NCBI GenBank assembly: GCA_000828975.1
Contig: AP014683.1
Span: 2,871,700-2,935,699 of the forward strand
DNA: 64,000 bases
Origin: Burkholderiales bacterium GJ-E10
GTDB taxonomy: Bacteria; Pseudomonadota; Gammaproteobacteria; Burkholderiales; Burkholderiaceae_F
Direction: 5' to 3'
Shown: one piece after another, positions 1 to 64,000 of the stretch
How the letters are laid out: every line of letters begins with the position of its first letter
Position numbering within the stretch: the stretch's first letter is position 1
The notes under the pieces: model-generated
Databases searched by the model: none
Told to the model about the DNA's origin: nothing
Seen by the model: only the letters and a program-made list of their open reading frames with translations
Translations under genes and position numbers: made by a program

Positions 1-1
1 C

Positions 2-337
2 TTCGGGATGCTGCTGTTCGTGCTCGCGGTCACCGGCATCGGGCTGGCGATTTCCGCGCTCGCGGCAACCCAGCAGCAGGCCCTGCTCGGCGCGTTCCTC
101 TTCATCGTTCCCTCGGTGATCCTCTCGGGATTCGCGACGCCCATCGCCAACATGCCGATGTGGATCCAGCACCTCACCTTGGTCAACCCCATGCGCTATT
201 TCCTGATCATCGTGCGCAGCGTCTTTCTCGAAGGAGCGGGGTTCGCCGATCTCGCTCCGCAGTTCTGGCCGATGGCCGCGATCGGCGTCGTCACCCTGTC
301 GATGGCTGGCTGGCTGTTTCGCAAGCGGGTGGTCTGA
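2..337 (+). CDS. ABC-2 type transporter permease, C-terminal part
   Basis: This is the last ~111 residues of an integral membrane permease; the frame is open to the window edge, so the start lies upstream. Three to four hydrophobic stretches are visible, with the pattern typical of ABC-2 permeases of the YbhR/YhhJ type: a VPSVILSGFATPIANMP segment, a periplasmic NPMRYFLIIVRSVFLEG stretch, and a last helix ending in a positively charged FRKRVV tail. Such permeases pair with an ABC ATPase and a membrane-fusion protein to export drugs or other compounds. The partners would lie upstream, outside the window. The substrate cannot be inferred. Confidence 0.85.
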   Translation, partial: FGMLLFVLAVTGIGLAISALAATQQQALLGAFLFIVPSVILSGFATPIANMPMWIQHLTLVNPMRYFLIIVRSVFLEGAGFADLAPQFWPMAAIGVVTLSMAGWLFRKRVV

Positions 338-583
338 CCGCTGCGGACGGCGCCGGCGATCCAATGCGGGCCCTCCCGCGCCGCCGCGGAACTCCCCCGG
401 GCGCCAGCAGTCTGAATGATTACCGCCCCCATCGCGGCGCATGCGACGAGCATGACGCCGGGAAGCGGGGAGACTGGCTCCCTGCGTGGAGCAGCGGGGC
501 CGGCGCCTGACGGTGCCAAGCGCGGCGAGTCCGTCGGGCGTGGGGTCGTGTGTGCTCGCCGCGATGCGGAAGGGAGGCCCCAA

Positions 584-880
584 ATGCGCAACGTACTGAA
601 AATTTCCCTCTTGGCCGCCGCAGCGCTGCTCGCCTCGGGTGTCCAGGCCAAGACGATGGCCATGCCCACCGACCAGCAGATCACGGCCACCGTCCAGCAG
701 CAGATCGACAACGATCCGGCGTTTGCCGCCGATCCGATCCACGTGACGACGGATCATGGCGTGGTCACGCTGAGCGGCATCGTCGACGCGCGGTATGAAC
801 GCCACATCGCGAAGAAACTCGCCTGCCGGGTGGTCGGCGTCAAGGCCGTCGATGCGGATCTCGGAGTCGTGAACAACTGA
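584..880 (+). CDS. Periplasmic BON-domain protein
   Basis: A 98-residue secreted protein. The ATG at 584 is chosen because GGGAGG precedes it by 6 bases and it begins a good Sec signal peptide (MRNVLKISLLAAAALLASG, then VQA). An in-frame start further upstream would give an implausible leader. The mature part is one BON domain, about residues 30-98, with the hallmark VVTLSGIVD turn. BON domains (OsmY and related proteins) bind phospholipid or other envelope surfaces and are often induced by osmotic stress. It stands alone after the permease gene. The exact role is unknown. Confidence 0.8.
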   Translation: MRNVLKISLLAAAALLASGVQAKTMAMPTDQQITATVQQQIDNDPAFAADPIHVTTDHGVVTLSGIVDARYERHIAKKLACRVVGVKAVDADLGVVNN

Positions 881-889
881 TCGGCCCCG

Positions 890-910
890 CGGGCGGCCCG
901 AGGCCGCCCG
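890..910. terminator. Hairpin between convergent genes
   Basis: CGGGCGGC, a five-base loop CCGAG, then GCCGCCCG form a perfect 8-bp GC stem just past the BON gene and before the end of the convergent TSUP gene. There is no T-run, so it may be a weak or Rho-assisted terminator. Confidence 0.4.
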
Positions 911-978
911 TACGCGCCGGCCCGGGAAGATCGGGCACCCCCATCTCCGACGCCGGACAGTCCGTTGAAAAACGACAG

Positions 979-1806
979 CTACGGTGCGTTCTTGTACAAC
1001 ATGTACAACGCCACCGTGACCACCACGCCGGCGAAGATCCAGTTCAAGGTGCCCTTGCCGTTGCGCCCGAGCCGGGTGGCGGCGCGGGTGCCGATCCAGC
1101 CGCCGACGATGCCGCCGGCGATGAACTGCAGGGCCACCCGCCAGTCGAGCATTCCCGAGCGGGCATAGTTCAGCGCCGTGGTCAGGCCGAACGTGCCCAC
1201 CGAGATCAGCGAGGTCCCCACCGCGCTGACCATGGGCATTCCCGTCGGCAGCGCCAGGCCGGGGACGATCAGAAACCCGCCCCCGATGCCGAAGAATCCG
1301 GAGAACGCGCCGGCCAGGGCCGCCGAGCCGGCGAGGCGGGCGGCGCACAGGCCCTCGCTGCACTGCGCCTTCGCCTTCTCCAGCATCGCGGCCATGGCGC
1401 GCTGACGCACCATCAGGACCGCGATCCCGAGCATCAACAGCGCGAACAGGAACAGCAGGCGCCGGCCATCGACGGCCTTGCCGATGCTCGAGCCGACAAA
1501 GGCCATCGCCGCGCCGACTACCGCGAACAGGATGCCCTGTCGCCATCGTACGTTGCCGGCCCGTGCATGCAGCGCCAAGTTGGCATAGGCGTTCATCGAG
1601 ACGGCGAACGCGGTGGTGCCGATCACCACATGCGGATCGGGGTATCCGACGAGATACAACAGGAGCGGCACGGCGAGGATGGATCCGCCCCCGCCGATGA
1701 TGCCGAGGGTGAAGCCGACCGCGCTGCCGGAGAGCACGGTCAGCACATGCTGCGCGGCGGTGAGCGTGACGCCGGCGGCGTGGGGAAGATGGGCGACGAA
1801 ATCCAT
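979..1806 (-). CDS. TSUP-family (TauE/SafE) membrane transporter
   Basis: A 275-residue integral membrane protein. It has two halves, each carrying the glycine-rich TSUP signature: GFTLGIIGGGGSILAVPLLL near residue 35 and GAFSGFFGIGGGFLIVPGLAL near residue 155. This is the internal duplication expected for TauE/SafE/YfcA exporters of sulfite, sulfonates or organosulfur acids. The ATG at 1806 directly precedes the first hydrophobic segment; longer in-frame versions add low-complexity Arg/Gly sequence and are unlikely. It is convergent with the BON gene and divergent from leuA. The substrate is not determinable. A second, distant TSUP protein lies at 26102-26857. Confidence 0.88.
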   Translation of the reverse strand: MDFVAHLPHAAGVTLTAAQHVLTVLSGSAVGFTLGIIGGGGSILAVPLLLYLVGYPDPHVVIGTTAFAVSMNAYANLALHARAGNVRWRQGILFAVVGAAMAFVGSSIGKAVDGRRLLFLFALLMLGIAVLMVRQRAMAAMLEKAKAQCSEGLCAARLAGSAALAGAFSGFFGIGGGFLIVPGLALPTGMPMVSAVGTSLISVGTFGLTTALNYARSGMLDWRVALQFIAGGIVGGWIGTRAATRLGRNGKGTLNWIFAGVVVTVALYMLYKNAP

Positions 1807-2168
1807 GGCGGCAGCAGGATAGCCGGTTGAACTGCATCGCGCCGTCGACCAGCGGAAAAATTGACCGATTTCATGCATTCGCATACGCTCTGGCTGTGAT
1901 CTCGCTTGCCGCCCCCACCCCCCGCAACCTTCGTTGCGCCCTGCCGCTGGCCCGACTAGCGCTGGGCCGGGGTCTGCCTGCGCGCCACGACGTCTCCGCG
2001 ACGTTCTGATCTCCCCCTGACCCCGGCCACGCAAGGACGCTCCGACCCATCGGAGCGCCGCAGGGGTGCGCGCAATCCAGGCGGTCCCGGGTTCGGCCCC
2101 GGGGTTCGGCCTGACTCCTGCGCGGCGATCACGCCGCGCGCAGCGCGTTGTCCCCAGGGGGAAGCAAG
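1807..2168. promoter_or_regulatory. Divergent upstream region, TSUP gene / leuA
   Basis: Gene-free. It should hold the promoters of both flanking genes. On the + strand TTGACC (1861) and TACGCT (1884) are 17 bp apart, a weak promoter match. A perfect 8-bp hairpin, CGCTCCGA-CCCA-TCGGAGCG, lies at 2038-2057 in what would be the leuA leader. A tiny frame MHSHTLWL (1873-1899) contains two leucine codons but has no clear ribosome site. No convincing attenuator can be shown. Confidence 0.3.
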
Positions 2169-3503
2169 ATGATCCCGAATCCCGAAACGAAGTACCGGCC
2201 GTTCCCGCCGGTTTCCCTGCCCGACCGGCAATGGCCGGCACGCACCCTCCGCCAGGCGCCGATCTGGCTTTCCACCGATCTGCGCGACGGCAACCAGGCG
2301 CTGTTCGAGCCGATGAGCCGGCCGCGCAAACTGCGCTTCTTCGATGCGCTCGTCCGGATCGGGTTGCGGGAAATCGAGGTCGGATTCCCGTCCGCCTCGC
2401 AGACCGATTTCGACGTCGTCCGCGCCCTGATCGAAGGGGACCGGATTCCCGACGGCGTCACGCCGATGGTCCTGACCCCGATGCGGGAAGACCTGATCGA
2501 CCGCACGGTCACCTCCCTGCACGGCGCGCGCCGTGCCATCGTGCACGTCTACAACGCCACCGCGCCGGCATGGCGGCGCATCGTCTTCGGCATGACGGTG
2601 CCGGAAATGCTGCGTTTCATCGAATCGCAGGTCACCCATGTCCGGCGCGCAACCGAGCGCTTTCCGGAGACCGAATGGATCCTGCAGTACTCGCCGGAGA
2701 CCTTCAGCGCCACCGAACCCGAGGTTGCGCTGGCCGCCTGTCACGCCGCCATGCGCGCCTGGGGAGTCGGTGCCGGACGGCGGATGATCGTCAACCTGCC
2801 GACCACCGTCGAGGTCGCCTCCCCCAACGGGTTCGCGGATCAGATCGAATGGATGGACCGCAATCTCGATGCGCGCGAGCACGTCGTCCTGTCGGTGCAC
2901 ACCCACAACGATCGTGGCACGGGGGTCGCCTGCGCGGAATTGGCGATGCTGGCCGGCGCGCAGCGGGTGGAAGGATGCCTGTTCGGCAACGGCGAGCGCA
3001 GCGGCAACGCCGATCTCATCACCCTGGCCTTGAACCTCTACACCCAAGGCATCGCGCCCGGGCTGGATTTCTCGGATCTTCCCGCGATCGCGCGCTGCTA
3101 CGAGGAGTGCACCGGCATGACGATTCCGCCGCGCCACCCGTATGCCGGCGACCTGGTCTACACCGCATTTTCGGGGTCACACCAGGACGCGATCAAGAAG
3201 GGCTTCGCCGCGCAGGACCCACGCGGCTTCTGGGAGGTTCCGTATCTGCCGATCGACCCGGCGGATCTGGGACGCAGCTACGATGGCGTCGTGCGCATCA
3301 ACAGCCAGTCCGGCAAGGGCGGCGTGTCCTACCTGCTCGAGCGCGACCATGGCGTGGTGCTGCCGCGCGCGATGCAGGCGGAATTCCACGCCATCGTGCA
3401 GCGGCACGCCGACGCCACCGCGGCCGAGATCGGCTCGGAGACGCTGCGGCAACTCTTTGAAGGCTACCGATCGGGAAAGGAGCAATCCGATGTCGACGCA
3501 TGA
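2169..3503 (+). CDS. leuA: 2-isopropylmalate synthase, short form without regulatory domain
   Basis: A 444-residue HMGL-like TIM-barrel enzyme of the class II LeuA type. It would condense acetyl-CoA with 2-oxoisovalerate, the first committed step of leucine synthesis. Visible are the N-terminal [15 protein letters not shown] active-site motif (~res 40), [12 protein letters not shown] (~res 77), and the metal-binding [10 protein letters not shown] plus [11 protein letters not shown] (~res 245-290). The ATG at 2169 follows a GGGGGAAG ribosome site. Family members usually run to about 550 residues with a C-terminal LeuA dimer/allosteric domain; this one stops just after the linker (LFEGYRSG). 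The stop overlaps the next gene, so the short form looks native. It may be leucine-insensitive or act on a related substrate. Confidence 0.85.
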
Positions 3504-4290
3504 GCAGACGGTATTGGCGCAATTCGACGCGCAGGCGCGCGCCTATCTGACCAGCACAGTCCATGCGCAGGGTCCGGATCTCATCCGCGCGCAGGAACTG
3601 GCCCGGCATGTGGCGCAGCAGACGGCCCGACAAGCAGCGGCGGCCGCCCTCGACGTGGGCTGCGGCGCCGGGCATCTGAGCTTCGCGATCGCGCCGGACT
3701 TTGCCCGGGTCGTGGCGCTCGACCCGGCGCCCAGGATGCTGGCGGTCGTGCGCGATGCGGCGGCGGCGCGGCATCTGCCGCAGATCGAAACCGTGGAAGC
3801 TGCGGGCGACCGCCTGCCGTTCGCGGACGAATCCTTCGACCTCGTCTGCTCGCGCAAGAGCGCGCATCATTGGCGCCGGATCGAGGCGGCGTTGCGGGAA
3901 ATGCGCCGCGTCCTGAAGCCGGGCGGCCATCTGCTGATGATCGACACCGAAGGCGAAGAGGACCCGCTCGCGGATACCCATCTGCAGACGATCGAGCTGC
4001 TGCGCGACCGCTCGCACGTGCGCAGCCACGCGCCGCGCCAATGGCAGGCCATGCTGGCGGCGGCGGGCTTCACCGTGACCGCGCACGAGACCTGGCCCCT
4101 GCGCCTGGAGTTCGCGTCCTGGGTCGAGCGCATGCGCACGCCGCCCGACGCCGTCGCAATGATCCGCCGCCTGCAGACCGAAGCGCCGGCGGAGGTGCGG
4201 CAGGCGCTGGGGTATGAGGAGGACGGCTCGTTTACGATCCGGACCGGACTATATTGGGCATCCCCGGCCCAGGAGTTTCCGTGCATATGA
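3490..4290 (+). CDS. Class I SAM-dependent methyltransferase
   Basis: 266 residues. It starts inside the end of leuA (14-nt overlap) and ends on an ATGA overlap with rmuC, so the three genes are translationally coupled. The Rossmann methyltransferase fold is clear: motif [17 protein letters not shown] (~res 55), the acidic [10 protein letters not shown] strand, [13 protein letters not shown] (~res 107), and the post-motif [18 protein letters not shown]. It resembles the UbiE/BioC/YcgJ group. The SRKSAHHW segment sits where substrate-binding residues occur. The substrate is unknown, and the operon with a leucine-pathway enzyme gives only a weak hint of small-molecule metabolism. Confidence 0.85.
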
Positions 4291-5588
4291 CATTCGGAAC
4301 CGGAGAACTGGCCGCAGGATCGATCGCGGGGCTCATCGGATTCGCGGCGGGCGGGTTTGCGGCATGGCGCGCCGCGACGGCGCAGATCCGCGCCGCCCGG
4401 GACGAGTCCGCGCAATGGCGGGAACGGCTGGACCACGCCGGCCGCGAGCGCGCAGCGCTCGAAGGCGAACGCAAGGCCCTGCAGGTCCTGCTCGATGCGG
4501 AACGGCGCAGCGCCGCGGAAAAGCTGCAGCTGCTCGCGGACGCGAAGGAAGCCCTGAGCCATCAGTTCAAGGCGCTGGCCAACGACATCCTCGAAGAGAA
4601 GTCGACCCGGTTCACCGAACAGAACCGGGTCAACCTTGCCCAATTGCTCGACCCCCTGCGTGCACGGATCGGCGAGTTCCAGTCCAAGGTCGAGGAGGTC
4701 TACGTCCAGGAAGGCAAGGACCGCAGTGCGCTCGCCGAACAGCTGCGGCAGCTCGTCGCGCTCAACCAGACGCTGAGCGCCGACGCGAAGAATCTGACGT
4801 CCGCCCTCAAGGGCTCGTCGAAGACGCAAGGCGCCTGGGGCGAATACATCCTGGAGCGCGTGCTGGAAGCCTCGGGGCTGCGCAAAGGCTTCGAATACGC
4901 GGCGCAGGCGTCCGAAGTGGCGGCGGACGGACGGCGCCTGCAGCCCGACGTAGTGATCGAACTGCCCGGCGGCCGCAAGCTCGTGGTCGACGCGAAGGTT
5001 TCCCTGGTGGCGTACGACCGCTACGCCGCCGCCGAAACCGAATCCGAGCGCAAGGCGGCGATCGCCGAGCACCTCGATTCCGTGCGTGGCCACCTGCGCA
5101 GCCTCGCGGCGAAGGACTACCAGTTGCTCTACGGCGCCGACGGCATCGATTTCGTGCTGATGTTCGTTCCGATCGAACCCGCCTTCCTGCTCGCCGTGGA
5201 CGCCGACACGGAACTCTTCCTGGACGCATGGCAGCGCAACGTGCTGCTGGTGAGCCCGTCCACCCTCCTCTTCGTCGTGCGGACGGTCGCGCATCTGTGG
5301 CGGCAGGAACAGCAGAACCGCAACGCGCAGGAAATCGCCCGCCGCGGCGCGGAGCTCTACGACAAGCTGGCGGGATTCGTGGACGACCTGCGCCTCGTCG
5401 GCGACCGCCTCGCCGCCGCGCAGAACGCCTACGCGAGCGCGGAGCGGAAACTCGTGTCCGGCCGCGGCAACGCGATCCGACAGGCGGAAATGCTGCGCGA
5501 CCTCGGCGTCAAGCCGACCAAGCGGATCGCACCGCAAGCCGTCGACACGGCGCTGGCGAATGGAGCCTCACCCGCCGGCGAGGCGTGA
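4287..5588 (+). CDS. rmuC: DNA recombination protein RmuC
   Basis: A 433-residue protein. The ATG at 4287 overlaps the preceding stop (ATGA) and is preceded by AGGAG. An N-terminal hydrophobic anchor (ELAAGSIAGLIGFAAGGFAA) is followed by a long charged coiled coil (~res 30-170). Then comes the RmuC core, with SSKTQGAWGEYILERVLE, QPDVVIELPGGRKLVVDAKV and YDRYAAAETE. The PDVVIEL...DAKV pattern belongs to a PD-(D/E)XK-like nuclease fold. RmuC limits inversions and rearrangements at short inverted repeats. It is the last core gene before the accessory island. Confidence 0.92.
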   Translation: MTFGTGELAAGSIAGLIGFAAGGFAAWRAATAQIRAARDESAQWRERLDHAGRERAALEGERKALQVLLDAERRSAAEKLQLLADAKEALSHQFKALANDILEEKSTRFTEQNRVNLAQLLDPLRARIGEFQSKVEEVYVQEGKDRSALAEQLRQLVALNQTLSADAKNLTSALKGSSKTQGAWGEYILERVLEASGLRKGFEYAAQASEVAADGRRLQPDVVIELPGGRKLVVDAKVSLVAYDRYAAAETESERKAAIAEHLDSVRGHLRSLAAKDYQLLYGADGIDFVLMFVPIEPAFLLAVDADTELFLDAWQRNVLLVSPSTLLFVVRTVAHLWRQEQQNRNAQEIARRGAELYDKLAGFVDDLRLVGDRLAAAQNAYASAERKLVSGRGNAIRQAEMLRDLGVKPTKRIAPQAVDTALANGASPAGEA

Positions 5589-5872
5589 GCATGCGAGAGG
5601 CGGGCGGCTTGCGGGCGGACCCTTTCCGGATTTTGGGGTTCGGGGCGTGGGGGTCCGGGTTACGCCCGGCGCCGACTCTCGCACCGTCCCTGGACCGGAT
5701 TTTCACGCCGCGAGGGGGACTTTCAGCCTCTATCGCGAATCGCCGACCGCGTTCCGCCAAGACCGCCGGTTTCCAAAAACCTCGGAGCGGCTCACGGTTG
5801 ACTCATAGCGCTGGATGAAAACGTGTCTGCGCGCCTCGGGCTGATCGGACGCTCCGGCATCCGTTGGACATA
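5589..5872. other. Gene-free boundary between core and island
   Basis: No gene, tRNA or direct repeat suggestive of an att site was seen. Reading frames here are short and run in GC-rich, non-conserved sequence. The nucleotide texture changes to lower GC from about 5860. Confidence 0.4.
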
Positions 5873-5902
5873 TTGACATCACAGGCCAACCGTTGGTAGG
5901 AT
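5873..5902 (+). promoter_or_regulatory. tumE promoter with embedded palindromic operator
   Basis: TTGACA (5873-5878, perfect -35), an 18-bp spacer, and TAGGAT (5897-5902, -10). The spacer carries a perfect palindrome CCAAC-C-GTTGG (5886-5896). The half-sites recur as CCGTTGG at 5861 and TCCAACG at 5904. The expected transcription start falls on or beside the GTG start codon at 5910, so the mRNA is probably leaderless. A repressor, most simply the downstream HTH antitoxin, could bind the repeats. Confidence 0.6.
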
Positions 5903-5909
5903 CTCCAAC

Positions 5910-6206
5910 GTGAAGGCGACGCCGATTATCGATACGCGCATCATCTACTCCGCGACGGCCTTTGCTGAACTCGTTTTATGGCGCGTACCCAGGAGGGTTC
6001 AGGGATCGGGGCACGAGTTCAAGTACCGCTTGGCATACGTCGTCCACGATACTTGCGTAGTCCGGTACGACAATGAAGCAACGAATGGCGACCATCGACA
6101 TTTCGGTCGCAGGGAAAGGCCCTACGTTTTTACTACCCCGGAAAATCTCCTCGCAGATTTTCAGGAAGACATTGCGAGGTGGAACCGTGAAAACCGTAGT
6201 CCTTGA
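5910..6206 (+). CDS. TumE-family toxin (DUF6516)
   Basis: 98 residues with the TumE pattern: FAELVLWRVP (~res 18), the core FKYRLAYV...CVVRYDNE (~res 36-56), the GDHRH motif (~res 60), and a terminal PENLLADFQEDI helix. TumE proteins are toxins of type II pairs whose antitoxin is an HTH protein (TumA), exactly the order found here. The start is GTG at 5910, with no room for a ribosome site and a strong promoter directly upstream. The last 20 nt overlap the antitoxin gene. GC content is lower than in the flanking core genes, in keeping with acquisition. Confidence 0.8.
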   Translation: MKATPIIDTRIIYSATAFAELVLWRVPRRVQGSGHEFKYRLAYVVHDTCVVRYDNEATNGDHRHFGRRERPYVFTTPENLLADFQEDIARWNRENRSP

Positions 6207-6534
6207 CGTACGTTCCCCGCAAGAGGCGATGGCCGATTTTGCTCGCGCATGGAAGACTGGCAAAGCGGAAAGGGCGGCTCGAATCTCCTTTGCAAGTCCG
6301 GAACTGCTATGGGATGTTTTGACTGCAAAGCGGTGGGATTTGTTGAAGGCTCTCTGCGGGATCGGGCCGGTATCGATCCGCGAAGCGGCACGACGAGTAC
6401 ATAGGGACGTAAAGGCGGTCCACGGAGATGTCACTGCGTTACTAAACGCCGGCGTACTTCAACGCACCGATACGGGACAAATTATTTTTCCATACGAAAC
6501 CGTAAAGGTTGAGTTTCTCTTGAAAGCGGCGTAG
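6187..6534 (+). CDS. TumA-like HTH antitoxin
   Basis: 115 residues from the GTG at 6187, which overlaps tumE. The longer in-frame start at 6073 would run through tumE and is rejected. An N-terminal segment (DVRSPQEAMADFARAWKTGK) is followed by a winged-helix domain (~res 38-115): LLWDVLTAKRWDLLKAL, VSIREAARRVHRDVKAVHGD and the wing FPYETVKVEF. This is the MarR-like HVO_A0114 family seen beside TumE toxins. It should neutralise TumE and probably represses the pair through the CCAAC/GTTGG repeats at 5861-5910. Confidence 0.78.
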   Translation: MKTVVLDVRSPQEAMADFARAWKTGKAERAARISFASPELLWDVLTAKRWDLLKALCGIGPVSIREAARRVHRDVKAVHGDVTALLNAGVLQRTDTGQIIFPYETVKVEFLLKAA

Positions 6535-6682
6535 GCAGTACGCTTCGCCGCGAGAAGAGCGGATGCCGAAATCCGCTACCGAATGCTTCATTGATTTCCA
6601 CCTCCTGGAAACCGACGCTCACCTCGAAACGTCAACCGCCTCGGATCGACTCAAGCGTCAGGATCTCCGGAAAGCTGGGTGA

Positions 6683-6829
6683 TTCGTTCCGCGGCAAATA
6701 GTCGCGGATTTACGCAGGCATCCACGTCGGAGTGCCTCGCGGCGCAAGGTCGACCGCGAGGCCCGGCTCACGATCAGCGAAGAGCTTGGCCGCGCGCGCG
6801 AGCAGATCACGGCGGTGTATTTGGGTCGA
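6683..6829 (+). pseudogene. Possible tyrosine-integrase C-terminal remnant
   Basis: An open frame without a start ends in a stretch (ISEELGRAREQITAVYLGR at ~6773-6829) that resembles the C-terminal box of phage/ICE tyrosine recombinases, where R-ELGH-R--ITA-YLG carries the catalytic tyrosine. The rest of the gene is absent, and a stop lies just upstream in frame (6680). It is either decayed or a chance match. It lies in the otherwise gene-free 6535-6845 interval. Confidence 0.35.
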
Positions 6830-6845
6830 TGGCCGCCAGCTTGGC

Positions 6846-7628
6846 TCATACGACGCCCAGGATCCAGCCCTCAACACCGGCCACGGTGCGCTCGGGCGGC
6901 GTCAGGTTCGGCTGCAAGTACCGCGCAAGTTGCCTGGACCGGTCGGCTTCACTGAGCCACGACGCCACCGTGAAGGCGTCGTGCTGGTCGGGCGTGCGGT
7001 CATCCGTGGGGAATGCGTGCCTCCAAAGCGACGGGTAGGCCTCAACCAGGGCGGACTTTCCCGCGGGGATCGCCCAACCGTCGAATGGCCAGAAGTGCAG
7101 GCGGCCGCCGAGTTGATTGCGCAGGTACAGCAGCCAGGGTATGCCGGCATGGGTCGACTTGGCTACCGAGCCCTGGACGTCGAAGTGGAACACGGACTTG
7201 GCCGAGCCGGCGCGTTGTTCGGTCATCCGGCGCCAGCGGGTGTTACCGGTCCGCGCAGCGCCGTTGCCGGCCGAGCCGTCGCGAATGAAGTCGACATAGG
7301 TGTGCTCGGCGTCCGTGGGCCAGTGCCGCTGAAAGTCCTCCAGGAATGTGGACCAGTCGGGCGGCACCCGATGCACCTCGAAGTAGCGCAGCGGAAAGGA
7401 GAATCCGTGGTCGATGCCGACGATCGTCGGGATTTCTTCCGCGAGCCGCTCGGCCAACCAGTGCGCAATGCCGCGTCGCGTCCAGTACTTGCGGGGGCTG
7501 GGCGGCGGTGCAACCTCCTTGGCCTCGGATTCGCCGACGGCGCAGTAGACGCGCAGCCCCTTGAGACTGGACTCTGGCGTCTCGGCCCCGGAATAGTCGA
7601 CGCCGATGTAGCGGCAAAACGCAGCCAT
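6846..7628 (-). CDS. DUF429-type predicted RNase H-fold nuclease
   Basis: 260 residues. The signatures fit the DUF429/RNase H-like superfamily: an N-terminal YIGVDYSGAE strand with the first acidic residue (~res 8-14), IVGIDHGFSFP (~res 68), VEAYPSLW (~res 190) and the C-terminal DQHDAFTVASWL (~res 210) carrying the last acidic residues. Family members are predicted metal-dependent nucleases of unknown substrate. The gene is followed by higA1/higB1 (upstream on the same strand, 17-nt gap), so it may be the distal gene of that toxin-antitoxin transcript. No experimental role is known to me. Confidence 0.65.
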   Translation of the reverse strand: MAAFCRYIGVDYSGAETPESSLKGLRVYCAVGESEAKEVAPPPSPRKYWTRRGIAHWLAERLAEEIPTIVGIDHGFSFPLRYFEVHRVPPDWSTFLEDFQRHWPTDAEHTYVDFIRDGSAGNGAARTGNTRWRRMTEQRAGSAKSVFHFDVQGSVAKSTHAGIPWLLYLRNQLGGRLHFWPFDGWAIPAGKSALVEAYPSLWRHAFPTDDRTPDQHDAFTVASWLSEADRSRQLARYLQPNLTPPERTVAGVEGWILGVV

Positions 7629-7645
7629 CGAGAACGGCAGCCGTC

Positions 7646-8005
7646 TCAGGACACCTCGGCCAGCAGGCTCTCGTAGGGGATCTTCAGGCCTTCGTGCAGT
7701 CGCTTGACCATCCGCAGGCTGAGCGGCCGCTTGCGGTTCAGCACCTCGGACACCCGTCCGCTCGGACCAATGAAAGGCTCAAGATCGCGATGCGTCAGTC
7801 CCTCTTGTTCCATGCGGAACTTGATTGCCTCCACCGGGTCCGCGGGCCCGAAGCCATAGTGCTTGTTCTCGTAGGCTTCTACCAAGGCCACCAGGACGTC
7901 GCGCTCATCGGCCTGGGCCGTGCCTTCCTCGGCCTGGAAAATCTTCTCCATGCGGTGGAACACATTCTTCAGGTCGTCGTCGTTTCGGATCGGCTTAATA
8001 GTCAT
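7646..8005 (-). CDS. HigA-type HTH antitoxin (locus 1)
   Basis: 119 residues. The N-terminal half is a helical neutralisation region. The C-terminal half is an XRE-type helix-turn-helix: AIKFRMEQEGLTHRDLEPF, then GPSGRVSEVLNRKRPLSL. It overlaps the toxin gene higB1 by 11 nt, in the toxin-first order typical of higBA. The protein aligns closely with the N-terminus of the fused protein at 22816-24051 (EAI-FRM-EQGL, RVSEVL--KRPL), so the two loci are paralogous. It should bind the palindrome at 8321-8339. Confidence 0.85.
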   Translation of the reverse strand: MTIKPIRNDDDLKNVFHRMEKIFQAEEGTAQADERDVLVALVEAYENKHYGFGPADPVEAIKFRMEQEGLTHRDLEPFIGPSGRVSEVLNRKRPLSLRMVKRLHEGLKIPYESLLAEVS

Positions 8006-8312
8006 TCACGCTCTCCACGTCGATGCGGTCGTACTGCGCATGCGTCCCGACGAACTTCACCCAGACGATCCCTGCCTGATACTGCACTTCGACCACCAGC
8101 CGGTACTGGTACTTGTTGCCGCCCACGTTGAACACCATGCGGTTGTTACCGCAGATGCTCGCGCTGGCGTACTGATCCTTGATGTCCTGCGGCCGGCGCC
8201 ACTTCGCCTTGAGGGCCTCTTCGTACCAGCTGTGCAGCGGGCCTCGCGCATCGGCACAGCCGGGGCGCTCCCAGAAGTTCTTCAGGCTGCTCTTGGCGAT
8301 GACCCTCATCAT
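7995..8312 (-). CDS. HigB-type mRNA-interferase toxin (locus 1)
   Basis: 105 residues of the HigB toxin family (RelE-like fold, ribosome-dependent mRNA cleavage). The conserved motif series is W--PQDIKDQYASAS (~res 39-52), NNRMVFNVGGNKYQYRL (~res 56) and GIVWVKFVGTHAQYD at the C-terminus. Two ATGs in tandem start the gene (8312, 8309). A perfect 19-bp palindrome lies just upstream. The toxin is about 50% identical by eye to the HigB at 24051-24332. Confidence 0.88.
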   Translation of the reverse strand: MMRVIAKSSLKNFWERPGCADARGPLHSWYEEALKAKWRRPQDIKDQYASASICGNNRMVFNVGGNKYQYRLVVEVQYQAGIVWVKFVGTHAQYDRIDVESVNDY

Positions 8313-8320
8313 CGGGAAGA

Positions 8321-8339
8321 ATCTCCCATTTTGGGAGAT
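8321..8339. promoter_or_regulatory. Palindromic operator of higBA locus 1
   Basis: ATCTCCCA-TTT-TGGGAGAT is a perfect 8+3+8 palindrome, 9 bp upstream of the higB1 start. Its CCCA...TGGG core is shared with the operator of the paralogous locus (24374-24390), which suggests related recognition by the two HigA domains. Confidence 0.7.
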
Positions 8340-8394
8340 CGGTCAACGGATGGTTTTCTCCAACGAGAGCCTGGAGCCGGGTGTCCGTGCCCGG

Positions 8395-8553
8395 CATCTG
8401 GTGGTTGACACCGACATCCCTCTGCCGGCAGCGCAGGAGCTTCTTGCCCACTCCTCCGCCAGCACCACCGCCGCGTACGCGAAGACGGATCTATCCCGGC
8501 TGCGAGAGTTTGTCGAGGAGGCATTCGCGCAGCAAACCGGCACTCTTCGCTGA
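8395..8553 (+). pseudogene. Tyrosine recombinase (integrase) C-terminal fragment
   Basis: An open frame ending at 8553 encodes the last ~50 residues of a phage-type integrase: LPAAQELLAHSSASTTAAYA, then a basic/acidic tail (TDLSRLREFVEEAF). This matches the C-terminal box (QELLGH-S--TT--Y) with the tyrosine nucleophile. The arginine, lysine and histidine parts of the catalytic domain are missing upstream, where the frame runs into the higB1 promoter. It is a dead remnant of a former integrating element. Confidence 0.6.
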
Positions 8554-8668
8554 CGATCGGCAACCGCCCCGCAAATTGGCCCGCCGCACTGCGGACTCAC
8601 GCCAGATCACGCTGTCGACCCGGTGCGGAATTCCGCGAAGGTCGGCTTTCCGGTAGTTCAATTCGAAA

Positions 8669-8986
8669 TTACGCTGGCGTCGTTTCGCGCGGCGACACTT
8701 TGCGCGCAATATCCTTGCGAGTAGGGAGCGTCTTGAGGTCGTAGTCCGCCTGCATTGCCAACCACGAAGCAGCATCGCCACCAAAGTAACGCGCCAACCG
8801 CTCCGCGGTATCTGCGCTCACCCCGCGGCGCTCCTTCACGATTTCATGGACACGGGTGGCGGGAACGCCAAGAGCCATCGCAAGGGCATTGACGCTCAAC
8901 CCGATGGGAGCAAGGAATTCCTCGCGGAGAATTTCCCCCGGGTGCACCGGTCGCATGCGATTAACCGATCGTTCCATTGTCATCAC
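8669..8986 (-). CDS. higA: HigA-family antitoxin (locus 2)
   Basis: 105 residues of the classic HigA/VapI/GraA family: MRPVHPGEILREEFLAPIGLSV (~res 11), an HTH in LAMALGVPATRVHEIVKERRGVS (split as helices ~res 35-58), and the FGGDAASWLAMQADYDL signature. It lies 3 nt after the toxin gene in the same orientation. It is not closely related to the HigA of locus 1; it is the more common short HigA type. It should neutralise the neighbouring toxin and autoregulate through the palindrome at 9279-9297. Confidence 0.9.
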   Translation of the reverse strand: MMTMERSVNRMRPVHPGEILREEFLAPIGLSVNALAMALGVPATRVHEIVKERRGVSADTAERLARYFGGDAASWLAMQADYDLKTLPTRKDIARKVSPRETTPA

Positions 8987-8989
8987 CCA

Positions 8990-9268
8990 TCAGTGATAGT
9001 CCACAATCTCCACGCCACCGGGTCCTGCCTCCGTCCAGACAAAGCAGACTCGCCACTGGTCATTGATGCGGATGCTCCATTGCCCGGCGCGATCACCCTT
9101 GAGCGCCTCCAATCGATTTCCCGGTGGTGATCGCAAAAAATCCAACGTCTTTGCTGCATCCAGCATCGTCAGCTTCCGGGTCGCGACCATTTCAATGGCG
9201 CGAAATCGCTTCGGGCGACCGCCCTCGAACATGAGCTGCGTGTCCCGACAGCGGAAGGATTGGATCAC
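8990..9268 (-). CDS. higB: HigB/GraT (RelE-superfamily) toxin (locus 2)
   Basis: 92 residues: MIQSFRCRDTQLMFEGG, FRAIEMVATRKLTMLDAA, and the conserved LEALKGDRAGQWSIRINDQWRVCF centre (~res 54-77) with a C-terminal VEIVDYH. This is the plasmid-maintenance-killer HigB family, a ribosome-dependent mRNA endonuclease. The GTG start at 9268 is used. There is almost no leader between it and the palindromic operator. The transposon copy 1 inserts only 113 bp upstream but leaves the promoter region intact. Confidence 0.9.
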   Translation of the reverse strand: MIQSFRCRDTQLMFEGGRPKRFRAIEMVATRKLTMLDAAKTLDFLRSPPGNRLEALKGDRAGQWSIRINDQWRVCFVWTEAGPGGVEIVDYH

Positions 9269-9278
9269 GTGGGGAGCA

Positions 9279-9297
9279 TATTACGGCACACGTAATA
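9279..9297. promoter_or_regulatory. Palindromic operator of higBA locus 2
   Basis: TATTACG-GCACA-CGTAATA, a 7+5+7 perfect inverted repeat 10 bp upstream of the toxin GTG. The placement is that of a HigA autorepression site. Confidence 0.65.
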
Positions 9298-9376
9298 CGT
9301 CAAGCGGTGTATTCGCTACCCGGCAGGGCGGGCCGAAAATGGAGCGAAATCGCTGCCGCAGTTCGCACGACTGTCC

Positions 9377-9381
9377 GCACC
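9377..9381. repeat. Target-site duplication GCACC (left, copy 1)
   Basis: GCACC directly precedes the TGTT end of the element. The same five bases follow its other end at 12977-12981. A 5-bp duplication is usual for Mu/Tn7/Tn5053-type transposition. Confidence 0.9.
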
Positions 9382-9610
9382 TGTTGTCTCCCGCGTTAAT
9401 TCGCAATCCGCGATTCTCTGGATGCCGGATTGCGTCCCCGGTGAGCGGTGGACTGCGGTGGTTGAGAGCGGGTCGCTGGCGGGGGTGAGGGGTTTCTGAA
9501 GGGTATTTCTCGAGCGGCGGGGGGAGCGGGGGGCGGCAGGCCCCCCGCTTCTCCTGATTGATGTTGATCGCTGTGCCGCGGTTGCCATTTGGCAACGGAC
9601 GTTTTGGACC

Positions 9611-10318
9611 GTGACGGCGATCGGCGGTAGGCTTGCGCGATCACATGGAATGGGGTGGCCCGGCGGGGTACACGGCCCCGCCGGGCCGGTGCTGGTGCTG
9701 CTTCGATTCGCGTCGGGGCTGACCAGCGAGGAGTACGTTACCCGACAGGGGTGGCGGCAGGCAAGTCTCGAGAGGTGTCCGCTGCACCCGAAGGGCGGCT
9801 GCGGACTGCACCGAAACGGCACCTATGCACGCGTCACCCCTGTCGGGACACGGATCGCCCGCTGGTACTGCCCGCAGGGACACTGCACGTTCGCCTTGCT
9901 GCCCGATTGCCTGGCGGCGAGGTTTCCGGGCGCGCTGGCCGACATCGAGCGGGTCGTGGCCGCCGTCGAGCGATCCCCAAGCCTTGCGCAGGCCGCGGCG
10001 CTGCTGCGGCCCGACGACATCAGCCTACCCAGCGCGCTGCGCTGGCTGAGGCGACGGCTGCGGCCGGCGCGCATGGCATTCCAATGCTGGATCACGCTGT
10101 GGCCCGAGCGGCTGCGGGGCTGTCTGCCGCGAGTCGAGCCGTTGCGGGCGCATTTGGGGTGCGCCTGCGTGCTGGTGCACGGCCGCGCCCTTGCCGCCGA
10201 GTACCTGCACGAGTTGCCCCGGTTCGTCGGGTTTGCGCCACCGGCTGCTCGTGCCGGTGGACGCAAACGGCTCGACCAACAACACATGGGGGCTGATCCG
10301 CCGGCTCAGGCGCCGTAG
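9611..10318 (+). CDS. Element protein 1: Cys/His-rich putative accessory protein (copy 1)
   Basis: 235 residues from a GTG, with no family recognised with certainty. The N-terminal half has a putative zinc-binding cluster: ERCPLHPKGGCGLHRNGTY (~res 53-72) and ARWYCPQGHCTFALLP (~res 83-98), four Cys and several His. The middle is helical, and LPSALRWLRRRLRPAR (~res 138) could be a DNA-binding helix-turn-helix. It is the first gene of the element, 36 bp before the transposase. In related Tn5053/Tn7 elements the extra protein (TniQ/TnsD class) helps choose targets. That role here is inference from position and zinc-finger-like character only. Confidence 0.5.
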   Translation: MTAIGGRLARSHGMGWPGGVHGPAGPVLVLLRFASGLTSEEYVTRQGWRQASLERCPLHPKGGCGLHRNGTYARVTPVGTRIARWYCPQGHCTFALLPDCLAARFPGALADIERVVAAVERSPSLAQAAALLRPDDISLPSALRWLRRRLRPARMAFQCWITLWPERLRGCLPRVEPLRAHLGCACVLVHGRALAAEYLHELPRFVGFAPPAARAGGRKRLDQQHMGADPPAQAP

Positions 10319-10354
10319 TGTCGCGGCTCCCATCTTGCTCAAGGAGCCGATCCG

Positions 10355-11701
10355 ATGTCCGAGCCCGATCCCGGCCGGGCCGTGGCGCTGTTTCGCTACG
10401 GCCTGATCGCCGACCTCATCCACCGTCCGCCCGCCATGCCGGGCCTGTACGCGCTGCTCGCCCGCAAGGCCGAACAGTCCTACGTCATCCCGGGAACCAC
10501 GCGCACCCGGGTGGCGACCGAGACCTTGCGCGACTGGTTGCAGTCGTACCGGCGCGGCGGCTTCGACGCGCTGGTGCCCAAGCCGCGATCCGACCGCGGC
10601 CAATCCCGTGCGCTGCCCCAGGCCGTGGCCGACGCGCTGCTCAGCCTCAAGGACGAGCAGCCCGGGCTGTCGATCCCGCTGCTCATCGACACCCTGCGCA
10701 AGCAAGGCGCGATCGGACCCGAGCAGGACGTGCCCAGGACCACCGTGCACCGCCTGCTCAGCCGTGCCGGCCTGATGCACAAGGGCGCCGAGCAACCCAC
10801 CGACCAGGATCGCCGGCGCTTCGCATACGCGCAGCCCGGTCAGCTGTGGATGAGCGACGTCATGCACGGCCCGACGGTGAGCGTCGGCGCAAGCCGCCGC
10901 AAGACCTACCTGATCGCGTTCATCGACGATGCCACCCGCGTCGTGCCGTACTGCGCCTTCGCCCTGTCGGAGAACACGGCCGCGTTCCTGCCCGTGTTCA
11001 AGCAGGCCCTGATGCGCCGCTCGATCCCCCAGCGCCTGTTCGTCGATAACGGCGCCAACTACCGCTCGCAGCACCTCGCGCTCGTCTGCGCCAAGCTGGG
11101 CGTTGCGCTGATCCACGCCCGCCCTTACCAGCCTGCGGGCAAGGGCAAGCAGGAACGCTGGTTCCGTACCGTACGCTCCCAACTGCTCTCGCGCCTCAGC
11201 GCCGAGGACACCGCCAGTCTCGATGCGCTCAACCGCCGTCTGTGGGCCTGGGTCGAGGGCGAGTATCACCGCACCCCGCACCGCGGACTCGATGGACAGA
11301 CTCCGCTCGAGCGCTGGGCCCAGTGCGCCGAGCACCTGCGCGCACCCGACCCGCGCCTCGATCTCGATGACCTGTTCCTCTTCGAGGCCAAGCGGCGCGT
11401 GCACCGCGATCGCACGGTCAGCCTCAACGGCACCGTCTTCGAGGTCGATGCCTCGCTCGTCAACGAGACCGTCACCCTGCGCTTCGACCCGGCCGCCCCC
11501 GCCGGCCGCGGCATCGAGGTCTGGCACAACAGCGTCTTCATCCACCGCGCCAAGCCGGTCGATGCCTACGCCAACTGCTTCGTGCGCCGCAATCGGCCTT
11601 CCCGCACTCTGGAGGCCCAGGCCCAGCCCGGATCGCAGCCCACCCCCGGCCTGGCGCTGCGCAGGCTGCTGACCGATAAACCCGATGAGGAGTCGCGCTG
11701 A
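10355..11701 (+). CDS. DDE (rve-type) transposase, copy 1
   Basis: 448 residues. An N-terminal helix-turn-helix region (~res 45-150, including LRDWLQSYRRGGFDALVPK) precedes the retroviral-integrase-like core. There the first Asp is in WMSDVMHG (~res 169), the second in FVDNGANYRS (~res 230) and the Glu in AGKGKQERWF (~res 266), with 35 residues between the last two (D35E). A C-terminal beta-barrel-like region follows (VHRDRTVSLNGTVFEVD), as in Mu-type transposases. It catalyses strand transfer at the element ends. The stop overlaps the ATPase start by one base (TGATG). Confidence 0.92.
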   Translation: MSEPDPGRAVALFRYGLIADLIHRPPAMPGLYALLARKAEQSYVIPGTTRTRVATETLRDWLQSYRRGGFDALVPKPRSDRGQSRALPQAVADALLSLKDEQPGLSIPLLIDTLRKQGAIGPEQDVPRTTVHRLLSRAGLMHKGAEQPTDQDRRRFAYAQPGQLWMSDVMHGPTVSVGASRRKTYLIAFIDDATRVVPYCAFALSENTAAFLPVFKQALMRRSIPQRLFVDNGANYRSQHLALVCAKLGVALIHARPYQPAGKGKQERWFRTVRSQLLSRLSAEDTASLDALNRRLWAWVEGEYHRTPHRGLDGQTPLERWAQCAEHLRAPDPRLDLDDLFLFEAKRRVHRDRTVSLNGTVFEVDASLVNETVTLRFDPAAPAGRGIEVWHNSVFIHRAKPVDAYANCFVRRNRPSRTLEAQAQPGSQPTPGLALRRLLTDKPDEESR

Positions 11702-12501
11702 TGTATCTGGCCCACTTCGGCTTCACCCACTATCCCTTCGAGCGCGCGCTCGCCCCCGACGAGCTCTTCGGCGCCGTGGCGCTGCGCGAGGCCCAGGCAC
11801 GGCTGCAGCACCTCGTCGAGCTGCGCGGCATCGGCCTGATCACCGGCGAAGTCGGCAGCGGCAAGACCACCGCCTGCCGGCACCTCGCCTCGGCCCTGCA
11901 CCCAGGGCTCTATCGCCTGTTCTACGTCACGCTCTCGACCGGCAACGTGCTCGACATGTACAAGTCGATCGCCTGGCAGCTCGGCCTGCCCATCGAGCGC
12001 AACCGTGCCTGCGCCTACCGCGCGATCCAGGCCGAGGTCCTGCGCATGACCTCCGAAGCGCGCCAGCACCCCGTCCTGGTGATCGACGAGGCGCAGCACC
12101 TGCGCAACGACGTGCTCGAAGACCTGCGCCTGCTGACCAACTACGCGATGGATTCCGAGCGCCGCTTGACGCTGCTGTTCGTCGGTCTGACCGAGCTGCG
12201 TCGCCGCCTCTCGATGGCGGTGCACGAATCGCTCGAGCAGCGCATCGTCGTGCGCTACCACCTCAACGGCTTCTCCCGTGAAGAGCTCCCCGCCTACCTG
12301 ACCCACCGCCTGCAACTCGCCGGCAGCACACTGCCGCTGTTCGACCCCGCCGCCACCGAGGCCCTCTACCAAGCCTCCCAGGGACTGCCGCGCCGCGTCA
12401 ACCGCGCCGCCCACTACGCCCTGTCCGCCGCCGCCCTGGCTAAATCCCAGCAGGTCAGCACCGAGCACGTCCAAACCGCTCTCGAGGAGTTCCGGCCATG
12501 A
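11701..12501 (+). CDS. ExeA/TniB-like AAA ATPase of the element, copy 1
   Basis: 266 residues. Walker A is GEVGSGKTT (~res 49), Walker B VLVIDEAQHL (~res 122), sensor LLFVGLTELRRRL (~res 157), and the arginine-rich end LPRRVNRAAHYAL (~res 230). The N-terminus YLAHFGFTHYPFE is typical of the ExeA/GspA family ATPases. Encoded next to a DDE transposase, it is most likely the target-selection/immunity regulator analogous to MuB, TniB or TnsC. It is coupled to the transposase (1-nt overlap) and to the next small gene (4-nt overlap). Confidence 0.9.
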   Translation: MYLAHFGFTHYPFERALAPDELFGAVALREAQARLQHLVELRGIGLITGEVGSGKTTACRHLASALHPGLYRLFYVTLSTGNVLDMYKSIAWQLGLPIERNRACAYRAIQAEVLRMTSEARQHPVLVIDEAQHLRNDVLEDLRLLTNYAMDSERRLTLLFVGLTELRRRLSMAVHESLEQRIVVRYHLNGFSREELPAYLTHRLQLAGSTLPLFDPAATEALYQASQGLPRRVNRAAHYALSAAALAKSQQVSTEHVQTALEEFRP

Positions 12502-12746
12502 ACGCCTACGACTCCGATCCCTGGCCCTCGTTCCTCTGCGACTCCGACGACGACGACATCAACGACGCCGACGCCGCTCGCCTCGTGGACCTCATCTACG
12601 CCCTCGGCGACTTCGTCGCCACGCACTTCGCCTCTCGCCTCTCCAGACACGCGCGCCGCCAGCGCGACAACTGCCCCATCAACGAGCAAAACCCGGATCC
12701 CCGGCAGATGAACCTCTTCCCAGGCTACCTCCTCGATCCGTTCTGA
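12498..12746 (+). CDS. Element protein 4: small acidic protein (copy 1)
   Basis: 82 residues beginning on an ATGA overlap with the ATPase. It has a very acidic N-terminus (CDSDDDDINDADAARLVDLI), a helical middle (LIYALGDFVATHFASRLSRHARR) and a polar tail ending MNLFPGYLLDPF. No family is recognised. Conservation in both copies and the translational coupling suggest it is a real element gene. Its role is unknown. Confidence 0.6.
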   Translation: MNAYDSDPWPSFLCDSDDDDINDADAARLVDLIYALGDFVATHFASRLSRHARRQRDNCPINEQNPDPRQMNLFPGYLLDPF

Positions 12747-12976
12747 ATCCGCCACCACCCCGCAGCGGCAGCGGCGCAACAGCGCCGCCCACTACCGCCC
12801 GCCTGCGCAACCCCCGAAATCCACCGTCCGCATCGCCGCCGCCAATCGATCGCCGGCTCCCGCATCGCTCCACCGCTTCCACATTCCGCCACGCGGGCAA
12901 CCAATCCGGACACCCCGCGTTCAAACCTCGCGAACTATCGCGGAACATCGCTCGCGAAATACCGCGGGCGCTAACA

Positions 12977-12981
12977 GCACC
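12977..12981. repeat. Target-site duplication GCACC (right, copy 1)
   Basis: Matches 9377-9381. The joined flanks (…CCGCACC|CCCAAC…) do not restore a recognisable gene, so copy 1 appears to sit in an intergenic or decayed region. Confidence 0.9.
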
Positions 12982-13221
12982 CCCAACTCCAGGGCCGGGA
13001 AGGCGCGCGTCGGCGCATCGTCGGCGGCGGGAGACCGGTCGCTCGTGAGCTGGCGCCGTCGACCCCTTGCAGCCATTCGGTTTCTCAAGGGTTTAACGGC
13101 GGGTATCGGAGTGGACCGGTCACTCGGCGGAGCCCCTTAGGGGCAGCGCGTCGGGGTCCTCCGAGGACGCACGAATCGGCTACATTTGACGCTTCAAAGC
13201 ATATTGAAATGGGAAGGCGGC

Positions 13222-14028
13222 ATGGCGCGAACCATTTATGACAAGCCAACCAGAGCGTTGCTGAAGGACATGCTTTCAGACTGGGGGCTGAAACCCGGTG
13301 AGACGTTCGCAGCACAGCGCGCAATTGATTGGTTTGCTCAACACTACCCGAAGCTTAAGCCCGGGAGCATCCACGCGCATTTGGTGCAGGCCTCGACCAA
13401 TGATCGGAGCCGGCTTCACCACCCATCGACCAACAGCACCGACGATCTTCTGTTCAAGGTTGGTTCGCGAGAATACCGGCGCTATGACCCGGAGACCGAT
13501 CCGGCCCCGTTTCATCAGGCGACCAAGGTCCAGATCGCGGCCGCTGGCGGTAAGACCGTATCGGTGACCGAAGAGGATGATGATGCTGGTCCCGCGATCG
13601 ACGCTGCACTGACTGGCTCATCACAGTTCGCTCTCGAGAAAGACCTTCAGCGGTATCTCGCGGACAACTTGCAGCTGATCGAGCCCGGAATGACGCTTTT
13701 CCAGGACGAGGAAATCACCGGCTTGGAGTATCCGGCTGGAGGTGGCCGACGAATTGACATTCTTGCAAAAGATCAATCGGGAGGATTTGTCGTCCTGGAA
13801 CTCAAGGTCGAAAAAGGCTATGACCGTGTCGTTGGCCAACTGCTCCGATATGTCAACTGGGTTCGCAAGGAACTCGCGGAGCCTGGCCAAAGGGTCAGAG
13901 GCATCATCGTTTGCAGATCGATGTCCGAAGACCTTGTCCTCGCATGCGCAGGTATTAAGGATTTGGAACTGTTTGAGTATCGATTACAGGTAACGGTTTC
14001 GAAGGTACCCTTGCTGGAATTTCCCTGA
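13222..14028 (+). CDS. NucS-like PD-(D/E)XK nuclease
   Basis: 268 residues. The ATG at 13222 follows GGGAAGG by 4-5 bases and is preferred to the ATG at 13186. The N-terminal ~90 residues (KDMLSDWGLKPGETF, then a FKVGSREYRRYDP strand) are an unfamiliar accessory domain. The C-terminal ~150 residues match the NucS/DUF91 endonuclease core: EKDLQRYLADNLQLIEPGM, GRRIDILAKD with the catalytic Asp, VVLELKVEKG with E-x-K, and VVGQLLRYVNWV with the Gln. Related proteins cut branched or mismatched DNA, or serve in defence. It lies directly upstream of the IS66 insertion, beyond which is an orphan membrane protein. Confidence 0.8.
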   Translation: MARTIYDKPTRALLKDMLSDWGLKPGETFAAQRAIDWFAQHYPKLKPGSIHAHLVQASTNDRSRLHHPSTNSTDDLLFKVGSREYRRYDPETDPAPFHQATKVQIAAAGGKTVSVTEEDDDAGPAIDAALTGSSQFALEKDLQRYLADNLQLIEPGMTLFQDEEITGLEYPAGGGRRIDILAKDQSGGFVVLELKVEKGYDRVVGQLLRYVNWVRKELAEPGQRVRGIIVCRSMSEDLVLACAGIKDLELFEYRLQVTVSKVPLLEFP

Positions 14029-14058
14029 GTAACTCCACGGACTGCAAGGACGAGGTCG

Positions 14059-14066
14059 AATTCAAG
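14059..14066. repeat. IS66 target-site duplication AATTCAAG (left)
   Basis: The eight bases before the GTAAC end recur exactly at 17030-17037. An 8-bp duplication is diagnostic for the IS66 family. Confidence 0.92.
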
Positions 14067-14143
14067 GTAACTGTCCGGGAATCGACCGCATAGGCAACGG
14101 CGGTTGACGCGGGCATCGTTCCGTCTTTTTCGGGAGACGGACG

Positions 14144-14512
14144 GTGGAGTCGGAATCGGTTGATCTTGGGTGGACCCGCAAGCGTGCGCGGCGCGATGAG
14201 GAAACCTGGAATGGGTTGATCGCGGAGCAGCGTGCGTCTGGGCAGACGGTATCGGCGTTTTGCGCGCAACGCGGCGTACCCCGCAGCAGTTTCGGCAAAT
14301 GGCGCAAGCGCCTGGGTGCGGCGCCGACGAAGGGGAATCGAACCCCGGCGGGCAAGGGGTTCTTGCCATTACCCATCCGCGAGAGCGCACCGCAACCTAC
14401 GGAATCCGTATCGGTCGAGTTGAACGTCGGTGCGATGCGGATTCGCGTCTCGGGTGCCGCAGCGGGCAGAATCGTCGATTCGATCCTTGCGCGCATTGCG
14501 ACGCCGGCATGA
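14144..14512 (+). CDS. tnpA: IS66 accessory protein TnpA
   Basis: 122 residues with the IS66 OrfA pattern. The N-terminal helix-turn-helix reads WNGLIAEQRASGQTVSAFC then RGVPRSSFGKWRKRL (~res 22-60). The C-terminus is a strand-rich tail (SVELNVGAMRIRVSG). It probably binds the element ends. The stop overlaps the tnpB start (ATGA). Confidence 0.9.
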   Translation: MESESVDLGWTRKRARRDEETWNGLIAEQRASGQTVSAFCAQRGVPRSSFGKWRKRLGAAPTKGNRTPAGKGFLPLPIRESAPQPTESVSVELNVGAMRIRVSGAAAGRIVDSILARIATPA

Positions 14513-14856
14513 TTCTGTCGCCCGCGGTACAAGCGTTCGTATACCGCGACGTGGTGGATATGCGCCGCGGGGTCGATGGTCTTCTGCGCCTGGTGACGGA
14601 TGCGTTTTCGCACTCCGCCTTCAGCGGCCATGTGTTCGTCTTTATCGGAAGCCGCCGAGACAAGGTCAAGATGCTGTGGTGGCACAGCACCGGTTTCGTG
14701 ATGCTCTACAAGCGCCTGGAACGGGGGCGGTTTCCGGCACCGCACATGCTGGCCTCGCGTGGTTTGTCGATGGCTGAACTCATGGCGTTTCTCGAGGGAA
14801 TCGACCTCTCGCGCGCAAAGCGCATCGCACACGTGAACGCATCGCGCGTCGCGTAG
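14509..14856 (+). CDS. tnpB: IS66 accessory protein TnpB
   Basis: 115 residues, standard length for IS66 OrfB. Conserved motifs: VDMRRGVDGLLRLV (~res 17), GHVFVFIGSRRDKVKMLWW (~res 40) and GFVMLYKRLERGRFP (~res 62). The ATG at 14509 overlaps the tnpA stop; the longer upstream frame is a tnpA shadow. TnpB is needed for efficient IS66 transposition, but its biochemical role is unsettled. Confidence 0.94.
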   Translation: MILSPAVQAFVYRDVVDMRRGVDGLLRLVTDAFSHSAFSGHVFVFIGSRRDKVKMLWWHSTGFVMLYKRLERGRFPAPHMLASRGLSMAELMAFLEGIDLSRAKRIAHVNASRVA

Positions 14857-14917
14857 TTTTTCTCGTTGATCGCGGTTGCGCTGTCAACGTGGCGCGGCAT
14901 GCATCCGTTTTGGATGC

Positions 14918-16465
14918 ATGCACTCGATCGCCGCCCTCGACATCGAATCTCTTCCTCGTGATGTCGATGCGCTGCTCGAAGTGATCGCCGAGCAGCGCAA
15001 ACAGTTCTCCGCAGTGCTCGAGTCGCTGTGCGCCCAGCTCGCGAAGATGAAGCAGATGACCTTCGGGTCGCGCTCGGAGCGCTTCGCAGGCCAGGCGCTG
15101 CTCTTCACCGAGGATCTTCCCATTCCCCCGGCGCCGCCGAAGCTCCCGACGACGACGGTTGCCGCGCACGAGCGCAAGCGTCGCGGACGTCCAGCGCTTC
15201 CGGCACACCTGCCGCGGGTCCGCAAGGAATATGACCTCACGGACGATCAGAAGGCCGGATTCGACCGGATCGTGCTCATCGGCGAAGTCGTCAGCTCCAC
15301 GCTCGACGTCATTCCGCAGAAGGTATTCGTGATCGACCACGCGCGGGCGAAGTATCGCTGCACCAAGGACGGAATTACTTCGATCGTCGTGGCCGATGCG
15401 CAACCTTCGCCGCTGCCCAAGAGCAACGCCAGCGCCGGGATGCTCGCGCACGTACTGGTGTCCAAGTACTGCGACGGAATTCCGCTCGCCCGCCAGGAGA
15501 AGATCTTCGCCCGGTACGGAGTCGATCTGGCGCGCACGACGCTCGACGACTGGACCCTGGCAAGCACGGAGAAGCTCGCCGTCTTGATGCCCGCGTTCAA
15601 GGCGCACGTTCTGGGCGCCCCCGGGATGTTTGCCGACGACACGACACTGAAGCTCGTCGAGGAGGGTCGACGAAGATCGCGCACCGCAAGGCTCTGGGTG
15701 TACGTCAGCAGCGGTGCGAGACAAGATCCCCAGGGAAACTGGATCGCCTACCCCAAGGCGGCGTACTTCGAGTTCACCGAAACCCGGGAGGCGATCCACC
15801 CAACCCGGTTCCTGAAGGGGTACCGCGGCTTTGTGCAAGCCGACGACTACAACGGTTATCACCCAACCTTTGCCACGGGGTTGGCGAAGCATTGCCTATG
15901 CTGGGCGCATGTGCGAAGGCGCTACTTCGAGGTTGCGTCGCAGCCGGGAGCATCGCCTCTGGCCAGCGAGGCCCTGTCGTTCATCCGCGGCATCTATCTC
16001 GTCGACTCCGAGTACAAGGACGCCACGCCAGACCAGCGGCTTGCGGCAAGAAAGAAGCACACCGTTGCGCTGCTGGAGAAGTTCTATGCGTGGTTGTGCC
16101 ACCACCAGCCGAGCCTGTTGCCGCGATCTCCCCTTGGCAAAGCGTTCGCGTACACGCTCTCGAACTGGGCGGCGCTCATGCGCTTCACCACGGACGGCAC
16201 CGTTTCGCCGGACTCCAACTTGGTCGAGCGAACGATTCGCCCGGTCGCCGTAGGCAGAAAGGCATGGCTCTTCGCAGCATCCGAGCGCGGAGGACACGCC
16301 GCAGCGGTTGCCTTCAGCCTCATCGAATCGTGCAAACTTGCGGGTGTGGAACCCTACGCATACCTTCGCGACGTGCTGCAGCGCATCGACGGTCATCGCA
16401 TCGACCGTCTGCACGAGTTGCTGCCCTTCAACTGGAAGCCCACCGGTGACTGCAACCCCGTTTGA
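14918..16465 (+). CDS. tnpC: IS66-family transposase TnpC
   Basis: 515 residues from the ATG at 14918. A leucine-zipper-like N-terminus (LLEVIAEQRKQFSAVLESL) precedes FGSRSERF (~res 50), a zinc-finger-like/anti-fold region, and the DDE core. Acidic residues are in MFADDTTLKLVEEG (~res 240), FVQADDYNGYHP (~res 310) and NLVERTIRPVAVGRKAWLF (~res 435). The C-terminus carries the usual SLIESCKLAGVEPYAYL motif. The length is normal for a complete IS66 transposase. Confidence 0.94.
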   Translation: MHSIAALDIESLPRDVDALLEVIAEQRKQFSAVLESLCAQLAKMKQMTFGSRSERFAGQALLFTEDLPIPPAPPKLPTTTVAAHERKRRGRPALPAHLPRVRKEYDLTDDQKAGFDRIVLIGEVVSSTLDVIPQKVFVIDHARAKYRCTKDGITSIVVADAQPSPLPKSNASAGMLAHVLVSKYCDGIPLARQEKIFARYGVDLARTTLDDWTLASTEKLAVLMPAFKAHVLGAPGMFADDTTLKLVEEGRRRSRTARLWVYVSSGARQDPQGNWIAYPKAAYFEFTETREAIHPTRFLKGYRGFVQADDYNGYHPTFATGLAKHCLCWAHVRRRYFEVASQPGASPLASEALSFIRGIYLVDSEYKDATPDQRLAARKKHTVALLEKFYAWLCHHQPSLLPRSPLGKAFAYTLSNWAALMRFTTDGTVSPDSNLVERTIRPVAVGRKAWLFAASERGGHAAAVAFSLIESCKLAGVEPYAYLRDVLQRIDGHRIDRLHELLPFNWKPTGDCNPV

Positions 16466-16982
16466 TCCCGAGCTCGCCACACTCATCGCCAACCTGCCGC
16501 AGGCAAAGACGCTGGACCTCTACCGAATCGAGGTCGCGATCCGCAAACTGCGCAGCGAACCCAGGCGCATCCTCGATGTGCGCAAGCACCTGCATCTCGG
16601 AATGACGGTGCAATTCTTCAGCGACTACGACGCCACAACCCATACCGGCAAGATCGTCGCGCTGCGCGACCGGGATCTGACGATCGACGACGCAAATCAG
16701 AACACCCGTTGGTCTGGCGTCCCATACGCCGCGATCGATCTCGGCGCGACGGACACCGACACGGTCGAGATCATCGACGCGGATGCTCAACCCAGGCCGG
16801 CGCATCGTCGTCCCGCACGAGAAGACTTCAAGATCGGCGATGCCGTCAGCTTCGTCGGCCGCGATCACCACACGCGGTTCGGTCGCGTCGTGCGCCGGAA
16901 CCAGAAAACCGCATCCCTGGAATGCGACGACGGCCTCTGGCGCGTTGCCTACGCGCTCCTCCAGCACGTCGTCGACCTCTGA
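16446..16982 (+). CDS. IS66 passenger protein with duplicated SH3-like domain
   Basis: 178 residues. The GTG at 16446 overlaps the last 20 nt of tnpC. Upstream in-frame starts fall inside tnpC and give low-complexity Ser/Thr sequence. After a helical N-terminus (PELATLIANLPQAKTLDLYRIE) come two similar blocks: HLGMTVQFFSDYDATTHTGKI...GVPYAAIDL (~res 48-100) and KIGDAVSFVGRDHHTRFGRV...WRVAYALLQHV (~res 127-176). Each looks like a small KOW/SH3-type barrel. It lies inside the IS66 ends. A role in nucleic-acid or transposase binding is a guess. Confidence 0.6.
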   Translation: MTATPFDPELATLIANLPQAKTLDLYRIEVAIRKLRSEPRRILDVRKHLHLGMTVQFFSDYDATTHTGKIVALRDRDLTIDDANQNTRWSGVPYAAIDLGATDTDTVEIIDADAQPRPAHRRPAREDFKIGDAVSFVGRDHHTRFGRVVRRNQKTASLECDDGLWRVAYALLQHVVDL

Positions 16983-17029
16983 CCCAATCCCCCCGCGTCG
17001 TCAAGGAACGCCGATTCCCGGACAGTTAC

Positions 17030-17037
17030 AATTCAAG
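17030..17037. repeat. IS66 target-site duplication AATTCAAG (right)
   Basis: Exact repeat of 14059-14066. Joining the flanks gives an open frame ending …DEVEFKRTVDTLLVDVD…SVLRVLH-stop (to 17112) with no clear start, so a small disrupted gene is possible but unproven. Confidence 0.9.
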
Positions 17038-17138
17038 CGCACTGTCGACACGTTGCTCGTGGACGTCGATATGGCTGCGTCGGGCGGATCTGTGCTGCGC
17101 GTATTGCATTAATGAGGAACTTGGATGGAGAGGCGCGT

Positions 17139-18005
17139 ATGAGAGACGAGACAGCTTCGGGGCGCTGGTGGGAAAATTACCTCGTTCGATACCTGATGCC
17201 ATCCATCGCAGGCGTCGGAATCGTGTCCTGGTTGATTGCTGCTGGTCCGAAGGGCCTACGCGCCATCCTGTTCTTCGGTGGATCACCTCAGTCGTTAGAT
17301 GCCCCGACGCTAACCCTGTTGATCCTGTACGGAAATCTCTTCTGTTACATCGCTTCCTACCCTATCTTGTGTTTCCACGCTACTCGCGTGCTCGACTTCG
17401 ATCAAAGTTTTGCTTGGCGTCCTCGCGCCAACGACAGCTATATCGCTAGTGCGGTCTTCGCAGTTGGGACCATTGCCTCAGCCGTGTTCCTGCCCAGCGA
17501 CACCTGCGTCTTCGTTTCCGTGATCTTCGTGCTTTGGTATGTCTCTGTCCAGACGGTGCGAATCGTTGATGTGCTGAAGCCTAAGGAATTTGGAAAGACC
17601 TTTGGAGGGATGCCGACGACCCCGCTCTACGCCTATCTATACATGCTGTCGAGGCGGCGCGGCTATCGAGACAAGAAGACGCTGACCAAATCTATCGGCA
17701 ATCAAGAGCCTGCGAGCGGCCAAGGCGCGGGATCAAGCGAACAGAGCGAGGTGCAGCAGACATGGCGACGAGAGGTGGTCGAGAGCTACCGTCATGCGCG
17801 GGAGCACGGAAACTCTGCATTTATCTTCGCGCTTGAGCTTGCGCTGGCGGCCGTCAGCTACGGAATCGTCCGCATGCCGTTACTCGATGGAACGAAGGCG
17901 CTCGCCGCCCTGGCGGCGCTGTTCATCGTATGGTCGGTTCCGGCTGTCCTTGTCCACTTGCTAGGGCAATACATCGAGAGGCGATACTCTCGGTTCGAGG
18001 GATGA
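17139..18005 (+). CDS. Orphan multi-pass membrane protein
   Basis: 288 residues; no family recognised. The ATG at 17139 has GGAGAGG 5 bases upstream and is preferred to the ATG at 17112. Hydrophobic segments lie at about residues 20-38, 57-80, 101-120, 124-142, 230-250 and 255-278. The intervening cytoplasmic loop (~res 145-225) is charged and rich in Gln/Ser/Glu, with RRRGYRDKKT and a QEPASGQGAGSSEQSE linker. GC is lower than in core genes. Its neighbours are the NucS-like nuclease (separated only by the IS66) and the higB/ImmA/beta module, which suggests a membrane effector in a defence locus. This is inference. Confidence 0.6.
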   Translation: MRDETASGRWWENYLVRYLMPSIAGVGIVSWLIAAGPKGLRAILFFGGSPQSLDAPTLTLLILYGNLFCYIASYPILCFHATRVLDFDQSFAWRPRANDSYIASAVFAVGTIASAVFLPSDTCVFVSVIFVLWYVSVQTVRIVDVLKPKEFGKTFGGMPTTPLYAYLYMLSRRRGYRDKKTLTKSIGNQEPASGQGAGSSEQSEVQQTWRREVVESYRHAREHGNSAFIFALELALAAVSYGIVRMPLLDGTKALAALAALFIVWSVPAVLVHLLGQYIERRYSRFEG

Positions 18006-18091
18006 CTCCCAACGATTCGGATATTTACCTTAGCAGCAACCCGCCCTGCAAAGCAGACGGGTATCGCCAAACAGGTCGTTGAACCTTGCCG

Positions 18092-18754
18092 CTACGCCGC
18101 TAAGGCGAGCAAGTCGTTGGCGCTGACGCCTGCGGCAACCTGGTTCACAAGCTTTGGCAACTGCGCGGCGACATAGACCATGTGGTGGTTCATGTCGACT
18201 TCAACCCATGTTCCGAGATTGCCGCAGCCGACCTCTCGATTTGCACAGCGCCACACGTAGTCGTCACCGTAGGAGTGGTCGCGGTCGATATAGACCGAGG
18301 ACTCGACAACTCGCTGCGCCAAGTCGTGGTATTGACCGTATTTCAACCCCTGCTTCAGGCTGTAGCCGCGAAAAATGTGCTGGGCCATGCCCTTGGTGTA
18401 CCGAATCTTTGCGTTCGCGTTCGTTGCGATGATCTTGTCGGAGAAGTTCGGATGGATGATGCCGTAGTCGCCGAATGCAATGACCTCTGAACGCACGCCG
18501 GCAGCTACAGTGAGCCAGAGAGGCATTTCCTGGCGGTAGTACGACATGCAGCCTTCCTTCGGCACTTCACCGACATCCTTGGGCATGCTCGACCCGATGA
18601 CAGAAACAAGTCGGAAGTCCGCTGCGGAAAGTGCCGTGTCGACAAAGTCCTGAGCCAGCCCCCGCAGGCGCACGAGCGCAATTGCGTCGAGGTTGCCGAC
18701 TGATCCAAGGTCGATCAGGAGGTTCGTGTCCGCGGCCGGAAATCGGAAGTCTCG
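18092..18754 (-). pseudogene. Beta-family protein gene, 3' part (split by element copy 2)
   Basis: Encodes the C-terminal ~220 residues: LVRLRGLAQDFVDTALSAADFR, VIGSSMPKDVGEVP, FGDYGIIHPNFSDKIIATNA, IFRGYSLKQGLKYGQYHDLAQRV and CGNLGTWVEVDMNHHMVYVA. These are characteristic of the beta-family (phage T4-type Beta_protein) domain. An internal GTG at 18673 could start a fragment, but the natural start is at 22807. The reading frame runs unbroken into the AAGCC target duplication. Joined to 22355-22807 it forms 372 codons including the stop, with no frame error. Confidence 0.85.
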
Positions 18755-18759
18755 AAGCC
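18755..18759. repeat. Target-site duplication AAGCC (left, copy 2)
   Basis: AAGCC precedes the TGTTAG end and recurs at 22355-22359. Confidence 0.92.
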
Positions 18760-18989
18760 TGTTAGCGCCCGCGGTATTTCGCGAGCGATGTTCCGCGATA
18801 GTTCGCGAGGTTTGAACGCGGGGTGTCCGGATTGGTTGCCCGCGTGGCGGAATGTGGAAGCGGTGGAGCGATGCGGGAGCCGGCGATCGATTGGCGGCGG
18901 CGATGCGGACGGTGGATTTCGGGGGTTGCGCAGGCGGGCGGTAGTGGGCGGCGCTGTTGCGCCGCTGCCGCTGCGGGGTGGTGGCGGAT

Positions 18990-19238
18990 TCAGAACGGAT
19001 CGAGGAGGTAGCCTGGGAAGAGGTTCATCTGCCGGGGATCCGGGTTTTGCTCGTTGATGGGGCAGTTGTCGCGCTGGCGGCGCGCGTGTCTGGAGAGGCG
19101 AGAGGCGAAGTGCGTGGCGACGAAGTCGCCGAGGGCGTAGATGAGGTCCACGAGGCGAGCGGCGTCGGCGTCGTTGATGTCGTCGTCGTCGGAGTCGCAG
19201 AGGAACGAGGGCCAGGGATCGGAGTCGTAGGCGTTCAT
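18990..19238 (-). CDS. Element protein 4: small acidic protein (copy 2)
   Basis: 82 residues, identical to the product of 12498-12746, including the acidic DSDDDDINDAD segment. The start overlaps the ATPase stop by 4 nt. Function unknown. Confidence 0.6.
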   Translation of the reverse strand: MNAYDSDPWPSFLCDSDDDDINDADAARLVDLIYALGDFVATHFASRLSRHARRQRDNCPINEQNPDPRQMNLFPGYLLDPF

Positions 19239-20035
19239 GGCCGGAACTCCTCGAGAGCGGTTTGGACGTGCTCGGTGCTGACCTGCTGGGATTTAGCCAG
19301 GGCGGCGGCGGACAGGGCGTAGTGGGCGGCGCGGTTGACGCGGCGCGGCAGTCCCTGGGAGGCTTGGTAGAGGGCCTCGGTGGCGGCGGGGTCGAACAGC
19401 GGCAGTGTGCTGCCGGCGAGTTGCAGGCGGTGGGTCAGGTAGGCGGGGAGCTCTTCACGGGAGAAGCCGTTGAGGTGGTAGCGCACGACGATGCGCTGCT
19501 CGAGCGATTCGTGCACCGCCATCGAGAGGCGGCGACGCAGCTCGGTCAGACCGACGAACAGCAGCGTCAAGCGGCGCTCGGAATCCATCGCGTAGTTGGT
19601 CAGCAGGCGCAGGTCTTCGAGCACGTCGTTGCGCAGGTGCTGCGCCTCGTCGATCACCAGGACGGGGTGCTGGCGCGCTTCGGAGGTCATGCGCAGGACC
19701 TCGGCCTGGATCGCGCGGTAGGCGCAGGCACGGTTGCGCTCGATGGGCAGGCCGAGCTGCCAGGCGATCGACTTGTACATGTCGAGCACGTTGCCGGTCG
19801 AGAGCGTGACGTAGAACAGGCGATAGAGCCCTGGGTGCAGGGCCGAGGCGAGGTGCCGGCAGGCGGTGGTCTTGCCGCTGCCGACTTCGCCGGTGATCAG
19901 GCCGATGCCGCGCAGCTCGACGAGGTGCTGCAGCCGTGCCTGGGCCTCGCGCAGCGCCACGGCGCCGAAGAGCTCGTCGGGGGCGAGCGCGCGCTCGAAG
20001 GGATAGTGGGTGAAGCCGAAGTGGGCCAGATACAT
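19235..20035 (-). CDS. ExeA/TniB-like AAA ATPase of the element, copy 2
   Basis: 266 residues, identical to the copy-1 ATPase (Walker A GEVGSGKTT, Walker B VLVIDEAQHL). Probable target-selection partner of the transposase. Confidence 0.9.
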   Translation of the reverse strand: MYLAHFGFTHYPFERALAPDELFGAVALREAQARLQHLVELRGIGLITGEVGSGKTTACRHLASALHPGLYRLFYVTLSTGNVLDMYKSIAWQLGLPIERNRACAYRAIQAEVLRMTSEARQHPVLVIDEAQHLRNDVLEDLRLLTNYAMDSERRLTLLFVGLTELRRRLSMAVHESLEQRIVVRYHLNGFSREELPAYLTHRLQLAGSTLPLFDPAATEALYQASQGLPRRVNRAAHYALSAAALAKSQQVSTEHVQTALEEFRP

Positions 20036-21381
20036 CAGCGCGACTCCTCATCGGGTTTATCGGTCAGCAGCCTGCGCAGCGCCAGGCCGGGGGTGGGCTG
20101 CGATCCGGGCTGGGCCTGGGCCTCCAGAGTGCGGGAAGGCCGATTGCGGCGCACGAAGCAGTTGGCGTAGGCATCGACCGGCTTGGCGCGGTGGATGAAG
20201 ACGCTGTTGTGCCAGACCTCGATGCCGCGGCCGGCGGGGGCGGCCGGGTCGAAGCGCAGGGTGACGGTCTCGTTGACGAGCGAGGCATCGACCTCGAAGA
20301 CGGTGCCGTTGAGGCTGACCGTGCGATCGCGGTGCACGCGCCGCTTGGCCTCGAAGAGGAACAGGTCATCGAGATCGAGGCGCGGGTCGGGTGCGCGCAG
20401 GTGCTCGGCGCACTGGGCCCAGCGCTCGAGCGGAGTCTGTCCATCGAGTCCGCGGTGCGGGGTGCGGTGATACTCGCCCTCGACCCAGGCCCACAGACGG
20501 CGGTTGAGCGCATCGAGACTGGCGGTGTCCTCGGCGCTGAGGCGCGAGAGCAGTTGGGAGCGTACGGTACGGAACCAGCGTTCCTGCTTGCCCTTGCCCG
20601 CAGGCTGGTAAGGGCGGGCGTGGATCAGCGCAACGCCCAGCTTGGCGCAGACGAGCGCGAGGTGCTGCGAGCGGTAGTTGGCGCCGTTATCGACGAACAG
20701 GCGCTGGGGGATCGAGCGGCGCATCAGGGCCTGCTTGAACACGGGCAGGAACGCGGCCGTGTTCTCCGACAGGGCGAAGGCGCAGTACGGCACGACGCGG
20801 GTGGCATCGTCGATGAACGCGATCAGGTAGGTCTTGCGGCGGCTTGCGCCGACGCTCACCGTCGGGCCGTGCATGACGTCGCTCATCCACAGCTGACCGG
20901 GCTGCGCGTATGCGAAGCGCCGGCGATCCTGGTCGGTGGGTTGCTCGGCGCCCTTGTGCATCAGGCCGGCACGGCTGAGCAGGCGGTGCACGGTGGTCCT
21001 GGGCACGTCCTGCTCGGGTCCGATCGCGCCTTGCTTGCGCAGGGTGTCGATGAGCAGCGGGATCGACAGCCCGGGCTGCTCGTCCTTGAGGCTGAGCAGC
21101 GCGTCGGCCACGGCCTGGGGCAGCGCACGGGATTGGCCGCGGTCGGATCGCGGCTTGGGCACCAGCGCGTCGAAGCCGCCGCGCCGGTACGACTGCAACC
21201 AGTCGCGCAAGGTCTCGGTCGCCACCCGGGTGCGCGTGGTTCCCGGGATGACGTAGGACTGTTCGGCCTTGCGGGCGAGCAGCGCGTACAGGCCCGGCAT
21301 GGCGGGCGGACGGTGGATGAGGTCGGCGATCAGGCCGTAGCGAAACAGCGCCACGGCCCGGCCGGGATCGGGCTCGGACAT
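20035..21381 (-). CDS. DDE (rve-type) transposase, copy 2
   Basis: 448 residues, identical to the copy-1 transposase with the complete D, D35E triad (WMSDVM, FVDNGANY, GKQERWF). Both copies are therefore potentially autonomous. Confidence 0.92.
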   Translation of the reverse strand: MSEPDPGRAVALFRYGLIADLIHRPPAMPGLYALLARKAEQSYVIPGTTRTRVATETLRDWLQSYRRGGFDALVPKPRSDRGQSRALPQAVADALLSLKDEQPGLSIPLLIDTLRKQGAIGPEQDVPRTTVHRLLSRAGLMHKGAEQPTDQDRRRFAYAQPGQLWMSDVMHGPTVSVGASRRKTYLIAFIDDATRVVPYCAFALSENTAAFLPVFKQALMRRSIPQRLFVDNGANYRSQHLALVCAKLGVALIHARPYQPAGKGKQERWFRTVRSQLLSRLSAEDTASLDALNRRLWAWVEGEYHRTPHRGLDGQTPLERWAQCAEHLRAPDPRLDLDDLFLFEAKRRVHRDRTVSLNGTVFEVDASLVNETVTLRFDPAAPAGRGIEVWHNSVFIHRAKPVDAYANCFVRRNRPSRTLEAQAQPGSQPTPGLALRRLLTDKPDEESR

Positions 21382-21417
21382 CGGATCGGCTCCTTGAGCA
21401 AGATGGGAGCCGCGACA

Positions 21418-22125
21418 CTACGGCGCCTGAGCCGGCGGATCAGCCCCCATGTGTTGTTGGTCGAGCCGTTTGCGTCCACCGGCACGAGCAGCCGGTGGCG
21501 CAAACCCGACGAACCGGGGCAACTCGTGCAGGTACTCGGCGGCAAGGGCGCGGCCGTGCACCAGCACGCAGGCGCACCCCAAATGCGCCCGCAACGGCTC
21601 GACTCGCGGCAGACAGCCCCGCAGCCGCTCGGGCCACAGCGTGATCCAGCATTGGAATGCCATGCGCGCCGGCCGCAGCCGTCGCCTCAGCCAGCGCAGC
21701 GCGCTGGGTAGGCTGATGTCGTCGGGCCGCAGCAGCGCCGCGGCCTGCGCAAGGCTTGGGGATCGCTCGACGGCGGCCACGACCCGCTCGATGTCGGCCA
21801 GCGCGCCCGGAAACCTCGCCGCCAGGCAATCGGGCAGCAAGGCGAACGTGCAGTGTCCCTGCGGGCAGTACCAGCGGGCGATCCGTGTCCCGACAGGGGT
21901 GACGCGTGCATAGGTGCCGTTTCGGTGCAGTCCGCAGCCGCCCTTCGGGTGCAGCGGACACCTCTCGAGACTTGCCTGCCGCCACCCCTGTCGGGTAACG
22001 TACTCCTCGCTGGTCAGCCCCGACGCGAATCGAAGCAGCACCAGCACCGGCCCGGCGGGGCCGTGTACCCCGCCGGGCCACCCCATTCCATGTGATCGCG
22101 CAAGCCTACCGCCGATCGCCGTCAC
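21418..22125 (-). CDS. Element protein 1: Cys/His-rich putative accessory protein (copy 2)
   Basis: 235 residues, identical to the product of 9611-10318, with the same Cys/His cluster (RCPLHPKGGCGLH and WYCPQGHC). Role unknown; target choice is a possibility by analogy with TniQ. Confidence 0.5.
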   Translation of the reverse strand: MTAIGGRLARSHGMGWPGGVHGPAGPVLVLLRFASGLTSEEYVTRQGWRQASLERCPLHPKGGCGLHRNGTYARVTPVGTRIARWYCPQGHCTFALLPDCLAARFPGALADIERVVAAVERSPSLAQAAALLRPDDISLPSALRWLRRRLRPARMAFQCWITLWPERLRGCLPRVEPLRAHLGCACVLVHGRALAAEYLHELPRFVGFAPPAARAGGRKRLDQQHMGADPPAQAP

Positions 22126-22354
22126 GGTCCAAAACGTCCGTTGCCAAATGGCAACCGCGGCACAGCGATCAACATCAATCAGGAGAAGCGGGGGGCCTGC
22201 CGCCCCCCGCTCCCCCCGCCGCTCGAGAAATACCCTTCAGAAACCCCTCACCCCCGCCAGCGACCCGCTCTCAACCACCGCAGTCCACCGCTCACCGGGG
22301 ACGCAATCCGGCATCCAGAGAATCGCGGATTGCGAATTAACGCGGGAGACAACA

Positions 22355-22807
22355 AAGCCTCTCGATCAAGTCCGCGATCGTGTCTTCGCCAGCCTCGACG
22401 TCATCAACCCTGAGTCGAAAGGTCAGACCACGGCCCTCCCGGCCTGCGATCTTGACGACGCGCTCCCAGAGTTCGGGTTCATGGTCGAAGCCGAACACGG
22501 GCGTGAACACGATACCCAGTCCGCGAAGAGTTAAGCACAAGGCTTCAAGCGCCGGGCTACCATCGTTGGTCGTGTGCTTCGGGGCTATCGAATGCAAATC
22601 AACGCTTACCGGCTGCAGCGGGCAGTGCTTGCGAAGTTGATGTGCAAACCGGGCGCAGGAGGCTTCGATCGTTTCGCCTTCGTTCGGAGATAGAAGCTCG
22701 ACTAGCGGATGAACGTGGGGGGTCAGAGAACGCGGCAGTTTTCCCAGTGCCTTGAGGTCGTTTGCCTTCCCCTTCAAGATCGGCGTGTACAGAGTCATCG
22801 CGTTCAC
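22355..22807 (-). pseudogene. Beta-family protein gene, 5' part (split by element copy 2)
   Basis: N-terminal 151 codons from the GTG at 22807, which follows GAGGT at 5-base spacing, 8 nt after the stop of the HTH-ImmA gene. The beginning MTLYTPILKGKANDLKALG and HVHPLVELLSPNEGE match the usual start of beta-family proteins (YxPILKGK...L..L). It runs into AAGCC at 22355-22359 and then the transposon. The family is named after a phage T4 protein and is common in defence or prophage regions; its biochemical role is poorly known. As it stands the gene makes at most a truncated product. Confidence 0.85.
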
Positions 22808-22815
22808 TTACTACC

Positions 22816-24051
22816 TCACTCGAATGAAATTTCGGGAAACTGGCTGCGAACTTCGTTCGCCCCAAGCATTTCACTGAAAACGCGGAAGTTGCCGCTCTCC
22901 CGACGTACGCGGCCCGCGACGATCGCAGGATGAATCATTTGTTCGCCTGCAAACTGAAGAATCCGTTCTCTGCTAGGAGCCGAAACCAACTCACTTCGGC
23001 GCCATGCTGCTCGCGGGATCAGGGCGTCTCGAGCAATGCGATTGGCCTCAATCTCGAGGGCTTCCGTCGCATCACTGCCTTCGAGTCGATCCAAGAACGC
23101 ATCACCTGGGTCGCTCAAGTGCTTCGCTACGTGTGCCAGCTCGTGCAGCAGGGTGAACCAGAAGTGATCCACGCGGTCGAACCGCAGCGTCAGTCCGATG
23201 ACAGGTACGCCATCTTGATCGAGAAACGCTGCCCCATCAAGCTGGGTACCAGCCAAATGGGGCTCGATCACTACCGGAACGCCCTTGCCCTCAATGAGTT
23301 CACAGGCCAAGCGAACGCCGTTCTTGTGCCAGCTCAAATGCACGACTTGCGTCAAGAACGCAGGATTGATGGAATCCGGCGAATACGAAGGCAGATGAAG
23401 GCTCGCTCTGCGCTTTCTCGCTACGTGCAGGACGCGGGCCTTCCATGCGAGTAGTCCATAGCGCGACTTCGGCGTGACAGCGTCCCCGCGCAGGCCCTGC
23501 CGGGCAAGCACCGGAAAGCCTTCGCCCTTAGGCAGGATGCTCGTCACAAAGGCGCGAGCGAGTTCGCGCAGGCTTCGGCCACTTTGCTTTGGGACATCAC
23601 TGAAGTAACCGTGCCGCTCCATTTCGGTGAACGGAAGGCGATCCCAATCGACATCGCTAGAGCCACGAGTCGGCTCCGATTCGATAGGTGCTGAACCAGC
23701 GACGAGGACGTCTGCGGAGATTCCAAGACCGACCGAGAGCTCTCGAATCATCTGTACAGTGAGCGGACGCTTGCCCGCCAGCACCTCGGACACGCGACTC
23801 CTTGACCCAAAGTACGGGACCAGGTCGGCCTGTCGAAGCCCTTGTTCGTGCATCCGAAACTGGATCGCTTCGATGGGGCTAGGTGTCTCGAACTTGAACC
23901 GTGCCCTTTCGTATTCTTCGACCAGAAGTGCGAGAACTTCGAGCCGCGCCCCCTCGGCAGAATCTGGAGACGGGTCAGCGAGCGCAAGCTGCCCCACCTC
24001 GCTAAGGTAGGCGCGATAGTCGGCTTCCGTCTTAATAACCTTCAGTTCCAT
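22816..24051 (-). CDS. HigA-like HTH antitoxin fused to ImmA/IrrE metallopeptidase
   Basis: 411 residues from the ATG at 24051, which overlaps the toxin stop by one base (TGATG). Residues ~1-115 are a HigA domain paralogous to the product of 7646-8005, with HTH AIQFRMHEQGLRQADLVPY and GSRSRVSEVLAGKRPL. A linker region (~120-270) follows. The C-terminal part carries the zinc-protease motif HELAHVAKH (~res 314-322) and a downstream EIEANRIARDALIP segment, the ImmA/IrrE signature (HExxH plus distal Glu). ImmA-type proteases cleave repressors in response to DNA damage or phage. Fusion to an antitoxin suggests protease-controlled release of HigB. Confidence 0.85.
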   Translation of the reverse strand: MELKVIKTEADYRAYLSEVGQLALADPSPDSAEGARLEVLALLVEEYERARFKFETPSPIEAIQFRMHEQGLRQADLVPYFGSRSRVSEVLAGKRPLTVQMIRELSVGLGISADVLVAGSAPIESEPTRGSSDVDWDRLPFTEMERHGYFSDVPKQSGRSLRELARAFVTSILPKGEGFPVLARQGLRGDAVTPKSRYGLLAWKARVLHVARKRRASLHLPSYSPDSINPAFLTQVVHLSWHKNGVRLACELIEGKGVPVVIEPHLAGTQLDGAAFLDQDGVPVIGLTLRFDRVDHFWFTLLHELAHVAKHLSDPGDAFLDRLEGSDATEALEIEANRIARDALIPRAAWRRSELVSAPSRERILQFAGEQMIHPAIVAGRVRRESGNFRVFSEMLGANEVRSQFPEISFE

Positions 24052-24332
24052 CAGTATCTTTTCGAGTATTCGGCGTGTGTCCCGATCCACTCAACGGCAA
24101 CAACCCCCACTTGGTACGCAACGACCGTCACCAGTCGGTACTCGTTCCCTCGCACGTTGAAAATGACCCTGTTCCTTTCGAGCATGCTGGCTGATGCGTA
24201 CTTGTCTTTGATGTCTTGAGGGGTGCGCCATCGTGTTTCTCGGACATCCGTGATCCAGGCAGCGATCCACTTACGGCAGTCAGCGTGCTCAGTGCAGAAC
24301 TGGTCGAGCTTGTCTCGTCCAACTAGTCGCAT
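24051..24332 (-). CDS. HigB-type toxin of the HTH-ImmA/beta module (locus 3)
   Basis: 93 residues: W-TPQDIKDKYASASML (~res 36), RNRVIFNVRGNEYRLVTVV (~res 53) and VEWIGTHAEYSKR at the end. This is the same HigB family as locus 1 and clearly homologous to it. It is the first gene of a three-gene run (toxin, HTH-ImmA fusion, beta-family), all overlapping or within 8 nt. A perfect 17-bp palindrome lies upstream. Confidence 0.88.
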   Translation of the reverse strand: MRLVGRDKLDQFCTEHADCRKWIAAWITDVRETRWRTPQDIKDKYASASMLERNRVIFNVRGNEYRLVTVVAYQVGVVAVEWIGTHAEYSKRY

Positions 24333-24373
24333 GGGGGCTCTTGACTTCGTTCATACCGTAAGGATATCATGAT

Positions 24374-24390
24374 GTTCCCACAGTGGGAAC
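24374..24390. promoter_or_regulatory. Palindromic operator of the higB-immA-beta module
   Basis: GTTCCCAC-A-GTGGGAAC, a perfect 8+1+8 palindrome about 42 bp upstream of the toxin start. The TTCCCA/TGGGAA core resembles the operator of locus 1 (8321-8339), in keeping with the paralogous HTH domains. Confidence 0.7.
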
Positions 24391-24593
24391 TAAATGCTGT
24401 TATCGCTTTGGGATCAACCCTCGGATCGAGCACTCCTGAGCAGGCGCATCTGGCGCACGAGGGCGAGCCTGTCCGCACCGCAGCGTCGGCGGCGGGCCGG
24501 GGGCCCTAGCTCTCTGCTCGTACGATGGTCGTGCCTACGCTCTCGCCACGGCGGGCCGCTGGGCATCGGCGACGCCGCAGACGAAGGCGAAGC

Positions 24594-25445
24594 TCAACTC
24601 CCGCCGCCCCGACGCTCGCGCCGCGCCAGCTTGGCCAGTAAGTAGGCCGAAACGGTGCCGACCACCTCGATGGCGGCCTTGGCCTCTTCGTCTGATAGCG
24701 TGGGCAGCCACGGTCGACCATGGCCCGTGCCCTGTTTGTTGCGAACTCTATTTACGCCTAGAGCGGACAGGAATAAGCCGCGCTCCAATGCCTTCACGGG
24801 CGGCTCGCCTGGCCGCTCGGGGATCTCAGGCACTGCCAGCTCGAGAGCAATGAACGCCATTCCCAGCAACCCTTGGAAGTTGCTGCCCATGGGGTAGTGC
24901 CCTTGAAGGGTTTCCAGCACATGTGCCGCAGTCGCCTCAAGGAGGTCCTTTCCGGTGCCGGCGATGAGCGCTGCATCTTCAGCGCCTTTCTGCGCGCGCC
25001 TAGCGTAAGCCGCGAGGGCGTCCGTGAGTTCAACGCCGCGCAGCGAGGTGAGCACCTTGGGCGATAGCGAGCCGTCGTCAGCCAACACGAATCCCTCCGC
25101 GTCGAAAGCTGCCTTAGCGTTCTCGATGACCTCCCGCCCAACGAAGTTCGGGGAGGCTTCCCGGAACCCGCCACAAGCGCGAACCTTGGCTAGCAGCCCT
25201 GTCGCAAATCGGCTCGCCGCAGATTGGTTGGAATCCATCGCGGTATAGAGAACCGCGCGCACGCGTTTGGCTTTGCCGATCAACTGCCCTTGTTGCTTCG
25301 GGTCGTACTGACTGAGCCCAGCCAGGTTGACATGGAACTCGATGTCGGCGTGCGATGGCTCTCGGTATGCGCCGTTGTTGTTTGAGTCGTCGACGAGCTG
25401 CATCAGCGCGTGGGCGATGGTGTCAGTGATAGGCATGTTGGACAT
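24594..25445 (-). CDS. Abortive-infection family protein (Abi_C domain)
   Basis: 283 residues. The ATG at 25445 follows GGAGCGAAGAA and is preferred to an upstream in-frame ATG at 25604. The N-terminal ~110 residues are helical (LMQLVDDSNNNGAYREPSH). The C-terminal domain matches abortive infection C-terminal proteins: LIAGTGKDLLEATAAHVLE (~res 159), FQGLLGMAFIALEL (~res 189), LGVNRVRNKQGTGHGRP (~res 227) and a final helix ending SAYLLAKL. Abi proteins halt phage growth by killing or arresting the host, and no partner is obvious. It is the last gene of the island. Confidence 0.75.
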   Translation of the reverse strand: MSNMPITDTIAHALMQLVDDSNNNGAYREPSHADIEFHVNLAGLSQYDPKQQGQLIGKAKRVRAVLYTAMDSNQSAASRFATGLLAKVRACGGFREASPNFVGREVIENAKAAFDAEGFVLADDGSLSPKVLTSLRGVELTDALAAYARRAQKGAEDAALIAGTGKDLLEATAAHVLETLQGHYPMGSNFQGLLGMAFIALELAVPEIPERPGEPPVKALERGLFLSALGVNRVRNKQGTGHGRPWLPTLSDEEAKAAIEVVGTVSAYLLAKLARRERRGGGS

Positions 25446-26101
25446 TTCTTCGCTCCGTTCAGGCTGTCGCCTGTTGGAGGATCTTACCGAGCCCAAGAAC
25501 TCGATATTGGCACTTTGATCGAGTTCGTCCACATGCGGGTCGTACCTCTCGTCGAAGATCACTAGTTGGGGGGAGAGCGCTGACGCTTGCCAGCCCGCGG
25601 CCACCAGCGACCGCTGACTTCTGCATAGCTGTCGTCGCCACAGGCGGTGCTCAGCGGCAGCAAAGGCCGATCAGCGCGCGTTGGCCCTTGGGCCGCTTTC
25701 AGGGACCAGCGATCGTTGGAACGACCGTATCGTCACGACGTCTGCCGGCCGCTTGTGGCCGGTAAGGACTTTTCCGCGGCCTGCTTTCCTTGCCGGAAAG
25801 CGGCCATTCCGAGAGGAAGAATGGAGCGCCTCGAGCCGCCGGCCATGGCCGCGTAGCGCTACTTCCGGCGTCCCTCGCAAGTGGGGGATGACCTACGAGT
25901 TAGCCGTGCGTCCCGGCGCCGAGCAGCACAACGGAGTCGGCTCGCAGGGCCGACTGCGGCCCGAGGCCGGAACCGGTGCAGGGCGCCCGGGTATCCTTCA
26001 TGACCTCGTGCGCGACACCCTTCACCCCGACCAACGCGCACGGTACGCCAGATTATCTGCGGGCGTTCGCGATGTCCATGCGACCGCCGGCATATCCGGG
26101 C
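25446..26101. other. Gene-free island edge
   Basis: No convincing gene in 650 bp. GGCCGCTTTC (about 25689) and GAAAGCGGCC (about 25797) form a 10-bp inverted repeat 100 bp apart, with GGCCGCTTGTGGCC between them. This could be a small non-autonomous repeat or a decayed end, but no flanking duplication is visible. No tRNA-like sequence was seen. Confidence 0.35.
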
Positions 26102-26857
26102 CTACCATCCCGCGTGGCGCCATGCGGACGCGGCCTGCAGCAGCAGCACGGTGCCGATCACGACCAGCCCTGCGTACACGTAACGCACGAAGCCCTGCGG
26201 GTGCATGCGTCGATTGATCGATCGCCCGAGCAGCGTCGCGGGGATCGTCGTCAGCAACGAAAGCAGGTAGTAGCGGGTGACGGCGGGCTGCCATAGACCA
26301 TCGAGGCGGTACCCCGCCATGGCGAGCAGACTGGCCGGCAGGAAATAGCCCTGCAACGTGGCGCGGAACTTCTGCGCCGACCAGCGCCGCATGGTTCCGT
26401 AGATCACCAGCGGCGGACCGTTCATGCCGAACGCGGCGCCGAGCAGGCCGGCGCAAAACCCGCAGCCGAGCAGCCAGGCGGGCTTGTCCCGCTCGAGGTG
26501 CGGCAGATCCCGCCCCGCCAGACCGTATGCGGCGAAGCCCAGGATCGACACCGCGAGGCCAACCTTCATCGGCAACTGGTAGGGGCTCGACAGCAGCATC
26601 AGGCCGCAGGGGATGCCCGCCAGCGAGGGCACGAGCAGCCCGAGGCTGCCGCGCAGGTGGACATGCCGCCAGTCCTGGGCCACCACACTCCCCGCGATCG
26701 TGATGGATAGCAGCACAACCAGCGGCGTGACGACCTTGAGTGGCAGCCACAAGGCCAGCAGCGGAACGGCGAACAGCGCCTCACCGAACCCGAACGTCGA
26801 GCGGACGAGCGCTGCGACGAAGGCGATCGAGAGCACGTACAGCGAGGTCAGGTCCAT
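26102..26857 (-). CDS. TSUP-family (TauE/SafE) membrane transporter
   Basis: 251 residues, about 8 transmembrane helices, starting with SLYVLSIAFVAALVRSTFGFGEALFAVP. The glycine-containing TSUP motif is in each half (VRSTFGFGEALFAVPLLAL; GFCAGLLGAAFGMNGPPLVIY at ~res 132). It belongs to a different subgroup from the product of 979-1806. The predicted role is export or uptake of a small anion such as a sulfur oxyanion or organosulfonate. It is the first core gene after the island, alone on its strand apart from a small protein gene upstream. Confidence 0.85.
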   Translation of the reverse strand: MDLTSLYVLSIAFVAALVRSTFGFGEALFAVPLLALWLPLKVVTPLVVLLSITIAGSVVAQDWRHVHLRGSLGLLVPSLAGIPCGLMLLSSPYQLPMKVGLAVSILGFAAYGLAGRDLPHLERDKPAWLLGCGFCAGLLGAAFGMNGPPLVIYGTMRRWSAQKFRATLQGYFLPASLLAMAGYRLDGLWQPAVTRYYLLSLLTTIPATLLGRSINRRMHPQGFVRYVYAGLVVIGTVLLLQAASAWRHAGW

Positions 26858-26944
26858 CGCCTCATCGTGTGCGCCTGCCGCGAACCGAACGCCAGCGGGC
26901 GCCTCGTGCGCAACCGCTTCCGGTTCCGCACGATGGCCGTTCGG

Positions 26945-27073
26945 TCACTTCCCGTCACCCTTTGCGCGCCATTTCGCTCGCAGGGAATCCCAGACCGAAG
27001 CGGCCAGAAAGAGGATGGGCAGCAGAATGACCACCAGCCCGATCACCAATATGCCAAGCCGAAAGGACGACAT
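26945..27073 (-). CDS. Small single-pass membrane protein (42 aa)
   Basis: ATG at 27073 with GAGGAG five bases upstream. The product is MSSFRLGILVIGLVVILLPI followed by LFLAASVWDSLRAKWRAKG and a short tail. It has one N-terminal transmembrane helix of about 20 residues and a basic cytoplasmic tail. It lies between the TSUP gene and the glpD-like gene on the same strand. No family is recognised. The strong ribosome site and clean membrane topology support a real small gene. Confidence 0.6.
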   Translation of the reverse strand: MSSFRLGILVIGLVVILLPILFLAASVWDSLRAKWRAKGDGK

Positions 27074-27240
27074 CGTTACTCCTCACCAGGATTTGCCCCA
27101 CGCCAGGACCCGGCCCGGAGGCCCGGCCCGACCCCGTGCCTGGATCGAGCGGCAGGATCGGACCGACGCCCGGAACCGACTCGCGCAGACATGCCGGCGA
27201 GGCGGAAAGTCGGGTAGCAAGGGTAACAGGCTGCCCATCG

Positions 27241-27284
27241 AATCCGACCCGAATCCGGCCCGAATCCGACCCGAATCCGGCCGC
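27241..27284. repeat. Four tandem 11-bp repeats (AATCCGRCCCG)
   Basis: AATCCGACCCG, AATCCGGCCCG, AATCCGACCCG and AATCCGGCCGC lie head to tail, alternating A/G at position 7. They occupy the gap between the small membrane protein gene and the end of the GlpD-like gene. Such short arrays vary between strains by slippage. Confidence 0.8.
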
Positions 27285-27301
27285 AATACGCTCGCGCCGG
27301 C

Positions 27302-28360
27302 TCAGGAGACCGCGGCCGCGACCCGGCGCGCCAAGGCCATCGCGGTGGTCCACTTGCCGCCAAAGACGGTGATCAGCCGGCCGCTGCGGTGGATGACGTA
27401 TTCCCGGCTCGCGTCGCTCGGGTTGGCGGCGCCTCCGAGGAGGGGCCGCACGCCCGCGAAGCGCCCCGCGACCCCGGGCGTCTCCGCCGGAAAATAGTGG
27501 CCGTACGCGCGCAGCAGATAGCGCTCTTCCTCGACGCTGGGCGAGATCGCTTCGTCGAGACGCTGGCGCACTTCGGTGGTGCCGACGAGGGTGTGCCCCT
27601 GCCACGGCAGCACGAAGAAAATCCGCTTCTCGCCGGGGACCTCGAGCAGGAGCGCCTGTTCGCACGCGCGATCGAGGATCAGGTGGCTGCCCCGGACCAG
27701 GTCGAGGCGAACCGGCGCGGCGAGCCCGCTGCGCTGCAGCAACGCTCCCGCCCACGGGCCGGCGACGTTGAGCACGCGGTCGAACCGGTGCTCGCCGGCC
27801 GCGGTGTACACGCCGCCTTCCTCGTCGCAGCGGATCACCTCCTCGCCTTCGCCGATCCGGACCCCCGCCTGCCTTGCCTGCTCGGCGACCCACAGCCCGA
27901 GCCGGTAATCGTCCATCTGGGCATCGGAAAATTCGTACCCTCCCTGCAACCCTTCGGAGCGCAGGCCCGGCAGGCGCCGCAACAGTTCCGGGGCGTGCAG
28001 ATGCCGGTGCCCGGGAAGCGCGCTGTCGCCGGCGAGCCGGTCATAGATCCACAGCCCCAACCCGATCGTCAGGCGTCCGCGCCGGCCACCGGCGTATTGC
28101 GGCACCACCAAGCGCAAGGGGCGGGCCAGTTCGGGCGCGCGTCGCAACCAGGCATCGCGCTCGTGCAGCGCCTCGCGCACCAGACGGAACTCGCCGTTCT
28201 CGATGTAGCGCAGCCCCCCGTGCAGGAGCTTGGAGGTGGCCCGGCTGGTGGCCTGCATCAGGCGATCGCGCTCGAACAGGCGCATGGCGTGGCCCTGTCG
28301 CGCCAACTCCCAGGCGCAACACAGGCCGTTGATGCCACCGCCGACGACGCCGATTTTCAT
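27302..28360 (-). CDS. FAD-dependent glycerol-3-phosphate dehydrogenase-like oxidase, short form
   Basis: 352 residues. The N-terminal dinucleotide-binding motif is IGVVGGGINGLCCAWELARQG. The GlpD-type sequence ATSRATSKLLHGGLRYIENG is at ~res 37, DYRLGLWVAEQA at ~res 151 and FVLPWQGHTLVGTTEV at ~res 248. The C-terminal FAD-contact GGKWTTA (~res 338) is nearly terminal. GlpD enzymes of ~500 residues have an extra C-terminal helical domain that is missing here. It probably oxidises glycerol-3-phosphate or a related 2-hydroxy compound at the membrane. The protein reads as complete, not frameshifted. Confidence 0.75.
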   Translation of the reverse strand: MKIGVVGGGINGLCCAWELARQGHAMRLFERDRLMQATSRATSKLLHGGLRYIENGEFRLVREALHERDAWLRRAPELARPLRLVVPQYAGGRRGRLTIGLGLWIYDRLAGDSALPGHRHLHAPELLRRLPGLRSEGLQGGYEFSDAQMDDYRLGLWVAEQARQAGVRIGEGEEVIRCDEEGGVYTAAGEHRFDRVLNVAGPWAGALLQRSGLAAPVRLDLVRGSHLILDRACEQALLLEVPGEKRIFFVLPWQGHTLVGTTEVRQRLDEAISPSVEEERYLLRAYGHYFPAETPGVAGRFAGVRPLLGGAANPSDASREYVIHRSGRLITVFGGKWTTAMALARRVAAAVS

Positions 28361-28409
28361 CGATTGCTCGCGATCCCGCCGAACCCGGTCCGGTTGTGTC
28401 CGGGAGATC

Positions 28410-29666
28410 TTACGGCACGTCGACCGTGGCAGCCGGCGCGGTCGAACGGAACAAGCGGCCGCTTTCCGTTGCGATCACGATCGCCAACGCCGAAAGCGCC
28501 ACGACGAGATAACCGACGCAGATGGGCAGGGTCGTGCCGTCGAACTGCTGGCCGATCGCGAATCCCACCAGGGCGCCGCCGACCGAGGTGACGAAACCCT
28601 GCAGCGATGATGCGGTGCCCGCGACATGCCCCATCGATTCCATGGCGAGCGCACCGAAATTGGGTCCGATCAAGCCGATGCAGAACAGGATCAAGGCCTG
28701 CGCCCCGGCGAACACCCACAGGGTGTCGCCGCCCAGCCGGGCGATCGCCACATGCGATGCCGCGACGGCGACGTATCCGAACAGCGCCGCGTGCGAGACG
28801 CGATGCATGCCGAGCCGCCCGACGATGCGCGCGTTGAGCAGCGATGCGGCCGCCAGGAATGCCGCAGTGCAGCCAAAGAAGATCGGGAATCGCGACGGCA
28901 CGTGATAGACGTCGGTGAAGATCTGCTGTGCCGCGTTGATGTATCCCAGCAGGCCGCCGAAGAGGATGGCCTGTGCGAAGGTGTAGCCGACCGCCTTGCG
29001 GTCGGCTACACACTCCCGGAACGCCGCGGCGATCCGGGCGATTTCGATGCGCAGCCGGTCGGATTCGTGCAGGGTTTCGGGCAGGCGCACGGCGCCCCAC
29101 ACCGCGACCGCTGCGCCGAACAGCGCGAGCAGGTGAAAGACCGCGCGCCACGGTTCGACCAGCATGACGAGCTGCCCGATCGACGGCGCCGCCACCGGCA
29201 CCGCGAAAAAGACCAGGAACGCAAGCGACATCACGCGCGCCATCTGCCGGCCCGCATAGCGGTCGCGCACGATCGACACGGCGAGCACGCGCGTTCCGGC
29301 CGCGCCGATGCCCTGCAGCACCCGTGCGATCAGCATGGTGTGCAGCGAATCGGCCATGCCGGCAAACACGCTGAACAAGGCGTAGAGCGCGAGCGCGACG
29401 AACAGGACCGGCCGCCGGCCGTAGCGGTCGGCCAGCGTGCCGTACACGAGTTGCGCCACGCCGAAGCCCAGTAGGTACGCGGTGACGATCCACTGACGAT
29501 CATTTTCGTGCGCGATGTGGAGCGCCCGGCCGATGAGCGGCAACGCCGGCAGCATGGTATCGATGGCGAGGGCATTGGTCGCCATGACGGCGGCGATGAA
29601 GGCGACGAACTCTTTGAAGCCCATGCCGGTGCGCGCGGCCCCGGCGGCAAGATCGGAATGCGACAT
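28410..29666 (-). CDS. Bcr/CflA-family MFS drug exporter
   Basis: 418 residues from the ATG at 29666; longer in-frame versions add non-hydrophobic leader. Twelve hydrophobic segments are visible. Family motifs: FVAFIAAVMATNALAIDTMLPALP (first helix, quoted as landmarks), the motif A-like GTLADRYGRRPVLF (~res 75), and ARVLQGIGAAGTRVLAVSIVRDRY (motif B/C region, ~res 108-131). Such transporters export bicyclomycin, sulfonamides and other drugs, or amino acids such as cysteine, by proton antiport. The substrate is unknown. It is divergent from the DUF3293 gene. Confidence 0.88.
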   Translation of the reverse strand: MSHSDLAAGAARTGMGFKEFVAFIAAVMATNALAIDTMLPALPLIGRALHIAHENDRQWIVTAYLLGFGVAQLVYGTLADRYGRRPVLFVALALYALFSVFAGMADSLHTMLIARVLQGIGAAGTRVLAVSIVRDRYAGRQMARVMSLAFLVFFAVPVAAPSIGQLVMLVEPWRAVFHLLALFGAAVAVWGAVRLPETLHESDRLRIEIARIAAAFRECVADRKAVGYTFAQAILFGGLLGYINAAQQIFTDVYHVPSRFPIFFGCTAAFLAAASLLNARIVGRLGMHRVSHAALFGYVAVAASHVAIARLGGDTLWVFAGAQALILFCIGLIGPNFGALAMESMGHVAGTASSLQGFVTSVGGALVGFAIGQQFDGTTLPICVGYLVVALSALAIVIATESGRLFRSTAPAATVDVP

Positions 29667-29739
29667 GGTGCGAAATGGTGGCGGGGCCGCGCACGACCCG
29701 GAGCCTTGCATAATGCGGGCATTCGCACCGCATTGCAAA

Positions 29740-30186
29740 ATGACCCCGGGAGTCTGCTTGGTTTCGCCTGCCGCGATCGATCCGCGCACCATCCGGGCGT
29801 ATCGGGAGACCGAATACCGCGTGTTCGAGGAACCGCCGTTTTCCCTGCACGTCGATCGGTTCAGTGCGCCGCTGCGGCGCGCCCAGCAGCGCCGGAACGT
29901 CTGCTGCAGCGCCTTCGTGACCGCCTGGAATCCGTTCAGCCGGATCCTCGATCCCGCCGCCAACGCGGCGCGGCAGCAGCGACTGGCCGAGGAGCTTGGC
30001 CGGGCGCGCCTGGCATTCGTGCCCGGAATCGGATTGCACCCGACCGAGCCGTGGCCGGGGGAGGAGAGCTTCCTCGTATATGGACTCGGCCTAGACGATG
30101 CACGGGCATTGGGAGTGCGGCAGGAACAGAACGCGATCCTCTGGAACGGCGGCGACGGGATTCCGCGGTTGATCCTGTTGCGGTGA
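29740..30186 (+). CDS. DUF3293 domain protein
   Basis: 148 residues from the ATG at 29740; an ATG at 29713 is also possible. Conserved features: IRAYRETEYRVFEEPPFSLHV (~res 14), FVTAWNPFSRILDPAANAARQ (~res 53), and EESFLVYGLGLDDARALGVRQ with a final NAILWNGGDGIPRLILL. The DUF3293 family is widespread in proteobacteria and of unknown function. It is followed after 34 bp by trmL. Confidence 0.8.
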   Translation: MTPGVCLVSPAAIDPRTIRAYRETEYRVFEEPPFSLHVDRFSAPLRRAQQRRNVCCSAFVTAWNPFSRILDPAANAARQQRLAEELGRARLAFVPGIGLHPTEPWPGEESFLVYGLGLDDARALGVRQEQNAILWNGGDGIPRLILLR

Positions 30187-30220
30187 CGGGTCGCTCACGA
30201 TCACCCGATAATCGACCACC

Positions 30221-30703
30221 ATGGTTCACGTCGTCCTCGTCAACCCGCAGATTCCGCCCAACACCGGCAACGTCATCCGGCTGTGCGCGAACACCGGCGC
30301 GCAGCTCCATCTCATCGAGCCGCTGGGATTTCCGATCGACCACGCCAAGATGCGCCGCGCGGGACTGGACTATCACGAGTTCGCGTCGATGCGCGTGCAT
30401 GCCGACATCGCGGCGTGGCGCGCGGACTGCGCACCCGACCCCGAACGGATCTTCGCGTTCAGCGCGCGGGGAACGATCCGCTATGACACCGCGGCGTTCC
30501 GACCCGGCGACTGGCTGTTGTTCGGTTCGGAGACCGCCGGACTGCCGGATGATGTGCTGGCATCCATCGCGCCCGAACGCCGGCTCACGCTGCCGATGCG
30601 GCCCGGCAATCGCAGTCTGAATCTGTCCAACGCCGTCGCGGTGGCAGTTTTCGAAGCATGGCGACAGAACGGCTTTCCCGGCGGCGATCTGCGCGCTTCC
30701 TGA
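30221..30703 (+). CDS. trmL: tRNA (cytidine(34)-2'-O)-methyltransferase TrmL
   Basis: 160 residues, normal for the family. This is a SPOUT-fold enzyme that methylates the wobble-base ribose in tRNA-Leu isoacceptors using SAM. The knot motifs are clear: NPQIPPNTGNVIRLCANTG at ~res 7, LLFGSETAGLP at ~res 99 and the C-terminal SLNLSNAVAVAVFEAWRQ at ~res 132. The gene is probably transcribed with the DUF3293 gene. Confidence 0.95.
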   Translation: MVHVVLVNPQIPPNTGNVIRLCANTGAQLHLIEPLGFPIDHAKMRRAGLDYHEFASMRVHADIAAWRADCAPDPERIFAFSARGTIRYDTAAFRPGDWLLFGSETAGLPDDVLASIAPERRLTLPMRPGNRSLNLSNAVAVAVFEAWRQNGFPGGDLRAS

Positions 30704-30785
30704 GGTGTTCGGCGGCGGCGGGTCGCGCGCGCTTCGGGTGTAGAATGGACGTGGTCGCACCAAGCGCTCCCCGCGCCGCCAATCG

Positions 30786-33299
30786 ATGGAAACCACCGCA
30801 ACGCCAGCCGACCTGACCATCGGCATCGAGGGCATGACCTGCGCATCCTGCAGCGCCCGTGTCGAACGGACCCTCAACAAGCTGCCGGGCGTGGCCTCGG
30901 CAAGCGTGAATCTGGCGACGGAGCGCGCCGACGTGCGCTTCGATCCGGCGCAGATCGATCCGCCGCGGCTCGCCGCGGCGATCCAGGAGATCGGCTACGA
31001 GCCGGTGCTCGCCGATGCCGACCTCGCGATCGAGGGCATGACCTGCGCGTCGTGTGTCGCGCGGGTCGAGCGGGCGCTGCGTCGCCAGCCGGGGGTGCTC
31101 GATGCGACGGTCAATCTCGCCACGGAACGCGCCCACGTCCGCTACGTTCCCGCGACGGTGGATCTGCAAACCCTGAGCGATGCCGTCGCGGAAGCCGGAT
31201 ATGCGGCCCGACCGCTCGATCGGGACGACGGCGGCGACGGGGCGGCACACCGGCAGGCGGCACTGCGCGCGATGGCCCGCGACGTCCTGGTGGCGATCGG
31301 CCTGACCCTGCCGATCCTGGCGCTGGCGATGGGCGCGGCGTTCGTGCCCGCCTGGCACCGGATGCTCGCGCGAACGAGCCCGGTTGCGCACTTCTGGGAC
31401 TGGATCCAGCTGCTACTGGCGACGGTGGTGCTGTTCGGGCCGGGGCGGCGCTTCTTTCGGCCCGGTCTGATCGCCTACCGCCACGGATCGCCGGACATGA
31501 ATTCGCTGGTGGCGACCGGAACCGGCGCCGCGTGGGGCTACAGCGCGCTGGTGCTGCTCGCGCCGGGATGGTTTCCGCCCGATGCGCGCCACGTCTATTT
31601 CGACTCCGCTGCAGTGGTGGTGGCGGCGGTGCTGGCCGGCAAGTACCTCGAGGAATTGGCGAAGGGCCGCAGCTCGGCGGCGATCCGCAAGCTGGCCGGC
31701 TTGCAGGCGAAGACCGCCCGCCGCCTGGATGCCGACGGCACCGAGCGGGAGGTGCCGATCGCGCAGCTGCACGTCGGCGACCGCGTGGTGGTGCGCCCAG
31801 GCGAGCGCATGCCAGTGGACGGCCGCGTGGCGGCGGGGCGCGCGCACGTCGACGAATCGATGCTGACGGGCGAACCCCTGCCGGTGGCGAAGGAATCGGG
31901 CGACCAGGTGGTCGGCGGCACCGTGAACCAGGACGGGCGCCTGGTCGTCGAGGCGACGTCGGTGGGCCGTGACACGGTGCTGGCGCAGATCATCAAGCTG
32001 GTGGAAAGCGCCCAGACCGGCAAGCTGCCGATCCAGGGGGTCGCCGACCGGGTGGTGGGGGTCTTCACGCCCGCGGTCATCCTGATCGCACTGACGGCGT
32101 TCGCGATCTGGCTGGCGGTCGCGGGCAACGTGAGCGTCGCACTGGTGGCGGCGGTGTCCGTGCTGGTGGTCGCCTGTCCGTGCGCCATGGGCCTCGCCAC
32201 GCCGGCGGCGATCATGGTGGGGACCGGCCGCGCGGCGGAACTGGGCGTCCTGTTTCGCAAAGGTGAGGCGCTCGAGACGCTGTCGAAAGTCGACACCGTG
32301 CTGTTCGACAAGACCGGCACGCTCACGGAAGGCCGGCCCGCGCTGGTTGCCTCGGCCGGTCCGGCGCCGGAAGAGGCGCTGCGCCTCGCCGCGGCGCTGG
32401 AGTCGGCCTCGGAACATCCGCTGGGCCGGGCGATTCTCGCCGCCGCCCGGGAACGCGGCCTGGCGATCGAAGCGGTTGCGGATTTCCGCGCCGTCGCCGG
32501 CCACGGCATCGCCGGGCAGGTCGCGGGGCGCCCGGTGCGCGTGGGCACCGGGCGGTTCCTGGAACAGGAAGGCATCGGCACCGCCGCACTCGCGGGCGGC
32601 GCTGCGGCGCTCGAAGGGGCCGGGCGCACGGTGGTGTACGTCGCAGCCGACGGCATGGCCATCGGACTGCTCGCCATCGCCGATCCGGTGAAGCCGGAGG
32701 CGCATGCGGTGGTGCGGGCGCTGCAGCGCGACGGCGTCGCGGTGGCGATGGTCACCGGCGACGCCCGCGGCACCGCCGAAGCGGTCGCCGCGCGCCTCGG
32801 CATCGATGCGGTGCATGCCGAAGTGCTGCCGCAGGACAAGGCGGGCGTCGTCGCCGAACTGCAGCGGGCGGGGCGCCGGGTGGCATTCGTGGGCGACGGC
32901 ATCAACGACGCGCCGGCGCTCGCCCGGGCCGATGTCGGCATCGCCCTGGCAACCGGAACCGACATCGCGATCGAAGCCGCCGACGTGACGCTGACCCGCG
33001 GCCAGTTGAGCGAAGTGGTCACGGCGATGACCACGGCCCGGCGCACCTTGGCCAACATTCGCGGCAACCTGTTCTGGGCGTTCTTCTACAACATTCTGCT
33101 GATTCCCATCGCCGCCGGGGCGGCGGTGCCGCTGGGCGTCCGCATGAATCCGATGCTGGCCGGGGTGGCGATGGGGCTGTCGTCGATCTTCGTCCTCAGC
33201 AACAGCCTGCGGCTGAAACGGCTGCAGGCGTTCCGAGCCGAACCCGGGGCCGAACCCGGGCTCGAACCCGAGGCCGAACCCGCGGTCGAACCCGGCTAG
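30786..33299 (+). CDS. copA: Copper-exporting P1B-1 ATPase CopA
   Basis: 837 residues. Two N-terminal heavy-metal domains each have GMTCASC (~res 17 and 82). Eight transmembrane helices follow, including the CPC ion-binding motif ([13 protein letters not shown], ~res 460). Next are the phosphorylation loop DKTGTLTEG (~res 508), the HP motif [16 protein letters not shown], and helix 7/8 residues FFYN and MGLSS that mark Cu(I) pumps. It exports cytoplasmic Cu(I). copZ follows 23 bp downstream. The C-terminus carries an odd [19 protein letters not shown] tail from imperfect tandem 12-bp units. No CueR-type palindrome was found upstream; a -10-like TAGAAT lies at 30741. Confidence 0.95.
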
Positions 33300-33322
33300 G
33301 GGATTCTTTCTTGGAGAGACCG

Positions 33323-33526
33323 ATGAATGACATCAAACTGGCAATCACCGGAATGACCTGCGAGCACTGCGTCCGCGCGGTGACCAAGGCGCTGGAACGC
33401 GTGCCGGGCGTGGAACACGCCGAGGTGACGCTGCGGCCGGGCGGCGCGGTGGTGCATGGCGATGCCGCGCCCCAGGCGCTCATCGCCGCGGTGAAGGAAG
33501 AGGGGTACGAAGCGGCGCCGGCGTAA
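33323..33526 (+). CDS. copZ: Copper chaperone CopZ-like (HMA domain)
   Basis: 67 residues, a single ferredoxin-like heavy-metal domain with GMTCEHC (~res 10-16). The ATG at 33323 has GGAGAG at good spacing. The likely role is to carry Cu(I) to the CopA heavy-metal domains, and the genes form one operon. The CEHC form differs from the CASC of CopA, as is usual for soluble chaperones. Confidence 0.9.
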   Translation: MNDIKLAITGMTCEHCVRAVTKALERVPGVEHAEVTLRPGGAVVHGDAAPQALIAAVKEEGYEAAPA

Positions 33527-33556
33527 TGCTGCGGCCGCCCTCCCCCTCGCCGGCGA

Positions 33557-34213
33557 TCAGTCCCACTGCACCTTCATCATCGCCGCGGTGTCGTGCGTCA
33601 CCTGCGGCGTGTCGGCGAGCGGCGGGAAGGTGGCGAGCCAACGATCATCCGGCGTGACGAGGAACACCAGGGCGGAATGGTCCACCGAGTAGTGGAGCTT
33701 GTCCCGGCTGTCGTTGCGCTGATACTTCACGCCGAAAAACGGCGTCAGTTCGTGCAGCGCATCGTCGTCTCCCGTCGCGGCGAGCGTGTCGCTGCCGAAA
33801 TTCGCCACGTAGCGGGCGAGCAGTTGCGGCGTGTCGCGGCGCGGGTCCACCGAGATGAAGACGATGCGCGGCGGAGTGAGCCCTTGCTTGTGCAGCGCGG
33901 TCTGCACCTGCCGAAGCATCGAGAGCGTCGTCGGGCAGGCTTCCGGACAGTTGGTGTACCCGAAGTAGACGAAGGACCAGCGCCCGCGCAGGTATGCCGG
34001 GGTGAGCGGTCCCCCTTGCTGTTGGAGCCGGAACGGCGGCAACAGGGAAAGCCGTTCGAGCTGCGCCGACTCCAGCTTCTGGCCCGCCGGCATGACCAGC
34101 GGCTTCGTATGCATGGTGCTGCGCCACTGCGAGGTGATGAAGGAGGACAGCAGCGCGCCGGCACCGATACCGACGGCGGCTGCAACGATGGCGAAGCGGC
34201 GGGGGATGTTCAT
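33557..34213 (-). CDS. SCO1/SenC-family copper-binding thioredoxin-like protein
   Basis: 218 residues with an N-terminal membrane anchor (RRFAIVAAAVGIGAGALLSSF), placing the domain in the periplasm. The copper site is complete: GYTNCPEACPTTL gives CxxxC (~res 90) and YSVDHSALVFLV gives the His (~res 178). SCO proteins load the CuA site of cytochrome c oxidase or act as copper-dependent redox factors. The gene is convergent with copZ, making a local copper cluster. Confidence 0.92.
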   Translation of the reverse strand: MNIPRRFAIVAAAVGIGAGALLSSFITSQWRSTMHTKPLVMPAGQKLESAQLERLSLLPPFRLQQQGGPLTPAYLRGRWSFVYFGYTNCPEACPTTLSMLRQVQTALHKQGLTPPRIVFISVDPRRDTPQLLARYVANFGSDTLAATGDDDALHELTPFFGVKYQRNDSRDKLHYSVDHSALVFLVTPDDRWLATFPPLADTPQVTHDTAAMMKVQWD

Positions 34214-34407
34214 GGGGAGAAGTGGGCGCGAAGAAGGCCGTGGGCGCGTCGGGAGACCCGTTCGACGCCGGCAGGCGGGGTAAGTTCAGGGAAACACGGA
34301 ACCCGCACAGTACACGGTGCGGCGCGGTAACCAGCGCGGCATACCGCGCGCGCCACACCGCACGCGGAACGCGGTGCGGCCGGGCGATGGGCGGACGGCG
34401 GCATGGA

Positions 34408-35391
34408 TCACTGCCGCTCCATGCGCGGATCGCGGGCAAGCAAGCGTTCCACCGCCGCGCGGGGCGAAACCCGGCCCTCGAGCACGGCACAGACGGCTTC
34501 GCAGATCGGCATTTCGACGGACACGGCACGGGCACGAGCAACGATCGCCGGGGCCGACCACACGCCCTCGGCAACGTGGCCAAGCTCCTGCAGGGTGGTC
34601 GCAAGATCCGCCCCCCGGCCCAGTGCAAGGCCGACGCGGCGGTTGCGCGACAGATCCCCGGTGCAGGTCAGCACGAGGTCGCCGAGGCCCGCCAGACCCA
34701 TGAAGGTTTCGGCCTGCGCGCCGAGCGCTTCGCCGAAGCGGCGGGTTTCGGCCAGTCCGCGCGTCACCAGCGCAGCGCGCGCATTGGTCCCGAGTTCCAG
34801 TGCGTCCGCAATGCCGGCAGCGATCGCCAGCACGTTCTTGACGGCGCCGCCGACCTCGACGCCGACGACATCGTCGCTGGAATAGATGCGCAGATTGCCG
34901 CCATGCAGCGCCGCAGTCGCGGCGGCGCAAAGGCCTGCGTCGCCGGCCACCACCAGCGCCGTAGGCAGGCCCCGCGCCACCTCTTGGGCAAAGCTCGGCC
35001 CCGAGAGCGGGCCGACGGGAACGCCGGGCAATTCCGCCGCCATGATCTGATGGACCAGCAGATGCGTATCGCGTTCCAGGCCCTTGCTGAGCCAGACGAC
35101 CGGCCCGGCGTGCCCCCGCGCGCGCAGCGCGCCCGCGAGCGGGCGCAGGGCCGCTACCGGCACGGCCAGCAGGACGAGCTGGGCATGCGCCCGCGCCGCG
35201 TCGAAATCCGACGAAACGACGACGCCGTCGGGTAGCGTGATGCCGGGAAGATAGCGCTCGTTGCGGCGGGTCGTCGAAATCGCCGCCACCTGGGCGGGAT
35301 CGCGCGCCCAGAGCACGACCTCGTCGCGCGCGGCGAGCACGCTGGCCAGCGCGGTTCCCCACGCTCCGGCACCCAATATCGTGATCCGCAC
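34408..35391 (-). CDS. gpsA: Glycerol-3-phosphate dehydrogenase [NAD(P)+]
   Basis: 327 residues, standard length. Rossmann motif ITILGAGAWGTALASVLAARD starts at residue 3, VWLSKGLE is at ~res 100, and PVGPLSGPSFAQEVARGLPTA (~res 126) is the substrate region. KNVLAIAAGIADALELGTNARAAL contains the catalytic Lys (~res 184). It makes sn-glycerol-3-phosphate for phospholipid synthesis. It heads, with secB, grxC and the rhodanese gene, a block conserved in Burkholderiales. Confidence 0.95.
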   Translation of the reverse strand: MRITILGAGAWGTALASVLAARDEVVLWARDPAQVAAISTTRRNERYLPGITLPDGVVVSSDFDAARAHAQLVLLAVPVAALRPLAGALRARGHAGPVVWLSKGLERDTHLLVHQIMAAELPGVPVGPLSGPSFAQEVARGLPTALVVAGDAGLCAAATAALHGGNLRIYSSDDVVGVEVGGAVKNVLAIAAGIADALELGTNARAALVTRGLAETRRFGEALGAQAETFMGLAGLGDLVLTCTGDLSRNRRVGLALGRGADLATTLQELGHVAEGVWSAPAIVARARAVSVEMPICEAVCAVLEGRVSPRAAVERLLARDPRMERQ

Positions 35392-35467
35392 GGAACCCCC
35401 CGAGATCTGTCGCGTGGCCCGAATCTGCCCGAATCGCGCGTCGGCAACGCCCGCCGGTGGGCGGACC

Positions 35468-35980
35468 TTACTGCCGCGTCTGCGATTCCGGGGGAATGAT
35501 CAGTCCGGAAGCGTTGCCGGCGTTTTTCGCCGCTTCCTTCTGGTGGTACATCACCTCGAAATTGATTTCCGCCAGATGGACGGGCGGCATGCCCGTGCGG
35601 GTGATCAGGTCGGCGACGTTGGCGCGCAGGTACGGGTAGACGATCCCCGGACAGACGATGCCGAGCACGGCGGAGCGCTGCGGTTCGGGAATCCCGCGCA
35701 GTTCGAAGATTCCCGCCTGCTTGGCCTCCACGAGAAACAACGTCTTGCCGCCGAGTTGTGCCGTGACGGTCACGCGCACGATCACCTCGACCATGCCGCC
35801 GCCGACGTCCTCGTCGGACATGTCCATCTGGACGTCGAGTTCGGGCGCGCCCGACTCCAGGAAGATCCGCGGCGCGTTGGGCATCTCCAGCGACACGTCC
35901 TTGAGGTACACGCGCTGAAGCTGGAAGGCGGGCGTCTGGTCCTGCCCATCGGGTGCGGCCTGGGAATTGGGTTCGGTCAT
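35468..35980 (-). CDS. secB: Protein-export chaperone SecB
   Basis: 170 residues. Typical SecB sequence: FQLQRVYLKDVSLEMPNAP (~res 19), LFLVEAKQAGIFELRG (~res 80) and the CPGIVYPYLRANVADLITRTGMPPV block (~res 109). It keeps preproteins unfolded and delivers them to SecA. It is preceded 12 bp upstream by grxC on the same strand, the usual order. Confidence 0.96.
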   Translation of the reverse strand: MTEPNSQAAPDGQDQTPAFQLQRVYLKDVSLEMPNAPRIFLESGAPELDVQMDMSDEDVGGGMVEVIVRVTVTAQLGGKTLFLVEAKQAGIFELRGIPEPQRSAVLGIVCPGIVYPYLRANVADLITRTGMPPVHLAEINFEVMYHQKEAAKNAGNASGLIIPPESQTRQ

Positions 35981-35992
35981 GGTGGGCGGTTC

Positions 35993-36265
35993 CTACGGGT
36001 TGGGATTCAATAGCGGCATCAGCTTGCCGGCGCGATCGAGCGCCGCCAGATCGTCGTAGCCGCCGACATGGTGCTCGCCGATGAAGATCTGCGGCACGGT
36101 GCGCCGCCCGGTGCGCGCGATCATCTCGTCGCGCAATTGCGGATCAAGGTCTACCCGCAGCTTCTCGATCGTTTCGACGCCGCGCTGGCCGAGCAGGGCC
36201 GCCGCCCGCACGCAATACGGGCACACAGCCGTGCAATACATGCGAACGGGAGCAGTGGTCGCCAT
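35993..36265 (-). CDS. grxC: Glutaredoxin 3
   Basis: 90 residues from the ATG at 36265. Active site CPYC (res ~14-17) in [17 protein letters not shown]; the GSH-binding [21 protein letters not shown] is at ~res 52. It reduces disulfides and mixed glutathione disulfides in the cytoplasm. It lies between the rhodanese gene (13 bp upstream) and secB (12 bp downstream), so co-transcription is likely. Confidence 0.95.
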
Positions 36266-36278
36266 AGCGGGTCCCCTT

Positions 36279-36680
36279 TTATTTGGAAACCGGCAGGCCG
36301 GCGGCACGCCACGCCTGCATGCCCCCGCCGAGGATGTAGACCTCCTTCACCCCGGCGGAACGGAGCTTGACGGAGGCGATGGAAGACCGTCGCCCATGCT
36401 CGCAGATGAGCAGGACCGGCACGTCCTTGCGCAGTTCGTCTGCGTGCCGGCCGATGTCCGTCACCGGCAGGTTGCGGGCGTGCTCCAGCGATCCGGCGGA
36501 GAACTCCGCGGCGGTCCGGCAATCGACGACCTGCACCTCCCGCGAATTCAGCAGTTTGGTCGCCTCGAGCGTATCGAGGGTGGGGCCGCCCGCGCGCGCG
36601 CGCATCAGCGGCCACAGCAGCATCCCTCCGCTCACGAGAACGGCCAGGACCAGCGAAAGATTGTCGAGGATGAATTTCAT
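36279..36680 (-). CDS. Membrane-anchored rhodanese-like protein
   Basis: 133 residues. The N-terminal helix [21 protein letters not shown] anchors it. The rhodanese domain (~res 35-130) has [10 protein letters not shown] and the catalytic Cys in [11 protein letters not shown]. It likely transfers sulfane sulfur or acts in redox homeostasis at the membrane. It is the first gene of the rhodanese-grxC-secB run. Confidence 0.9.
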
Positions 36681-36776
36681 GGAATAAGCGGGGATTATAG
36701 AATGACGGAAATTTTCCTCGTTTTTGGATTTCTACTGGACCGATCTCCGCGGCGCTCCGCCGCGTATCCTGCACCG

Positions 36777-37538
36777 ATGAGCATTTATAAGCTGGTATTG
36801 CTACGCCACGGCGAAAGCACGTGGAACCGGGAAAACCGTTTCACCGGATGGACCGATGTCGATCTGACCGACACCGGCGTTGCCGAAGCGCGCGCGGCGG
36901 GAGAACTGCTGCGGCGCGAAGGATACTCCTTCGACCTCGCGTATACGTCGGTCCTCCGGCGCGCGATCCGCACCCTTTGGCTCGCGCAGGACGCCCTCGA
37001 CGAGATGTGGATTCCCGTGGTCCACAGCTGGCGCCTGAACGAACGCCACTACGGCGCGCTGCAGGGGCTGGACAAGGCCGAGACGGCGGCGAAGTTCGGC
37101 GAGGCGCAGGTGCTGCAGTGGCGGCGGGCATACGCCGTGGCGCCCGACCCGCTGGATCCGTCCGATCCGCGCTGGTCCGGCAACGATCCGCGCTACCACA
37201 ACCTGGCTCCGGACCAGATTCCGCGCACGGAATGCCTGCGGGACACCGTCGCCCGCGTGGTTCCCTTCTGGAACGACTCGATCGCGCCGGCGGTGCAGCG
37301 CGGCCGCAAAGCCCTCGTCGTCGCGCACGGCAACTCGCTGCGCGCGCTCATCAAGCACATCGACGGCATTTCGGACGAGGACATCATCGACCTCAACATT
37401 CCGACCGGCCAACCGCTGGTGTACGAGTTCGACGAAGCCATGCGGCCGCTGCGCCACTATTACCTCGGCGATCCGGAGCAGGTCGCGCGTGCGGCAGCCG
37501 CCGTCGCAGCACAAGGGAAGGCAGCCGCCAAGCCCTGA
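36777..37538 (+). CDS. gpmA: 2,3-bisphosphoglycerate-dependent phosphoglycerate mutase
   Basis: 253 residues from the ATG at 36777. The phosphohistidine motif [20 protein letters not shown] is at res 6, [16 protein letters not shown] at ~res 60, [17 protein letters not shown] at ~res 84, and the second His in [17 protein letters not shown] at ~res 182. It interconverts 3- and 2-phosphoglycerate in glycolysis. It is divergent from the rhodanese gene. Confidence 0.96.
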
Positions 37539-37576
37539 TCTCCGGCGCGGCGGAGGAATCGCATCGGTTCCCGATC

Positions 37577-38845
37577 TTGAACCCCGGCCTTCGGCGCATT
37601 GCCTCGATCTTCCTCGTGCTGAGCCTGGCCGGCATTGCCGCGCCGGCGCCGGTGTTCGCGCACACCAGTTCGGCGCACCAGCAGCGCGTGCTGCGGGCGC
37701 AGGAACGCGGCATCAAGGCCCGGCTGCGGCGGCTCAAGCGCTCGTTGGCGAAATCCGAAGCGGCGCATGCCGAGGCCTCGGGCGCCTTGGCCGCCGCCGA
37801 ACGGGCGATTTCCAAAACCAACCGGCATCTTCACCGACTTGCAGCGCAACGGAAGGCAACGGAACGGAAAATCGCCGATCTTCAAAAACGCGAGGAAGTC
37901 CTCGCGGCGGCGCAAAGCACCCATGAAGCCGGCCTCGCAGTCAGCGCACGCGAGGCATTCGCGCTGTCCCAGCTGCCAGCCCTGGAGCTCGCGATCGACC
38001 CGGCCCAAAGCTGGGTCGACATGAGCGACCGCGCCTATCTGGATGCGCTGATTCGCCGTCAGGCCCAGCGGATCCGCGATCTGCGCAGCCGGCGCTCCGA
38101 TCTCGCCGGCCTGGAAGCGGAGTCGCGCGCCCGCAGCGCGGAATTGCAGCAGATCGCCGACGACGAGCGCGCCAGCCGGGCCCGCCTGCTGAAGGAGGAG
38201 AAGACCCGCCGCACGGTGCTGGCGAAGCTCGCGAAACAGATTTCGATGCAACGCCGCTCCGTGGCCAGTCTGGAACACGACGATGCCCGTCTTGCCCACC
38301 TGATCGACCGGCTCGGCCGGCTCCTTGCCGGTCGCCACCGCCGTTCCGCGCGGACCGGCCCTCACGGCGGCCGGCCGGTGGAGAATCTTGCCGCGCTGGA
38401 GCATTTCGAACCGCCGCACGGTGCCGCGTTTTCGCGCCTGCGGGGGCGGCTGCTGCTGCCCGTGGCGGGCGCGATCGTCTCCCGCTTCGGCGCGCCGCGC
38501 CTCGACGATGCCGGACACCCGCAGGCCGGCGCCCCGGTCTGGAAGGGCATCTTCATCCGCGCGCCGGCAGGCGCCGAGGTTCACGCCGTCGCCGCCGGCC
38601 GCGTGGTCTACGCCGACTGGCTGCGCGGCTTCGGCAATCTGCTGATCCTGGATCACGGCAACGGCTTCCTGTCCGTCTATGCCGACAATGAATCCTTGCT
38701 GCGGAACCTGGGCGACAAAGTGCGGTCTGATGAAGTCGTCGCACTGGTCGGCGATACCGGGGAAAACCGGCAATCCGGCCTATACTTCGAGATGCGCTAC
38801 CGGGGCCGCCCATTCGATCCATTGAAGTGGGCGCACGCCCGTTGA
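37577..38845 (+). CDS. EnvC-like murein hydrolase activator (degenerate LytM)
   Basis: 422 residues assuming a TTG start at 37577, which begins a good signal peptide (NPGLRRIASIFLVLSLAGIA...VFA). No ATG fits. A long coiled coil (~res 40-270; EKTRRTVLAKLAKQISMQR and similar) precedes a C-terminal M23/LytM domain. This domain lacks the zinc ligands (KGIFIRAPAG in place of HxxxD, YADNESLL in place of the HxH region), as in E. coli EnvC. It is therefore expected to activate cell-wall amidases at the septum rather than cut peptidoglycan. It lies between gpmA and ctpA, a conserved order. Confidence 0.88.
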   Translation: MNPGLRRIASIFLVLSLAGIAAPAPVFAHTSSAHQQRVLRAQERGIKARLRRLKRSLAKSEAAHAEASGALAAAERAISKTNRHLHRLAAQRKATERKIADLQKREEVLAAAQSTHEAGLAVSAREAFALSQLPALELAIDPAQSWVDMSDRAYLDALIRRQAQRIRDLRSRRSDLAGLEAESRARSAELQQIADDERASRARLLKEEKTRRTVLAKLAKQISMQRRSVASLEHDDARLAHLIDRLGRLLAGRHRRSARTGPHGGRPVENLAALEHFEPPHGAAFSRLRGRLLLPVAGAIVSRFGAPRLDDAGHPQAGAPVWKGIFIRAPAGAEVHAVAAGRVVYADWLRGFGNLLILDHGNGFLSVYADNESLLRNLGDKVRSDEVVALVGDTGENRQSGLYFEMRYRGRPFDPLKWAHAR

Positions 38846-38890
38846 TGGAGCCTGTGCGGGGCCGGCGCTGCGGCCTTCCGTGGAGATCGA

Positions 38891-40297
38891 ATGAGCAATC
38901 GCTTGCGTAGTTGGGGGTTGGTCGGGGTCGGCATGATCGCCGGGCTCTCGATCAGCTATGGGGTCACGGCCTATGCGTTCCGCGAGGCGGAGCGTCCGAT
39001 CCCGGTCAACCAGATCCGCGAATTCACCGATGTGTTCGGCGCGATCAAGGCGGATTACGTCGACCCGGTCTCGGACAGGAAACTCATCGACAACGCGATT
39101 TCCGGCATGGTGTCGGGCCTCGATCCGCACTCGGAATTTCTCGATGCCGACGCATACCGCGAACTCGAGGTCGGAACGCAGGGCCAGTTCGGCGGACTCG
39201 GCATCGAGGTCGGCGCGGAAGCCGGCGCGCTCAAGGTCATCGCGCCGATCGACGGCACGCCGGCGGCGCGCGCAGGCGTACGCGCCGGCGACTACATCAT
39301 CCGGATCGACGGCCGGTTCACGCGCGGCATGTCGCTCAATGACGCCGTCAAGCTGATGCGCGGCAAGCCGCACACGCCGATCACCCTGACGATCGTCCGC
39401 AAGGGAGTGAAGGATCCCCTGGTGATCCGGATCGTCCGCGACATCATCCACGTGCAGTCGGTGACCGGCCACATGATCCAGCCGGGATATGGCTACGTGC
39501 GCATCAGCGAGTTCCAGGACAACACGACCGCGGACCTGGCCCGGGAAATCGAGTCCTTCTACAAGAAGGGACCGCTCAAGGGCCTGATTCTCGACCTGCG
39601 CAACGACCCCGGCGGCGTCCTGAACGGCGCGATCGGCGTCTCGGCGATTTTCCTGCCCCCGGGCTCGACGGTGGTCACGACCAAGGGCCGGACCGCGGAC
39701 TCCGATCGCCGCTTCGTGGCCTCGCCGTCGGACTACCTCCGCGACGAAAGCACCGATCCGCTGGTCGGGCTGCCGAAGGCGGTGAAGGACGTCCCGCTCG
39801 TGGTGCTCGTCAACGGCGCCAGCGCATCGGCCTCCGAGATCGTGTCGGGCGCGCTGCAGGATCACAAGCGGGCGAAGATCCTGGGCAATCAGACCTTCGG
39901 CAAGGGTTCGGTGCAGAGCGTGATCCAGCTGCGCGGCGGCAGCGACCCCGTGGCGCTCAAGCTCACGACGGCGCGCTACTTCACGCCGAGCGGCCGCTCG
40001 ATCCAGGTGCGCGGCATCACGCCGGACTACATCGTGGACGACACGCCCAAGGGCAATTTCGCGGGCTTGACCATCCACGAATCCGACCTGACCAACCACC
40101 TGGCGAACCCGATCAGCGGACGGAAGGCGCCGCAACCGTTGCCGAAGGCGGAAACGGAACTCGCGCCGGCGAACGCGAATCGCTATGAGTTCGGCTCGAA
40201 GAACGACTTCCAGTTGCAGCAGGCGCTCAATCTCCTGCAGAACCGGCCGGTCGACGTCGCGAAGGCGCCGCCGGTGATCGCGAACGCCACACACTAA
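38891..40297 (+). CDS. ctpA: S41 C-terminal processing peptidase
   Basis: 468 residues. An N-terminal signal/anchor (LVGVGMIAGLSISYGVTAYAF) is followed by a PDZ domain (~res 90-180, FGGLGIEVGAE and PAARAGVRAGDYIIRID). The S41 core has the catalytic Ser in NGASASASEIVSGALQDH (~res 312) and Lys in GNQTFGKGSVQ (~res 337). It cleaves periplasmic proteins at their C-termini. Together with the upstream EnvC-like gene it probably acts in cell-wall turnover. Confidence 0.94.
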   Translation: MSNRLRSWGLVGVGMIAGLSISYGVTAYAFREAERPIPVNQIREFTDVFGAIKADYVDPVSDRKLIDNAISGMVSGLDPHSEFLDADAYRELEVGTQGQFGGLGIEVGAEAGALKVIAPIDGTPAARAGVRAGDYIIRIDGRFTRGMSLNDAVKLMRGKPHTPITLTIVRKGVKDPLVIRIVRDIIHVQSVTGHMIQPGYGYVRISEFQDNTTADLAREIESFYKKGPLKGLILDLRNDPGGVLNGAIGVSAIFLPPGSTVVTTKGRTADSDRRFVASPSDYLRDESTDPLVGLPKAVKDVPLVVLVNGASASASEIVSGALQDHKRAKILGNQTFGKGSVQSVIQLRGGSDPVALKLTTARYFTPSGRSIQVRGITPDYIVDDTPKGNFAGLTIHESDLTNHLANPISGRKAPQPLPKAETELAPANANRYEFGSKNDFQLQQALNLLQNRPVDVAKAPPVIANATH

Positions 40298-40333
40298 GGG
40301 ATTCCGCCGGCGGGTTGGCGGGCGCGGAATCCC
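40298..40333. terminator. Inverted repeat between convergent ctpA and dksA
   Basis: GGGATTCCGC (40298-40307) and GCGGAATCCC (40324-40333) form a 10-bp perfect stem directly after the ctpA stop. There is no T-run. The location between convergent genes suggests a bidirectional transcription barrier. Confidence 0.5.
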
Positions 40334-40394
40334 GCGGACGGAACCGACCCGCGCCCCCGCCCGCCTCCGCGGGCGAGGGCGCGAGGTGGTGTGA

Positions 40395-41363
40395 TCAGTC
40401 CCCGAACAGCTTCTGCTTCAGCTCCCGGCGCTGCTGCGCTTCCAGGCTGAGGGTGGCGGTCGGGCGCGCCAGCAGGCGCGGAATGCCGATCGGTTCGCCC
40501 GTTTCCTCGCAGTATCCGTACTCCCCGGCATCGATCTGCGCAAGGGACGCCTGCACCTTCTTCAGCAGCTTGCGTTCCCGGTCCCGGGTGCGCAGCTCCA
40601 AGGCGTGCTCTTCCTCGATCGTCGCGCGGTCTGCCGGATCGGGCACGATCACCGTCTCGCGCAAGTGTTCCGTAGTCTCGCCGGCATTGGCGAGCAGTTC
40701 TTTTTCCATCTGCTGCAGGCGGTAGCGGAAGAACGCGCGTTGTGCGTCGTTCATGTATTCCGATTCCGGCATCGCCAGCAATTCTTCCTCAGTCAGCAAC
40801 TTCATTCCTCCTACCGTGATGGGTGCCTCGCTACGGCTTGCCGACCGGGCGAGCAGATACTCATGGGCCGAAGCCAGATCCTCGGGGCGGATCCCCAGCG
40901 CAACGCGCGCCGCGGATTTCGGCGTTGGCAGCGGCGGTCCGCCCACCGGCGCCGGAATCGGGTGTGCCGGCGCCGCGAGGCTTCCCGCCTGGGCAACCGC
41001 CGGCGCAACGACCGCCGCCCGCGGATTCGCTGCCGGAACCTTGCTGCGCACGCCGCCCTTCGGCGCCGAGCGTACCGGTTTCGACGACTTGGCGGCGGGA
41101 GCGGCAACGGCCTTCTTCGCCACCGGCTTGCGGGTCATCGCGGGCGACGCGGACGTCTTCTTCGCCGCGCCGGCCGCAATCTTGCCGGACACGGACTTCT
41201 TCGCGGCGGCACGCACCGGCGGCGTCTTTGCGGCGGATGTCCGGGCAGGCTGCGAAGCAGACGTCCGGGCCGCCTTCGCCGCGACGGCACCCGCCGTCCT
41301 GGAACCGGATACGGCCTTCGCTCTCCCCCCCGGACGGGCCGGAGTTTTGGGCTTCGCTGCCAT
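40395..41363 (-). CDS. dksA: RNA polymerase-binding transcription factor DksA with Lys/Ala-rich extension
   Basis: 322 residues from the ATG at 41363. Residues ~1-185 are a basic, low-complexity Ala/Lys/Pro region (GKIAAGAAKKTSASPAMTRK and similar) like histone H1 tails. The last ~135 residues are a full DksA: a coiled coil with DPADRATIEEEHALELRTRDR, then YGYCEETGEPIGIPRLLARP and LSLEAQQRRE. The zinc-finger cysteines are mostly replaced (CxxT...SxxA). A GGAGG lies two bases before an internal ATG (40806) that would give the ordinary short DksA. DksA modulates rRNA and amino-acid promoters with ppGpp. Confidence 0.9.
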   Translation of the reverse strand: MAAKPKTPARPGGRAKAVSGSRTAGAVAAKAARTSASQPARTSAAKTPPVRAAAKKSVSGKIAAGAAKKTSASPAMTRKPVAKKAVAAPAAKSSKPVRSAPKGGVRSKVPAANPRAAVVAPAVAQAGSLAAPAHPIPAPVGGPPLPTPKSAARVALGIRPEDLASAHEYLLARSASRSEAPITVGGMKLLTEEELLAMPESEYMNDAQRAFFRYRLQQMEKELLANAGETTEHLRETVIVPDPADRATIEEEHALELRTRDRERKLLKKVQASLAQIDAGEYGYCEETGEPIGIPRLLARPTATLSLEAQQRRELKQKLFGD

Positions 41364-41430
41364 CGACCACTCCCGTGATGGGTTGTGCACCGCGCCGAAA
41401 TCGCTACAAACCAGGGAAATTCGGGCGCGA

Positions 41431-41459
41431 AGTGTAGTCCATAATCGGCAGTATCCCAA
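41431..41459 (-). promoter_or_regulatory. Probable dksA promoter
   Basis: On the minus strand TTGGGA (41459-41454), a 17-bp spacer and TACACT (41436-41431), about 68 bp upstream of the dksA ATG. Each box matches consensus at four of six positions. Confidence 0.4.
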
Positions 41460-41534
41460 GTAAATGTGTTGTGGCTTCGATACCCGTTCCTTGGCCGTCG
41501 AAAATGTTGTGCCGCTTGGATTTACCGCAAATTC

Positions 41535-42275
41535 ATGCTGAAAATTCTGCTGTTGCTCCTTACCGGCGCCAAATTCGGCAAGCTCGCCCTGATGGCCGGC
41601 ACGATGCTGCTGTCGGTGGCCGTATATGGCTGGCTCTATGGCTGGCAGTACGGGGTCGGGTTCGTGTTCATGCTGCTGATCCATGAGCTGGGGCATTACA
41701 TCGCGGCGCGGCGGCGCGGGCTCAACGTCGGACTGCCGACCTTCGTGCCCTTCATCGGCGCCTGGGTACAGCTCAAGGATCTGCCTCACGATGCGGAAAC
41801 CGAGGCGTATGTCGGTCTCGGCGGGCCGCTGCTCGGCACCCTCGCCGCGGTCGTGACCTTTTACGTCGGGGTCCACCAGCAATCGGCGCTGCTCATCGCG
41901 ATCTCCTACGCCGGATTCATGCTGAATCTGTTCAACCTGATTCCCGTGCCGCCGTTCGACGGCGGGCGGATCACCGCCGTGCTGGGATCGAAAGTCTGGC
42001 TACTCGGGATTCCGGTCCTGATCGGGCTCTTTCTGCTGCGTCCCAGCCCCTTGCTGCTCATCATTGCCCTGCTGGCTGCGCCGCAGCTCTATGCAGCCTG
42101 GCGGGAGGACCCGAACTCACCGGAAGTGCGCGCTTACTACGAAGTGCGGGGCGGCGCGCGGTGGCGGTATGGCCTGGGCTATCTCGGCCTCGCCGCCTTT
42201 CTCGCCGTGATGTCGTACGAGACGCACGCGCTGCTGCTGTACATCCGCAACGAGGACATGATGCTGCTGCAGTGA
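41535..42275 (+). CDS. Site-2 protease (M50) family membrane metallopeptidase
   Basis: 246 residues from the ATG at 41535. The zinc motif is in FVFMLLIHELGHYIAARRRG (HExxH, ~res 52), and the second motif is LNLFNLIPVPPFDGGR (~res 135), the NxxPxxxxDGG of S2P proteases. About six transmembrane helices. Members without PDZ domains cut membrane-bound regulators, but the substrate is unknown. It is divergent from dksA. Confidence 0.88.
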   Translation: MLKILLLLLTGAKFGKLALMAGTMLLSVAVYGWLYGWQYGVGFVFMLLIHELGHYIAARRRGLNVGLPTFVPFIGAWVQLKDLPHDAETEAYVGLGGPLLGTLAAVVTFYVGVHQQSALLIAISYAGFMLNLFNLIPVPPFDGGRITAVLGSKVWLLGIPVLIGLFLLRPSPLLLIIALLAAPQLYAAWREDPNSPEVRAYYEVRGGARWRYGLGYLGLAAFLAVMSYETHALLLYIRNEDMMLLQ

Positions 42276-42291
42276 TCCGGCGGACCACCGT

Positions 42292-43542
42292 TCAATCGCC
42301 GCGTTCCAGCCACAGCCCTTTGAGGTATTCGCTCTCCGGGTGCGTCATCCGGATCGGATGGTCCGAACCGGCGGCGAGCCGCGCGCGCAGATCGCATTCG
42401 ACGCCGGCGTCGATCACGGCACCGGCGACGATTTTCTGGAACAGATCGGCATCGATCGCGCCGGAGCACGAGAAGGTCAGCAGGTGACCGCCGGGCTCGA
42501 GCAGCCGCAACCCATTGAGATTGATGTCCTTGTAGGCGCGGGCGGCGCGATCGACCTGATGGTGGTTGGCCGCGAACTTCGGCGGATCGAGCACGATCAG
42601 GTCGAACCGCTCGTCGCGGGCGCGCATGGCCCGCAATTCCTCGAACACGTCGGCGCAGCGCCACTGCACGCCGCCGGCCGCCGGGGGATGCGTGGCGGAA
42701 GGAGGCGTCGACGCGATGCCGTTGCGCTCGGCGTTGGCATGCGCCAGCGCCAGCGCATCGGCGGACGAATCGACGGACACCACGGTTTCCGCCCCGGCCA
42801 GGGCCGCGGCGAGACTGAATCCGCCCGTGTAGCAAAAGCAGTTGAGCACGCGCGGCGCCCGCCCGTGCCGCGCGCGAAAGGCGCGCACCAGGTCCGCAAT
42901 GCGCCGGCGATTGTCACGCTGATCGATGTAGAAACCGGTCTTGTGCCCGCGGCGCACCTCGACGCCGAACCGCACGCCGTGTTCCCGCACGTCGATGACG
43001 TCCGGCGGCGCTTCGCCGCGCAGCACGCCGCTCGTCCCCGGCAGGCCCTCCCGTGCGCGCAGGGCACCGTCGGAACGATCGAACACGTTGCCGCAACCGC
43101 TGGCATGACAGAGCGCATCGAGCAAGGCTTCACGGTGGCGCTCGACGCCGGCCGCCTGCATCTGCACGACGAGTTGATCGCCATAGCGGTCCGCGATCAG
43201 CCCGGGCAGGAAATCCGCTTCCGCGTAGACCAGCCGCACCGCGTCGGTGACTTCGTCCAGACCGCGGCGGCGGGCCACCGCCGCGCCGACCCGGTCGGCG
43301 AGCCAGGCTTCGTCGATCCGGTCTGCTTCGCGAAAGCTCCAGCACCGCAGGCGGATCGCCGACTCCGGCGACCATGCGGCCCAGGCCAAAAAGCGCTTGT
43401 CGGCGGCATGGACGGCGACGAGGTCGCCGCCGGCCGGCGAGCCGTGGACCTGCGCAATCGCCCCGGCGTACACCCATGGGTGCCGGCGCAGCAGGGAGCG
43501 CTCCTTGCCCGGCTTGAGGAAAACCGATCCTGCCGCGGTCAT
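42292..43542 (-). CDS. rlmI: Class I SAM-dependent rRNA methyltransferase, RlmI type
   Basis: 416 residues from the ATG at 43542, which overlaps the DUF484 stop (ATGA). An N-terminal PUA domain (~res 1-75; RSLLRRHPWVYAGAIAQVHG) precedes a methyltransferase domain with YIDQRDNR (~res 203), VLNCFCYTGGFSLAAALAGA (SAM motif I, ~res 233) and FDLIVLDPPKFA (~res 310). The likely reaction is m5C on 23S rRNA, as for E. coli RlmI. The final gene of the dapF operon in this genome. Confidence 0.88.
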   Translation of the reverse strand: MTAAGSVFLKPGKERSLLRRHPWVYAGAIAQVHGSPAGGDLVAVHAADKRFLAWAAWSPESAIRLRCWSFREADRIDEAWLADRVGAAVARRRGLDEVTDAVRLVYAEADFLPGLIADRYGDQLVVQMQAAGVERHREALLDALCHASGCGNVFDRSDGALRAREGLPGTSGVLRGEAPPDVIDVREHGVRFGVEVRRGHKTGFYIDQRDNRRRIADLVRAFRARHGRAPRVLNCFCYTGGFSLAAALAGAETVVSVDSSADALALAHANAERNGIASTPPSATHPPAAGGVQWRCADVFEELRAMRARDERFDLIVLDPPKFAANHHQVDRAARAYKDINLNGLRLLEPGGHLLTFSCSGAIDADLFQKIVAGAVIDAGVECDLRARLAAGSDHPIRMTHPESEYLKGLWLERGD

Positions 43543-44189
43543 GCGTCCGGCCGCAGCGCGGCGCTGGTGAGTTCGCCGATGAGGGCGAGCACCGCCGTCC
43601 CCATCGCAGCATCGAACCGCGCCGGTTCCGGCGAGCCGAGCACGATCAACCCGAAGGCGTCGGCCCCATCGGCGACGCGCAACGGAACGAGTGCGGCGCT
43701 CTTGGCCGCGGCCCAGCGCTCGTCCAGCCAGCCGAACCGCCGCAGGTCGATCTCGGCGCCGCACAGCGGTGCGTGCAGGCCGCGCGCAGCTTCCACCGCG
43801 GTTGCCATCGCGGCATCGGCGTCGCCGACCGACCAGGTCCGGATCGCGGCCATCGGGATGGAAAAAATGCGCTCCAGCTCATGCGCGGCGTCGACCGCCA
43901 TCGTCTCCCGGTTCCGCAGCGCAACGAGGTTGCGCGTCCAGTCGATCAGGTTGCGCAACAGCCGGTCGTTGTCGTGTCCGATGCGGATCAGATTCGCAAG
44001 CTTGGCTTCGAGCGCCTTGTTGCGTTCGCGCAGCAACTGCGCCTGCCGCTCCATCAGCGATACCGCGGCCCCCCGCTGCGGGTCGGAGATCTTCAACTCC
44101 GCCAGCAGTTCGGCATGGCGATCGAAGAACCCCGGGGTCTCCCGCAGGTAGCGGGCGACATCGCTTTCATTCCACTGCGGTTCGCTCAT
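43539..44189 (-). CDS. DUF484 (GAF-like) protein
   Basis: 216 residues. The N-terminal [22 protein letters not shown] (~res 10) and [20 protein letters not shown] coiled coil (~res 40) are hallmark DUF484 sequences. A GAF-like domain follows (~res 100-216, ending [12 protein letters not shown]). Function unknown; the family is nearly always next to dapF and xerC. Both ends overlap neighbouring genes by ATGA, so it is coupled to dapF and rlmI. Confidence 0.9.
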
Positions 44190-45052
44190 GGTAGATCCAT
44201 TTCTCCTTCGAAGACCGGCTCCGCCGGACCCGTCATCCACACCGATGTGTCGTCCCCATCCCAGGCGATGCGCAGCGTGCCCCCGCGCGCCTGAACCTCG
44301 ACCGGAGTGTCGAGCAACCCGGCCCGGATGCCGGCCACCGCCGCCGCGCAGGCGCCGGTGCCACAGGCCAGCGTCTCCCCCGCGCCGCGCTCCCAGACGC
44401 GCAAGCGCAGATGCGAACGATCGACCACCTGGGCAAAGCCGGCGTTGACCCCGCGGGCGAACCGCGGGTGCCGCTCGATCCGCGGACCGTCCTCCGCCAC
44501 CGGCGCGGCGTCGACATCGCCGACGAACTGGACGGCATGGGGATTGCCCATCGACACGATGCAGACCGGCACGGAACGCCGATCCACATCGAGCGGCCAG
44601 ACCTGCGCGCCGCCGCGCGCCGACGGCACCAGACCAGAGGCGTCGAAACCGCTGGCTTCGGGTCGAAAATCCGGGGGACCCATGTCGACGGTGACCTGGC
44701 CGTCCTCCTCCAGGCGCGGCTCGATCACGCCGCTCGCGGTCACGACGCGGATCCGGCGCTTGTCGGTCAGGCCGAGCCGGCGCACGAACTTGACGAAGCA
44801 GCGCGCGCCGTTGCCGCACTGCTCCACCTCGCCGCCGTCCGCATTGAAGATGCGATAGCGGAAGTCCGCCTCCGCGCCCGGACCCGAGACCGGCGCGCGT
44901 TCGACGACCAGCACCTGATCCGCGCCGACGCCGTAGCGGCGGTCCGCCAGGGCGCGGATCCGGCGCGCGTCGAGTTCGAGGCGCTGCCCGATCGCGTCGA
45001 GCATCACGAAATCGTTGCCGGCCCCCTGCATTTTGACAAAACGGAACTTCAT
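44186..45052 (-). CDS. dapF: Diaminopimelate epimerase
   Basis: 288 residues from the ATG at 45052. The opening [15 protein letters not shown] is diagnostic. The catalytic Cys pair lies in [13 protein letters not shown] (~res 80) and [14 protein letters not shown] (~res 236). It converts LL- to meso-diaminopimelate for lysine and peptidoglycan. It is the first gene of dapF-DUF484-rlmI. Confidence 0.96.
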
Positions 45053-45202
45053 GGCGCGATTATCGCCGACGGCGAAGCGGGAGCCGGGACCTGGATCGGA
45101 ATCGGCGGCGGCCGGGCGATCCGCATGGATCGGCCATTGCGGTGTCACAAATTTTCGGGGCATCCCTTCCGGGGATCGGCGGATAGAATCCGACCGCCAA
45201 CC

Positions 45203-47119
45203 ATGAACAACCAAAAGACGGCACAACGTCTGCGGGGCGAGGTGGCTCCCCTCCTCCCCGAAGAGCAACAGGAGATCCTTGACTTCCAGCAAGCGATCCT
45301 GCGCAGCGTATTGGGCGGCGGCGACTCCGCCAGCATGGTTGCCGACGTCTGCCGCCTGGCGGAGATGCTGCTGCCCGACTCGGTCGGCTCGGTGATGCTG
45401 CTCAACCGCGACGACGGCCTGCTGCACCTGTTCGCGGCGCCCAGCGTTCCGCAAAGCGCGGCGCAACGGCTGGATTTTCTGCGTCCCGGTCCGGGCGCCG
45501 GGTCCTGCGGCAACGTCATCCACTGCGGCACCCCGCAGTATGTCGATGACACGTTCCACGACCCGCGCTGGAGCGACCTGCGCCCGATCGCGCAGGATCT
45601 CGACATCCGCTCCTGCTGGTCGGTTCCGGTCGTGGACGGCCAAGGAAGCATCATCGGGACGTTCGCGCTGTCGAGCTTCGAGCACCGGATGCCGGGGTCG
45701 TTCCATCGCAAGCTGCTGGACACCGGCGCCGCGCTGGTCGGGATCATCCTGTCGCACGCCCGCTGGCAGGACAGCCTGCGGCTGTCCCGCAAGGCCTTCG
45801 ATTCCGCGATCCAGCACCTGTCGACGCACGATGCGCAGACCGGCCTGCCCAACCGGGTGCTGTTCCGCGCCGGCTGCGAAAGCCTGGTCCACAGCGGCGC
45901 GCAAGGCGCGCTGCTGTGCCTGAACATCGACGACTTCCGCAGCATCAACGAAACCCTGGGGCTGGGCTGCGGGGACCACATCCTGCGCGAGGTCGCAGCC
46001 CGGCTGTCCGGGCTCATCGGCAATGCGGAAAGCGTGTGCCGCTGGAGCGCGGACGAATTCCTCGTGGTGACCTCCTCGGCCGCCGACCTCGATTCGGTGG
46101 CGAATCTTTGCCTGCGCATTTCGGAGGCGCTCTGCCTGCCGATCGAGATCGACGACCAGCAGGTCCGGCTGACGGTCTCGCAGGGGGTCGCGCAGTTCCC
46201 GGCCGACGGGACGAAATTCGACGACCTGCTGCGCCGCGCCACTGCCGCCCTGCAGGACGCGAAGCGCGCCGGCAAGAACATCGTGCGCTATGCGACCGCA
46301 CGCGCCAACGACACCGTCCGGGCGCATTTCCAGATCGCCCAGGACCTGCGACGCGCGCTGGCGCAGAAGGAGTTCGAGCTGCACTACCAGCCGCAGATCT
46401 GCCTGCGGACCGGCCGGGTGGTCGGGGCCGAAGGCCTGATCCGCTGGCGCGACCCCGAGCGGGGGCTGGTGCCGCCCGGGGTCTTCATCGGCGCGGCCGA
46501 GCGGACGGGCCTCATCGTCGACATCGGCGCCTGGGTGATCGAGCAGGCGTGCGCCGACGCGGCACGATGGCGCACACTCGGCGCCGGCGACATCCGGCTC
46601 AGCGTCAACGTGTCGGCGATCCAGACCCGGCGCGACGATTTCTGCACGATCCTCACCGGCGCGATGGCCCGCCACGGCATCGCCGCGAAACAGCTCGACC
46701 TGGAGCTGACCGAATCCGTGTTCATGGAAGACAGTCCGCAGATGCGCGCCATGCTGGAAAGCCTCAAGCGCACCGGGGTACAACTGTCGATCGACGACTT
46801 CGGCACGGGCTACTCCAGTCTGGCCTACCTGCGCTGGCTCGCGGTCAACCGCCTCAAGATCGATCGGACCTTCGTGGCCGGCCTGCGCAACGGCGACGAC
46901 ACCTCCGCGATCGTCCAGGCCGTGATCGGCCTTGCGCACGCCATGAACCTCGCCGTGGTCGCGGAGGGCGTGGAAGACGAGGAAACCTTGCGACAGCTGC
47001 AAGAGATGGGTTGCGACGAAGCGCAGGGATTCTTCTTCGATGCGGCGCTGCCCGCGCCCCAATTCGAGCAGCGACTGTTTGCGGCAGCTCCGTATGCGCA
47101 GTGCACGGATCCGGGTTGA
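45203..47119 (+). CDS. GAF-GGDEF-EAL c-di-GMP signalling protein
   Basis: 638 residues. A GAF domain (~res 45-195; [31 protein letters not shown]) precedes a GGDEF domain whose signature is degenerate ([11 protein letters not shown] at ~res 283), so cyclase activity is unlikely. The EAL domain (~res 375-630) has GAEGLIRW in place of EALxRW but keeps [30 protein letters not shown] and AEGVED. It is probably a phosphodiesterase that breaks down c-di-GMP under GAF-ligand control. It is divergent from dapF. Confidence 0.88.
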
Positions 47120-47229
47120 CCGGCTGACCGCGTGATCGCCGCGCCGGCGCGGGAACCCGTGCCGGTATGATCGACGCCGATTGGGCATCTTTCTCTCCTT
47201 GGCAACCCGGCGCGAAGACGCGCTCCCGC

Positions 47230-48966
47230 ATGGACACACCGCACACTCCGGACAACCCGGCAGCCCGCATCTGGTCCGGCCTGCGCAGGCACCTGCGGTC
47301 CATCCGGCTGTTCAAGGGTCTTCCGCCGGCGAATCGGCCCGCGGTGCTGCGTGACGCGATGGCGGGCGTCGTGCTCGCGTCGATGGACATCCCGCAGCTC
47401 CTCGGCTATGCCCGCATCGCCGCCATGCCGCCGGTGACCGGGCTCTACACCGGCCTGCTTCCCGCAGTGGCGTTCGCAATCTTCGGCGCGTCGCCGAGTC
47501 TCGTCGTCGCCGCCGACTCCGCAACCGCCACGATCTTTGCGGGCAAGCTCACGACGCTCGCCGACCCGTCGAGTGCCGAATATGTCGCGCTGGCGGGGAT
47601 GACCGCGTTGCTCACCGCCATGATGCTGCTGATCGCGCGCATCTTCCGCCTCGGCTTCCTTGCCGATTTTCTGTCGCGCACGGTGCTGGTGGGATTCCTT
47701 GCGGGCGTCGGCGTGCAGGTCGGCATCGCGATGCTGGGCGACATGCTGGCCATCCCCTTCTCGTCGCGCCTGACGACCGAACAGGCCGCCGACATTGCCA
47801 GCCACCTGTCGACCATCCACTGGCCGGTGTTCGGCCTGTCGGCGATCGTCGTGACGACCATCCTGTCGTTCAAGCGGTTCCGGCCGCACTGGCCGGTCGC
47901 ACTGGCCGCGGTGATTGTCAGCATCGGCGCCAGCGTGATCTGGGACTTCGCCCGCCACGGCATCGCCGTGATCGGCCCCTTGCGGGTCGGCCTGCCGCAT
48001 CTGCGCCTGCCCCCGGTCGGATGGACCCAGGCGCTGGACCTCCTGGAGGTGGCCGCATCCTGCTTCGTCGTGGTCATCGCGCAGAGTGCCGCGACCAGCC
48101 GCGCGTTCGCCGACCGCCATGGCGACGCGATCGACGAGGATGCCGATCTGCTCGGCCTTGCCGCGGCCAACGTCGCCGCGGCGATGACCGGCGCCTTCGT
48201 GGTCAACGGCAGCCCGACGCAGACCGCAATGGCCGATCAGGCGGGCGCGCGCAGCCAGATCGCCCAGATCACTCTGGCCGTCGTCGTGATCGTGGTGCTG
48301 CTGTTTCTGAGCCGATGGCTGCAGTATCTGCCGCAGTGCGTCCTGGCATCGATCGTGTTCACGATCGCCGTCAGCCTCGTCAACGTCCGCGAGCTGAATG
48401 AAATCCGCCGCGAAAGTCCGGGCGAATTCGCCCTGGCGATGACGACTGCGGCGGTGATCGTGGTCGGCGGCGTGGAGAGCGGAATCCTGGCCGCGATCGC
48501 ACTATCGCTGCTGCGCCACGTGCGCCACAGCTACCGGCCGCATACGATGGTGGTGATGCCCAACGGCAACGGCCGCTGGGAGCCCGTCCCGACGCGGGAG
48601 GGCATGGAAACCGCGCCGGGCCTGATCATTTACCGCTTCGGCGCCGATCTTTTCTATGCCAACGAACGGCAGTTCGCAGACGAAGTGCGCCGGCTGATCG
48701 ACGCCGCCCCCCATCCGGTCCATCGCTTCCTGATCGATGCTTCGGCGATCACCGACCTCGACTACTCGGCGGGACGTTCCGTCAATGCCTTGTGCCAGGC
48801 GCTGAGCGCCCGCGGCATCGAAGTGGCGATGGCACGCGTGAACCCGTATCTGCGTTCGGATCTGGTCCGCCATGGCGTGACGTCGGTGATCGGCGAGGCC
48901 AATATCTACAGCACCCTGCACGAAGCGCTCGCCGGCGTCCACCGCGTCGCGGCGTCGGGTCCGTAG
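47230..48966 (+). CDS. SulP-family anion transporter with STAS domain
   Basis: 578 residues from the ATG at 47230. Around ten to twelve transmembrane helices, with the SulP motif [28 protein letters not shown] split over helices 1-2. [16 protein letters not shown] at ~res 330 is the substrate region. The C-terminal cytoplasmic STAS domain (~res 455-575) has [19 protein letters not shown]. Likely sulfate, bicarbonate or another anion. No partner gene is nearby. Confidence 0.9.
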
Positions 48967-49011
48967 CGCGGCCGGGTTCGCGCCGCGACGCGGTGGACGG
49001 CGCCGTGCGCC

Positions 49012-49485
49012 TTACCAGCCCATCGTCGGGCCGAACGCGAATCCATACCCCGGCCCCCATGGTCCCCATGCCGACCAGTTCCAGGATGCGTTGTTGTACA
49101 TCTCGGCGGCCATCGCCTGCTCGTCGACCATGTGCTGTTCCAGGCGGTCGCGCTTGTACTGGTTGTAGGCCTGTTGCGTGCCGATGTAGAGGCACCCGCA
49201 GACCATGGGATCGGCGTAGACGTAATGGACCGTATCGCCATGCACGCGCATCACGAACCGGTTCGGCGGCAACTGGCTCAGCATCGCGATGCGCTCGGGC
49301 GTATTGGCCGGACGCACGATGAATCCGGCGGCGGCCAGATTGTCTTCGTGATGCGCGATCCGCTCCTGCTGGGTCTCGCAGGAGCACAGCGCAACGACGG
49401 CCACCAGCGCGGCCGCGCCGGCACGCAGCGACCGGATGCCGGAGGGTGCACGGACAGATCCGGCTGAGCGAAACGATGCAGACAT
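49012..49485 (-). CDS. Putative lipoprotein with Trp/Gly-rich tail
   Basis: 157 residues. The signal region RAGAAALVAVVALCSCETQ fits a lipobox with the modified Cys at the second C. The mature part has NLAAAGFIVRPANTPERIAML, the cysteine pair PMVCGCLYIGTQQAYNQYK, and a tail rich in Trp, Gly and Asn (NASWNWSAWGPWGPGYGFAF). Similar short lipoproteins occur in proteobacteria, with no known function. It is divergent from the YfdX-family gene. Confidence 0.6.
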   Translation of the reverse strand: MSASFRSAGSVRAPSGIRSLRAGAAALVAVVALCSCETQQERIAHHEDNLAAAGFIVRPANTPERIAMLSQLPPNRFVMRVHGDTVHYVYADPMVCGCLYIGTQQAYNQYKRDRLEQHMVDEQAMAAEMYNNASWNWSAWGPWGPGYGFAFGPTMGW

Positions 49486-49752
49486 GCCAAGCTCCACGAT
49501 GCGGGGAATACGGAAAGCATACCGTGCCGAACGGCGCCGGTCATGGCAGTGCCGCTCTCGGCCGCGCACCGCCCTCGGAGAATGTCGCCACCCCCGGAAA
49601 CGACGTACGCAATATCCGTAAACACTCCTCGCAACGCATTCGCGCGATCTCGGACATTCCCGCGGATCCTTGCGGAGAAAATGGGCAACGGCGCCACGGA
49701 ACCTTCCGCGATCGTTCCCGGCCGCCCTCGGAAAACCATTGCACCGGAGTCG

Positions 49753-50658
49753 ATGATGAGAAGAAAAACCCGAAACGCCCGAAATGCCCTTTCCCTGCTG
49801 GCTTGCGCCGGGCTGATGGCCGCGATCGGCAGCGCTGCCGCCGCCGATTCCCGCGCTTCCCGGCCCGCGACGCCGGCCGCGGCAGCGAAGGAGCAGCACG
49901 TGAAGGACGTGGCCTCGCAGGCGCTGCGGCGGGAGCGCCACCGGCTGATCCGCAACGCGATGGTCGCCCAGGACGAGGTGCTGCACGCCCTGTTCTATCT
50001 CGAGGATCATGATACGAAGCCGGCATTCCACCTGCTGTCCGATGCGGACGGACGACTCAACGTGCTGCTCGCGCGCGACCCGCATCTCAATCTCGTGCCG
50101 ATCGCCGTCCGCGCCAACATCATCGACACCAAGCCATCCCTGGAAACGATCCACACCTCGGTGAAGGGCGCCGAGTCGGCGCTCGACGCCGGCAACATCC
50201 AGCATGCCCGCGCACTGCTGGTTCCGCTGCGCAGCGAGATGCACATCGACACCGATCTGCTGCCGCTGGGGATCTACCCGAAGGCGATCAGGAAGGCCAG
50301 CGAGGAGATCCAGGCATCACGGATCGCGGATGCCGAGTCGACCCTCGCCGATGCCCTCGGGTCGATCGTGACGTCGGAACAGGTCGTCCCGTTGCCGCCG
50401 ATCGAAGCGGAAGGCGACGTGCTCGACGCCGAAGGCCTGATGAAACAAGGCACGGCGAAAAACAAGGCGGCGATCCTGTCGCTGCTGTCCCGTGCGGACC
50501 ACCATCTCGCCGATGCCGACGCCCTCGGCTACGGAAAATACAAGCCGATTCGCGACGAAATCGCTGCAATCCAGGGAAAGGTGCGCGGCGGCAATGCAAA
50601 GCCGGGCATTTTCGGGCATATCAAGCAGATGTTCCACGACCTGGCCGCGAAAGTCTGA
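49753..50658 (+). CDS. YfdX-family periplasmic protein
   Basis: 301 residues. A signal peptide (NALSLLACAGLMAAIGSAAAA) is followed by a helical YfdX domain: ALRRERHRLIRNAMVAQDEVL (~res 58), VPIAVRANIIDTKPSLE (~res 115) and LLPLGIYPKAIRKASEEI (~res 167). A segment beginning VPLPPIEAEGDVLDAEGL is typical of the family. YfdX in enterobacteria is linked to acid or drug stress. It is followed 53 bp later by a DUF2501 gene with a clear ribosome site. Confidence 0.8.
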   Translation: MMRRKTRNARNALSLLACAGLMAAIGSAAAADSRASRPATPAAAAKEQHVKDVASQALRRERHRLIRNAMVAQDEVLHALFYLEDHDTKPAFHLLSDADGRLNVLLARDPHLNLVPIAVRANIIDTKPSLETIHTSVKGAESALDAGNIQHARALLVPLRSEMHIDTDLLPLGIYPKAIRKASEEIQASRIADAESTLADALGSIVTSEQVVPLPPIEAEGDVLDAEGLMKQGTAKNKAAILSLLSRADHHLADADALGYGKYKPIRDEIAAIQGKVRGGNAKPGIFGHIKQMFHDLAAKV

Positions 50659-50711
50659 TCGTGCCGCGACCCGAGCCGCTTCCGGCCTTTTGATCGACGA
50701 AGGGAACCAAC

Positions 50712-51149
50712 ATGAAAAAAACCAGCCACCATTTCCTGGCGCTCGCGGTCGTCTGCCTGCTGCCGATTTCGTCTGCACACGCACAACTCGGCGGCATCCT
50801 CAACCAGTTCGGCGGCGGTGCGGCGCAATCGTCCGGCACCCCCGCCGCCGGGCTCGGCGCAATCGGCGGCGGCACCGCGCTGGTTCCCGGCAGCCTCGGC
50901 AATGTCGTGGGCCTGCTGAAATACTGCATCGAGAACAACTACCTGGGCGGCAACGCCAAGTCGGTGCAGAGCACGCTGATGGGCAAGCTGGGGAACAACC
51001 CCGCATCGAACCCCGGCTACGCGAGCGGACTCGTCGGCATTCTCGATGCAGGCAATGGCCAGACGATGAACCTGGGCGGCGGAGCGACGCAGCCGCTCAG
51101 CCAGCAGATCTGCACGCGCGTATTGGCCCAGGCGAAATCGTTCCTCTAA
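50712..51149 (+). CDS. DUF2501 (YjjA-like) periplasmic protein
   Basis: 145 residues. The signal peptide is FLALAVVCLLPISSAHA. A Gly-rich low-complexity stretch (~res 26-60) precedes the DUF2501 core VVGLLKYCIENNYLGGNAKSV (~res 65), LGNNPASNPGYASGLVG and a C-terminal QQICTRVLAQAKSFL. The two Cys may form a disulfide. Function unknown. Confidence 0.8.
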   Translation: MKKTSHHFLALAVVCLLPISSAHAQLGGILNQFGGGAAQSSGTPAAGLGAIGGGTALVPGSLGNVVGLLKYCIENNYLGGNAKSVQSTLMGKLGNNPASNPGYASGLVGILDAGNGQTMNLGGGATQPLSQQICTRVLAQAKSFL

Positions 51150-51309
51150 GGCCGGTGGCCACCCAGCCGCCCACGGGCTTCGCCGTTGCCTGCGGCGGGC
51201 ACGATGCGCCCCGCACCCTTCCTGTGACAATGCCTGTCACAAGGCCGTGATGTCGGCGTGCGAACATCGCGCCGACGTCCGCGCGGAACCGGGCTGGGAA
51301 AAACGGGCA

Positions 51310-52323
51310 ATGGATTGGAAACTGGCACGCGCGGGACTGGCCGCGCTCATCGCGGCTTGCGCCGTACCGCAACCTGCGGTCGCGGGGACGGACCTTCCCT
51401 GGAAGGTCGTCGCCGACGTCCCCCTGCCGGGGAACACCACGCGTTTCGACTATGCGAGCGACGACCCGGCACGACATCGGCTGTTCCTGGCCCACCTCGG
51501 GCAGGACGAGGTGCTGGCGTTCGACACGCGAACCCGCAAGATCATCGGCGTGGTCGGCAACGTCCGCAAGGTCCACGGCGTGCTGGCGATTCCGCAGCTC
51601 GGCCGCGTCTACGCCAGCGCGACGGGCACCGACGAGATCGTGGCGATCGACGAGACACGCCTGACGGAAGTGGCGCGGATACCGAGCGGCGTCCATCCGG
51701 ACGGCATGGCATATGCGCCCGGGGTCGAGCGGCTCTACGTGTCGGACGAAATCGGCAGGACCGAGACGGTGATCGACGTGCGCACGAACCGGCGCATCGC
51801 CACCATTCCGCTGGGCGGCGAAGTCGGCAACAGCCAATACGACCGGGCCTCCGGCCACATTTTCGTCAACGTGCAGACGCGGGGGCAACTGGTCGAGATC
51901 GATCCCGCGACCGACCGCGTCATCCGGCGCATCCGTCTGCGGGGCGCGGAGGACAACCACGGCCTGCTCATCGAGCCGCGGTCGCGCCGCGCATTCATCG
52001 CCTGCGCCGGCAACGACCGGCTGCTGGTGCTCGACCTGCGGACACGGCGCATCACGCAGACCCTGCCGATCGGCCACGACCCCGACGTGCTCGCCTTCGA
52101 TCCGCGGACCAACCTGCTTTACGTCGCGTCGGAATCCGGGACGGTATCGCTGATGGCGCTGCAGGCCGGTCGCCTGCGGATGCTGGGCGCGGGCCGGCTT
52201 GCGCCCGATGCCCACGTCGTCGCCGTGGATCCGGACACGGATCTCGCCTATTTCCCGATCCGCAATCTCGGCGGTCGCCCGATGCTGCGCATCACCGAGG
52301 TCGTCGGCAGGGGGGTGCGATAA
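51310..52323 (+). CDS. Secreted YncE-like beta-propeller protein
   Basis: 337 residues from the ATG at 51310. After a signal peptide (ARAGLAALIAACAVPQPAVA) it is made of repeated ~42-residue blades with YVSDE-, TNRRIATIPLGGEVG, ATDRVIRRIRLRG and RTRRITQTLPIGHDPDVLAF patterns. This is the seven-bladed YncE/surface-layer propeller type. No catalytic residues are evident; a binding or scaffolding role in the periplasm is likely. Confidence 0.8.
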   Translation: MDWKLARAGLAALIAACAVPQPAVAGTDLPWKVVADVPLPGNTTRFDYASDDPARHRLFLAHLGQDEVLAFDTRTRKIIGVVGNVRKVHGVLAIPQLGRVYASATGTDEIVAIDETRLTEVARIPSGVHPDGMAYAPGVERLYVSDEIGRTETVIDVRTNRRIATIPLGGEVGNSQYDRASGHIFVNVQTRGQLVEIDPATDRVIRRIRLRGAEDNHGLLIEPRSRRAFIACAGNDRLLVLDLRTRRITQTLPIGHDPDVLAFDPRTNLLYVASESGTVSLMALQAGRLRMLGAGRLAPDAHVVAVDPDTDLAYFPIRNLGGRPMLRITEVVGRGVR

Positions 52324-52360
52324 TCCGGGCTCCCCATCGAGTCCATCCGAAAGATTCCGT

Positions 52361-53236
52361 GTGACCTACGCCCTGCTCGCGGTGGCGACCATCCTCTGGG
52401 GCGCGAACTTCAACCTTTCGAAGCACGTCCTGGCCGACGAGCATGCGCTGATCGCCGCCGCTGCGCGGTTCGACATCGCCGCGGCGGCAATGCTCGCCCT
52501 GTGCGCCGTTCGAAGAACTCCCGTGCCGATTCTGCGCCACGGCCGCGCATACCTCATCCTGGGCGCAGTCGGCGTGGCCGGATTCAATGCCTTGTTCTTC
52601 TATGGCATGAAGTGGACCTCTCCCGTCAACGGCGCGCTGATCATGGCGACGAGCCCCCTGTTGACCGCGACCCTGGCCTACTTCGTGTCGGGGGACCGGC
52701 TGGGCGTCCGGCAGATCCTCGCGCTGCCGATCGGCCTGGGCGGCGTCGCCTTCGTGGTGCTGGGCGGCGGCGCGCGGGTGCACATCGCGTTCGGCGACAT
52801 CCTGATGCTTGCCGGCAGCCTTTGCTGGGCGATCTACAACGTGCTGACCGGCCGGATGATGCCGCGCGGCGTGGATGGGTTCGCCAACACCGCGGCCGTC
52901 ATGCTCACCGGCGGGCTGGCATTGAGCGCGGCCGCCGCACTCGCGCACGCGCGGGTCGCCGTGCCGCATGCAGGGGCGTTGGCCTCCCTCCTGGTGATGA
53001 GCCTGGGCGGCACCGTCCTGTCCTACCTGTTCTGGAATGCCGGGATCGCGCGCCTGGGCGCCGCGCGCACGGCCCTGTTCATGAACGTCGTTCCGGTAAG
53101 CTCGATGGCCTTTTCCGTCCTCGAAGGACGCGCGCCGACACTGACCCAGATCGCCGGCGGCGTCGCGGTGATCGGCGCGGTCACCCTCGCCGCCTGGCCG
53201 TCCGGCCGAAGCCTGGTACGCCGAAGCGCGGCGTAG
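52361..53236 (+). CDS. EamA/DMT-family transporter
   Basis: 291 residues from a GTG at 52361. Ten hydrophobic helices are arranged as two EamA repeats (LLAVATILWGANFNLSKHVL at the start; FGDILMLAGSLCWAIYNVLTG at ~res 143). Typical export of amino acids or other metabolites. The substrate is unknown. It starts 37 bp after the propeller gene. Confidence 0.9.
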   Translation: MTYALLAVATILWGANFNLSKHVLADEHALIAAAARFDIAAAAMLALCAVRRTPVPILRHGRAYLILGAVGVAGFNALFFYGMKWTSPVNGALIMATSPLLTATLAYFVSGDRLGVRQILALPIGLGGVAFVVLGGGARVHIAFGDILMLAGSLCWAIYNVLTGRMMPRGVDGFANTAAVMLTGGLALSAAAALAHARVAVPHAGALASLLVMSLGGTVLSYLFWNAGIARLGAARTALFMNVVPVSSMAFSVLEGRAPTLTQIAGGVAVIGAVTLAAWPSGRSLVRRSAA

Positions 53237-53253
53237 GCACTGCGCCGGCGAAG

Positions 53254-53844
53254 TTACTCGTCCCCGTCGAGATCCTTCCGCAGGGTTTCCAGTTCATTCC
53301 GATAGGCCTCGGCGTCGCCATACGACAGGAACTTCGCATAGTGCTCGTGCGCGCCGGCGATGCGGCGCGCATGCTTGATCGGACACCAGTATTGCTCGGT
53401 ACGCGCCGCGACTTCGCGGGCGTAGGCGGCGACACCGTTGCCGTAAGAACAGTAGAAGCAATTGAACCGCTCGATGAAATTCAGATAGACCAGATGACCG
53501 CGATCGAAGACGAGGTAGTCCGCGCGCCGCACCTTGCGAATGCCGTATACCGGAAAGCAGATCGCCTGATAGATCGTAACGAACAGGTCCAGCAACAGAA
53601 ACGGCAGCCATCCGAGATAGATCACCGGCGCCGTCAGCACGACCAGCGGGCGGGACTGCGCGAGGAAACGGAACACCCCGACACGATGCGCGCGCTGCCA
53701 GTGCAGAAACTCGACCGCGAGCCGCGCACGCCGCTGCTCCAGATCTTCGTGCGCCTGGCGATACGACTCCTCGATCTCCTCCTGGAGCGCGCGGGCGCGT
53801 GCCAGCAGTTCTTCCAGCTTCGGCTTGTCCAAGCGCTTCTCCAC
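53254..53844 (-). CDS. Conserved membrane protein with Cys pair, unknown function
   Basis: 196 residues. An N-terminal coiled coil (LEELLARARALQEEIEESYR) is followed by one or two hydrophobic segments (PLVVLTAPVIYLGWLPFLLL and the following helix, ~res 66-100). Then RRADYLVFDRGHLVYLN, FNCFYCSYGNGVAAYAREV (CxxC) and QYWCPIKHARR. The cysteines and His resemble a metal or disulfide site. I do not recognise the family. Convergent with the EamA gene. Confidence 0.6.
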   Translation of the reverse strand: MEKRLDKPKLEELLARARALQEEIEESYRQAHEDLEQRRARLAVEFLHWQRAHRVGVFRFLAQSRPLVVLTAPVIYLGWLPFLLLDLFVTIYQAICFPVYGIRKVRRADYLVFDRGHLVYLNFIERFNCFYCSYGNGVAAYAREVAARTEQYWCPIKHARRIAGAHEHYAKFLSYGDAEAYRNELETLRKDLDGDE

Positions 53845-53975
53845 GGTCCAGTGCCTCGACGGGCAAGGCTACACGTTCAGGCTACCGACATTCCGGGATC
53901 GCCCTACTTTCCTTTGCGCGCAAAAGGGCGGAACATGGACGGGCCGTTCCGCATCAGGATTGCAGAAGAATCGCC

Positions 53976-54581
53976 GTGAGCCAGCAGCCCAATTCCCCGA
54001 ATTCGAACGTCCGATCTCCGCTTCGCCCCCTCGTCGCCGTTGCCGCGATTACCGCGGTCGCAGTCGCCGTGGGCGCCGCCGTCGTGTACATCGTGCCAAG
54101 CGTCCGCCACACCGCTGCATCCGCAAGCGCGGGCGCGGGATATCCGCCCCCGCCGCCCTTGCCGGGAGCGCCCTCCCGCGGCGCGGCGCCCGGCTATGCG
54201 CCCGCCGGCGCTCCCCGCCCCATGGGGGCAGCCGCGCCCGCCACCTGTTACGACTGCGGCGTCGTGGTCGGGGTCCGCCGGATCCAGGTGGCCGGTCAAG
54301 ACACGGGCTTGGGCGCGGTCGCCGGCGGCCTGCTCGGCGGCGTGCTGGGCAACCAGATGGGAGAAGGCAACGGCCGGACCGCCATGACCGTGGTCGGTGC
54401 GCTGGGCGGCGCGCTCGCCGGCAACACCGTCGAAAAGCGGGTCCATGAGAAGATCGAATACCAGATCGACATCCACATGGACAACGGCCGCGCGCGCACG
54501 ATCCACGGCAGCACGCCGCCGCCCTTCGGCCCCGGAACCCGGGTGCGCGTCGACGGCGATACGATCATGCCGCTGCGCTAG
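53976..54581 (+). CDS. Glycine-zipper 2TM-domain envelope protein
   Basis: 201 residues from a GTG at 53976. An N-terminal transmembrane anchor (LVAVAAITAVAVAVGAAVVYIV) is followed by a Pro/Ala/Gly linker. The glycine-zipper region (GAVAGGLLGGVLGNQMGEGN and TAMTVVGALGGALAGNTVEK, ~res 108-150) is of the Rickettsia 17-kDa antigen type. The C-terminal strand domain ends RVRVDGDTIMPL. CYDCG before the zipper is typical. Probably an outer-membrane or inner-membrane structural/stress protein. Confidence 0.82.
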   Translation: MSQQPNSPNSNVRSPLRPLVAVAAITAVAVAVGAAVVYIVPSVRHTAASASAGAGYPPPPPLPGAPSRGAAPGYAPAGAPRPMGAAAPATCYDCGVVVGVRRIQVAGQDTGLGAVAGGLLGGVLGNQMGEGNGRTAMTVVGALGGALAGNTVEKRVHEKIEYQIDIHMDNGRARTIHGSTPPPFGPGTRVRVDGDTIMPLR

Positions 54582-54603
54582 GCTCCGCGCTCGGCGCGCC
54601 GGC

Positions 54604-55927
54604 TCAGAACCGCAGGATCGCCGCGAACCCCCGGTTGCCGACGATCGGCGACCGTAGCTCGAGGAGTGCGCCGCCCTGCCGGGCGATGGCGTTGGTGATC
54701 GCCAGACCCAGCCCCGATCCTGCCGCGGCGGTGATGCCTCGTTCGAACGGGCGTACCAGCTTGCCCAGCAAGCTCCGCCGGCACACCCGGGCCGTCGTCG
54801 ACCACGTAGATCGCGCCATCCTCCACCAGGACCGTGACCCAGGCATCCTTGCCGCCATGCTTGAGCGCGTTCTCGATCAGGTTGCGCAGCGCTACCGCGA
54901 TCGCATCGATGTCGCCGACGACTTCCGCGGGGTGGCCGCTCACTTCGATGCGCAGGCGCTCGCTGCCGATGGCCTCGGGAAACTCTTCGACCACCAGGCG
55001 CGCCACCACGACGAGGTCGACCGGCTCCCGGCGCAGCGTCGCCCCCGACTCGATGCGCGCCACCTGCAACAGGCGGGTCGCGACGCGCGTCAGGCGGTCG
55101 AGCTGGCGCACCAAGGCCTCGGCATGGCGCCGCGCCGTTTCTTCGGTCGTGACGTCGAGCAGGCGCTGGGCCTGCGCGCGCGCCGCGGCAAGCGGCGTGC
55201 GCAGCTCGTGCGCGGTTTCCGCCGCCGCGATGCGCTCCATGTCGACCAGGCTGCCGACCCGTGCGATCAGGCCGTTGACGCTGGCCAGCCAAGGCTGCAG
55301 CTCATCCGGCGCACCTTCGGTGGACAGCGGCCGGCGATCGTCGGCGGACCGCCCCGACAATTCGGCGTGTGCCGGCGCCAGCGCATGGAAGCCCTGGCGC
55401 AGGATGACCGCCAGCGCCACCGAGGCCAGCGGCAGCACGAACGCCAGGCTGCCGACGAGCCAAAAGAGGATCCGGCTGAACAGTTGGACCCGATGCTTGC
55501 GGGTTTCCGCCACCTGGATGCGCCGCTTGCCGTCGCTGCGATTGAGCGTCAGCACATGCCAGCCGCGCACATCGCGGAAGCCGTCGCGCGTATCAGGGTC
55601 CAACGGCGCGGCGGGCGCCTGGTGCGAGTGCAAGTCCATGGCCCCGGTCGGCCCGTACACCTGGTACACCACCGATTCCTCGTGCGTGCCGATCGCCATG
55701 AACAGGGCGTCCTGCTCGCCATCCCGCAACGCGGATTCCGGCAGGACCAACAGGCGCTGACCCACCTCCTGCAGCGCGCTGTCGAGCACTTCGGCCGTCT
55801 CGTCCTCGACCACGTAGAGCGCCACCGCCGAACTCAGCACCCACAGGGAGGCGAACGCCACCAGCAGGCGGCGGCGGATGCGTTGCTCGAGGCTCCACCC
55901 CTGCAGCGACCCCAGGGAGTCAGACAT
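54604..55927 (-). pseudogene. Sensor histidine kinase with one-base frameshift near the ATP-binding end
   Basis: QseC/TctE-like kinase: helix 1 (LLVAFASLWVLSSAVALYVV), a periplasmic sensor (~res 40-165), helix 2 (~res 175), the H-box AAAETAHELRTPLAAARAQA, N-box LIENALKHGG and G1 VDDGPGVP. Just after G1 the frame is lost: GAGCTTGCTGGG on the minus strand has one extra T (54770-54771). The G2 box GSGLGLAITNAIARQGG and the true end …GFAAILRF are in the next frame, ending at 54604. Read without the extra base the protein would be 440 residues. As given it runs on out of frame to 54578, lacking G2. Either real inactivation or a sequencing error. Confidence 0.85.
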
Positions 55928-56564
55928 CGAGGCGATAACCCAGGCCGCGGTGGGTGCTGATGGCCAAGGGGCCGAGTTTCTTGCGCAAGCGGCTCACGAT
56001 CACTTCGAGCGAGTTGCTGTCGGCATCGCCCATGCCTTCATCGGCGAGATGGGTTTCGATCTCGGTGCGGCTGTAGATGCGCCCGGGGTGCCGCGCGAGC
56101 AGGGACAGCACGCTCCACTCCATCGCGGTGAACTCCACGCGCTCCGACCCCCGGCGCGCGGAGCGCGAATTGAGGTCGATCGCCACCCCGCCGATCTTCA
56201 GTTGCGCGGGCGGCGCGGTGCGCCGCGTCACCGCGGAGATCCGCGCCAGCAGTTCGTCGAGATCGAACGGCTTGACCAGGTAGTCGTCGGCGCCGGCCTG
56301 CAGGCCGCGGATGCGATCGCTCACCTGATCGCGCGCGGTGAGCACGATCACCGGCCGGCGGTTGCCCGCCGCACGCCATTCGCGCAACAAGGAGAGGCCG
56401 TCGCCGTCCGGCAGATTGAGATCCAGAAGCGCCAGATCGGGGTCGACGACGCGCCGCGCCTGGGCCACGAGCTTGCACCAGTGCACCTCGTGCCCGGCCG
56501 CCTCGAGATGGTCATTGACTGCCTGGCCCAGGTCGATGTCGTCTTCCAAGAGCAGGATTTTCAT
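55920..56564 (-). CDS. OmpR/PhoB-family response regulator
   Basis: 214 residues from the ATG at 56564. The receiver has the acidic pair LLLEDDIDL, phospho-acceptor Asp in LALLDLNLPDGDG (~res 51), Thr in VIVLTARDQ and Lys in DYLVKPFDLDEL. The winged-helix domain (~res 125-214) ends VIVSRLRKKLGP...GLGYRLDV. Closest in style to QseB/TctD. The stop overlaps the kinase start by 8 nt, so they form a pair. Targets unknown. Confidence 0.92.
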   Translation of the reverse strand: MKILLLEDDIDLGQAVNDHLEAAGHEVHWCKLVAQARRVVDPDLALLDLNLPDGDGLSLLREWRAAGNRRPVIVLTARDQVSDRIRGLQAGADDYLVKPFDLDELLARISAVTRRTAPPAQLKIGGVAIDLNSRSARRGSERVEFTAMEWSVLSLLARHPGRIYSRTEIETHLADEGMGDADSNSLEVIVSRLRKKLGPLAISTHRGLGYRLDV

Positions 56565-56642
56565 GGGCGCATCGTGCCATGACATCGCGCGCGGCTCCTG
56601 AATCGGCGATGAACGGGCGCCGGTCGTGGTCCCGCCCCCCGC

Positions 56643-57470
56643 CTACTTCGCGACCACCGCGGCGCGGAAGGCGCGCAGCCATTTCTTGACGGCCCGCTCG
56701 TTTTCCGGCCCCATGCGGATCAGGATCTTCTGGCCGGCGGTGAGCGCCTCCAGGTCCGGGTCGGCATACAGGAACATCGCGCTGCTGGTCTGCACGGCCA
56801 CCGGCGGTTTCGGCTCCGGCGCGTCGATCATTTCCCCGAGCACCTGCACCAGGCGATCCTGGAAGCGCCGATCCGGATAGCCGAGGTTGCGATATGCCTC
56901 CTGGAAGAGGTAGGCGAACCGCTGGTAGACGTGGGCCGACTGCGCGGCGTTGAACGAGGTCAGCGCGACGACATAGGGCTTGTAGCGCTCCGCATTGGCA
57001 GCGGCGATCCACGTCTGGCTGGCCGTGGCGGTGACCTGGAACTGCCCGGGGACCGGCTTGGTCGGCATCACCCGCAGGGCCACCTTGTCGCGCCCCAGCG
57101 CATCGACCGTGGCAACGAGATGCCGGATCAGATCGTGGGGGATCAGCAGATGCAGAATCGACGCACGCCAGCCGGCGATCCCCTGCAGGGCGTCGAGAAA
57201 CGGCCGGTCGCTGTGGTCGAGGGTGAGGCGCGGCTGCCCGGTGGGCGGCGCCATCACGATCGCCTTCGGCGGCGCCTCGGGCGCGGGCGCCGGAGTGACC
57301 GGCGTCGGCACCGGCGGGGCAACCGGCGCCGGCGGGGCCGCAGCCACCGTTGCCGCCGGTGTGGCGGCGCGATGATGCAGCCAGTAATAGCCGCCGACGA
57401 CCGCAACCGCCGCGACCACGACCGCGGCGCCGATGGCAACCGGGTTCAATCCCTCACGAGGTTCGTCCAT
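56643..57470 (-). CDS. DUF3014 membrane-anchored protein
   Basis: 275 residues from the ATG at 57470 (GAAGGTGG upstream). One N-terminal transmembrane helix ([20 protein letters not shown]) is followed by a Pro/Ala-rich periplasmic linker (~res 35-75) and a DUF3014 domain: LLIPHDLIRHLVATVDALGRD (~res 108), NAERYKPYVVALTSFNAA (~res 160) and LGYPDRRFQDRLVQVLGEMI (~res 198). Function unknown; found widely in gamma- and betaproteobacteria. Confidence 0.85.
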   Translation of the reverse strand: MDEPREGLNPVAIGAAVVVAAVAVVGGYYWLHHRAATPAATVAAAPPAPVAPPVPTPVTPAPAPEAPPKAIVMAPPTGQPRLTLDHSDRPFLDALQGIAGWRASILHLLIPHDLIRHLVATVDALGRDKVALRVMPTKPVPGQFQVTATASQTWIAAANAERYKPYVVALTSFNAAQSAHVYQRFAYLFQEAYRNLGYPDRRFQDRLVQVLGEMIDAPEPKPPVAVQTSSAMFLYADPDLEALTAGQKILIRMGPENERAVKKWLRAFRAAVVAK

Positions 57471-57552
57471 AGCCACCTTCTGTGCCGTTCCAATGTCGGA
57501 GCCGCCGCCGCACCCGGCTCGGCGCGCAGCTCCGCATTCGATTCCGTCGTTT

Positions 57553-59805
57553 TCATTCCCGCACGCAGTCGAGACAATACTCGATCTTGCCGTCCCGTTC
57601 GAGCTTCACCAGTCCGTGGATGTCGGTTTCGAATCCCGGGAAACTGGCGTTGAATTCGCGCGCGAACTGCAGGTAATGCACGATCTTGGCGTTGACGCGC
57701 TCGCCCGGAATCAGCAACGGAATGCCGGGGGGATACGGCGTCAGCAGCACCGCGCTCACCCGCCCTTCGACCTGGTCGATCGGCACGCGATCGATCTCGT
57801 TGTGCGCCATCTTCGCGTAGGCCCTGGCCGGGATCATCACGGGCTCCATCTCGGAGACGTACATCTCGGTGGTCAGGCGGGCGATGTCCTTGGCGCGGTA
57901 GATCTCGTGGATCGCCTGGCAAAGATCGCGCAGGCCGAAGGTCTCGTAGCGCGGATGCGCGCGCAGGAATTCCGGCATGACGCGCCACAGCGGCTGGTTG
58001 GTGTCGTAGTCGTCCTTGAACTGCTGCAGCTCGGTCACCAGGGTGTTCCAGCGGCCCTTGGTGATGCCGATGGTGAACATGATGAAGAACGAGTAGAGCC
58101 CGGTCTTCTCGACGACGATGCCATGCTCGGTCAGGTACTTCGTGAGGACCGCGGCCGGGATACCCGTGTCGTCGAACGAGCCCTCGACGTCCAGCCCGGG
58201 CGTGATGATCGTCGCCTTGATGGGGTCGAGCAGGTTGAAGTCGGGCGCGAGATCGCCGAACCCGTGCCAGCGCTCGCCCGCGCGCAGCGTCCAGTAATCG
58301 CGGTCCGGCCCGCCCTCGGGCAGCTCCGCGTCCGGGCCCCATACCTGGAACCACCAGGAATCGCCGTATTCGTCATCGATCTTGCGCATCGCGCGGCGGA
58401 AATCCAGCGCCTCGTCGAGCGACTCCTCGACCAGTGCCGGGCCGCCGGGCGGCTCCATCATCGCCGCGGCGACGTCGCAGGACGCGATGATCGCGTACTG
58501 GGGCGAGGTCGACGTGTGCATCATGAACGACTCGTTGAACGTCCAGCGGTCCAGGCTTTCGGTCTTGGAATTCTGGATCAGGATCTGCGACGACTGCGAC
58601 AGCCCGGCGAGCAGCTTGTGCACCGACTGCGTCGCGAAGACCATCGAGCTCTGCGTGCGCTCGCGCGGCCCGGCGACGCCGCCGATGGCGTGCATGTTGG
58701 TGTAGAACCCGTGGAACGCCGCGTGCGGCAGCCAGGCCTCGTCGAAATGCAGCGAGTCCACCCGCCCATCGAGGATTTTCTTGATCGTTTCGACGTTGTA
58801 GACGACGCCGTCGTAGGTGCTCTGGGTGATCGTCAACACCCGCGGCTTGCCTTCGTTGCCCTGCAGCAGCGGATGCTCGCGGATCTTCTGCGCGATCGCC
58901 TCCCAGCGGAACTCCTCGAGCGGGATCGGACCGATGATGCCGTAGTGGTTGCGCTTGGGCGTCAGGAACACCGGGATCGCCCCGGTCATCGTGATCGCGT
59001 GCAGGACGGACTTGTGGCAGTTGCGGTCGACCACGACGATGTCGCCCTGGGCCACGGTGTAGTGCCAGACGATCTTGTTCGAGGTCGAGGTGCCGTTGGT
59101 GACGAAGAACAGATGATCGGCGCCGAAGATCCGCGCCGCGTTGCGTTCCGCCGCCGCCACCGGGCCGGTATGGTCGAGCAGCTGGCCCAGTTCGTCGACC
59201 GCGTTGCAGACATCGGCCCGCAGCAGGTTCTCGCCGAAGAACTGGTGGAACATCTGCCCCACCGGGCTCTTCAGGAACGCCACGCCGCCCGAATGACCGG
59301 GGCAGTGCCACGAGTAGGAACTGTCCTGCGCGTATTGCGTGAGGGCGCGGAAGAACGGCGGCGCCAGCCCGTCGAGGTAATGCCGCGCTTCGCGCACGAT
59401 GTAGCGGGCGACGAACTCCGGCGTGTCCTCGTGCATGTGGATGAAGCCGTGCAGCTCGCGCAGGATGTCGTTGGGCAGATGGCGCGAGGTGCGGGTCTCG
59501 CCGTACAGGAAGATGGGGATGTCGGCGTTGCGGAAGCGCACTTCCTGGACGAAGGCGCGCAGGTCGCCGATGATCGGGCTGCCCTCCGCAGCCAGTTCCT
59601 CGTCGTCGACCGACAGGATGAAGGCCGATGCGCGGCTGTGCTGCTGTGCGAAGCCGCTGACGTCCGAGAAGCTGGTCGCGCCGACGATCTCGACGCCCTC
59701 CTCTTCCAGCGCGCGGGCGAGCGCCCGGATGCCGACGCCGCTGGCGTTTTCGGAACGGAAATCCTCGTCGATGACGATGATGGGAAAGTGGAAGCGCATG
59801 GTCAT
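57553..59805 (-). CDS. Orn/Lys/Arg decarboxylase (PLP, biodegradative type)
   Basis: 750 residues from the ATG at 59805 (GGAG upstream). An N-terminal receiver-like wing domain (~res 1-125) precedes the PLP fold. There SSYSWHCPGHSGGVAFLKSP is at ~res 163, HFDEAWLPHAAFHGFYT (~res 350) holds the PLP-ring residues and the Schiff-base Lys is in FATQSVHKLLAGLSQ (~res 392). The C-terminal domain begins around res 620. It removes the carboxyl group of arginine, lysine or ornithine, consuming a proton and giving a polyamine. Which amino acid is used is not clear. No antiporter gene is adjacent. Confidence 0.92.
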   Translation of the reverse strand: MTMRFHFPIIVIDEDFRSENASGVGIRALARALEEEGVEIVGATSFSDVSGFAQQHSRASAFILSVDDEELAAEGSPIIGDLRAFVQEVRFRNADIPIFLYGETRTSRHLPNDILRELHGFIHMHEDTPEFVARYIVREARHYLDGLAPPFFRALTQYAQDSSYSWHCPGHSGGVAFLKSPVGQMFHQFFGENLLRADVCNAVDELGQLLDHTGPVAAAERNAARIFGADHLFFVTNGTSTSNKIVWHYTVAQGDIVVVDRNCHKSVLHAITMTGAIPVFLTPKRNHYGIIGPIPLEEFRWEAIAQKIREHPLLQGNEGKPRVLTITQSTYDGVVYNVETIKKILDGRVDSLHFDEAWLPHAAFHGFYTNMHAIGGVAGPRERTQSSMVFATQSVHKLLAGLSQSSQILIQNSKTESLDRWTFNESFMMHTSTSPQYAIIASCDVAAAMMEPPGGPALVEESLDEALDFRRAMRKIDDEYGDSWWFQVWGPDAELPEGGPDRDYWTLRAGERWHGFGDLAPDFNLLDPIKATIITPGLDVEGSFDDTGIPAAVLTKYLTEHGIVVEKTGLYSFFIMFTIGITKGRWNTLVTELQQFKDDYDTNQPLWRVMPEFLRAHPRYETFGLRDLCQAIHEIYRAKDIARLTTEMYVSEMEPVMIPARAYAKMAHNEIDRVPIDQVEGRVSAVLLTPYPPGIPLLIPGERVNAKIVHYLQFAREFNASFPGFETDIHGLVKLERDGKIEYCLDCVRE

Positions 59806-59975
59806 GGGAGCTCCGTGCGAAGACGCGCCGCCGAATGGCGAGGATCCGCGCTCATAGGAGGGGGGAGGAAGACAGCAGGTCATGAATCAACCCCGGCGGA
59901 CGGTTGGGTGCTATGTCGGGTGCGAAACAGGGGTTTCAAGGACGCGGACGGAAAAACGGCTGCGGATCCGGGGGA

Positions 59976-60989
59976 TCAGTCGGGGTATCCGGTCGGGTTC
60001 GCCGACTGCCAGCGCCACACGTCCTCGCACATCCGGTCGAGGCTGCGCTCCGCGCGCCAGCCGAGCTCCTGCCGGGCCCGTTCCGGATCGGCCCAGCAGC
60101 TCGCGACGTCCCCGGCGCGGCGCGGCGCCACCGCATGCGGCAATTCGCGCCCGCAGGCGCGCCCGAACGCGCGCAGCACCTCGAGCACGCTGTATCCCTG
60201 CCCGGTTCCCAGGTTGTAGACATGGACGCCGGGATGCCGGTGGCCGTGCTGCAAGGCCGCGACGTGCCCCTCGGCCAGATCGAGGACGTGGATGTAGTCG
60301 CGCACCCCGGTGCCGTCGGGCGTGGGGTAGTCGTCGCCGAACACCGTGAGCCGGTCGCGGCGGCCCACCGCGACCTGGGCGATGTAGGGCACGAGGTTGT
60401 TGGGGATGCCCTGCGGATCCTCGCCCATCGCGCCGGAGGGGTGCGCGCCCACCGGGTTGAAATAGCGCAGCAGCGTGATCGACCACTCCGGCTGCGCAAC
60501 CGCCAGGTCGCGCAGGATTTCCTCGATCATCAGCTTGCTGCGGCCGTACGGATTGGTCGCCTGGGTGGGCGCGTCCTCGGCGATCGGCATCGTGCGCGCA
60601 TCGCCGTAGACCGTCGCCGAAGAACTGAAGATCATCGTGCGCACCCCGGCCGCCTGCAGGGCCTCGAGCAGCACGCAGGTGCCGTGCACGTTGTTGTCGT
60701 AGTACGCCAGCGGCCGCTGGACCGATTCGCCGACTGCCTTGAGGCCGGCGAAGTGGATCACCGCGTCGATCGGCTGGGCGGCGAGCACTTCGTCCAGACG
60801 CGCGCGATCCCGGATGTCGGCTTCGAAAAACGCCGGGCGCACCCCCGTCACACGCTCGATGCGGTCCAGCACGGCACGCTTGCTGTTGGCGAAATTGTCG
60901 AGCAGCACCGGGCGCAGCCCCAGTTCGATGAGGCGGACGCAGGTGTGGCTGCCGATGTAGCCGGTGCCGCCGGTCAGCAGGACGTTCAT
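59976..60989 (-). CDS. galE: UDP-glucose 4-epimerase
   Basis: 337 residues, the usual length. NAD motif LLTGGTGYIGSHTCVRL at residue 4, FSSSATVYGD (~res 124) with the catalytic Ser/Thr, and YGRSKLMIEE (~res 147) with Tyr and Lys. The substrate region is PVGAHPSGAMGEDPQGIPNN. It interconverts UDP-glucose and UDP-galactose for surface polysaccharide. The start overlaps the preceding propeller gene (ATGA). Confidence 0.95.
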   Translation of the reverse strand: MNVLLTGGTGYIGSHTCVRLIELGLRPVLLDNFANSKRAVLDRIERVTGVRPAFFEADIRDRARLDEVLAAQPIDAVIHFAGLKAVGESVQRPLAYYDNNVHGTCVLLEALQAAGVRTMIFSSSATVYGDARTMPIAEDAPTQATNPYGRSKLMIEEILRDLAVAQPEWSITLLRYFNPVGAHPSGAMGEDPQGIPNNLVPYIAQVAVGRRDRLTVFGDDYPTPDGTGVRDYIHVLDLAEGHVAALQHGHRHPGVHVYNLGTGQGYSVLEVLRAFGRACGRELPHAVAPRRAGDVASCWADPERARQELGWRAERSLDRMCEDVWRWQSANPTGYPD

Positions 60990-62128
60990 TTTTGCGCTTG
61001 CAGCGCCGCCTTCCAGTCCCGGTACACATCGATGTCGATGCCGTCCGGATTGTTCAGGTACCCCGGCGCAGAGCCTTTCACGTCGGTGTGTCCGTATTGC
61101 CAGATGATCTTCTTGGTCTTCCGGTCGATCACGATGACCCGATCGCGGTAGTCGTCATTGAGGATCACGTCGCCGTTGGGCAGTTCCTCCGCCAGCGACG
61201 GGTGGTTGAGCATGCCCTCGCCGCGCAGAACGTGATAGTCCCACGTGATCTTACGGGTCCGGGGGTCGAAAATGATGACGCGGCCCGGCTTGGTATAGCC
61301 GGCGACGATCACCTGGCCATCGCGGGTCGGCATGGCGTCGGACGGATACTGCATGCCGCCTGGGGTGTGCATGCTCCACACCACCGTGCCGTCGCGCCGC
61401 ACTTCGGTGATCCACGACCCGAGGATTTCGGAGATCAGGATGTCGCCGTTGGACAGCTCGACGTCGCCGTTGGGCAGACCGAAGTGGCGCGGCGGGTCAT
61501 GCCGGCAGGACGGGTCGTGCGCCCAATGGCCGCCCTGGCGGCTCAGGCCGCCCCATTGCGTTTCGATCTTCGACGTCGCCTGATCGATGAACAGGATCCG
61601 GCAGTTGCGGATGTCGGCAACCATCACCGTCTTGCCGTGGTCGATGAGGTGGGCGTCATCCGGGAAATTCATCTGGCCCGGGCCGTTGCCGGGCTGGTCG
61701 GCGATGCCGTAGCTCCACGCCAGCGTCCCATCGTAGTAGTCGATGAGGTGGATGTCCTGGTTGTCCTCCTCGCTGATCGCCAGCCAGCGGCCGTCGGGCG
61801 CGAAGTAGACGTCGTCGTTGTCGTGGTAGATCTTGAGGTTGGGCGAACCGAACCGCCAGATCACGCGCTGGTCGGGCGCCACTTCGAGCAGTCGGTTGTT
61901 GCGGCGATCGGCGATCACCACGGGATACGGCAAGGGCTTGCCCCAGGACGGAACCGGCTTTTCCCGGGACCCGGTGACCGGCGGAATCTTCCCGGCCGAC
62001 TGCACCGGCACTGTGTCCTGACCCGCGGCCCGGGCGGCGGGCGCCTGCGCCGAGGCGAACCCGACCGCAAGTCCCAGGGCCAGCGCGACGGCGGTTCGGA
62101 CGAAGAAGCGGTTCGAGGGGACGTGCAT
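60986..62128 (-). CDS. Secreted PQQ-/arylsulfotransferase-like beta-propeller protein
   Basis: 380 residues from the ATG at 62128. A signal peptide (FFVRTAVALALGLAVGFASA) precedes repeated propeller blades: VIADRRNNRLLEVAPDQRVIW, WLAISEEDNQDIHLIDYYDG, RRDGTVVWSMHTPGGMQYPSD, FDPRTRKITWDYHVL and DRKTKKIIWQYGHTD. The repeated W-x-[FY/YH] blade ends resemble PQQ/ArylsulfotranN-type propellers. The Asn/Asp-rich calcium-like loops and DPSCRHDPPRHFGLPNG suggest a metal- or sugar-binding site. It is translationally coupled to galE (ATGA), which hints at a carbohydrate-related role; this is inference. Confidence 0.7.
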   Translation of the reverse strand: MHVPSNRFFVRTAVALALGLAVGFASAQAPAARAAGQDTVPVQSAGKIPPVTGSREKPVPSWGKPLPYPVVIADRRNNRLLEVAPDQRVIWRFGSPNLKIYHDNDDVYFAPDGRWLAISEEDNQDIHLIDYYDGTLAWSYGIADQPGNGPGQMNFPDDAHLIDHGKTVMVADIRNCRILFIDQATSKIETQWGGLSRQGGHWAHDPSCRHDPPRHFGLPNGDVELSNGDILISEILGSWITEVRRDGTVVWSMHTPGGMQYPSDAMPTRDGQVIVAGYTKPGRVIIFDPRTRKITWDYHVLRGEGMLNHPSLAEELPNGDVILNDDYRDRVIVIDRKTKKIIWQYGHTDVKGSAPGYLNNPDGIDIDVYRDWKAALQAQK

Positions 62129-62290
62129 TCCGAAATCCTTTCCAGGGCAAGGGGCGAAGGATACCGCCAACGGCAGGCAGGGCGACGACGCGGCAGCCCC
62201 CTCCGACCCACGGGTTTGCGTCCGAATTCGCTACACTGCAGGCGGGCTTCGGCTCACCCGAGCCGGCCCCGTACGCCAGAAAGCCTGCCC

Positions 62291-63469
62291 ATGTCCGCTG
62301 TTGCCGCGACCAAGCCGTCGCAACGCCCTCGCTCCCCCAACTTCTGCTCCGGTCCCTGCAGCAAGCGTCCCGGCTGGTCCGTCGATGCGCTGCGCGCCAC
62401 CCCCGTCGGCCGTTCGCACCGGGCGGCGCTCGGCAAAAGCCGCCTGCACCGGGTGATCGCGGAAACCAAGGAACTGCTGGAGTTGCCGGCGGACTACCTC
62501 GTCGGCATCCTGCCGGCGTCGGACACCGGCGCCGTCGAAGCGGCCTTGTGGACCCTGCTCGGGCCGCGCCCGGTGGACGTCTTCGCGTGGGAGAGCTTCG
62601 GCAAGGAGTGGGTCACCGACTGCCTGCAGGAACTCAAGCCGTTGCAGGTGCGCTCCTTCGTCACCGAGTTCGGCGTCCTGCCGAACCTGCGCCAGGCGAA
62701 TTTCGGCCATGACGTCGTCTTCCCCTGGAACGGCACCACCGCGGGAGTCATCGTCCCCGACGGCGACTGGATCCCCGACGACCGCGCAGGCCTGACGATC
62801 TGCGACGCGACTTCCTCGGTCGGCGCCGTGCCGATGCCGTGGAACAAGCTCGACGTCATCACGTACAGCTGGCAGAAGGTGCTGGGCGGCGAGGCACAGC
62901 ACGGCATCCTCATCCTGTCGCCGCGCGCCGTCGCGCGGCTCGAGTCGCACACGCCGGCATGGCCGGTCCCGAAGATCTTCCGCCTGACCCGGAACGGCAC
63001 GCTGATCCGCGGCATTTTCGAGGGCGACACGATCAACACGCCGTCGATGCTCTGCGTCGAGGACGTGCTCGACGCGATGGCCTGGGCGCGCTCGATCGGC
63101 GGCGCCGCCGGGCTGGCCCGCCGCACCCGCGCCAATGCCGAGGCGCTACGGCAATGGGTGGAACGCACGCCGTGGGTGGAATACCTGGCGGTGGACCCGG
63201 CGACGCGGTCGCCGACCTCGGTCTGCCTGCGCCTGCCGCGGGACATGGCGAACGGGATCGCCACCGAAGCGCAGGCGGCATGGTTCCGGAAGATCACCGC
63301 CGCGCTCGAAGCCGAGGGGGTGGCCTACGACATCAACTCCTACCGCGACGCGCCGCCCGGACTGCGGATCTGGTGCGGTGCGACGGTCGAGACCGACGAC
63401 ATCGTGGCGCTGACGCAGTGGCTCGACTGGGCGTACGCGGTGTACGGGCAGGAGTTGGGCACGGTGTAA
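62291..63469 (+). CDS. serC: Phosphoserine transaminase (class V)
   Basis: 392 residues. FCSGPCSKRPGWSVDAL (~res 18) is the alphaproteobacterial/archaeal-type SerC start. IVPASDTGA-like ILPASDTGAVEAALW (~res 75) and ICDATSSVGAVPMPWNKLD contact PLP. The Schiff-base Lys is in YSWQKVLGGEAQHGIL (~res 197). The C-terminus is normal. It converts 3-phosphohydroxypyruvate to phosphoserine in serine synthesis. It is divergent from the propeller-galE pair; no serA is adjacent. Confidence 0.9.
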   Translation: MSAVAATKPSQRPRSPNFCSGPCSKRPGWSVDALRATPVGRSHRAALGKSRLHRVIAETKELLELPADYLVGILPASDTGAVEAALWTLLGPRPVDVFAWESFGKEWVTDCLQELKPLQVRSFVTEFGVLPNLRQANFGHDVVFPWNGTTAGVIVPDGDWIPDDRAGLTICDATSSVGAVPMPWNKLDVITYSWQKVLGGEAQHGILILSPRAVARLESHTPAWPVPKIFRLTRNGTLIRGIFEGDTINTPSMLCVEDVLDAMAWARSIGGAAGLARRTRANAEALRQWVERTPWVEYLAVDPATRSPTSVCLRLPRDMANGIATEAQAAWFRKITAALEAEGVAYDINSYRDAPPGLRIWCGATVETDDIVALTQWLDWAYAVYGQELGTV

Positions 63470-63542
63470 CCGTGCGGGCATCAGCCCGCGAGCACCGCAG
63501 GCGCAAGATGGGCCCGCGCACGCAGTGGGGTATGCGGGAGTT

Positions 63543-64000
63543 CTAGCGGCGCCGCCGCGGCAGCAGCCACAGCCCACCCGCCGCCAGCACCACCACGCCG
63601 ACGACGGCGCCCACCCGCACGAACTCCAGGCTGGCGTACACCATGTACACGCAGCTCAGGATGAAGATCATCGGGGTGACGGGGTATCCCGGGACGCGGA
63701 ACGGCCGGGGCACGTCGGGAAACCGCCGCCGCAGAACGATCAGCGCGACCGCGCTCAAGGTGAGAAAGATCCAGTACACCGGCGTGAGGTAGTCGACCAT
63801 CGTCGAGAAACCGCTGCGGGTGATGCTGCCGAAGCCGACGAGGGCGATCGCCACCGCCGCCATCGCCAGCATCGCGCGCGCCGGCGTGCCGCGCGCGGCG
63901 TCCCAGCTGCCGACGTGATCCATGCCCGCCAGGTCGCATGCCGCCGCATAGGTGGTGCGCGCCCCGACGATGAGCAACGCATTGAGCACCGAGATCGCCG
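63543..64000 (-). CDS. APC-family amino-acid permease, C-terminal part
   Basis: The last ~152 residues of an APC-type permease; the frame is open to the window end. Features: NALLIVGARTTYAAACDLAG, AMAAVAIALVGFGS, the helix YLTPVYWIFLTLSAVALIVLR and PFRVPGYPVTPMIFILSCVY, ending in an Arg-rich tail RRRR. This is the C-terminal half pattern of amino-acid/polyamine transporters. The start and substrate lie outside the window. Confidence 0.85.
   Translation of the reverse strand, partial: AISVLNALLIVGARTTYAAACDLAGMDHVGSWDAARGTPARAMLAMAAVAIALVGFGSITRSGFSTMVDYLTPVYWIFLTLSAVALIVLRRRFPDVPRPFRVPGYPVTPMIFILSCVYMVYASLEFVRVGAVVGVVVLAAGGLWLLPRRRR

What the first reader, a model, noticed from the sequence alone, without database searches (positions are those of the whole stretch)
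18092..22807. Element copy 2 cleanly splits a beta-family gene; the intact gene can be reconstructed
Removing 18760-22354 and one AAGCC joins 22355-22807 to 18092-18754 into one frame of 372 codons with no stop or shift. The insertion is therefore recent, and the third member of the toxin module is now inactive here. The system may be disarmed or altered.
Basis: seen in the sequence. Interest (0 to 1): 0.7.

Follow-up and report, generated by a model that had tools for sequence, protein, structure and literature searches.

The report
Mobile element splits phage-defence gene
A recently moved, multi-copy insertion element has cut in two the third gene of a known three-gene anti-phage system, which should switch off phage defence while leaving the toxin-neutraliser pair intact; it is a clean but ordinary case of gene disruption.

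Summary
A 3595-bp element (18760-22354) with a 5-bp target duplication (AAGCC, 18755-18759 and 22355-22359) splits a minus-strand gene. The halves, never joined here, match complementary parts of PADLOC PD-Lambda-2_C and Pfam Beta_protein. They cover residues 1-150 and 152-371 of an intact 371-aa protein in Ideonella oryzae (89-90% aa identity, no gaps), whose DNA has no element at the site.

Upstream lie PD-Lambda-2_A (HigB-like) and PD-Lambda-2_B (HigA-peptidase fusion), so this is the anti-phage system PD-lambda-2. Published E. coli work found B toxic, A its neutraliser, and C unnecessary for neutralisation but required for defence. The best reading is lost defence with a harmless A-B pair left behind. 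In a class survey, six of ten other long-B loci have no detectable C; five of those still carry A.

The insertion is recent: six identical copies in the genome, intact duplications, and halves still under purifying selection like A and B. The element belongs to a little-described group (DUF6431-position ORF, IS481-like transposase, AAA ATPase, small ORF). Both copies in the window keep their own duplication, so the segment between them shows no net inversion. Nothing here is categorically new.

The parts
24054..24332 (-). PD-Lambda-2_A, HigB-like, 93 aa
   Evidence: PADLOC PDLC03981 E 4.6e-45; Pfam HigB_toxin E 6.9e-25
22816..24090 (-). PD-Lambda-2_B, HigA-like domain fused to an ImmA/IrrE-type peptidase, 424 aa; overlaps A
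   Evidence: PADLOC PDLC03982 E 2.2e-152; Pfam Peptidase_M78 E 4.4e-07
22355..22807 (-). PD-Lambda-2_C, N-terminal part (151 codons); its open frame now runs 5 codons into the element (22337-22807, 156 aa)
   Evidence: PDLC03983 profile 1-153; 89% identical to residues 1-150 of the Ideonella protein; ORF list
22355..22359 (.). target-site duplication AAGCC, right copy
   Evidence: sequence
18760..22354 (-). insertion element copy 2, 3595 bp, ends TGTTAGCG...GAGACAACA; its genes lie on the minus strand, the same strand as the split gene
21418..22125 (-). element ORF 1, 235 aa, in the place of a DUF6431 gene in related elements; no direct Pfam or blastp match to that family
   Evidence: position; tblastn relatives on plasmids; no Pfam match; no significant blastp match
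20035..21381 (-). element DDE transposase, 448 aa, IS481-like with Mu-type C-terminus
   Evidence: Pfam rve, HTH_32, Mu-transpos_C; NCBIfam transpos_IS481, 204.5 bits, below its 224 cut-off
19235..20035 (-). element AAA ATPase, 266 aa (TniB/MuB-like role inferred)
   Evidence: Pfam AAA_22 E 1.6e-25
18990..19238 (-). element small ORF, 82 aa
   Evidence: no family; similar to an ORF beside another copy (L006), E 1e-11
18755..18759 (.). target-site duplication AAGCC, left copy
   Evidence: sequence
18092..18754 (-). PD-Lambda-2_C, C-terminal part (220 aa plus stop), cut off from its start; first internal start codon at 18673 (GTG, 193 aa)
   Evidence: PDLC03983 profile 159-371; 90% identical to residues 152-371 of the Ideonella protein; ORF list
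9382..12976 (+). insertion element copy 1, exact reverse copy, with its own duplication GCACC (9377-9381, 12977-12981)

Best explanation
An IS481-like element transposed, with a 5-bp staggered target cut, into the third gene of a horizontally acquired PD-lambda-2 anti-phage operon. Shown: the position, the target duplication, the split and the intact relative. Inferred: whole C protein is no longer made, so phage infection no longer triggers the system, while A still neutralises toxic B; the host keeps a quiet toxin-neutraliser pair and loses the defence.
For: Complementary profile coverage of the halves. Element-free relative with the same gene, 371 aa. All six genomic copies identical, each with a matching duplication. 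The only Beta_protein matches in the whole genome are these two halves, so there is no backup. E. coli PD-lambda-2: B toxic, A rescues, C dispensable for rescue but needed for defence (PMC9519451). In a 369-genome class survey, six of ten other long-B loci have no detectable C within the stretch taken, and five of those six carry A, so A-B can exist alone. The operon matches Ideonella only from C to about 195 nt upstream of A, consistent with horizontal acquisition; none of the six congeners searched has C.
Against: Loss of function is not measured. The published roles come from a distant E. coli homologue. Both halves keep open frames and the element's genes point toward the C half, so fragments could still be made.
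Confidence: 0.88

Rival explanations
1. The gene is split but the two pieces (156 aa and about 193 aa) are both made and reassemble into working C.
For: Both halves have open frames, and element transcription could read into the C half, which is on the same strand. dN/dS remains low in both, though this mostly reflects time before the insertion.
Against: The C half has no start codon in frame until 18673, losing its first 27 codons. A strong hairpin lies just inside the right end, facing incoming operon transcription.
Confidence: 0.05
2. The arrangement is an assembly error caused by the repeated element.
For: Six identical 3.6-kb copies are a classic cause of misjoins.
Against: Single contig; every copy is bounded by its own matching duplication, different at each site, which misjoins would scramble.
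Confidence: 0.02
3. The insertion is a reversible switch: precise excision turns defence on and off.
For: Perfect duplication and undecayed halves.
Against: The same features follow from any recent insertion; no recombinase other than the DDE transposase was found in the element; the element sits at unrelated sites elsewhere.
Confidence: 0.03
4. Loss of C changes the A-B pair rather than leaving it quiet, for example by altering its expression or its toxicity.
For: C is related to the P4 beta protein, which likely acts as an antitoxin for Gop (PMC9122126).
Against: In PD-lambda-2, C is not needed for neutralisation (PMC9519451); A-B occurs without C elsewhere; A and B here are intact.
Confidence: 0.08

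Closest known systems
PD-lambda-2 anti-phage system (Vassallo et al. 2022, PMC9519451)
   Same: Gene content and order A (HigB-like), B (HigA-peptidase), C (P4 beta-like); strong profile matches for all three.
   Different: C is split by an insertion element here; function not tested in this organism.
gop-beta-cII system of satellite P4 (Rousset et al. 2022, PMC9122126)
   Same: Contains a beta-family protein; protects against phage in E. coli.
   Different: The partner genes matched here are those of PD-lambda-2. The PADLOC 'beta' profile matches only the C half, and weakly (E 2.9e-07). In P4, beta appears to be the antitoxin.
IS481-like multi-gene elements, as on Cupriavidus necator pBB2 and a Pandoraea pnomenusa plasmid
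   Same: Same gene order: DUF6431-type or similar-sized ORF, DDE transposase (42% identity), ATPase (32%), small ORF.
   Different: ORF 1 and the small ORF are not recognisably alike by blastp. Closer transposases (64-67%) occur in two genomes of another family.
Tn7/Mu/Tn5053-type transposition modules
   Same: DDE transposase paired with an AAA ATPase, TGT...ACA ends, 5-bp duplications (family traits recalled from general knowledge).
   Different: Transposase scores best with IS481; no Tn7 targeting genes seen; two copies lie within 5.8 kb.

Membership tests
PD-lambda-2 | HigB-like A gene | tested here: met
   PDLC03981 E 4.6e-45
PD-lambda-2 | B gene: HigA-like domain fused to peptidase | tested here: met
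   PDLC03982 E 2.2e-152, nearly full length
PD-lambda-2 | Intact beta-like C gene directly downstream | tested here: not met
   C is present in the right place but split by the element; so this is a disrupted locus of the system, not a complete system
PD-lambda-2 | Phage defence dependent on C; B toxicity rescued by A | not testable with these tools
   shown for E. coli in PMC9519451
gop-beta-cII | gop and cII beside beta | tested here: not met
   neighbours match PD-lambda-2 A and B, not gop or cII, in PADLOC
IS481 family | Transposase over the curated NCBIfam cut-off | tested here: not met
   204.5 bits against a cut-off of 224; closest to IS481, but not filed as a member
IS481 family | Single-gene element (general knowledge of the family) | tested here: not met
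   four ORFs including an ATPase

The most novel reading that the evidence does not exclude
Defence islands may repeatedly lose only the third gene of PD-lambda-2, the one needed for defence, while keeping the A-B pair, so that C-less pairs are relics of disarmed systems or a pool from which defence can be rebuilt.
Probability: 0.15. Interest if true: 0.45.

Novelty: new member of a known kind. Interest (0 to 1): 0.22.

Why it matters
It is a natural knock-out that agrees with the laboratory result that PD-Lambda-2_C is dispensable for controlling toxicity: an insertion there is survivable. It also warns that annotation tools may call, or miss, a defence system whose decisive gene is broken. 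Beyond that it is ordinary transposon biology.

Tried and rejected
Structure prediction of the intact Ideonella C protein with a three-row alignment gave pLDDT 42.5, too poor to use; no fold search was run. No solved structure of the family was found by sequence. No DNA match to the element on plasmids. Rfam: no RNA family in the window. The consensus promoter scan gave nothing above chance. Literature searches for the element type and for insertions in defence systems gave nothing useful. Considered and rejected: inversion between the two element copies (each keeps its own duplication) and a second working C gene elsewhere in the genome (none).

Full report
Observation. The element at 18760-22354 is 3595 bp long, begins TGTTAGCGCC and ends GGGAGACAACA, and is flanked by AAGCC on both sides. 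The minus-strand gene around it is divided into 453 nt (22807 to 22355) and 663 nt (18754 to 18092), both multiples of three. This was enough: the pieces hit complementary parts of Pfam Beta_protein (1-143 and 156-341 of 342) and of PADLOC PD-Lambda-2_C (1-153 and 159-371 of 374).

Intact relative. A scan of about 85,000 species genomes found one close relative, Ideonella oryzae NS12-5 (L022). The left and right flanks of the element align separately to one continuous stretch of L022 and meet at 5998-6000, overlapping by three bases within the duplicated target (85% DNA identity). L022 carries an uninterrupted 371-aa gene there, preceded by A and B in the same order. The halves cover its residues 1-150 and 152-371 without gaps. 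Homology ends about 195 nt upstream of A and at the end of C, so the operon looks like a horizontally moved cassette. None of the six congeners searched has C, and only three other genomes of 67 in the family do.

What the system is. The neighbours are PD-Lambda-2_A and PD-Lambda-2_B (E 4.6e-45 and 2.2e-152). In E. coli, Vassallo et al. [quoted passage not shown] The two halves are the only Beta_protein matches in the genome. The most likely consequence is therefore lost defence with a tolerated A-B pair. In a survey of 369 genomes of the class, 11 had a long B match, this one included. Of the ten others, four have C downstream (L062, L063, L064, L070). In six no C was detected in the stretch taken (L065-L069, L071); L071 also lacks a detectable A, and the B match in L065 contains a stop codon. 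The A-B pair thus occurs without C, though diverged C proteins could be missed.

How recent. The genome holds six copies of the element, all 100% identical over 3595 bp. Each has a matching duplication at its borders: CCAAG, AAGCC, GCACC, GCCGC, CCTGG (5 bp) and GGTGGG (6 bp). Against Ideonella, dN/dS is 0.11 for A, 0.09 for B, and 0.08 and 0.06 for the halves of C, so no relaxation is visible. Gene conversion between copies could also keep them identical; the undecayed halves are the stronger argument.

The element. It encodes a 235-aa ORF in the position of a DUF6431 gene, an IS481-like DDE transposase with a Mu-type C-terminal domain, an AAA ATPase and an 82-aa ORF. The same layout occurs on plasmids of Cupriavidus and Pandoraea, with 42% identical transposases; transposases 64-67% identical occur in two other genomes, in one of them at four listed places. 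The transposase falls below the curated IS481 cut-off, so I describe it as IS481-like, not IS481. A strong hairpin lies at 22180-22218, inside the right end; it may shield the element from outside transcription, which is inference.

The inverted pair. Copies 1 and 2 are exact inverted repeats 5.8 kb apart and could recombine to flip the segment between them. Each copy has its own matching duplication, so the assembled order is the original one, or an even number of flips has occurred.

Verdict. Observation confirmed, interpretation supported, mechanism ordinary. Interest is low to moderate: a clean natural knock-out of a known defence gene by a member of a poorly described element group.

Noticed in passing
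window 9382-12976 and 8669-9268: Element copy 1 inserted about 113 bp upstream of the start of a second HigB/HigA-like pair, possibly at or near its promoter.
   Followed up: partly
window 7646-8312, 8669-9268, 22816-24332: Three HigB/HigA-type pairs within 17 kb, with an Abi_C protein (24594-25604) and a DUF7669-NucS-like nuclease (13186-14028): looks like a defence island.
   Followed up: partly
window 22180-22218 and L009-L014: A hairpin of about 44 nt inside the element is 91% identical to a hairpin near one end of an unrelated six-copy repeat in the same genome that encodes a different transposase-like protein.
   Followed up: partly
L008 (G000:C1:357280-360874): Another copy of the element appears to split a glycosyltransferase-like gene (reading of the flanking ORFs; not searched).
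   Followed up: no
L006 (G000:C1:1143334-1146928): This copy has a 6-bp rather than 5-bp duplication (GGTGGG), and an ORF beside it resembles the element's 82-aa ORF (44% over 80 aa), perhaps the end of a related element.
   Followed up: partly
G000:C1:1417941-1418315: A second match to the HigA-like part of PD-Lambda-2_B in this genome, with an in-frame TGA.
   Followed up: no
window 14144-16465 and L003 right flank: An IS66-type element lies between the two copies, and a stretch with the same protein sequence lies next to element copy L003.
   Followed up: no
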